The notes under the pieces are model-generated. The model did not search any database. It had not been told where the DNA came from and saw nothing but the letters and a program-made list of their open reading frames with translations. From Xiphophorus maculatus (lineage: Eukaryota > Chordata > Actinopteri > Cyprinodontiformes > Poeciliidae), in contig NC_036456.1 of NCBI RefSeq assembly GCF_002775205.1, positions 10,753,463-10,817,462 on the forward strand: a stretch of DNA of 64,000 bases, in the 5' to 3' direction. The position numbers were made by a program, and so were the translations under genes. Shown here one piece after another: positions 1 through 64,000 of the stretch (positions are counted from its first letter, which is position 1; every line of letters begins with the position of its first letter).

Positions 1-110
1 CTCTCAAGTTTATGTAGGTCGGGACTTTGACTAGGTCATACCAAAGCAACAGCATGTTTCTATCTAAAACGTGAGGGCTGCAGGTTAAGGCTCTTTTTCC
101 TGTTGAGAGG
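1..110. mobile_element. Degenerate Tc1-like transposon remnant (copy A)
   Basis: Recognisable by the stretch reading 'ggtcgggactttgactaggtc', which is typical of vertebrate Tc1-like transposons (usual form ggtctggactttgactgggcc). The same remnant is present in copy B (18290-18560), so it predates the duplication. Recognition is from memory of the family. Confidence 0.45.
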
Positions 111-1490
111 TGAAATCTAATCTCAAATCTGTTTGAAAACCTCCATTGTGTGAGGATGTGAGTTTTTTTTGTGTTTGTCAGTTTGTCACAGTTTTTCACG
201 TGTCACGGAGACACGTGAGTCTCTGTGTTGTCTACTTTGATAACCTAACCTAACAAAAAAAAAAAAAAAGGGATTTTTTTAGATTGTTCCCACCTGTGGT
301 CGACAGCCCGCCCACCCTGGTTGGGATGTTTTCTGTTTTTTCTGTGGACTCTTGCCCTCCGTCCAGCGCCCCTCCGCCCACCCTGGTTGGGTTGTTTTTT
401 GTTTTTTTTTCTCGATACATTACAAGTTATTCTGACTGTTTCTGCATTCCAGAGATTTCTAAAAGTGACTAAAATTGATGTGAATAATTTTACAATACAA
501 TTTGTAGACTATAATTCGCACATTTACATTCAACTTTTAGTTAAGAGTTTGGAATATACTTTATTTTAAAGTACATTTAAAGGCAGTAAATATGTTTCAA
601 GCCCAAATGTGAGGAAAAGCTAAAAACATCAAGCAAAAAAAGTATCCATAGAGCAAATCCAGAAAACTCTTAAAACCCATTTTTATGAACGAATCTTGAA
701 TCTTGAACATCCTGTCAATTTTAAACACAGCTCCAACAATAAGGAACACTTTAACAGTTATACAGAGCCATGTGAATTTGTTAGATTATTTTCTTCTTTA
801 ATAACAAACACTTTAATTTAAAAACTGTGTTTTGTGCTGTCCTGTGTTGTCTTAAATTTTGAAATTGGGTTGATGTTCCGAAACACTTAAGTGTGACAAA
901 CATGCAAAATGTTGGGAGATCAGGAAACACTATTCCACACCACGGTAAATAAATATTAATATCTTTTCACATTGATCTATTTTGGAAGCATACAAATAAA
1001 AACAGTTTTGATATGATTTGATTTTGTGACAGGAGAGAATTACTGTAGAGGTAATGTACACCTCATTACCCAGAGTACAAATCTTTCTGAAACAGAAACA
1101 CACATGTGGACTTAGCTTAAAATTGAGCATTTAAACTTTATAGATAACAATATGTTGCTTCTCTTTTATTTTGTCTAAAAATTTGGAGTTATTTTTATTT
1201 TACTTGAAATGCAAATGTTTTATTTTGTGAAACAAACACTATGAAAATCCACATTTAGGCTGCGACTGGAGAGAATATTATATGCATCTAATTTATTTGT
1301 TTTTAAAGAATTTCTTCACAATTTTTTATTTATTTTGCACATCCTGTCCTGCTGGATCAGTTTTGACCTTATAAAAGTAGAGAAACACTAATCAGCTGCA
1401 GAAACCCTCATAAACAATGGATTCAGTTCAGGAGATGTGGAAAGACATTGGAGTTACCGGTATATATATATACCGTATACAGTATATATA
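111..1490. other. Non-coding flank of claudin A
   Basis: AT-rich sequence with only short chance reading frames. It matches copy B (18555-20123) closely, apart from the SINE and some deletions. No gene or RNA was recognised. A TA-rich tract at about 1460-1490 precedes the MITE. Confidence 0.6.
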
Positions 1491-1873
1491 CAGTACAGAC
1501 CAAAAGTTTGGACACATCTTTCCAATTCAATGGGTTTTCTCTATTTTCATAACTATTTATAAGGCAAGAAATCTCACTTATTAACCTGACAGGGCAGGTT
1601 GACCTATGAAGTGAAAACCATTTCAGGTGACGACCTCTTGAAGCTCATCAAGAAAATGCAGAGTGTGTGCAAAGCAGTAATCACAGCAAAAGGTTGCTAC
1701 TTTGAAGAAACTAGAATATTTTCAGTTGTTTTACACTTTTTTGTTTAGTGCATATTTCCACATGTGTTATTCATAGTTTTGATGCCTTCAGTGTGAATCT
1801 ACAATGTCAATAGTCATGAAAATAAAGGAAAGTCATTGAATAAAAGGTGTGTCCAAACTTTTGTACTGTACTG
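1491..1873. mobile_element. Tc1/mariner-type MITE, copy 1
   Basis: About 383 bp bounded by inverted ends that begin CAGTACAGACCAAAAGTTTG and close with the near-complement, flanked by TA on both sides, which is the target signature of Tc1/mariner elements. It has no coding capacity. A close copy lies at 33820-34207. Copy B of the duplication has only a TA-rich tract at the equivalent site, so the element most simply inserted after duplication. Confidence 0.8.
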
Positions 1874-2888
1874 TGTATATACAGTATATATATATATACA
1901 ACATTTGCAGCAAGAGATGACTGACGTAAAGTAATTTTAGAAACCTGTGTGTTCCTGGCTCTGTGTGTTTTGTTCTCTACTCTTTGTTATTCTGTTTTAT
2001 CTCTATTACCTTTATATTCAGTTGTTGGATTCCCAGAACCTTTTGTCCTGAGCAGGAGCGATAATTATCAGACATTTCTAGGAACCGTCAGTTTGATCTT
2101 TTTTTTTTTTTAAAGCATTACATTTGTGACTTCAAACATGCTCTGGAGATTTCTAAAAAAAAAACAGTTCCTCCCTGAAACTTGGCCTGCCCTATTTCTA
2201 GATCTTTGTTGTTGACCTTTAAACAAATGAATTTGCGCCTTTATGAATTCTCTCCCTTCTACCAGATTGACAGCTGGGTCTCAACTGCAGGCTAAGATTT
2301 ATCTTCAATATTATCAGCTGGGCCAACTTAAAGCATTCAGAGGATTTGTCAGCGCTGACCCAGATTCCATCACTGGGTGTTATTAATGAGGTCCAACAAA
2401 CACAGAAACTTTGAGATAAACTGGAGAACTGTGAACTTTTTGTCTCTGCATTTCTGCTTGTTAACCATTGAGATTATTCCAGTTAGATGTTGACGTTGTT
2501 GCCCTGCGTTCTATTTTTTTATGAGAGATCTTCTCATATAACCGAGTTCAAATCAACAGTCCAATTTATTAAAGTCAAATAAGTGATCCATTGTTTAGGA
2601 TCAACAGAGAAATGGTTTTCCATTACAGCGCTGGTCCACTTCTATACGTCCTTAAGGGACGACACATTATTGCCCCGGACAATAGCTTTTGATTCCTTTT
2701 AGCACCTAGATGAGCTACGCCCTAAAGAGAGAGTTCCCCTGTGACGCAATTTCCATACCCGTACGTGTACGTGTGTGTGTGTGTGTGGGTGTGTGTGTGT
2801 TTGTGTGTGTGTGCGTGTGTGTGTGTGTGTGTGTGTGGGACAGAGGGAGAGAGTAAAATAGAGGGTAGTGGGAGGAGAAACCGCCAGT
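1874..2888. other. Upstream region of claudin A
   Basis: Non-coding sequence shared with copy B (about 20172-21146). It ends in a (TG)n microsatellite (about 2766-2838) and a purine-rich block (GGGACAGAGGGAGAGAGTAA) shared by both copies. About 500 bp found here in copy B are absent from A. Confidence 0.6.
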
Positions 2889-2890
2889 CA

Positions 2891-2896
2891 TATAAA
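2891..2896 (+). promoter_or_regulatory. TATA-like box of claudin A
   Basis: TATAAA inside the conserved flank. The same motif sits at 21773-21778 in copy B. In copy A a transposon lies 6 bases downstream of it. Confidence 0.4.
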
Positions 2897-2902
2897 TGAA
2901 TA

Positions 2903-3532
2903 CAGTGAACCCTCGTTTTTCGCGTGGGTTGCGTTCTGAAAAGAACCCGTTATAGGCGAAATCCGTGAAGTAGTTACCTTTATTTTTTACAATTATTATA
3001 CAGCATAATTAAATACTTTACATTGAAACCAAAGAACAAAGCCTGTTTTCAGGCCTAAGCAATTTTTTTTAGCAAATAGAACGCTTTCTTACAAATAACT
3101 ACAGTAAAACAATCATTTTAATCATCAATACGAAGTACAGTAGGACGAATTGTGACTCGCATCACTTGGATCTGGATCTGGGTAATCTATCACTGTTCCT
3201 CTGACTGTGACGCTGCAGCCTGACTCCCGCTCTCTAGTGTCTTTTTCTTCTGAAGCCTGTAATGCAGGTGTGTTTTTTTGAAAGAAGAACATAGTTATCG
3301 GTAGTTGTTGTCGCTCTTTTTTTCTTCTGGGCAAAAACATTTTTAAAAATTTGCTGTATTACGTATTTTTAAATACCACAACGTTATTGGCACACAGGTA
3401 GAGAAGAAGCGCGGAGACTGTTTAGTCAATCAGGACACAGAATACAATGCTCTATGAAAAAAATCTGCACAAAAAAATCCGTGAAGCAGCGAGTTTGTGA
3501 AAGGTGAACGGCGTTATAGCGAGGGTTCACTG
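2903..3532. mobile_element. Tigger/pogo-like non-autonomous DNA transposon
   Basis: A 630-bp element with inverted ends CAGTGAACCCTCG, flanked by TA. Inner repeats reading ATCCGTGAAG near both ends are typical of the Tigger group. Copy B has an uninterrupted site (ATGATTATACATATCTG), so this is a clean insertion into the promoter/5' leader of claudin A. It has no transposase frame (the longest frame is 71 codons on the - strand), so it is non-autonomous. Confidence 0.85.
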
Positions 3533-3721
3533 TATACATATCTGAGGATCCAGACACATTACACAGAGGTTATTGTCAACTCAACGGAGGGTCTCGCTTT
3601 CGGAGCTAATTTTTTTTCCCAAATTAACCGAAAAGAGAGAAGAAGGAAAGAAAACAGACTTGGATCTGGGTATTCTATCATTTTCTTTTGATTGTCTAAG
3701 AGTTGGACTGAAGAAACGGTC

Positions 3722-6525
3722 ATGGATCCAGTTGTGGAAGTAGTGGCTTTGTTTCTGGGGTTCATCGGATGGATAATGGTCGGGGTCGCGCTGGCACATC
3801 CTTACTGGAAGGTGGCCAGCGACGACGGGAACGTCATCACCACCTCCACCATCTACGAAAACCTGTGGATGTCCTGCGCCTCGGATTCAACCGGGGTCAG
3901 TGACTGCAGGGAGTTCCCATCGCTGCTTGCCTTGAATGGTAGGTTTAAAAAAATCTACAACAAAAGATGTAACAAGAGACTTTATATATAAATATATATT
4001 TATTCTACCAACTCAAAATACCAGGGACTTTACCTTGAAGAATCTATAAAAAAGATTTATATAATGAGATGTGGAGGTTAAATGATAAGAAGATTTTATA
4101 GGTTTGAGGAGACTATAAACTTTCCTCCACCGCCACAGATAAGGACTTTAATTTACTCATTTTTTCCTGGTTTATTCCTCCAGGTTATATCCAGGCCTCC
4201 CGTGCCCTGATGATTGCATCCATGGTATTGGGCACCTTCGGCCTTGTGGGGTCCCTGGTTGGAATCAAGTGTTCAAGATCATGGGGAGAAAACTATGTTC
4301 TCAAAGGGAGGATTGCAGGCACCGCCGGGGTTCTCTTCATCCTGCAAGGTAAGAAAACAGATTCAAGAACGTCCATCAGGGAAGCTTGCTGATAATTACG
4401 ACTTGCTGATTCACTGCTCTATAGAAAGATAAAGAAACTTCTCTAAAGGGACAATAAATCAGGATATGGTTTTATTGTGCATTTCAAATCATTCCTCCAT
4501 AAAATTTTCACTGGGTTCCTTAAAGAACCGGGTTAAACGGACTGGCAGCTTTCTAGCATTTTTATTTCTATCAAAAGGTCTTTGCACCATGGTCTCGGTG
4601 TCGTGGTACGCCTTCAACATCACCCAGGACTTCTTTGACCCCTTCTATCCGGGAATAAAGTAAGATGCAGCAGTAAAGCTGCTTAAAGTTGCACAGCAGA
4701 GCTTTAAGTAAGACATCAGCTGACCGTTTGTCTCTACGCCTCAGGTATGAAATAGGAGAAGGACTTTACATCGGCTGGTGCTCGGCCCTGCTCGCCATTG
4801 TCGGAGGAGTCTGTCTCTCCTGCTCCTGCAAAGCAGGCACAAAGGAAAAATAGTGAGTTTCCATCCATGTTGTGTTTAATACTCAAAGAGCTGAAAACAG
4901 GTGTCTGCCGAATGCACGGTTACAGTTTGACGAGGCCAAGTTGTTGATTAACTGCAATTAATCAAAGTCCTTAATAAGCTGCACACTGGGAAGCATGGCT
5001 CGAATGGCTGTGAACTGGCTGAAACATTACAAATACTCCAAGAGTAAAAACAAAAATGAGATTCAATCAGAGCTACTGGAAACGCTGCAGACTGATTTGG
5101 TCTTGAGGTGGAAATACCAGGAAGAGGTCAGAGGTCAGCAACTTGTTCGGTCCAAAGAGCCATTTGTAACATTGATCCAACTAGAGCTACAAATCCTCCT
5201 TGACCCTTAAGAAAAAGATAACTAATCTGGCTCTAAAAGAAAAAAAAGCAAATTTAAAAAAATGTGTTCACTGTTGAAAAAACACTTTTTATACTAGAAC
5301 AAGATTAAATAAATCACACAGATTTCTTCTGAGTGACTTTAAAGGACTTGCCAAAAAACATTTCAACCATTAGTGCCATCTGTAATGGAAATCTTACACA
5401 TATTATTGAATCAGACACATGGACTGATTAATTTAGCATTTAATGTAACCTCGTTATTTAAAAGAAGAGGGCTAATTTCTTTATAATTTTTGGTAAAGTT
5501 TGTCAGGTGGAAAAAGAGCCATAAGTAGCTCCAGACTCCTGGTTTAGGTGAAAAATAAAGATTCAAGCAGTTAAAAACCTGGTTTTAAACTGTTCGACTT
5601 TAGCGCCATCTAGTGTTGCAATAAAAACAGAGTGACAACCAGCCTGTATGCATTGCATAAAATCAAGTGTTTACAAATACAGCAGCAAAAGAAATCCAAA
5701 AATATGTTATTGGTGTAACCTTAGAAGGCTCACTTTATCAGGATATTGTTATAAATACATTACAAAACTGAAATTTTGTCCTAACGTGTGAAAAATCAAC
5801 CCTAGGAGGCAAAAACATTGTATTTTACGCTGACAAAGTTTGTTTCCTTTTGAATCCAAATCAGTCAGTGCCAATCAGGTTCTGCTATTGCAAAGTAATT
5901 AATGAAGTAATCATCAACAAAATAATTAAATAACTTAAGTTTGAAACATTGTATGTGAATGAAGAGAAGAGAAGTTTGACCATAATGCCCTTCACCATGT
6001 TTGCAGAAAACCAGACAGCACATCAGGTCAAAGCCTCATGCAAAGTATCAGGCACAGTGGTGGAAGAGTGATGACACGGGACATGATGCAATCTTAGAGT
6101 CACTCATGAAATTCACTGTATACCAAACCATATTTAGAGCTAAATATGAGGCAATCCAAAGTTTGGCATTTTGGATTTCTTTCTGGTAAATTAACAATTA
6201 ATGTGTTTATGTTTGAGTTCGCATTTACCTTTACTTTAAGACCCAGAGAAGACCAACTCTTTTACTAGTTGATGCATCAACATATAATATAAAAACTGAG
6301 AGTGAACCTTTTGACACGACTGTCTCTGATATCAAAAGAGAGAACCAGTGTGTAAATCTATTTGTCTTACAGTGCGTTACTCTCAACTATCAACTGTGTT
6401 TTGTTGTTTTTTGTTTTGTTTTTTGCAGCCCCTTGCGTTATCATGACAGAGGAATAGTGTACTCTGGAGCTGCACCAAGCAGAAGCGTCGCAGCCAGCAC
6501 TTATGAACGAAACGCTTACGTCTGA
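3722..6525 (+). CDS. cldn15: Claudin-15-like tight junction protein, copy A (5 exons)
   Basis: Exons are 3722-3938, 4184-4348, 4578-4659, 4745-4852 and 6429-6525, joining in frame to 222 codons. The product is a four-pass tight-junction protein. The first extracellular loop has the claudin signature N47-L48-W49 with C52 and C62, and the protein ends in the PDZ-binding NAYV. Loop residues E46, D55 and E64, which shape the cation pore of claudin-15, are present. Loop 2 reads [13 protein letters not shown], close to claudin-15 and unlike claudin-10. The ATG follows a leader shared with copy B. Compared with copy B and with claudin-15 generally, this copy is derived: AHP at 25-27, ASD at 32-34 and SD at 60-61 replace PNR, STV and HN. 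A Tigger-like element separates the TATA-like box from the ATG. The exact paralogue name among fish claudin-15 genes is uncertain. Confidence 0.92.
4853..6428 (+). other. Claudin A intron 4
   Basis: A 1.6-kb AT-rich intron ending in TTTTTTGCAG. It contains chance frames only, for example a 71-codon frame at 4995-5210 that also exists in copy B but resembles no family I know. Copy B carries a retroelement tail here that copy A lacks. Confidence 0.7.
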
Positions 6526-7034
6526 GCAGGATGGCATTTTTCTGACATCTTCTCACTTTTTATTCTTGTACATAAATCGTTCGTTTTTGAGGGTTTTTTA
6601 CTCTTTCTGCTGGCCTTGTTGTCCATGGCTGTGAACTTGCACCATTTGCTTACTGTTGGCAGTAACTGTAATGTATAGAATCACAATTTCTGATGAATTT
6701 CCTGTATAAATCATTACTAAGGCCGATGATATAAACACTGTACAGAGCTGTTTTGCTTTTCTCTCTGCCACAACACAGACTCAGTCATTTTACCATTTCT
6801 GTTTGTATTTCACTGATGAAATCAACATGTGGGCATTTACCAAAACAATAAATCATGCTTTGATCTTCATAAACAAGGACAGATATTTATGCGGTCAAAA
6901 TAGAGATGTTTCAGGTTTAATTTGTGTTGTTTTGTACAGTTTTGTAATGTGCCGTAAGGAGAGGATGGAGAACAATTGTTTTGCTTCAATTGTGTTGTTG
7001 TTTTTTTTTACTATTGAAGACAATAAAATATGTG
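6526..7034 (+). other. Claudin A 3' UTR with polyadenylation signals
   Basis: Conserved with copy B to the last shared base. AATAAA occurs near 6845-6852 and at 7022-7027. Homology between copies ends 7 bases after the second signal. Confidence 0.6.
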
Positions 7035-7576
7035 AACAAGACAACGCAACAAGCTATCTGAAGGAAAACAGGCTGAGGTTTACGGAGGATCTCACCACAG
7101 CTGACAAAGCTCTGCTGGAAAAACTGGCCATTAATTGAGGCAGCCAGGAAGGAAGGAAAAAAGGCCCACGTTGCTGGACTCTGCGTGATCATTGAGGGAA
7201 AAGAAGTCAAGTCACCGCTGTGTGTCCATAAGGACAGGAATGACCCCCTTCTGACTGATAATTGGCGTCCGATCTGCCTTCTTAACAACCACTATAAAAT
7301 TCTAGTTAGATTTTTTGTAATGAGGATGAAAAGTGTTCTTAGCCTTATAATTGATGAAACTAAAAATGGTTTCATGACACAAAGACATATAGCTAACAAC
7401 ATCAGGCTAGTGTTGGATCTGATTGACTATGCAGATTTGTGCCATGATGACAGCCTTATATTATTTTTAGATTTCCGTAAAGCCTTTGACATAATTGAAC
7501 ATAATTTTATTTTTCAAACATTAGAGAAATTTGGTTTTATAAATACCCCACAAATATATATGCGACACAAATACCC
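7035..7576 (+). mobile_element. LINE fragment, L1/Tx1-like, internally rearranged
   Basis: Translation of about 7035-7135 gives an ORF1-like tail (KENRLRFTEDLTTADKALLE). From about 7225 a reverse-transcriptase core follows: DNWRPICLLNNHYKIL, then NGFMTQRHIANNIRLVLDL, then LFLDFRKAFDIIEHNF, which are the L1/Tx1-type RT blocks. ORF1 tail and mid-RT are adjacent, so the intervening endonuclease part is missing and frame breaks are present. It starts exactly where duplication copy A ends and runs into the 1-kb repeat at 7577. It is a dead fragment. Confidence 0.8.
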
Positions 7577-8581
7577 CACAGTATTTGTGTCGTATCGTCC
7601 TCTGACATACAGGTCGAAACGAGGCTTCCTTGTAAATGCCTGTCCAATTCTGTTCAACACAACTTAATGGCGACTTTATTAGACGTTAAATTGAACGACA
7701 GTGTAGCTTTAGCTTCTGTGATTGACTAGCTGAACGTGATTATTCTGGAAGTTTCTCCTGGCAGTGAACTTGCACTTTGCACTGAACGTGAACTAACGGT
7801 CGGCTGGCCAGCCTGTAACGGTAAAGGGAACAAAGACACATATTTGCTTTAAATAATTAATTAAGGTGAGCTAACTGTTAAACTTCGTATGAAAATGAGT
7901 ATATTATTTGTTTTAACACGTTATTAGAGGTTAAAAAAAAGGAACAAATGTAGCCGTTTTGGCAAGCTAGGATGGTTCTACTTTCATGAATGAACATAAC
8001 GGAGCAGTCCTCCATTGCTTTGTCTTTATCGCCGCTGAAACGTGCCAGACGGATAAATGAGTGTTTGTGTCGAGGACTTTAACCCGCTGACGACCTCTCT
8101 CAGCGGCCACAGCGGTGGTCTCGGTCCCCTCTTCTCCACCACCGCTACCCCCACATCTCCATTGGGAATTGCAGGAGTCGTTCCAGTTCATTACACTGGT
8201 GGGCCTCTCTGAATCACCGAGCCCTGCGTGCATGCAGCGGCCGCCCCCCGGCGTTTCGTCGGCGGACCGCACTGCTGCACGGCTAGGCGGGAATCACGGA
8301 GGCTCCGGAGTGAGGAGGAGGCGGAGGGAGGCTGTTGTTGCTGCTGCGCACTAACAAAGGCGGGCACACAATAAAATCTGACAGACCTAGCTTATCAAGC
8401 AGCCAGTATTTTGGCTGCGCTTTAACGCTTAGCTTGTTTCTTTTTTTTAAAAAGGCGCAGCTATCTCCACTTGCCTATCAGTGGCTCTCCTCGCTGCATA
8501 AACCCAGGTCAGATTGCAGGTTAAACGGGAAAACTGAGTGGTAGAACGGTCAGACATATTCACATAATTTATTCATTGAAA
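7577..8581. repeat. 1-kb CpG-rich repeat, copy 1 (near-identical to chd3 intron 1)
   Basis: Matches 44045-45048 almost base for base; I saw differences only in two short A or T runs. It lacks obvious terminal inverted repeats, target duplications or known protein domains. It includes a GC-rich part (about 8090-8350) that resembles promoter or CpG-island DNA. It is joined on the left to a LINE fragment and on the right to a 150-bp sequence that recurs in cda intron 2. The direction of copying is not proven; the chd3 site looks like the donor. Confidence 0.9.
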
Positions 8582-8733
8582 TACTGTGTAAAACCTGCTG
8601 TTATGTGATTATAATAAATTAAATTAATCACTTGGGTAATAGCAACGAGAGAGTGGTAGAGTTTGACTGGCTGAAAAAAATGGCAGATTTGCATTTATAC
8701 ACTAAAAGAAAAGTGTTAATTTTTATTAATACA
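8582..8733. repeat. 150-bp repeat, copy 1 (upstream of cda)
   Basis: Contains CCTGCTGTTATGTGATTATA and GCAACGAGAGAGTGGTA, and recurs with small differences at 9557-9703 in cda intron 2. The two copies bracket cda exons 1 and 2. No inverted ends were seen, so the nature of the repeat is unknown. Confidence 0.8.
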
Positions 8734-9286
8734 GAAATAACCTTCAGGTTATTTGTACAAATCAGTTCATATCAATTGTAATCTCTACAGGACAAACAGA
8801 TTAAATTTAACTCCAACTACAATTTCATTTATAAAAATTAAACTGGCTTTGGGTAGGTGGGTAGAAATTATGCAGCACTTAAAAAAAAAAACGTTAGACT
8901 GCAAATGTGAGGCTCCCAAATTGGATTTTCCAAATAGTCACAAAAGAGGATTTGATTGTTGCAATGCCAAATAAAGATGTTTCTACTTAAAAACGTTTCC
9001 TGAGGGCAGAACCACTGTTGCTTTGGACAATTCATTTACTGTTTGAACGGGAGTCCCACAACTGATCCTATCAGAAACATGTGGACGTTGTCATCCCTGA
9101 TCAGCCAATCAGGTGGAAGGTAGTGCAGCCGTGCACATGAAAACCAGCTCAGGTCAACCACCCAGAAAAAAAACAAAATCTCTAAAACATTAACAGTTCA
9201 TTTGTCCGTCACGTGGTAGTTCAGCTTTAGACAGAGAAACTGTCCAGAACAGTCCATCTAACAAAGTGAGCGACCAATCTGCTACT
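8734..9286 (+). promoter_or_regulatory. cda upstream region
   Basis: About 550 bp of non-coding, moderately AT-rich sequence between the repeat and the cda ATG. It contains no TATA box close to the ATG. A candidate inverted CCAAT box (GATCAGCCAATCAGGTGG, CCAAT on the + strand) lies around 9100-9113. Confidence 0.35.
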
Positions 9287-10731
<1,445 letters not shown>

Positions 10732-11640
10732 AAACACGTCCACTGCACCTCTGGATGGCCTGAGGCTCCATGATTTTATTCCAACTAGCCTAGAAAAAAC
10801 AGTAAATATGAAAACCTGCTGTAGACCTACTACAAACATGTAACCATGCAGTTGATGTACAGTAAGTCTATTGTAGTAAAGAAAAGAAAAAACAACTGTC
10901 AAGTTTGTAGTAAGCCAGAAATTGATAAAACTATAATTTTGTTTTTCAACTTCATTTTCAGGCCTATATCAAATTAGAAGAAATAGATTATTAATATCAT
11001 GTAATATTAATATTAAATTGATATAAAATATTACTGTTATATAATACTATTATACATAATAATGATTATAATAATGTATAATAACTATAACTGTTATGAT
11101 AATAATAATAATTTGTTAATATCAAAATGTACAATAAAAAAAATATTATTATTTCTATTATGGTTGTTGTTGCTGTTATTGTTGTGGTAGGTTCCTTAAA
11201 CAGCTACATTTTACTCTTTATTTTGTTTCCATCAACAGGACAAACTTATTTGTCAGTCAGAGGTATAATGACGAGCAGGAAAGAAATTGTCCTGCTCAAA
11301 TAACAGATTACAAAGATAAATTCACATTAAGTAACTAGAACCGAAATGTTTTTTGTTGTCAAGCCCTTTCATCGTGGTGTTGAATGTTGAGTTCCTTGTT
11401 AAAGTGGATTATGTTTGGCTTGGAGTTTGACCATTTCTAAGATGCATAGAAGAAAATAAATGTTGGGCACGACTTAATAACTCGTTTCAACGACTTAGTT
11501 AATAGGTGGCCACGATTTTTATTTATTTATTTTTTCTTCTCATGTCACCACGTGAGTGTGAAATTTACCTAGAAAAAGTTGGAGTTGGATGAAGTAGGAA
11601 AAAAAGTCTTTATCCTTCAGCTCTAGGGGGGTGAAAAGGA
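10732..11640. other. cda 3' UTR and cda-fis1 intergenic DNA
   Basis: AT-rich; 10970-11160 is nearly pure A/T with many ATT/ATA runs. AATAAA-like signals occur near 11131 and 11454. Nothing coding was seen. Confidence 0.5.
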
Positions 11641-11713
11641 AAACATTACGTAAGCGTTGTTGTGTCATGTGACGTTGTGACGTGGGCGTGTCCCAGCCCC
11701 GTTTTCCGGAAAC
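11641..11713 (+). promoter_or_regulatory. fis1 proximal promoter with E-box/M-box, CRE-like/UPRE and ETS motifs
   Basis: Within 75 bases of the ATG there is TCATGTGA (11665-11672, the M-box bound by MiT/TFE factors), two TGACGT-type sites including TGACGTGG (11678-11685, core of the ATF6/XBP1 response element) and TTCCGG (ETS-like, about 11704-11709). There is no TATA box. These are motif matches only. Confidence 0.4.
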
Positions 11714-14145
11714 ATGGAGGCTGTTCTGAGTGATGTTGTAGCTCCTGAGGACCTCAAAGTAAGTTTTACATTATTAAACCTCTTACCTCGTCGCAGAGCG
11801 AACATATAAGCCAGTTAATAAGTAGCACCGATATCCTCTTACCTTCACTTGTCTCGGTAAAAGCTGACATTGTGGGAAAACTCAACACGTCGACACGTCT
11901 GTAGCGTCACGTAGCATGCTAATGCTAATGTCCATGTTTTGGGTTAACACTTGGTTGCCGTCTTAATCAAATTCTCTTTAGTAATCTGTACCTGGTGCCA
12001 AAAAGAGTTTTACATTTATATGTGGTTACATTAAATTGCACATAGTAGAACAATTAATGTAAATCTTACCCACCAGGATGTAACAGACGCTAAAAGTCGA
12101 TACTTTTTCTGATATGTTGTAATTTTAAGCTGTTTTTATGAAACTTATTTGTGGTTTTTCTGTTCCAGAAATTCGAGAAGAAGTACAACAACGAGCAGCT
12201 GAAGGGATCTGTTTCTAAGGAAACAAAGTTTGAGTATGCTTGGTGTTTAATCAGGAGTAAATACACAGACGACATCAAGAAGGGAGTGTTGCTCTGGTAA
12301 ATAAATGTTTATTATTAAAATTATTCATATTATTTTCCTTTATTTCTTCTAAGTAAACCTGTAGGAACCAGTCACATTCTTTCTGTGGACTGACTGCTTT
12401 AGCAAACATATATGTTTTTTGTCTTGCAGAACTTGTCCACAAATCGTCAAAGGACGACTCCCGGGACTATCTGTTCTACCTTGCAGTGGCCAACTACCGA
12501 CTCAAAGTCAGTCATCTTTCCAAATATAATATTTTTAAAGATATTGTATTTTCTTTCATAACGTGTTCAAAATATTCTCTTCTGTGTGAATGGTCAGAAC
12601 TTAATAGCTGTGGTGTCTCCTACCCACACCTCACTATTTATAAACAGGTTTACTTCTGTTATCTTCTAATGAACCAACTATTCATACCCATATGTTTAAC
12701 CATTGCATATTGGGTCATTTCTATTAGTATTTGAATATTTAATGAACACATTGTTTAATTTTGTTGTATGTTGTTGTTAGTGGATTTTGTGTGCTGTTTC
12801 TATTGCCTGTCATTTTGACTCCTGCTCAAACCAAAGTAACTCTGAATGACAACCTGCAAACACATGTTATTTACTGGAGTTATATAAACCACACTTTCTT
12901 GTAGCCGGATGTATGTAGATTATAGAAAATGAATTAACTAATTTAAGTCAGTGGTTACAAAATTATCTAACTAGAAACCATAGGCTTGGCAGGCATAAAC
13001 TAGATCAAAAATGTAAAGTATAAATAGGGTGAAATTTCCAACCCCAAAAGTAAAGAAAAGAATGAAAAAGAAAGATGTCTAAGAATGTTTAATGGATGAT
13101 TTCATTACCTATAATTCTTACTCCCTTCTTTTGATACAAACACTGAGTGACTTCTAAAACAATAAGGCAGTGTCTGCTGATTCAAGCATGTTACCGGTGA
13201 TGCAGCTAGATGTCACTGTGAGTCTGGAAAGTTAATACTTTGAGGTTTTCTTTTGGCATCAGTACATTTAAAGTTAAACTATTTTAATGTGTATATTTAA
13301 CTGTTATATTTTAACTTTTTCCTATTGATTGTTTCATGTTCAGTCACGGATCCATTCTTTTTGCATAACTGAGATGAAACACTACTTTAATTTGAAAAAT
13401 TGTTTCGTTTTGGGCTAATAATAACCCTTAAGTATTTTAACTTTTGCTATTTCAAATATTTTCACAAATATTTTCAAGTGTCTGTCAGAGGTTTACACCC
13501 ATTTACCTGGTGTTTTTTTTACACCAGGGTGGACTAATTAGACAGCTTGTTGTCAGAGTTTCTAATATCTGATTTATGTGTTTGTGGGGGGGTTGTTCCT
13601 CACCTGCATTCTGGTACGGCAGTGTGCCTGCCTCTGCTCCCTCCCTGACTGTCCTCTGAAGATAACTAATCAGGACTTTATGGTCTGCAGGTTATAATGG
13701 TCTCTTTCTCTGCTTTTAAGCTGTAATCTCTCCAACTATACCTCACGTGCCTCATTCACCTCACGTCTGATCTGCATCGACTTTGATCGTGGCAGATTTG
13801 ATTTGTTTTCAGAATTTTAGGTGACTTCTCTATTCTCTCTCTCTCTCTCTTTCCCCCCCAGGAATATGAAAAAGCCTTGAAGTTCATCCGGACTCTCCTG
13901 AGGAACGAGCCGGGGAACAAGCAGGCTCTGGAGCTGGAGAAGCTCATCGACAAGGCTTTGAAGAAAGGTAAGCGTGTGAAAAACAGCGTTCTGAAAACGC
14001 TCTATAAATCCCCACTCTCACGCCCGCTTGTCGTTGTCCAGACAGCTTGGTCGGCATGGCGATTGTTGGGGGAATCGGACTGGGCGTGGCAGGCTTGGCG
14101 GGTCTGATCGGCTTGGCGGTGTCAAAGGGAGCAGCGAAATCCTAA
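11714..14145 (+). CDS. fis1: Mitochondrial fission 1 protein (5 exons; exon 2/3 joint out of frame)
   Basis: Exons are 11714-11758, 12169-12296, 12430-12506, 13862-13967 and 14042-14145. FIS1 is a tail-anchored outer-membrane protein of mitochondria and peroxisomes whose TPR-like bundle helps recruit the fission machinery. Visible parts are MEAVLSDVVAPEDLK, then KFEKKYNNEQLKGSVS, then SRDYLFYLAVANYRLK, then EYEKALKFIRTLLRNEPGNK, and the C-terminal anchor GGIGLGVAGLAGLIGLAVSK followed by a short basic tail. Exon 2 ends with two bases left over (...GTG TTG CTC TG), whereas exon 3 (AA CTT GTC CAC) needs one left over, so the simple joint would hit TGA. The usual 'GIVLLEELV' appears shortened here. 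This could be a sequence error, a mutated allele or non-standard splicing; all other joints are in frame. Confidence 0.88.
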
Positions 14146-14737
14146 CCTGGATAAAAAATGTGTTCTGGACTTATACGTTGACCTCCATTAAGAAAAAAAC
14201 AAATAACCAAGTGCTAAAAAGAGGTTTGTTTGAAGTTGAATTTGTGCTGCGACACATTTGCAGCAAATGATGGTTGGAAAAAAATGTTTCATTCTTTAAC
14301 AGGGTTGAAAATCACATTTTCTTCTGTTCACACATGTCAGTCTCTAGCTACTTATCTTACTTCAGTTGAATAGGTTGTCATTTGCTTTCTGTATGTATTT
14401 CTAAGAATGTACAGGTTTGTTTCATTGTTTATGGATAAAGGAAAGCGTTACTGATGCTGTGTGAACAATAGGAGGTAACATGAAGAGATACTGGCTTAAA
14501 GTCTGCAGGGAAGTTCAGCTCAAAGCAGTGAACATTTATTTCAGACATGCTTTTTTTGTTTATTAAGAATAAGAACTAATAGAATTTACACATTTACTCG
14601 TGTTAAAAGCTTTCCTGATATTTACTATGTTTAATTATTTTATATCTTGGTAGATAAAATGACTGCGAGAATATTTATGTCACTGTTGATGTTTTTTTAC
14701 TGCAAATCATAAAGACTGATAAATTCATTTTTCAAAA
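14146..14737 (+). other. fis1 3' UTR and flank
   Basis: AT-rich non-coding DNA. No clear single polyadenylation site was chosen. Confidence 0.4.
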
Positions 14738-14920
14738 AAAAATAAATTCAAATTTTATTTGTATAGCACATTTCAGCAGCAAGGCATTTCAAAGTGCTTT
14801 ACATCATATCAAACACAGAAACACAATGCAACATAGAATCAACAATCAAAACATGACATTATGTCAGGTTCCATCAATAAATTTGTAAGTGATTACGTTT
14901 CAAATACAATCCTAAACAGG
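14738..14920 (-). mobile_element. Short retroelement tail repeat, copy 1
   Basis: Begins TTTTATTTGTATAGCACATT and continues with CAAGGCATTTCAAAGTGCTT, a very common fish interspersed repeat. Near-identical sequence occurs at 23651-23826 and a shorter copy at 38655-38760. In the other copies a simple repeat (TCAA or AAATC units) caps the left end, as expected for the 3' tail of a non-LTR element read on the - strand. The family was not determined. Confidence 0.6.
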
Positions 14921-17900
14921 TGGGTTTTTAGTCGAGTTTGCATCCATACTACTGTGTTATATGGAACAAAATACCTATTGCTATTTTTAGAGATTTAATG
15001 AAGATATAAAGGCTGAGTTGCAGAACCAAATTCATCAGACGACACTGCGTTTAAATAAATTAAATATATTTTGCTTCATTTTTTACTTTTACCCTGTGGC
15101 ACCTCAGTGTTACTCCGCCAACTTGCTGGAAACCAGGATCTGCTGCAAACTTTGATTTCAAAAAGGTGCATAAAAGAAATATTACACATTAACTGGACAT
15201 GAAATTGACTGAAATCCAAATGTGCTGCTCCATTGTGTTGGTACGGGCCGTCAGGCTCGGTGTCAAACAATAAAGTGCTGTCGTACTGGATTACACAATA
15301 ACCTTGATTACAGCGTGATGGGGGCATGCACATTGTTCCCAGTTGCATTTCTACATGTTGATTACACATTAATATCCTGCAGCACTCAATGAACGTTGGC
15401 CCGGTAACTCAAACTCACCGGAGCGTATCTGAATTAGCACTGCTCTGATAAATCATTGAGGGCAAAATGTGTTTTCAGTCTCAGGTTTCCTGGGTTCTTC
15501 TCATATGTTCCCGTTTCTCTCTCCTAGCGACATCTTTTCCGGTAAACAGATCATTTTTCCTGACAGGTCTGGTGAGTTTCGGTGTCGTCAGACGGGTTAA
15601 TGAGTTACCCCTCCCGAAGTTGAAAACAGTACAAGCAGCTGATAGCCTCTATAAGCCTTCCTGTTGTAAAATCAAGCCGAGAACTTGAATCTTTCTGGAG
15701 TCTGAGGCATGTCTGATAGAACCTCCGAGAACCTGGGCAGCGTGTTTCTGTCCAAACCCGTATCAGTGAGGCCGTTAAATGCTGCCGGTGTCCGCCTCCA
15801 TTTTTAATTAGGCCAATAAAAGACGTCGATTAGGCTGGAACTATGATGGACTTTAGCCTCATTGTGAGTCTAATGACTGAAATTTTGGCGTAATTAATGA
15901 GGAGCAGCGGGTTCAGATAACTGGAAAATTTTCCGCTCTTCAAAGCAGAACAAAGGACAAGGACTTACGCAAAGTTCAGGTATCCGCTTTGCTTTGAGCC
16001 ACTCGTAAATAACTCCTCTTATTTACATAACTCAGCTAAAATTGTATTTTCCCACATTAGTTTTCACAAGCATTTTTCTAACAGAGTCATCCACAATTCC
16101 TTAGAAAGGAAGCATAAAAATCCTTTAAAAAATACATTCTTATGGCGACCAAGTGGCCACATTTTGCTGCTGTTTTTAAACTTTAAAAACCCTATTAATG
16201 TCCTCCATCTAAGCTTTTTTGGGTCAGTCCCAGATGTTTCAGACTTTTTGAAAACATTGCTCTGACAGTAGAAAAGAGTTATTTCAGCAAGTAGCCATTT
16301 CCTGATCAATCAAGATCAGCATACCTCTGCCTTTCCCGTCTTCCCCATTTTGAAGAGTTTTGATTGGGATTAGAAAAAGATTAGATTTTTCACATTTTTT
16401 CTTGTCAGAAGGCTGCACTCTTAATTGTCATATCTAAATGTTGCTCTATATGAGAGAAGCGTAATAAGTGAAAATCCTTTTCAAAAGAGACAGGCCTGTT
16501 CTGTTTCAGTCTGAATGGTAAAGCTGCAACCAACTATGACTCGCCCAGGTAAAAAAGAAAAGTAAGAGGATTAAAGAAATTCATTAAATTAACTAGAAAA
16601 GATTGAATTATGGAAAGCAGAAGCCACTCAAGACATTTCTGAACTTTTGCTACAAGACAGACAAAAGTAAACTGAGCATATTTTTGCCCAGAACATCTCA
16701 TATTTACAGGCCCATTCAATAAATTAAAATATTGTGTAAAGATTCATTTACTTCAGGAATTTAATTCACTAAATGAAACAGTGAAACATATTTTCAAGCA
16801 GTTTCTCTTACATATAAATTTCTGCTAATAGCTAATGTAAACACGACATGTAAGTTTGAAAGATTTGACTAAAGTTACCTGAAGTTTCACCAGGAAGTGG
16901 CCTTGACTTCTTGCACACTTCCAGAGGGAATATCAACCAGACGGCTTTCTCTCGGCTCAGAGATGTGATATATAATCTGGGGTTCTTATTAATAGAGAAG
17001 CTTCCAGATTTATGTTTTTTAAGATAAGTAACCTCCCTATTAGAGATACCATTGAGAAAAAGCTTTTAATAACTAAACTAAAATGTATTTTTAATAGCTA
17101 GCAGATGCAGGTCTCAGGGTTATTTGTGGTTCCCATGGAAGAACCTTTATTTATCAAGCTCTTCTCATGTGAAACCAGCTGCTTTGTTCGCCATATAAAT
17201 CAGATTATAGGTCAGCCTACTTAAATACTTAATATTAAGACTTCTAGAGAATTTGTTTCTATAATTTGATATAGTTTAAATCAATCAGGGTCAAGTACAG
17301 CGTGAAAAGGTGCGTCTGGAAAGTGTTCAACAGCTCAAATCCACATTTTGTGGGAGCGGTTGGTCAGATCTGACAGTTGCCTGGCAACAGCCTATCAATT
17401 ATTATTGTGTTTTGAATGTTGCCCGAATCTGATTGGTGGAGAGAATGTAGAATCATTTCCGTTCTTTTTGAAAGGCTGCCTTAAAAAAAAAAGAAAGAAC
17501 ACAGTGCAGACCTTTGAATCCTCCCACTACAATGAACTGTTTGACATGACACACATAATCTGCCATATCCAAAACTTTGGCTTATAATGTTGTTTTTATT
17601 TTCGACTTTCCATCACTGCTTTGGTGTATCTCGAATGTTTGGTTAATTTTTGAACATTATGTGTCATTAAAGAAAAGGGATTCTCGAAATAGATGAAATA
17701 TTCCTCCAGAAATCTGGTCCAATAATTATTAAGCAGTTCAGAACAGACTCTGTTTAAACATTTATCTGTGCACTCTTCCATGATGCGCCTCATCATCGCA
17801 TGCTCATCTGATGTCCCTTTGCGTGGTCCGTTCCTGGAAAGCTAGTGGAAAAACTTACAGCCTTTCTAGGTATCACTTCACAAGTCATATAAATTATTGT

Positions 17901-18289
17901 TTTTCAAAGGCAAAGCTTGAGTGAAATCTGATTTTAAACTTTCAAACCCTCAGCAGTCACTCATGCAGTCGGAGGAGCTGTAAAACACGCTTCGCAAACA
18001 GTTTGGTCGTAAAACGGGCCGTTTATGGACATGGAGCAGGACCCGTGTTTTAGAGCAGCTCAGGTGTCAGTGACATTGGTGAGGGTGTTTTATTTGTTTG
18101 GTTTTAACAAGGATGTAAATGTCTAAATTTGATATATTGATCAGGATGCAGAGCTATAAGTAATCCCCTGTCATTTATAGCTGTAGTGTTCTCCATTGTA
18201 TTGTTAGACGTGTTGTTTACTTGCCAGTTCAATGCGAAGCCAAAGCTTTGTATTTGTACTCTGAAAAATGATGCAGCGTTTTGTTAAAG
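14921..18289. other. Gene-free interval between fis1 and duplication copy B
   Basis: No gene recognised on either strand; the longest frames are below 100 codons and have no family resemblance. The part at about 15220-15440 and 15720-15930 is less AT-rich and holds paired TAATTA-type homeodomain cores and CAATAAA motifs, so it might be a conserved regulatory element. The rest is ordinary AT-rich DNA. Confidence 0.4.
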
Positions 18290-18560
18290 CATTATATTTT
18301 TTATCTTTTGTCCCACTTCTACCACAACCTCAGTGTATTATTAATTTGGTTTTATTGTGATAGACCAACAATAAGTAATGCATGATTAGGAAGGGGAAGC
18401 CAAAGGATAAATGGTTACATCAGTGTTCAGGTTGTGCCACCAGCTCTCAAGTTTATGTAGGTCTGGACTTTGACTAGGTCATTCCAAAGCAACAACATGT
18501 TTCGATCTAAAACGTGATGGCTGTACATTAAGGCTCTTTTTCCTGTTGAGAGGTGAAATC
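18290..18560. mobile_element. Degenerate Tc1-like transposon remnant (left edge of copy B)
   Basis: Contains TTATTGTGATAGACCAACAA and GGTCTGGACTTTGACTAGGT followed by GATCTAAAACGTGATGGCTG, all familiar pieces of vertebrate Tc1-like elements in the usual order but decayed. The visible homology with copy A starts inside it. Confidence 0.5.
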
Positions 18561-19733
18561 TAATCTCAAATCTTATGTTTGAAAACCTCCATTGTGTGAG
18601 GATTTGAGTTTTTCTGTGTGTTTATTTTGGGTTTCTGTGTCTATTGAGTCTCCGTGTTGTCCTGTCTATCCCTTGATTGTTCCCAGCTGTGGGAACAATC
18701 TAGGGGTCGACAGCCCGCCCACCCTGGTTGGGATGTTTTCTGTTTTTTCTGTGGACTCTTGCCCTCCGTCCAGCGCCCCTCCGCCCACCCTGGTTGGGTT
18801 GTTTTTTGTTTTTTTTCTCGATACATTACAAGTTATTCTGACTGTTTCTGCATTCCAGAGATTTCTAAAAGTGACTAAAATTGATGTGAATAATTTTACA
18901 GTACAATTTGTAGACTATAATTCGCACATTTACATTCAACTTTTAGTTAAGAGTTTGGAATATACTTTGTTTTAAAATACATTTAAAGGCAGTAAATATG
19001 TTTCAAGCCCAAATGTGAGGAAAAGCTAAAAACATCAAGCAATAAAAGTATCCATAGAGCAAATCCAGAAAACTCTCAAAACCCATTTTTATGAACGAAT
19101 CTTGAATCTTGAACATCCTGTCAATTTTAAACAGAGCTCCAACAATAAGGAACACTTTAACAGTTATACAGAGCCATGTGAATTTGTTAGATTATTTTCT
19201 TCTTTAATAACAAACACTTTAATTTAAAAACTGTGTTTTGTGTTTTCCTGTGTTGTCTTAAATTTTGAAATTGGGTTGATGTTCCGAAACACTTAAGTGT
19301 GACAAACATGCAAAATGTTGGGAAATCAGGAAACACTATTCCACACCACTGTAAATAAATATTAATATCTTTTCACATTGATCTAATTTGGAAGCATACA
19401 AATAAAAACAGTTTTGATATGATTTGATTTTGTGACAGGAGAGAATTACTGTAGAGGTAATGTACACCTCATTACCCAGAGTACAAATCTTTCTGAAACA
19501 GAAACACACATGTGGACTTAGCTTAAAATTGAGCATTTAAACTTTACAGATAACAATATGTTGCTTCTCTTTTATTTTTTCTAACAATTTGGAGTTATTT
19601 TTATTTTACTTGAAATGCAAATGTTTTATTTTGTGAAACAAACACTATGAAAATCCATATTTAGGCTGCGACTGGAGAGAATATTATATGCATCTAATTT
19701 ATTTGTTTTTAAAGAATTTCATCACAAATTTTT
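18561..19733. other. Non-coding flank of claudin B
   Basis: Collinear with 111-1340 of copy A. It is AT-rich with no gene recognised. Confidence 0.6.
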
Positions 19734-19920
19734 TATCTATTTTTTCTCCCCTCCAGGGGGTCATTTTGTGGGCTCTAGTGTCCCTTATATGAAAGTAGGC
19801 TGACAGGAAAGGGGGAGAAGACATGCGGCAAAGGTTGCCGGGTCCGGGAATCGAACCCACGATGACCGCGTCGAGGACTCAAGGCCTCCAAACGTGGGTC
19901 GCACTATCCCCTACACCACC
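19734..19920 (-). mobile_element. tRNA-derived SINE with target-site duplication
   Basis: On the - strand a pol III B box (GGTTCGATTCC) lies within GTGGGTTCGATTCCCGGACC, preceded by a tRNA-like head and followed by a body and a T-rich end, a common fish SINE type. ATCACAAATTTTT occurs immediately on both sides (about 19720-19732 and 19921-19933) as the target duplication. Copy A has an uninterrupted site near 1318-1335, so insertion followed the duplication. Confidence 0.88.
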
Positions 19921-20120
19921 ATCACAAATTTTTAGTATAAATTTTAAAAAAAAACAGTTCACAAAATATTTCCTACACATTTCTGAAGGTCAATGCACAT
20001 CCTGTCTTGCTGGATCAGTTTTGATCTTATAAAAGTAGAGAAACACTAATCAGCTGCAGAAACCCTCATAAACAATGGATTCAGTTGGATTCAGTTCAGG
20101 AAATGTGGAAAGACATTGGA

Positions 20121-20123
<3 letters not shown>

Positions 20124-20171
<48 letters not shown>
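20124..20171. repeat. (AT)n microsatellite
   Basis: About 24 AT units in copy B, at the site where copy A carries its MITE in a TA-rich context. Confidence 0.95.
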
Positions 20172-20178
<7 letters not shown>

Positions 20179-20363
20179 TTGCAGCAAGAGATGACTGACG
20201 TAAAGTAATTTTAGAAACCTGTGTTTTCCTGGCTCTGTGTATTTTGTTCTCTACTCTTTGTTATTCTGTTTTAACTCTATTACCTTTTTATTCAGTTGTT
20301 GGATTCCCAGAACCTTTTGTCCTGAGCAGGAGCGATAATTATTCGACATTTCTGACAATGTCT

Positions 20364-20478
20364 GATAATTATATACTGTATATATATACTTCAAACATGC
20401 TCTGATTATATACTGTATATATATACTTCAAACATGCTCTGATTATATACTGTATATATATACTTCAAACATGCTCTG
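20364..20478. repeat. 37-bp tandem repeat, 3 units
   Basis: Unit reads TCTGATTATATACTGTATAT then ATATACTTCAAACATGC, three times, with a slightly variant first unit. Copy A has only one 'CTTCAAACATGCTCT', so the array expanded in B. Confidence 0.9.
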
Positions 20479-21146
20479 GAGATTTCTAAAAAAACAAAAA
20501 AAAAAACAAAGTTCCTCCCTGAAACTTGGCCTGCCCTATTTCTAGATCTTTTTTGTTGACCTTTAAACAAATGAATTTGCGCCTTTATGAATTCTCTCTC
20601 TTCTACCAGATTGACAGCTGGGTCTCAACTGCAGGCTAAGATTTATCTTCAATATTATCAGCTGGGCCAACTTAAAGCAATCAGAGGATTTGTCAGCGCT
20701 GACCCAGATTCCATCACTGGGTGTTATTAATGAGGTCCAACAAACACAGAAACTTTGAGATAAACTAGAGAACTGTGAACTTTTTGTCTCTGCATTTCTG
20801 CTTGTTAACCATTGAGATTATTCCAGTTAGATGTTGACGTTGTTGCCCTGCGTTCTATTTTTTTATGAGAGATCTTCTCAAATAGCCAAGTAAACAGAGT
20901 TCAAATCATCAGTCCAATTTATTAAAGCCAAATAAGTGATCCATTGTTTAGGATCAACAGAGAAATAATTTACCATTACAGCGCTGGTCCACTGCTGCAC
21001 GTCCTTAAGGGACCCGGACAATAGCTTTTGATTCCTTCCAGCTCCTAGATAAGCTACTCCCTAAAGAGAGCGTTCCCCTGTAGTGCAATTTCCATACCCA
21101 TACGTGTGTGTGTGGGGGTGTGCGTACGTGTGTGTGTGTGCGTGTG

Positions 21147-21660
21147 CGCATGCGAGCATCAACCGGCTAAAATAGATAGAGGAAAAATACAGAATCATTT
21201 ATCCATAACAACATTGTTCCAAAAAGCTAGGCGTGACACTTGGTGAACGTGTGTTCATGTCCCGTGGCCTTCAGATGTTCAACTCAAAACAATAAAACCA
21301 GCCTAGAAACATCTTTTACCACACCTCATTGTGAAACTTGCGTTCAGCCACGTTCAGACTCAATATTTGGGTTCCCACATGAAGAGAAACCGTCAGCGTA
21401 TCAACGTTTGCTGATGAACTTTGATTGCTCGTTCAAATCGCACAAATAAATTGATTCTTTGACAAAGTAGTTCAAAATTCTGACCATGTCTTTGAAAAAT
21501 CCACATATGTTCAGCAGGTAATAATCTAAATGTGATGAGCAAACATTTTTGAGGCATACGTAAAAAAGCATTAAGGACAACTGATGACCATTGGACCTTG
21601 AAAGTGAGCCGATAAACACCTGTTCAGTTTCAGAGGTGTAAAAAAAATAGAAAAGCAGAT
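21147..21660. other. Upstream segment present only in claudin copy B
   Basis: About 500 bp between two (TG)n-rich tracts (before 21147 and after 21660). Copy A has a single (TG)n tract here. The simplest explanation is loss from A by recombination between TG tracts; insertion in B is the alternative. No gene was recognised inside it. Confidence 0.7.
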
Positions 21661-21772
21661 AGTGTGTGTGTCTGCGTGGGTGGGCGTGTGTATTGTGTGT
21701 GTGTGTGTGTGTGTGTGTGGGACAGAGGGAGAGAGTAAGATAGAGGGTAGTGGGAGGAGAAACCGCTAGTAT

Positions 21773-21778
21773 TATAAA
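21773..21778 (+). promoter_or_regulatory. TATA-like box of claudin B
   Basis: TATAAA about 190 bases before the ATG, in a context with no insertion. A start site 25-30 bases downstream would fall near 21800. Confidence 0.4.
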
Positions 21779-21970
21779 TGATTATACATATCTGAGGATC
21801 CAGACACATTACACAGAGGTTATTGTCAACTCAACGGAGGGTCTCGCTTTCGGAGCTAATATTTTTTCCAAATTAACCAAAAAGAGAGAAGAAGGGAAAA
21901 AAACAGACTTGGATCTGGGTATTCTATCATTTTCTTTTGATTATCTGAGAGTTGGACTGAAGAAACGGTC

Positions 21971-24950
21971 ATGGATCCAATTGTGGAAGTAGTGGCTTTG
22001 ATTCTGGGGTTCGTCGGATGGGTGATGGTCGGGGTCGCGCTGCCGAATCGTTACTGGAAGGTGTCCACCGTGGACGGGAACGTCATCACCACCTCCACCA
22101 TCTACGAAAACCTGTGGATGTCCTGCGCCACGGATTCAACCGGGGTCCATAACTGCAGGGAGTTCCCATCGCTGCTTGCCTTGAATGGTAGGTTTAAAAA
22201 AAATCTACAACAAAAGATGTAACAAGAGACTTTATATATAAATATGTATTTATTCTACCAACTCAAAATACCAGAGACTTTACCTTGAAGAATCTATAAA
22301 AAAGATTTATATAATGAGATGTGGAGGTTAAATGATAAGAAGATTTTATAGGTTTGAGGAGACTATAAACTTTCCTCCACTGCCACAGATAAGGACTTTA
22401 ATTTACACATTTTTTCCTGGTTTATTCCTCCAGGTTATATCCAGGCCTCCCGTGCCCTGATGATTGCATCCATACTGTTGGGCACCTTCGGCCTTGTGGG
22501 GTCCCTGGTCGGAATCAAGTGTTCGAAAGCAGGGGGAGAAAACTATGTTCTCAAAGGGAGGATTGCAGGCACCGCCGGGGTTCTCTTCATCCTGCAAGGT
22601 AAGAAAACAGATTCAAGAACGTCCATCAGGGAAGCTTGCTGATAATTACGACTTGCTGATTCACTGCTCTATAGAAAGATAAAGAAACTTCTCTAAAGGG
22701 ACAATAAATCAGGATATGGTTTTATTGCACATTTAAATCATTCCTCCATAAAATTTTCACTGGGTTCCTTAAAGAACCGGGTTAAACGGACTGGCAGCTT
22801 TCTAGCATTTTTATTTCTATCAAAAGGTCTTTGCACCATGGTCTCGGTGTCGTGGTACGCCTTCAACATCACCCAGGACTTCTTTGACCCCTTCTATCCG
22901 GGAACCAAGTAAGATGCAGCAGTAAAGCTGCTTAAAGTTGCACAGCAGAGCTTTAAGTAAGACATCAGCTGACCGTTTGTCTCTACGCCTCAGGTATGAA
23001 ATAGGAGAAGGACTTTACATCGGCTGGTGCTCATCCGTGCTCGCCATTGCCGGAGGAGTCTGTCTCTCCTGCTCCTGCAAAGCAGGCACAAAGGAAAAAT
23101 AGTGAGTTCCCATCCATGTTGTGTTTAATACTCAAAGAGCTGAAAACAGGTGTCTGCCGAATGCAGTTACATTTTGACGAGACCAAGTTGTTGATTAACT
23201 GCAATTAATCAAAGTCCTTAATAAGCTGCACACTGGGAAGCATGGCTCGAATGGCTGTGAACTGGCTGAAACATTACAAATACTCCAAGAGTAAAAACAA
23301 AAATGAGATTCAATCAGAGCTACTGGAAACGCTGCAGACTGATTTGGTCTTGAGGTGGAAATACCAGGAAGAGGTCAGAGGTCAGCAACTTGTTCGGTCC
23401 AAAGAGCCATTTGTAACATTGATCCCACTAGAGCTGCAAATCCTCCTTGACCCTTAAGAAAAAGATAACTAATCTGGCTCTAAAAAAAAAAAAAAGCAAA
23501 TTTAAAAAAATGTGTTCACTGTTGAAAAAACACACTTTTTATACTAGAACAAGATTAAATAAATCACACAGATTTCATCTGAGTGACTTTAAAGGACTTG
23601 CCAAAAAACATTTCAACCATTAGTGCCATCTGTAATGGAAATCTTACACATCAATCAATCAATCAAATTTTATTTGTATAGCACATTTCAGCAGCAAGGC
23701 ATTTCAAAGTGCTTTACATCATATCAAACACAGAAACACAATGCAACATAGAATCAACAATCAAAACACAACATTAAGTCAAGTTCCATCAATAAATTTG
23801 TAATTGATTACGTTTCAAATACAAATACATATTATTGAATCAGACACATGGACTGATTAATTTAGCATTTATTGTAACCTCGTTATTTAAAAGAAGAGGG
23901 CTAATTTCTTTATAATTTTTGGTAAAGTTTGTCAGGTGGAAAAAGAGCCATAAGTAGCTCCAGACTCCTGGTTTAGGCGAAAAATAAAGATTCAAGCATT
24001 CACTTGGTTTTAAACTGTTCGACTTTAGCGCCATCTAGTGTTGCAATAAAAACAGAGTGACAACCAGCCTGTATGCATTGCATAAAATCAAGTGTTTACA
24101 AATACAGCAGCAAAAGAAATCCAAAAATATGTTATTGGTGTAACCTTAGAAGGCTCACTTTATCAGGATATTGTTATAAATACATTACAAAACTGAAATT
24201 TTGTCCTAACGTGTGAAAAATCAACCCTAGGAGGCAAAAACATTGTATTTTACGATGACAAAGTTTGTTTCCTTTTGAATCCAAATCAGTCAGTGCCAAT
24301 CAGGTTCTGCTATTGCAAAGTAATTAATGAAGTAATCATCAACAAAATAATTGAACAACATAAGTTTGAAAAATTGTATGTGAATGGAGAGAAGAGAAGT
24401 TTGACCATAATGCCCTTCACCATGTTTGCAGAAAACCAGACAGCACATCAGGTCAAAGCCTCATGCAAAGTATCAGGCACAGTGGTGGAAGAGTGATGAC
24501 ACGGGACATGATGCAATCTTAGAGTCACTCATGAAATTCACTGTATACCAAACCATATTTAGAGCTAAATATGAGGCAATCCAAAGTTTGGCATTTTGGA
24601 TTTCTTTCTGGTAAATTAACAATAAATGTGTTTATGTTTGAGTTCACATTTACCTTTACTTTAAGACCCAGAGAAGACCAACTCTTTTACTAGTTGATGC
24701 ATCAACATATAATATAAAAACTGAGAGTGAACCTTTTGACATGACTGTCTCTGATATCAAAAGAGAGAACCAGTGTGTAAATCTATTTGTCTTACAGTGC
24801 GTTACTCTCAACTATCAACTGTGTTTTGTTGTTTTTTGTTTTGTTTTTTGCAGCCCCTTGCGTTATCATGACAGAGGAATAGTGTACTCTGGAGCTGCAC
24901 CAAGCAGAAGCGCCGCAGCCAGCACTTATGAACGAAACGCTTACGTCTGA
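21971..24950 (+). CDS. cldn15: Claudin-15-like tight junction protein, copy B (5 exons)
   Basis: Exons 21971-22187, 22434-22598, 22827-22908, 22994-23101 and 24854-24950 join to 222 codons with the same architecture as copy A. This copy keeps the canonical claudin-15 loop: [21 protein letters not shown] at 47-49, C52/C62, and pore-lining E46, D55 and E64. It ends in YERNAYV for PDZ binding to ZO proteins. I count 23 amino-acid differences from copy A, 13 of them in exon 1. Relative to A it lacks two acidic residues (V34 for D, N61 for D) and gains R27. Its promoter lacks the transposon seen in A. It probably represents the ancestral function, a paracellular cation pore in epithelia such as gut. 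Confidence 0.93.
23651..23826 (-). mobile_element. Retroelement tail repeat inside claudin B intron 4
   Basis: Starts with four TCAA units then TTTTATTTGTATAGCACATT, matching 14738-14920. Copy A continues across the site without it (CTTACACATATTATTGAATC, near 5394). Short repeats of TACACA/TACATA at the borders may be the target duplication. The simple-repeat tail places the 3' end at the left, so the element is on the - strand. Confidence 0.75.
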
Positions 24951-25459
24951 GCAGGATGGCATTTTTCTGACATCTTCTCACTTTTTATTCTTGTACATAA
25001 ATCGTTCATTTTTGGGGTTTTTTTACTCTTTCTGCTGGCCTTGTTGTCCATGGCTGTGAACTTGCACCATTTGCTTACTGTTGGCAGTAACTGTAATGTA
25101 TAGAATCACAATTTCTGATGAATTTCCTGTATAAATCATTACTAAGGCCGATGATATAAACACTGTACAGAGCTGTTTTGCTTTTCTCTCTGCCACAACA
25201 CAGACTCAGTCATTTTACCATTTCTGTTTGTATTTCACTGATGAAATCAACATGTGGGCATTTACCAAAACAATAAATCATGCTTTGATCTTCATAAACA
25301 AGGACAGATATTTATGCGGTCAAAATAGAGATGTTTCAGGTTTAATTTGTGTTGTTTTGTACAGTTTTGTAATGTGCCGTAAGGAGAGGATGGAGAACAA
25401 TTGTTTTGCTTCAATTGTGTTGTTGTTTTTTTTTACTATTGAAGACAATAAAATATGTG
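24951..25459 (+). other. Claudin B 3' UTR with polyadenylation signals
   Basis: Collinear with 6526-7034. AATAAA at 25447-25452. Confidence 0.6.
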
Positions 25460-26009
25460 TATAAGTGAAAACTGGAGTTTGACTTGATATTTTTGTAATC
25501 ACAAAATGTTGTGATTCTAATGCTTTTTTAATAAAAATATTTTCCCGTATATTTCCCATTATTGGGATCTATCCTTACTGCCAAATGTACCAATTCCCGC
25601 TTTGATTAAAGCTCACCTGACCTCATTCTCAGAGAATTTATGGAGTATTGTTAAGAGAATGAAGTGAAATACCAAAACCAACGGCCTCCTCGGCAGAATC
25701 ACAGAACCACACTGCATTCATTCAGCATTTATGTAAAAGAAGCTCTAACCAAGTATTAGTACTTACACACACTTTTTTAGTAGATGGGTGTTTCTGTATT
25801 AAAAATCCTTTGTTGGCTGGGTTTTGAAATACTGAGATAAGTTAACTTTATTTAAATGTATTCAAATGGACCTGTAAAGAAACTGGATATTGGGAAAGAG
25901 TCATTTTTCCCATCACTATCAGGCAGACCTTAAGTTTTTTTAGGGCGACAGCTCCTCTAGCAGTGGCTTGAGACATACTAGGAGTGCCACCAGTGTTAAA
26001 ATAGGCTGT
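25460..26009. other. Intergenic DNA between claudin B and dnajc3
   Basis: Unique, non-coding. Nothing was recognised before the dnajc3 promoter. Confidence 0.5.
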
Positions 26010-26028
26010 CCAATCAGAGCAGCCCACG
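26010..26028 (+). promoter_or_regulatory. ER stress response element (ERSE) of dnajc3
   Basis: CCAAT (26010-26014), nine bases, then CCACG (26024-26028): an exact match to the ERSE-I consensus CCAAT-N9-CCACG bound by NF-Y with ATF6/XBP1. It lies about 420 bases upstream of the dnajc3 ATG. A second CCAAT box (ACCAATCAGA, about 26060) follows without a CCACG partner. Confidence 0.85.
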
Positions 26029-26444
26029 TCTACAGACGAACCCGGATAGAAGCCATGTGGACCAATCAGAATAATGTGGGCCAGAAAGGGAAAGCGAAGC
26101 CGAGAGCAGACTGAAAGGTATCGCTTACAAACTACACAGAGTGTCAGTGGTTTGATTTCACCATCCTCTGGTTAGAAGGAGCTTATTTGCTTCCAAGTAA
26201 AGTCTTCTGGTTGTCTGTTGGAGCTGCTGTCAAACATCTGTTTCGGGCTCAGGAACCTTTCAGTGGCTCCCCTCTGTTCCGCCCGGAGGACTGTGGGGAC
26301 GGGACCGTAAATACACCTTAGGAACAGTTCCTAGGTCTGTCAGAACGGGCTCAGTCGTTCTCAATGAGCCAGAGGAGCAGCTTGAGCCCAAGCTGAGCCG
26401 TGAAGTCCGTCTGTTCCGGGGTCCCGGTGTCAGCAGACCCAGAC

Positions 26445-29400
26445 ATGGAGTGGTGTTGGCGGACAGGAGGAGCCAGCGGGCTGCTATGCTCCCTGTCTCT
26501 GCTCTGTGTCCTATTGGACATCCAGCTGGACGGTAAGACCGCTATTAGAGCTACAAACAAGTGGATTACTAATAAAAAAACACACTGACAGATACAATGA
26601 CAGTAGGTTTAGGTAGGTTGCAGTCTTATTGTCACATGACAAAGTCATGTCTCCAAAGTTTACGTCTCTTCCACAGAGGGACGTTTTGTCCTGACGCTGG
26701 AAGACCCCTCCCAATGTTCAGTAGCTTTTAAAAATAATTTACCACCTGACAGTTATATTTTATTGCATTAGATGAAACTTTAGCAGCTCATGTTGTGACA
26801 GAGACTCTTTGTCCAGCGGCCGCAAACGCAACATAGCCTTAAAACGAAACCAAACGTCTGAAAAATACAAGGAAATGAAAACCTAACTAATTTATAACAA
26901 GATTTGGGCTAAGCAGAACTTCCAAAAAAGAAAAAAAAATAGATTTGTAGAATATGTTTTGTTGCATAAGCTGATCTAATAATGTATTTCAAAACCACTG
27001 TTTCTACCAAAGAACCTGCAGTTCATTATTATGTCTCTTTTGATTCCTTCACTCATTATTTAACAAAAACAACTGGAATTAGTCAGAATCTGTAAAATAA
27101 AAACTTTTTTTTTATTTAAATTGAGAAAACATCAGTTTGTCTTGATAAAGATATTTTCACAAATTCCCTAAATATTTTGGCAATTGTGTAAGATAAAAAA
27201 GAAACTATTTAAAGGTGTTCCATAGTGTTCCACTGATATCAAAATATACCAAGATTTTTTTTAAAAAGTTACAATTTGAAAATCGCATTAATTTTCCAGC
27301 ATACTGTTCCTATAGTTCAAAATTTTCCTTGATGAGATAATAGAGAAAGTGCCTTCGTCGTTAGTAACCAGACTGTGTAGCGCTGCACACTGCCGGTCAG
27401 CTGGTGCAAACAAGGCTACTGCATGTTTTTCTAACTTACAAGTAAGACGCATTTGGATGTTGGATAATAAATCTGGTCATAAAAGTTATGGTTTGGAAAC
27501 TAAAAAAGCACCATCGATTGCTCTTATTGAGCAAACGCTTTAAATTTAATAGGCGTTGGTAAGATACTTTTGTTTAAGTCTGTGTGAAAATAATCAAGTT
27601 ATTTTTACTGTAAGAATTGATGGGTTGTATAATTTTAGAAATATATGTTTTGTTTCTGTTTTCAAATACAAGCGGTCAGATCAATAGATTTTTTTTGTAT
27701 TAAAATGTGCAAATACTGTGCAATTTTTTCTATCTATTTGGCTAGAAAGTTTAAATTTTCAGCTTCAGTTAAGCTATTTGCACTTGGACTTGAAGCCGTG
27801 TTGGCTCAACAGGTGCCACTCAGTCGCTTAGTCATCAGAGAAGTGTGAGAACAGGTGAAAATCCTCTAAACCGACAACACAAGCTGCCTTCATCTGACTG
27901 GCTGTTGTTCCAAGCGGGATTATAAGCTCCGTTTTGTGTTACAGGTGTCCTGGGCGCGACTCACGCCGAGATCGAGCACCACTTGGAGATGGGTCGCAAA
28001 CTTCTGGCGGCCGGTCAGCTCGCTGAAGCCTTGTCCCACTACCACTCAGCCGTGGGTAAGATTATCCTAACACTTTCATCGCTGCGTCTGCTCTGTTTTG
28101 ACCTGGTTTTCTAATACTTACTAGGTACAAAATTACCCGTACAGACTTTTTTTTTTTTTTTGTGGTTTGAATCTAGCATGACTTTCAAGTCTCACATTTG
28201 ACCCTGCTGTAAGTTAGTTCCCATGATGTTTTCCCAGAGGGAGACTCTGAGAACTACCTGACCTACTATAAGAGGGCTGCTGTGTTCCTGGCCATGGGAA
28301 GATCTAAGTCCGCTCTGCCCGATCTGACCCGGGCCATCCAGCTGAAGCCTGACTTCCTGCCAGTAAGTCATTAAAGGACCTCAACGAAGCTTTTTGAAAT
28401 GCCGTTACACTGTTCTTTCTCACACCATCTCACTTCTGCTTCAGGCCCGGTTGCAGCGAGGAAACATCCTGCTGAAGCAGGGCAACACTCAGGAGGCCAG
28501 GGAGGACTTTAGAATGGTGGTATGTTTAATATTTATGCTGCTATTTGGTTCATTTTTTAAAGTGGAAACACTTTTTTTTACACTTATTTTATTTAACCAC
28601 CTTTTAAGAAAAACACTTAATTTTAAGGGTGGAAAAAAACAACATTTACTTAATCCGGAGGAATGCTCAAGCTTAGGTTTGAGCATTATACCTTTCAGTT
28701 TTAGGGTTTTAATGCTTCTGACCAAGAATCTAGAAATAAATGGAACAGTCGTACATTTTTTGGTGCCGTGAATTAGCGAAAATGTTGCACCTTTTTTATA
28801 CTTTTCTGCGATTTAAATTGCAATTAATCTATTGTGGATTCCGCAAATGACTGGCCATTACTTTGAACAATATTCTCACTAGGACTGAAACGATTAACCA
28901 GATTAATCACGATTAATCAATTATAGAAATAATCATAAGCTAATTTGGTAATCGATTAAACGCTAACTGGAGTAAACAGACTCCACTTGCTGAAACGACA
29001 CACTCGGATGGAATTTAAACCGTTTCTTTTTTCATACCGATTCATGGTCAGAATATTTGATTCACTAAAATAATCATCTGTTACCTCCCTACTTCTCTCA
29101 AATGTTGGCAAAACATTCCCCGTGTACATCAAATGTAGCTTAGCTAAGCTGATATCCAGGTTAAATTTGATATTTTCAGTTCTTGTTTGTACTGAAACAC
29201 AACATATTAAATAGGACACTGTGGGAAATACTTTTATCAAAGGAAAATGGAATCCCATTGTTTTTTTTTTTGTTTTTTTTTTCCCAGCTGCAGCGCTCTG
29301 CAGACCACAAAGAAGCCCAGGAGCAGCTGATGAAAACGAGAGATCTGGAGATCTTCCAGGAAGAAGCCCAAACTGCTTACCACCAGGGCGACTACAGCGG

Positions 29401-32400
29401 CACCATCAACGCGTTGGAGAGGGTCATAGAGGTACGATGGACTGCATCATTTGTCGAACTTTATTGTATGTTGCCGCCAATTCACGGCAGAGGAAGTCCA
29501 CAAAGTTACAGGCAGCAGTAGTTCCATCAACATGTTCATCTTTGGAAGAAAAATAAATAGGATTTGAAGTCCTTCAAGTGTTGGGTTTCTTGTTGTTTTT
29601 GTCAAAATTGCTAATGTCCGTTCCTGTCTCAGATCTCTCCCTGGGATCCGGAGTCGAGGGAGCTTCGTGCAGATTGTTACTTGCGAATGGGGGATCCTCA
29701 GAAAGCCATCCAGGATCTCACGCCCGCAGCCCGGCTACGCAACGACAACCGCGCAGCCTTCCTGAAGCTCAGCAGGCTGCTGTATAACCTGGGAGAGCAT
29801 CACGACTCCCTCAAGTGAGCGCCGCGCCGTCTGCCGTGCAAACGGAGCGGTTTCCTTTTTTGAGCCTCTGATAATTTGTTTGGCCTTCCTGTTCCTTCAC
29901 TCCCATCTGTCGCTTTGTTTCTCTCCAGCCACATTAGGGAATGTCTGAAGCTCGACCAGGATGACAAGGAGTGTTTCAGCCACTACAAGCAGGTGAAGAA
30001 GCTCAGCAAGCAGCTGGATTCTGCAGAGGAGCTGATCCAGGGGGAAAGGTCAGTGACCTTCATGATTCCTTTAAAACGTTTGTGAAACATTATCAACCCT
30101 TTATGGAATATTTAAAAGCTGAAGATCCACACTTTATTAGAGATTTTCATCTGAGATTTCATTCCAGGTTTCACTCATTCTTTAAAAGTCTGAAATTTGT
30201 TCTTAATGTTTTAAAGAACTGGATAGAAGTAAAATTGAGTTTGGACATTTTTTTTTCCTTCTTCCATTTCCCCAAAGAAGAAAAATCTAACTAATAATAC
30301 TGATTAATCAATATTATTCAGACAGGTTAAGGAAACAACTGAACTAATATCGGCTCACGTTCTCCATCTTCTCCACAATCAGGTTTCAAGAAGCAATTGA
30401 GAAATATGAATCGGTGATGAAGACGGAGCCGAACGTCGAGTTCTACACCAACCTGGCAAAAGAGAGGATCTGCTTCTGTCTTGTTAAGGTGAGAAAGAAA
30501 ACGCCTCTGCGAATTTAGGATTAAATAACTTAAGAGACGGCCAGTTTTATCTTGGTTTTGTCTCAATTTATTGTCGGTGTCGTAGCTCCAGCTAGCGACC
30601 AAAGCCATAGACGTCTGCTCAGAGGCCCACCAGAGAGACCCTCGAAATGCCAACATCCTCAAAGACCGAGCCGAGGCCTACATCCTCAACCAGGACTACG
30701 AGAAAGGTAAATAAGATGACGGCACTGCTGCAGTGGGATAATTAATTTGGCTTGATCCACTGTCTAAAAGAAGCCTGAGGAACATCTGGTTCCAGTCATA
30801 CAGCGGCCATTAGCGCGAATGTTCATGTGCAACAAAAGAACGCCAGTGAATTTCTAGCAAGAATTTGAGTTTCACACAAGCTCAAATAAATACAGACACC
30901 CCACTAATGTTTGGATAAATGTTGCTTTTTCAACTCAACAGTGATGGCAAACACATTAAAACCAGAATAGATTAAGCAAATTACCATTAGGCTTGTGGAA
31001 TGGATGGAAACTCTAACCTGATTTTGCTTTTGAAATTGACTGAAATTGACGGTTGGTTCAATAACCCACCCAGGAAAAAAAAAAAAAAAAGTCAGCAAAA
31101 CACCAAATTAATGAGACCCTGATGTAAAGTTGTGACAAACACGATAACTGGGGAAAATATTTCAATTACTGAACGCCGTCGCTGCTGTAAACAGGGTCTT
31201 ATGAGAGTTGGGTAGAGATCTGATCACACAACCACGTTATAAACACACACTAATAAAAATAAACACAAATGTCTTCTTTGATGATTGTTTCTTTGCCTAA
31301 CTCATCTTCATTCAAGCAGGATAATTTCTGCTGATTCTGTTATTGGTGTAAAACTGCAGCTTTATTTATTGAACCCACTTTTTTTGTTTTTTTACCTCAG
31401 ATTTATCTTTTTTCGTATTTTTTATTTCAGCTGTTGAAGACTACCAGGAGGCGCGGGAGTTCGACGGCGACAACAACGCCATCAGAGAGGGTTTCGAACG
31501 AGCGCAGAAGCTGCTCAAAGTCTCCCGTAAAAGGGATTACTACAAGATCCTGGGAGTTGGCAGGTGATGCTTCCATCTGGATCCATTCTGCAGTTTTATC
31601 CAGCTCTTTTTTTTTTTTTTGGAATCGCAATTGACTGTACAACTCTTTTAATAAAAACAAACCATCTGTGCTTCCTGTCCTCAGGAACGCTAATAAGCAG
31701 GAGATCATCAAGGCGTACAGGAAGTTGGCGCAGCAGTGGCACCCTGACAACTTCCAGTCCAAAGCCGACAAGAAAGAAGCGGAGAAGAAGTTTATCGATA
31801 TCGCCTCGGCTAAAGAAGTCCTTACCGACCCAGGTCAGGAGCCCATTTTACACACGCAACACTTGTGTGTGTGTGTGTGTGTTTGTGGTAGGAACAGGAA
31901 GCAGCTTGCAATAGGGAGGGAAAAACAGAAACAATCGAGCTAATCCGGTTTCCTTCAAATACTGTACACAGCTTTGTGAAGCAACAATTCATTTTGTTGT
32001 TAATTACATAGCAACAAAATACAAAGGAGGCCGACGACTGAAATCCACAGTGAGGATGTCTCACTGCTGGTTTAATGTCGGTATGAATCCAGCCGCTCTG
32101 TGAAGATCTTCTCTAACAAACCTCTGAGGCCTTCAGAGAACAGCTGGGTTTATACTGAGGTGAATTGACAGCATCAGGCCCAGTTGAGAAGATGTAGAGC
32201 GATTTTAAAACGATCCTCTTCGTCCACGTTCACTGAACTTCCATCTGTTTTGCAAAGAAAAACAGGCAAAAACTTCGATCTCCACATATGCAAATCTAGT
32301 AGGCAAAAGAAAACAAGTGTCAACTCGAGGTCGGGCAGTACGGCTTAAAAATAAATTCTCAGATTCCCTATTTCTGATTTTAATAGATTTTTCTTCTTTT

Positions 32401-33264
32401 TTTAAGCCTTTCTTTTTTTATAGCTGAAATTCCAGTTGACAGAAAACATTTTTAATAAATTGCCTTCTGTGATTTTACAACGGCGTATTGGGTCCAAACG
32501 ACAAGAAGTTTTGTTTAATTATAAGAATATAGTCATAACACTATTAGAGTGAAGATGCAGTTTTACCAGAAGAAAGCTCTTAAAATAAAAAAGTTACTTT
32601 AATGAGGAAAAAAAGCTTGGATAATTTTTTTTATTTACATTTTTTGTGTTGGAGAATGAAATTAAAACTTCATTCTCCTCATTGTACGACTTTAATCTGG
32701 TAATACTAAGACTTTATTTTCATTTTTATTTCAACTGTATCCCTGCAACATCGACTATTTTTGCAAAAATTAAAAACGTAGCCTGACCCTTATAAATAAA
32801 CAAAGCTGTAACACACACACATCAAACAAGATGGTGGACCTTTGACCTGTTGACATCACTCTAAACTATGGGAATCCAAGGAGAGCTTTGGTGGGGGAGG
32901 AATCCCAAAATTATCCAAAAATTAAATCTTCAAAAGCCAAAATGTCATTAATCAACAAAATTGATTTCTTGCGCAAACCTAAGTCAAGGTGAAAATAGAG
33001 CATGCCACACTTTTCAGATTATTTTTGGGGGTAGGGGGGGAATTAAAAGTCTAGTTTATTTTTCTACTTCCAACTCCTTCTCAGGACTCTTCCTAACTTC
33101 ATTCCGATGTCTTTCCAGAAATGAGGCAGAAGTTCGACGCAGGCGAGGATCCCCTGGACCCGGAGACCCAGCAGGGCGGCGGAGGCGGACAGAGGGCCTG
33201 GCCGTTCCACTTTAACCCCTTCGAGTCCGGCGGCAACTTCCACTTCAAGTTTGAGTACAACTAG
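26445..33264 (+). CDS. dnajc3: DnaJ homolog subfamily C member 3 / p58IPK (12 exons)
   Basis: Exons 26445-26532, 27945-28055, 28238-28362, 28445-28519, 29288-29431, 29633-29814, 29929-30048, 30383-30488, 30586-30706, 31431-31563, 31685-31833 and 33119-33264 join in frame to 499 residues (human about 504, also 12 exons). The product is an ER-lumen co-chaperone that binds misfolded proteins and hands them to BiP; it is also reported to inhibit PERK and PKR. An N-terminal hydrophobic signal (SGLLCSLSLLCVLL) is followed by nine-TPR-type repeats (about residues 35-370), then a J domain (about 390-455) with HPD at 421-423, then a G-rich stretch and the terminus FHFKFEYN. There is no KDEL, as usual. 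An ERSE upstream agrees with induction by the unfolded-protein response. It looks intact. Confidence 0.96.
28879..28965. mobile_element. AATCGATTA-type repeat (hAT-like MITE piece) in dnajc3 intron 4
   Basis: Reads GACTGAAACGATTAACCAGA and onward with GTAATCGATTAAACGCTAAC, a repeat common in fish genomes. Related copies occur in chd3 introns (53750, 56208, 60165). Family assignment is tentative. Confidence 0.45.
32095..32175. mobile_element. Tc1-like transposon end remnant in dnajc3 intron 11
   Basis: Contains TCTAACAAACCTCTGAGGCC and GAACAGCTGGGTTTATACTG, recognisable as part of a vertebrate Tc1-like element near its end. It is truncated and decayed. Confidence 0.55.
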
Positions 33265-34862
33265 AGAGCAGGACTCGACTCTGGACGTGTGTCGGCTCTT
33301 TCACTGGATTTGTACATCAGCCTGGACGCTGTTTATTCAGAGACATAAACTTGTGTTGTTTTTCAGAAAGGAACCACAAGAGAACTTAACTGTGGTAAAA
33401 GGTGGTTGAAGAAAGTGAAGGCTTTTTTTTAAAACCTCAAATCTTTTCTTTTTTAAGAAACTGAAAGGTGCTGGATGCAAGCTGTGGATGTTTCTGCTCC
33501 CCTCTCTTTCTTTGTGCCTATCTTTGAACCGTGTGGTGGCGGAGGACGAACGTCAACGTGCCGCTTTTTATTCTTGCTCGCAGTATTCTTCAAAGGAATC
33601 CCAGCTTTACTAACTCCAGCCAACAATCTTGACTGCAGCAGCATCTCTACACCCGAGAATCAAGACGTTTCTCTAGTTTCTGAAATCAACAGCTTTCCGT
33701 TGAGCTCTTGGATAAACGGTGAAACACACTGGAATCCTGTGGATCTTCTACCAGTGTGTTTTTGATTTAAACTGAAATTGGTTTCGAAAGCTTATTTAGT
33801 GGAAAATTAAGTGTATATACAGTACAGACCAAAAGTTTGGACACACCTTTCTAATTCAATGGGTTTTCTTTATTTTCATGACTATTTATAAGGCAAGAAA
33901 TCCCACTTATTAACCTGACAGGGCACAGCTATGAAGTGAAAACCATTTCAGGTGACGACCTCTTGAAGCTCATCAAGAAAATGCAGAGTGTGTGCAAAGC
34001 AGTAATCACAGCAAAAGGTTGATACTTTGAAGAAACTAGAATATAAGGGGTATTTTCAGTTGTTTTACACTTTTTTGTTTAGTGCATATTTCCACATGTG
34101 TTATTCATAGTTTTGATGCCTTCAGTGTGAATCTACAATGTCAATAGTCATGAAAATAAAGGAAAGTCATTGAATAAAAGGTGTGTCCAAACTTTTGGTC
34201 TGTACTGTATACAGCAGCAACAATAAGGAATGAAAGCAGTAGCTGACTGAATCTGGTGTTTCTCTTTGCCTTTCTTCCTTTTTTGGAGATTTTACGCTTT
34301 TTATTTGAGGGGAAAATAACACTCCACAGCCTCTCCTCTCCTGAAATGTTACTGTTTTTTTTAAGCCTTTCATAGAGAATGCATCTTCAGTGACTAAGAG
34401 CCTCATTTATAAATAGCAACTGTTCAGCTGAAGCTTGAATTTCAGTATCTTAACGAGAATATTTGGATAATATTTATCTAAAACATACAACTAAATTGTT
34501 GCAGGATTTGTTTATATTTAAGGCTCTGGTGTTGCAGCCACGAAAGACGTACTTAGTAGTTTTGCCTTTTTTTTTTTTTTTGTTTGTTTTTGCACAAACT
34601 TAAGTTATTTTCTTACCGACATCTTGAAGACAGAGTGACTGTAACTGCTTATTTTGTGAACCAAAATGTGACGGAGCTCTTTGCATTTAAAGATAAGAAG
34701 GAGCTGTTTTATTTTTACGGTTTCTGGTTGTGGCATAACTTTTTCTTCCTGCTGCCAAATTGACTCGGTGGACATGCTGACGTGTATTAAAGGATGAAAA
34801 CCATCCAGACTGGACTCATTATTCCTCCTGCTTTGGGTAGAATTTAGATATCTGGCAAATAA
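33265..34862 (+). other. dnajc3 3' UTR region
   Basis: Non-coding sequence following the stop; it carries the second MITE (33820-34207). Candidate polyadenylation signals are ATTAAA near 34787 and AATAAA near 34858. Confidence 0.5.
33820..34207. mobile_element. Tc1/mariner-type MITE, copy 2
   Basis: 388 bp with terminal inverted repeats CAGTACAGACCAAAAGTTTG / complement (about 27 bp almost perfect), flanked by TA. It is highly similar to 1491-1873, and its right end is better preserved than in that copy. It lies in the probable 3' UTR of dnajc3. Confidence 0.88.
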
Positions 34863-35329
34863 ATTTTACTCAACCAGTGATTCGCAGATAAACTCAATTT
34901 TAGAGCAGTTTTCAGATTGTACAGTAAAAGTTTGAGCATTATATGTAATCTTTTTTTTTGTTGCAACTTTCTGCAGAGCTTCTAAATTTTTGCACTTCAC
35001 AAACTGCAGCATTTAGGATCAAAAACAAAAGATCTAATAGATGAATTTATTTTAAAAACACTAACAACATACATAAACTTGAATCCATATATTTGCACGA
35101 AACATGTCAGAAACGCATTCACCCCGCTTGCTGCTGAAGGGTTTCGTTCATTCTCAGGGGAAATGGATAAATCCAGAGTTCTGGCACGGAGGTTCTGTTT
35201 CAGCCACAAAAACAGTTAAAACTCCTCCAAGAACAGTTCGATCTTTTCTTTTCCAGACACAGGCCTCGACAGGAAACAGTCACATGAATGTCGAGTTAAA
35301 AATAAACAAGCGCAATGGACAGCTCTTCG
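34863..35329 (-). other. Convergent 3' region, dnajc3 / naa38
   Basis: Non-coding interval between the two convergent genes. On the - strand AATAAA at 35046-35051 is a likely naa38 polyadenylation signal. Confidence 0.5.
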
Positions 35330-37390
35330 TCAGTGGCAGGCTCCAAACCCATCAGCGTCCTCCAGGCTGTCGGCCTCCACCTCGATGGACACCACGTGGT
35401 GACCGGGGATCATGGCCAGGCCCAGGACTCTGGGTTCACCCTGGGAGAAAGTGTCTAAGGGCAGAAAACGCATATAAAACCAGGACCCGGTTCCATCAAA
35501 GCAGGAAAAACGGCAGCGATCAGGTGTGTGGTTTGCCAAGCTTGACTGAGACATAACTGGATTGGTTCTAAACACTAATTATTAAGGTGAACTTGATCAA
35601 ATTCTACCAAAAATAATGAGAAATGACGGAAATTCCATTTCATACTAAAATTCTACTGTTTTCTGTGAAGTTAATCTTTAACTTATGCAGTTTGCTTTTT
35701 GGATTGAGATTTTTCTGCTTCAAACTTAAACTTCTAGATATGCACCCCTGTTTTACATGAATAGTAGCTCTTAAAAGTGTAAATAACTGTTAAAATACTT
35801 TTTTAAAATACTTCTATTTCTACATTTTCAAGTGAACTCATGAATATGAGAAGAGAAAATATGATGTTGAAAATTAACCATTAAACATTAGTTTAATTTC
35901 CAACATCTGACAAAGCGTCCCTACCTGAGGATTTGAGGAACTCCTGAGCCGAGCCCAGGATCACATTGCAGTCCCGATCCGTGCAGAGGAAGAGACCCAC
36001 CAGTGTCCGTCCGTCTGTCATGCGGATCCTCATGTTCTTGTTCAGGAGCCCCTCAAGTTTCTGTCTGGCCTGGGAAGAGGAGGACACTTCGGGCTGCTCC
36101 TGGATAAGAGGAGACAAAGGAAGAACTGATTCTGTGAGAAATCATTTGAATCCATACAGACGTTCATTTCCCGCTACCGTGATTAAGACAATACAAATAA
36201 TTTGGGTCTCATAATTATGACATATCTTGTAACAATAAATCAAAAATAAGCAATGCTATCCCATTACTCGTCGTATCTCAAAGAAGAGCTAGTATTGTGT
36301 ATTTCCCACTTAACTATCTAATAATTGTGGGGGACTACCTTGCACCACTGACAAAGCGTCCCATAATTACAACCCTGCGTCTCACAATAAAGTAGTAAAT
36401 TAGAAACATGATAGTATGTCATAATTATGCATTAGTGTCATATATTTTTTGCCGCATTCATAACTAGTAGATAGCATCAAATGATTCAGGCAGAATCTCC
36501 TAATACTGAGATTCTCTAGTGACTTTGCCACCTGCTATCAAGACGTACGTAATAGTTTATCGTAAGTATGGCATACATGTCTCATTTATGGTGTACAAAA
36601 TGCACTGCTTCCATTACAGTTTCAGAAAAGGGCTTTAAACTAATTTAATAACTAACAAAAACAAATCAGATCTCTTCAGTGTTTACATTCAGCAGGATCA
36701 GCTCACAATCAGAAATACTTTACAGGAATCATTATGACACTTGGTATATTTTGCTGCTGGACAATTTCAATAAATCTGAACATTAAAAAAATATATATAA
36801 CTGAGAACACGTAAGCTGACCTGTGATGGCCTTGATAGTCAAATATCTGACATGGTAAATATTGTCTTCTTGCTTGTTAAATATCATACACACTGCTGTA
36901 AATGGAGAGGTTCTACACCTTGTTTTGATTTTTTTCTTAACCAATTTAAATTGTATTACACCTCATTGAAACATTTGAAATCTGTTTCTGCAAAAAAAAA
37001 AGTAACTGCCAGTATCTTTACTTTTCTTGTTTTCAAATCTTGCTCTATTGTTATTCATTTGCCTCACTATCTATGTGCTTGTGTTTAGTTTTAGCCCCTT
37101 GTTTTTGTTATTTTTCTACCTATGTTGCAATGTTCTTATACCTCAACGAGTCTTTGTATACTGTTTGTTTAATAAATACATTTTTTTTAAAAAAACGTAA
37201 GCTAACCTGTTAGCCACAAGCTAACGTTTAGCTTCACCTCAAGCCCTTATAAAGCTACATTTATTTAATATAAAAGCTTTATTCTCTCATTTGTCATATT
37301 AGCATCAGAAAAAAAACATGTTAACATGAATATTAAAGAAAATATTACAGCTATACATACATGTACCGAAGGACCATTTTCCTCAATCAT
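35330..37390 (-). CDS. naa38: NatC auxiliary subunit NAA38 (LSMD1), 3 exons
   Basis: Exons on the - strand are 37390-37361, 36099-35925 and 35454-35330, joining to 109 residues. The protein is the Sm-like auxiliary subunit of the NatC complex (with NAA30 and NAA35), which acetylates N-termini such as Met-Leu and Met-Ile. The Sm fold is clear: Sm1 [19 protein letters not shown] then [19 protein letters not shown], and Sm2 [20 protein letters not shown]. The first exon gives only [10 protein letters not shown]. The protein is a normal length and looks intact. Its head-to-head neighbour at a distance is chd3, matching the human NAA38-CHD3 neighbourhood. Confidence 0.95.
35455..35924 (-). other. 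naa38 intron 2
   Basis: AT-rich, non-coding. Confidence 0.7.
36100..37360 (-). other. naa38 intron 1
   Basis: A 1.3-kb AT-rich intron. The part at about 36850-37190 ends in TTTAATAAATACATTTTTTT on the + strand and could be the 3' end of an unidentified transposed element. Confidence 0.4.
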
Positions 37391-37470
37391 TGTGTCCGAT
37401 TTTCCTTTTGCTGTTGCTTAGGGAGCAATTCTGGGGGCGGACAAGCGGAACCGGAAATCGTTTCAGCGCT
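37391..37470 (-). promoter_or_regulatory. naa38 proximal promoter (GC box and ETS site)
   Basis: Just upstream of the start are GGGGGCGG (37433-37440) and ACCGGAAAT (37450-37458), a TATA-less housekeeping arrangement. Confidence 0.5.
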
Positions 37471-37895
37471 TAGCATTTAAAAAAAAAAAAAAGGTTTTTC
37501 AGATTAAAGTTTACAAGTTCGGTTTCTATGACTGTATGGCGGGCAATAAAACCTTCAAAAACAAACACAAAAAATCCAATATTTATCAATTCCACACTTT
37601 TCCAAGACCCTTGAAGCAAATGCCTCCACTCTAAATATGCAAACAACTGAGCTCATCGTCCCACCTGGATGTCTGACAGGAAATAAAGCTTTGTCAGGAG
37701 AGCGGCCAGCTGAAACAACAACATGGATTTTCTTAAGGATTTACTCACAGGGAAGTCAAACAAAATCAGCACTGTCATTCAGACAGGAAAAACATCAAAA
37801 GATGAAGTCATCTACTGTCGTTTCTTAATAATAATTGTATACATACATAATTCAAAAAGGTTGATACTGAAGTTCAATTCCTGTATATATATATA

Positions 37896-38339
37896 AAAAA
37901 AAAAAAAAATTCCCTTCTCACCCACCGCGGGTGGTTCTTATCCTCTGAGCTCGGGTCCTCTACCAGAGGCCTGGGAGCTTGAGGGTTCTGCGCAGTATCT
38001 TGGCTGTGCCAAGGACTGCACATTTCTGGACTGAGATGTCTGATGTTGTTCCTGGGATCTGTTGTAGCCATTGGTCCAGTTTGGGGGTGACTGCCCCGAG
38101 GGCCCCGATGACCACAGGCACCACTGTGGTCTTCACCTTCCAGGCCCTCTCCAGTTCCTCCCTGAGGCCCTGGTATTTCTCTAGTTTCTCGTGCTCCTTT
38201 TTCCTGATGTTGCAGTCACTTGGTATTGCTACATCTATCACAACGGCTTTCCTCTGTTGTTTATCCACTACGACAATGTCTGGTTGGTTCGCCATTACCA
38301 TTTTGTCTGTCTGGATCTGGAAGTCCCACAGGATCTTAG

Positions 38340-38342
<3 letters not shown>
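37896..38342 (-). mobile_element. 5'-truncated LINE with restriction-like endonuclease tail
   Basis: The - strand reads AKILWDFQIQTDK, then NQPDIVVVDKQQRKAVVIDV, then HEKLEKYQGLREELERAWKV, VVPVVIGALGAVTPKL and a final ILRRTLKLPGLW followed by TAG. PD...D spacing in PDIVVVD...VIDVAI matches the restriction-like endonuclease at the C-terminus of R2/R4-type non-LTR elements, so Rex6/R4-like is my best guess. About 130 codons remain without a stop. TA repeats lie at both ends (37883-37895 and 38343-38411). Confidence 0.75.

Positions 38343-38411
<69 letters not shown>
38343..38411. repeat. (TA)n microsatellite, about 34 units
   Basis: Uninterrupted TA repeat abutting the truncated 5' end of the LINE fragment. 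Confidence 0.98.
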
Positions 38412-38415
<4 letters not shown>

Positions 38416-40689
38416 TTTTTAATGTATTTATAAATCAGGGCTATTGATTTATTAAAGCAAATCTCTTAGATTTCTTTACAAAAATAAAACGGTATGATAA
38501 ATATCCCTGTTCCAGAGTTTCCTGTAGGGGGCGTACTAATGCAACTAACACAAGTCAACAGTGCTGTGGGCCCATATAGAAACATCCAACTGAGTCAGAA
38601 TGGAGAAGGACAAGTTCGTTTTTAAAAACCCCCGACATTTTTTTTCAGAGTACTAGGCTAAATCAAATCAAATCAAATCAAATCTTATTTGTATAGCACA
38701 TTTCAGCAACAAGGCATTTCAAAGTGCCTTACATCATAACAAACAAACACAGGCTAAAAACAAAAAAACACTGTGGATGCACAAATAAAAGTCTTGCAAA
38801 TATTACAAATAAATAACCTTTATTAAAGTTAGACCACTAAGTCTACAAGTCCTCACTGCAGGAAAATCCTTATTGCACAGCTTGATTCTGCACTGTTTGC
38901 ACACAAAAGCTGACAACAAGCAGAGGAGTCTTTGGTTTAAATATTATAGTGCTGCTAAAATGAGTTATGATGACAATCAGATTATTATTTATTCTGTTTT
39001 GGAAAAAATATTCCTTACGTTTACAGCCATTTCAATCCATGAACATTGCTTTCTTCCAGAAAAATACTATTTAGCAGTAACCTCAGTGACATGAAAGAAA
39101 CAAAAGCAAAAATCATTTTGACAAACATCACAAATATTAGTATTTTTGAAGTCTTTTTTTTTTTTTTTTTTTTACAGTCAAAGTCTAACATTTAATCAGA
39201 TCAAATATTTTCTGTATTAGGTCAATTAAGAGTAACACAGTTATTTCTATTTACCAAATAAATTCTGAATATTTTATGACTCTCTTTAAAGTTAAAAATG
39301 TACATACGCTACGATTACTGTCTACCAGTGACGATGTCATGACATTGTAAGCTTCTGATGGAACAATTCGCGCTATTTGACTTCGGTAGAGGAACATTTT
39401 GTGAATTCAAATCAACTTTTGATACAAAAAAAAAAATCAACAGACACCAGGAAGAGAATGATGGTCCTAATCAAGTCTGGTTTGTCCAGATCCGTGAAGG
39501 TGCCATGGCACGCTTCTATAAACTACAAATGTATGTAAAAACAGGATGGGAATTTCCAGCCATCAGCTTGTGCGTCACGGATATGTAAACATGTTTTAAC
39601 ATGAAATGCATCAACCCCAGAGTAAAAGGACAATATCTCGTAAAAATACTAAGTGAGAACATTATTATCCACAAGGAAATGAGTCATGTAACTGCATGAG
39701 CTAAAGGGCCACTCAGAGAGGAAGATTATTCCAAAAGCAACATAAAAAAAAAAAAAATACAGTTTGCAAATGGACTCAGGAACAAATACCTCAATATATG
39801 GAGAGTTGTCAGTTTGTCAAACATGATCTCTCACAGTTTTCATGGTTTTTAGAGACAATCAACTTATCCGCCAGCACAACTTTATCACCTCAGGGTTATT
39901 TAGTGGCTCCACACTCTCAAAAATGTACCTTTGTTAGAGTGAAAGCTGCTGAAAGTGAAACGTGTCGACTGTGAAGGTGTAGCAACGTCACCGTATGGGG
40001 TGTTTTGCTGATATCTATTTTTGCTGGTGCACGAAGCAGATGGCATGATGGGTAACAAACATCGCGTGGAAATATGGCAGCGACATTTCGAGATGTTAAC
40101 TTGGAAGTTAAAGCCTGGGCACAAACGGGTCTCTTGAATGGAAAGCCAAATAATTACAAAGTAGCTTAAGAACACTTTTGTTTTGAAGGGCCCTTTGTAA
40201 AGCCCTGATTTCAGTAATTTAGAAAATGTGTGTGTGCAGAGCAGAGAAGGTGCACCAGTGAGGCGGCCCACAAACCTGACCCACTTACAGCGGTTCTGAC
40301 AGCAGGAATGGGCCTAAATTCTAACAGCTAAAATTATTAAGCCAAGTCCTACAGTTTAATATTACTAGTAAGGGAAGCTATGGAAAGTCCTTTAAAGAAA
40401 GTAAGAAAAAATGATCTAAAAAACGTAATATTTTCAGTTAAAGGTTATCACTGTCTATTGTAGAAATGAGAGTGGATACACACCAAAAGCAAAATCTGTA
40501 AATCAAGTAAGGCACAGATTCAACCTCTTCTAAATCTCTTTAAAGAAGAAAAAAAATAAAATAACCAAAATTAACAAACTGGCTATAATTTGGAAGAACT
40601 CCTCTTATGTAAGCCCCTGTTGAGAGTGGGACTTGCCTCACCAAAACGAATCCAGGCAATAATGGACTCCTCTCTGGGCTCCTGCTCTG
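38412..40689. other. naa38-chd3 intergenic DNA
   Basis: AT-rich, no gene recognised. It contains the retroelement tail repeat at 38655-38760. I looked for cyb5d1, which lies between NAA38 and CHD3 in human, and saw no cytochrome-b5 HPGG motif. Confidence 0.5.
38655..38760 (-). mobile_element. Retroelement tail repeat, copy 3
   Basis: Starts with AAATC units then TTATTTGTATAGCACATTTC and GGCATTTCAAAGTGCCTTAC. Same family as 14738-14920 and 23651-23826, with a different simple-repeat cap. Confidence 0.65.
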
Positions 40690-41480
40690 ACTTGCTCTGC
40701 CTGGCTGTTATTTAAGCTGTTTGAGCTCGCGGGGCCGCCCGGGTTCAGACAGCCAGCTCCGAGCGCGGCGCAGGAGCCGGTGTCTTCCTCTGTGTCACAC
40801 TGCATAAAATCTGGGTTAGCTGGAGCACAGCACCCAGGGGAGGCACTTTCTCTCTCTGATCCCTGACACGTCTTACTGCCAAACGGACACGGGAGGCTTT
40901 GGGGGGGGGAGGAGGGAGGCTACTGGGTAATCTCGGCACAGCAGTCCAAATTCTGTCTGGGAGGCGGGTGGGGTGGAGGGTGGAGGGGAGCTTCCTGGCT
41001 GGCTTCACCCCCTTTTCATCTTGCAGTCACACAGTGAGACACGCGCACAGTTATGACTGCAGATAATGTGGCTGAGGGCGTACAAGCTGCACAGTAAGTG
41101 AGGTCGTCTCGCCAGCCTTTCAGTCTGGCACCCGCTGACACCTCGGTGGCCAGGGCCTCAGTGTGCGAGGCGGTGGGGAGGGGTGAGGGTGGGCCGCAGG
41201 CACACAATCTTCCTCGTCGCACACGCGCCGCTCTGCCAGTGTCTCCCGCCGCCTTGGCAGATGTTGGGTTTGGATCGGGGCACTGAAAAATTCCTCCTCT
41301 CTCATTCGCAGGAGCCGAGCCGGAGCGGATCCGGCACCTGTTGCGGCAGACGAGGCTGGAAGTGATCAGCAGGTTGTCTTCTGGGTGTCGGCGCCTCAGC
41401 GGCTGACCTGGGAAGAGGGGCGAAGCATGCGAAAAAGGTCACGGATGGGGTCACCGCCTCAGCGCTGTTTCACTTGTTTA
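40690..41480. other. CpG-rich block upstream of chd3, possible alternative promoter
   Basis: GC- and CpG-rich sequence about 2 kb upstream of the chd3 start. It contains an ATG (41053) opening a frame to a good donor (CACA/GTAAGTG at 41093) and a good acceptor (CTCTCATTCGCAG before 41312) that keep a frame open for 34 codons to 41372. No protein similarity was recognised, so coding status is doubtful. Confidence 0.3.
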
Positions 41481-42089
41481 AATGAACCGGCTTCTTTCTT
41501 TTAGGAAGTGTAAATCGCGTGACCCTAAAGTGACCTTTGGAGCCTCCTACTGCTGGGATTTTTGTCTTGCAATGAGGTCAAACATTCACCTGGAAACAAA
41601 CGCATAATTAATTCAAATTCAGGAAAGATCTCCTGTAGCCACCTGTGTCGCAACAAATTTGAAGTAGCCTCTGACTGAAGACACTCAGTTATAGTTTTTC
41701 CAGTTTTTTTCTTCTACTTTTCTTCTTTTTAAAAAAAACAAACAGAAAAAGCCACACAGTTTTTCATTTTCACCTATTTAGTAGGAGAGCATCATTTACA
41801 AGTGGTGTAATAACCCTATTTAAATGTACACCACACTTTTCAGATATTTCTTTGTAAGCGTTTTTTTTTTTTTTTTTTTTTTTGTACGAAATTTTTCATT
41901 CATTTCCCTTCTTTGTGTTGGTCTCATAAAATCGCAGTGAAACCCAACGCGCTTTCACGTCGCGTGAAGAGGTTAAAGAGACGTTTAACATCCAGATATG
42001 TTATTTATTTATTTATTTATTTCATTCCGACTGTGCTTGAGTGCACAAAGGCGGTCAAAAATAATAATTTAGTCCAAAAAAAAAGCGCC

Positions 42090-42433
42090 CTGAGCAGCAG
42101 CAGCAGCAGCAGCAGCAGCAGTGAGGGGGCCTGTCTGGGGAGGGATTCCCATGGCCTTACTGCCATCCGGCCGACACATCCCGCTGCTAACGAGCGCTCA
42201 GATTTACAGCTCAGAAACCATCTCTGCGCCTGGTTCAGACCTCTGCACGACTCCCACTCTCACGTTTCAGCGCGCTGCCACGCTCGCTGCGGCCGTGCGT
42301 CGGAGTGGAAACATAGTTTTGCATTTCACCAAAACACTTCAATCCCCACCACAAGCAGTTAATTTTTAAGCAATACAATCTGATGTAAGGCTGGGCATGG
42401 CTGCGGCAGATTTTTTTTCCCAACCCCCCCACT

Positions 42434-42471
<38 letters not shown>

Positions 42472-43177
42472 ATCCCTCCCCAGCACTCACTCACAGACTC
42501 GTGAGCGCGCACACGCACAAACACCGCTGCTCCAAAATATATTTTATTATATCCAGCGGCGGCAGGGGGGCTCAGGAGAATATACTTGATATATTTGTGT
42601 CGGGCTCTGCATTGCAGACAGTGTGTGTGTGTGTGATCTTGGCAGTGACACTGACAGATCCGGATTCGTGACTGATCCGGACTTGAGAGAGAGAGAGAGA
42701 GAGAGAGGGAGAAAAACTGGGGGGGCAGACCGAGAAGAAACAAACAAGTAACAATGTAACTTACATGCACTCACACACCCCTTTTTTCCTTGTAACAATG
42801 TGTACGTTTTTAACGAGGGAGGGGGGCGCGCACAGGGAGAGAGACGGGGAGAGAGATAGAGAAAAAGGGAGGGGGTGCGTTCTGAAATAATATAGTCAGC
42901 CATTTTTTATGTAAGGGGATTTTTTTTTCTTATTGGGGGGGTTGTTAAAAAATAAATATAAGAGGGCGGCCATCTTTGTTGCTCAGCCTTAGTGTAAAAT
43001 ATTCCAAAACGCCCCCCTACTTTTCTCCCGTGCCGATTTGAATATTAAATAAATAACACTCCATCCGCTGCAAGAATTACGGCTTCGTTGTTTTGTGTTT
43101 CATTTTTTATGTTTTTTTTTTTTCTTTAAAACACTGAACACAAGGACGGAGCCGCCAATGACAGCAGGGATATAATA
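42090..43177 (+). promoter_or_regulatory. chd3 promoter / 5' UTR region
   Basis: CpG-containing region with a CAG run (about 42099-42120), (CT)n (about 42441-42470) and (GA)n (about 42685-42708). A YY1-like site GCGGCCATCTT lies at about 42966-42976. No TATA box was chosen. The transcription start is not determinable from sequence alone. Confidence 0.5.
43158..43175 (+). promoter_or_regulatory. Five-codon upstream ORF before chd3
   Basis: ATG ACA GCA GGG ATA TAA. Its start context GCCGCCAATGA is strong, and its stop ends two bases before the main chd3 ATG at 43178, whose context (ATAATGT) has an A at -3 but is otherwise weaker. This arrangement is expected to lower or regulate translation of the main frame. 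Confidence 0.6.
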
Positions 43178-63999
<20,822 letters not shown>

Positions 64000-64000
64000 A

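Follow-up and report, generated by a model that had tools for sequence, protein, structure and literature searches.

The residues that set the selectivity of paracellular pores have been studied largely by means of mutated mammalian claudins. In models of the mammalian claudin-15 pore, D55 constitutes the charge filter and the adjacent N61 helps to coordinate the passing ion (passages of PMC12898017 and PMC5581167), while N61-N61 contacts link neighboring subunits in one model (passages of PMC5581167). The claudin-15 mutants in the passages of PMC12898017 are D55E and D55N, not N61D, and a literature search of limited extent did not find N61D. In fish, transcripts of medaka cldn15a and cldn15b respond differently to salinity (passages of PMC7085193), and ten sites of cldn15lb of the loach Misgurnus anguillicaudatus have been reported under positive selection (passages of PMC5187763).

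The window analyzed here, i.e., the whole stretch of 64,000 nucleotides of Xiphophorus maculatus contig NC_036456.1, contains two claudin-15 genes, called copies A and B, inside a direct tandem duplication with a size of about 16 kb and the following layout:

1..7040, forward strand: left duplication unit, extending leftward to about 8.6 kb outside the window
2891..2898, forward strand: putative promoter element of copy A, a TATA-like box at a distance of 831 bases from the ATG
2901..3534, forward strand: transposon of 634 bases bounded by perfect terminal inverted repeats of 15 bases (TACAGTGAACCCTCG, counting the target TA), present in A and absent from B
8886..25465, forward strand: right duplication unit
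21773..21780, forward strand: putative promoter element of copy B, a TATA-like box at a distance of 198 bases from the ATG

Noncoding divergence between the duplication units is about 1-2%, which is attainable as allelic variation in fish, and A and B might then be two haplotypes of one gene set in tandem by the assembly. We hold such an artefact to be extremely improbable, since about 1.8 kb (7041-8885) belonging to neither unit separates them, since the units carry different insertions (the transposon at 2901-3534 in A, a repeat at 23663-23824 in intron 4 of B), and since alleles would additionally need balancing selection to make exons more diverged than introns. Both copies appear to be recent tandem duplicates of one claudin-15 gene of a medaka-type a/b pair. 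Judged by their C-terminal tail, they are probably of the claudin-15a type, and the other claudin-15 gene of this genome (C11) is likely the counterpart of the other member of the cldn15a/cldn15b pair.

Copies A (3722-6525) and B (21971-24950) are both intact, with five exons of 217, 165, 82, 108 and 97 bases in each (669 in total) and GT..AG introns:

3722..3938, forward strand: copy A exon 1, residues 1-72 plus one base, covering the start, TM1 and the greater part of the first extracellular loop; 17 differences from B
4184..4348, forward strand: copy A exon 2; 8 differences from B
4578..4659, forward strand: copy A exon 3; 2 differences from B
4745..4852, forward strand: copy A exon 4; 4 differences from B
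6429..6525, forward strand: copy A exon 5, encoding the C-terminus (...NAYV) and containing the stop; 1 difference from B
21971..22187, forward strand: copy B exon 1, the conservative copy, with PNR, STV, H60 and N61
22434..22598, forward strand: copy B exon 2
22827..22908, forward strand: copy B exon 3
22994..23101, forward strand: copy B exon 4
24854..24950, forward strand: copy B exon 5

Claudins share the first-loop signature W...LW...C...C, and its residues W29, L48 W49, C52 and C62 are present in both copies. The Pfam PF00822 claudin profile scored 104.5 bits for A and 111.5 bits for B (curated cut-off 26.7 bits). With copy B as the only query, the closest solved relative was claudin-15 (4p79, 219.6 bits, E=3.7e-64), followed by claudin-19 (156.8 bits). 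The claudin-15 filter residue D55 is invariant between A and B, together with E46 and E64. Beside this filter, the polar N61 is kept in B and replaced by D61 in A; N61 is a property of mouse claudin-15, and not necessarily a defining one of claudin-15.

The two coding sequences differ at 32 of 669 bases and the proteins at 23 residues, 13 of them in exon 1; in a base-by-base tally, 26 of the 32 base differences were residue-altering and 6 silent. By comparison, introns 1-4 differ at 4/245, 2/228, 0/85 and 21/1570 positions, the 3' flank at 5/515 and the 5' UTR side at 6/188. The preliminary description had given these coding counts exactly, as the recount showed, and it was also right about the identity of intron 3, the divergence of about 1-2% in introns 1 and 2, the preponderance of residue-altering changes in exons, the motifs (AHP, ASD and SD in A; PNR, STV and HN in B), the acquired D34 and D61 of A, R27 of B and the shared E46, D55 and E64. 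Its statement that change is focused on the ion-pore loop held only in part: residue changes are denser in exon 1 (13/72 versus 10/150 elsewhere, p=0.017), but loop residues 25-75 taken alone are not significantly enriched (9/51 versus 14/171, p=0.066).

The claim that exons diverged faster than introns was borne out: nonsynonymous sites differ at 25/495 versus 38/2831 noncoding positions (p=1.1e-6). In exon 1 the nonsynonymous figure is 15/163, i.e., 9.2% versus 1.3%, about 7 times the noncoding level (p=5.9e-8). This excess was also observed against all upstream blocks (78/2241, 3.5%; p=6.6e-4) and against three cleaner upstream blocks picked post hoc, after repeat-rich stretches proved rich in differences (31/1465, p=2.4e-6). 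Outside exon 1, little or no excess was found (10/332; p=0.024 versus the gene body, 0.17 versus upstream). In a neutral simulation, unconstrained and with multi-base mutations as observed in noncoding DNA, the 23 residue changes were reached in none of 4000 runs, and the 13 of exon 1 in two of them; at a threefold rate, the exon 1 total was reached in 59/2000. In a test by circular shifts of the difference pattern along the alignment, displacements of 217 columns or more reached neither the observed number for all exons nor that for exon 1 in any of 3067 cases. Allowing smaller displacements as well, in which the pattern overlaps its true position, the number for all exons was reached in 43/3499 and that for exon 1 in 93/3499. 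Pairwise dN/dS between A and B was 1.25 for the whole gene (p=0.39) and 2.54 for exon 1 (p=0.16), both non-significant. As it stands, this locus is a clear example of post-duplication divergence that is faster in exons than in introns.

Synonymous sites of exons are raised as well (7/171 versus 38/2831 noncoding, p=0.012), and five of the six synonymous differences lie at most 3 bases from a nonsynonymous one (p=0.0006). Because of this adjacency and of the synonymous excess, part of the change is ascribed to multi-base clusters, which are able to mimic selection. Multi-base events indeed make up 8/17 coding versus 6/31 noncoding events (one-sided p=0.047, two-sided 0.055; 0.056 with a wider gap). 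Two mutational biases were considered and rejected: GC-biased conversion, exon 1 being balanced (5 differences weak in A and strong in B, 5 the reverse, 7 neutral), and CpG hypermutability, CpG transitions accounting for 5/32 exon and 6/38 noncoding differences.

Changes were assigned to branches with the C11 gene as outgroup, which is a distant paralogue (exon 1 pS about 0.70) and no orthologue from a related fish; fish orthologues were sought in collections of viral contigs and genome contigs and none was obtained, and three short peptides looked up in papers gave no matching paper. With this outgroup, 12 base changes of exon 1 fell on A, 3 on B and 2 were unassigned (12 versus 3, p=0.035), and the first-loop residue changes were 9 on A and 0 on B (p=0.004). 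Two segments concentrate the latter:

3794..3823, forward strand: copy A codons 25-34, AHP (25-27) and ASD (32-34) versus PNR and STV in B; two clusters of base changes, residue changes assigned to the A branch
3881..3904, forward strand: copy A codons 54-61, SDSTGVSD; T54S, H60S and N61D, assigned to the A branch, surround the retained D55

Mouse claudin-15 agreed with B at 11 of the 23 differing residues and with A at 3, the other 9 being matched by neither or not covered (p=0.057), and it conflicted with the C11 outgroup at residues 60, 87, 106, 169 and 170. At the C-terminus, V211 of copy A is in better agreement with the medaka Cldn15a tail than is A211 of B. On the A branch, exon 1 accumulated 11-14 nonsynonymous and 0-1 synonymous changes (path-averaged 11.5-13.5 and 0.5, pN 0.071-0.083, pS 0.009), a ratio above 1, as the preliminary description had proposed for this branch; the B-branch ratio, with the same outgroup, is not above 1. 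The significance of the A-branch ratio is less firm. It depends on codon 34, because the two base changes there include a synonymous step or none: one-sided p was 0.017-0.031 for 14 versus 0 or 12 versus 0, and 0.10-0.16 for 13 versus 1 or 11 versus 1. Across codons 1-189, the same test gave p=0.046-0.41.

Such a borderline outcome of the strict branch test would also fit relaxed constraint or early decay of A after duplication, aided by multi-base mutations. The clustering of substitutions, radical changes such as R27P, and a transposon in the promoter region of A that carries three ATGs go in the same direction. Relaxation, however, lifts protein change to the neutral rate and never above it, whereas nonsynonymous change in exon 1 is several times the noncoding level and is hardly attained by unconstrained simulation. 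Moreover, the frame, splice sites, both loop cysteines, E46, D55 and E64 of copy A are all retained. We consider this explanation very unlikely.

Gene conversion, in which short tracts of A exons would have been overwritten from another claudin, so that changes were imported rather than selected singly, deserves attention in view of the confinement of differences to exons, their clustering in multi-base events, and the proximity of synonymous and nonsynonymous differences. A donor was searched for in the 704 Mb assembly. At the DNA level, the search listed copies A and B and, apart from these, just two stretches of the C11 gene, at 75-76%, and in a protein search the best matches after B reached 69% and 68%. 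Twenty-eight exons besides A and B, from 46 matches, were checked base by base and none was donor-like: at the 17 exon 1 differences, no examined exon has the base of A at more than 8, the maximum being L068 (8 as in A, 5 as in B, 3 neither). Thirteen of the 28 resemble A slightly more than B in DNA, the margin being 1-5 bases in about 200, yet all 13 are only about half identical to A. The motif SDSTGVSDC of copy A (residues 54-62) occurs in another claudin of this genome, L054, and L046 has SDTTGVSDC; both carry S60 and D61, and we take both to be claudin-10-like. Their exon 1 is just 40-43% identical to that of B, and serine 60, encoded by AGT in A, is encoded by TCC or TCT in L043, L044, L046 and L054. 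Because the distant claudin uses other serine codons, the shared motif looks convergent. An additional first exon present in the C11 locus, which has S54 and D61 like A, was also rejected as donor, because its DNA is no closer to A than to B (61.8% identity to each) and it encodes S54 by AGC instead of TCG. Finally, a tract copied from an ordinary, older donor should contain many synonymous differences, and exon 1 of A displays the opposite. Import from another claudin thus seems quite unlikely. The preliminary description had left positive selection and conversion side by side, and had named a match of copy A exon 1 to a third claudin locus as the observation that would settle for the latter; the assembly yielded no such locus. 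The sequence comparisons favor selection, with the exon 1 excess over noncoding DNA, and not conversion, while the new ion selectivity suggested together with it would be a plausible consequence.

Exchange between A and B themselves was also envisaged. Old duplicates may have been homogenized by recurrent A-B conversion, while selection against conversion preserved the old divergence of functionally different exon patches in the form of islands. In line with this, an identical run of 441 bases at 6594-7034 exceeds chance (permutation p=0.007), divergence is uneven along the duplication unit (13 mismatches per 2078 aligned columns at the low end, 12 per 430 at the high end), and synonymous exon divergence is above noncoding. 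By contrast, intron 1, which lies between the two most diverged exons, shows 1.6% and intron 2 shows 0.9%, without the shoulders of islands, and exon 1 of the A branch has at most one synonymous change. This scenario is, in our opinion, unlikely.

The reading that we retain, with reasonable though far from full confidence, is that the direct tandem duplication described above gave rise to two claudin-15 genes, of which B would have retained the ancestral first loop, while positive selection would have remodeled that of A at nine residues (P25A, N26H, R27P, S32A, T33S, V34D, T54S, H60S and N61D), with an altered cation pore. Loop net charge shifts from -1 in B to -4 in A. Since, in the mammalian model, D55 is the charge filter and residue 61 adjoins it, D61 may add a second acidic ring at the filter of copy A, and the most likely effect would be a paracellular pore that is more selective for cations or binds ions more tightly. 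D61 could instead weaken assembly, because the modeled N61-N61 contacts join neighboring subunits. Expression of copy A may be altered too: the transposon, for which a genome search listed 41 matches including its own locus, sits between copy A and its TATA-like box. A more specific version, doubtful but worth consideration, is that post-duplication selection produced a double acidic filter (D55 and D61, plus E64), similar by convergence to distant claudins and to the spare C11 first exon, which would confer a new pore preference, e.g., for divalent cations, together with transposon-altered expression. If selection did act in this way, copy A would amount to a natural experiment on how paracellular pores are designed. 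A near-identical natural pair, with nine loop differences round a retained D55 and B as a built-in control, makes residue 61 and its neighbors directly testable, and would tie pore chemistry to selection in fish.

With regard to described systems, A and B have E46, D55 and an acidic residue 64, like mouse claudin-15 (4p79) and medaka Cldn15a. In the passages of PMC7085193, medaka Cldn15a has H60 and R63 as in copy B, H60 being also found in the C11 gene, and its epitope resembles the tail of the present copies. Copy A departs from claudin-15 by the change of N61 to D, T54 to S and V34 to D and by the loss of R27. Loach cldn15lb is likewise of the claudin-15 type and is reported to be under positive selection, but as one gene across species and with no tandem pair, and its selected sites are not located on the pore filter in the passages of PMC5187763. 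Medaka cldn15a and cldn15b constitute an a/b pair, whereas A and B would be recent tandem duplicates of one member of such a pair.

Copies A and B, two claudin-15 genes, sit within a direct tandem duplication, the units and genes of which are the following (window positions).

start some 8.6 kb upstream of the window, end at 7040: left duplication unit
2901-3534: transposon of 634 bases in copy A, with no counterpart in B, with perfect terminal repeats and a TA target
3722-6525: copy A, complete five-exon claudin gene with GT..AG introns
8886-25465: right duplication unit
21971-24950: copy B, complete five-exon claudin gene with GT..AG introns

Each copy encodes 222 residues and terminates in NAYV. 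The window corresponds to C14:10753463-10817462 of the assembly (704 Mb, 101 contigs). A profile search of the whole assembly gave 101 exon-wise matches to the claudin family, which together with the genes present suggests a bony fish; tblastn over the window listed no significant third claudin, and no claudin was found in the 30 kb upstream of it. The units are separated by a spacer of about 1.8 kb, containing a reverse-transcriptase fragment (7077-7560) and DNA repeated at 44031-45048. This repeated DNA is a CpG-rich 1 kb stretch, present at the join (7564-8581, adjoining the fragment) and again in the same orientation, with 99.3% identity, upstream of the exons of a chromatin remodeller (46208-60130; PHD, SNF2 and helicase matches), which we take to be CHD-type. 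Candidate exons of a tetratricopeptide gene, possibly DNAJC3-like, lie at 28367-31900, with a single TPR match, below the cut-off, at 28367-28768. Intron 4 of copy B contains a 162-base repeat (23663-23824, 97% identical to 14748-14909) that copy A lacks.

Divergence between the copies was indeed concentrated in the coding sequence. As counted in the preliminary description, 32 of 669 coding bases differ, 17 of them in exon 1, as do 23 residues (13 in exon 1), while intron 3 (85 bases) is identical and introns 1 and 2 differ by 1.6 and 0.9%. Noncoding divergence was 38/2831 (1.34%) in the gene body and, upstream, 78/2241 over every aligned block or 31/1465 (2.1%) over the three cleaner ones; four alignments farther upstream gave 13/2078, 35/1929, 22/1140 and 12/430 mismatches per columns. 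Over 441 bases at the 3' end (6594-7034), A and B are identical, a run exceeding expectation (p=0.007) that may reflect recent conversion or 3' UTR constraint.

The nonsynonymous rate is too high for what noncoding DNA allows, both in the whole gene (25/495, p=1.1e-6) and in exon 1 (15/163, p=5.9e-8). Outside exon 1 (10/332), comparison with the gene body gave p=0.024, with the upstream rate p=0.17 and with the pool p=0.054. Measured by the synonymous changes between A and B, which are few, the pairwise excess was not significant (whole gene p=0.39; exon 1 p=0.16). Since the coding differences are clustered, events were counted, merging bases at most 3 apart: the exons held 17 events in 669 bases versus 31 in 2831 of noncoding DNA (p=0.0055), and exon 1 held 10 in 217 (p=0.0004); wider merging gave p=0.013 for the exons and 0.004-0.007 for exon 1. 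A neutral simulation using mutation clusters as seen in noncoding DNA yielded 7.5 residue changes on average; none of 4000 runs reached 23, and 13 changes in exon 1 were reached in 2/4000, rising to 5/2000 and 59/2000 when the rate was doubled and tripled. The whole-gene excess of residue changes is less secure, 23 being reached in 68/2000 runs at the double rate and 736/2000 at the triple rate.

These changes were mostly assigned to copy A. At the 23 differing residues, mouse claudin-15 shares the state of B 11 times and that of A 3 times; the other 9 match neither copy or are not covered (p=0.057). The genome's other claudin-15 gene, a distant paralogue on C11, polarizes the 31 base differences up to codon 189 as 17 on A, 7 on B and 7 undecided (p=0.064), those of exon 1 as 12, 3 and 2 (p=0.035), and the first-loop residue changes as 9 on A and none on B (p=0.004). 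The proposed excess of nonsynonymous change on the A branch stood in its direction, with 11.5-13.5 nonsynonymous changes in exon 1 versus 0.5 synonymous and only 1.1-2.9 nonsynonymous expected from half the neutral divergence, but its significance depends on codon 34. The half synonymous change arises because one order of that codon's two changes has a synonymous step; p was 0.017-0.031 without this step and 0.10-0.16 with it. There was no nonsynonymous excess in exons 2-4 on the A branch (p=0.62-0.91), nor on the B branch.

Conversion of exon 1 from another claudin had been proposed as the alternative to selection. A DNA search of the assembly with 3533-4900 listed A, B and two stretches of the C11 gene (exon 2 and an extra first exon) at 75-76%, and a protein search with exon 1 gave 46 matches: A, B (82%), C11 (69 and 68%) and others at 55% or less. 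Base by base, 30 of the 46 were checked, namely A, B and 28 others; 13 of the 28 are nearer A than B, by 1-5 bases, all being about half identical, and a donor-like pattern of copy A bases was found in none of the 28. The extra C11 first exon has S54 and D61 in common with A, yet its serine codon differs and DNA identity is 61.8%.

That exon, the 68% match, lies in phase 2 kb before the usual one, both being intact (L038 4393-4608 and 6375-6590, minus strand). The two share 60% DNA identity; one is canonical (PNR/STV/HN) and the other carries CASDSTGVYDC, so that they look like candidate alternative first exons. Alternative first exons are known for claudin-10.

From a mechanistic point of view, the changed residues may bear on the pore. 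In the mammalian model, as set out in excerpts of PMC12898017, D55 is the filter, N61 faces the pore and helps coordinate partly dehydrated sodium beside D55, and D64 lines the pore; an excerpt of PMC5581167 has N61 contacting N61 of the adjoining subunit. Of the 30 exons checked, four carry D61: copy A, the extra C11 exon (L042), and the claudin exons L046 and L054, the last of which repeats SDSTGVSDC of copy A identically. Loop net charge (K, R, D and E counted) is -1 in B and -4 in A. The loop changes of A may make the pore more cation-selective or bind ions more tightly; the chief other possibility is that they weaken assembly.

The transposon of copy A lengthens the distance from the TATA-like box to the ATG, which is 831 bases in A and 198 in B, and the added stretch contains three ATGs. 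At least 41 genome matches, itself included, were listed (40 scored of 530 candidates), the closest other copy among them showing 94% identity.

Taken together, the signal against noncoding DNA is clear and the strict branch test borderline. The event is of an ordinary type, a tandem duplicate with probable neofunctionalisation, in an informative protein. Precedents include cldn15lb in a loach (excerpts of PMC5187763) and duplicated claudin-10 in the killifish gill, mentioned in an excerpt of PMC8215749.
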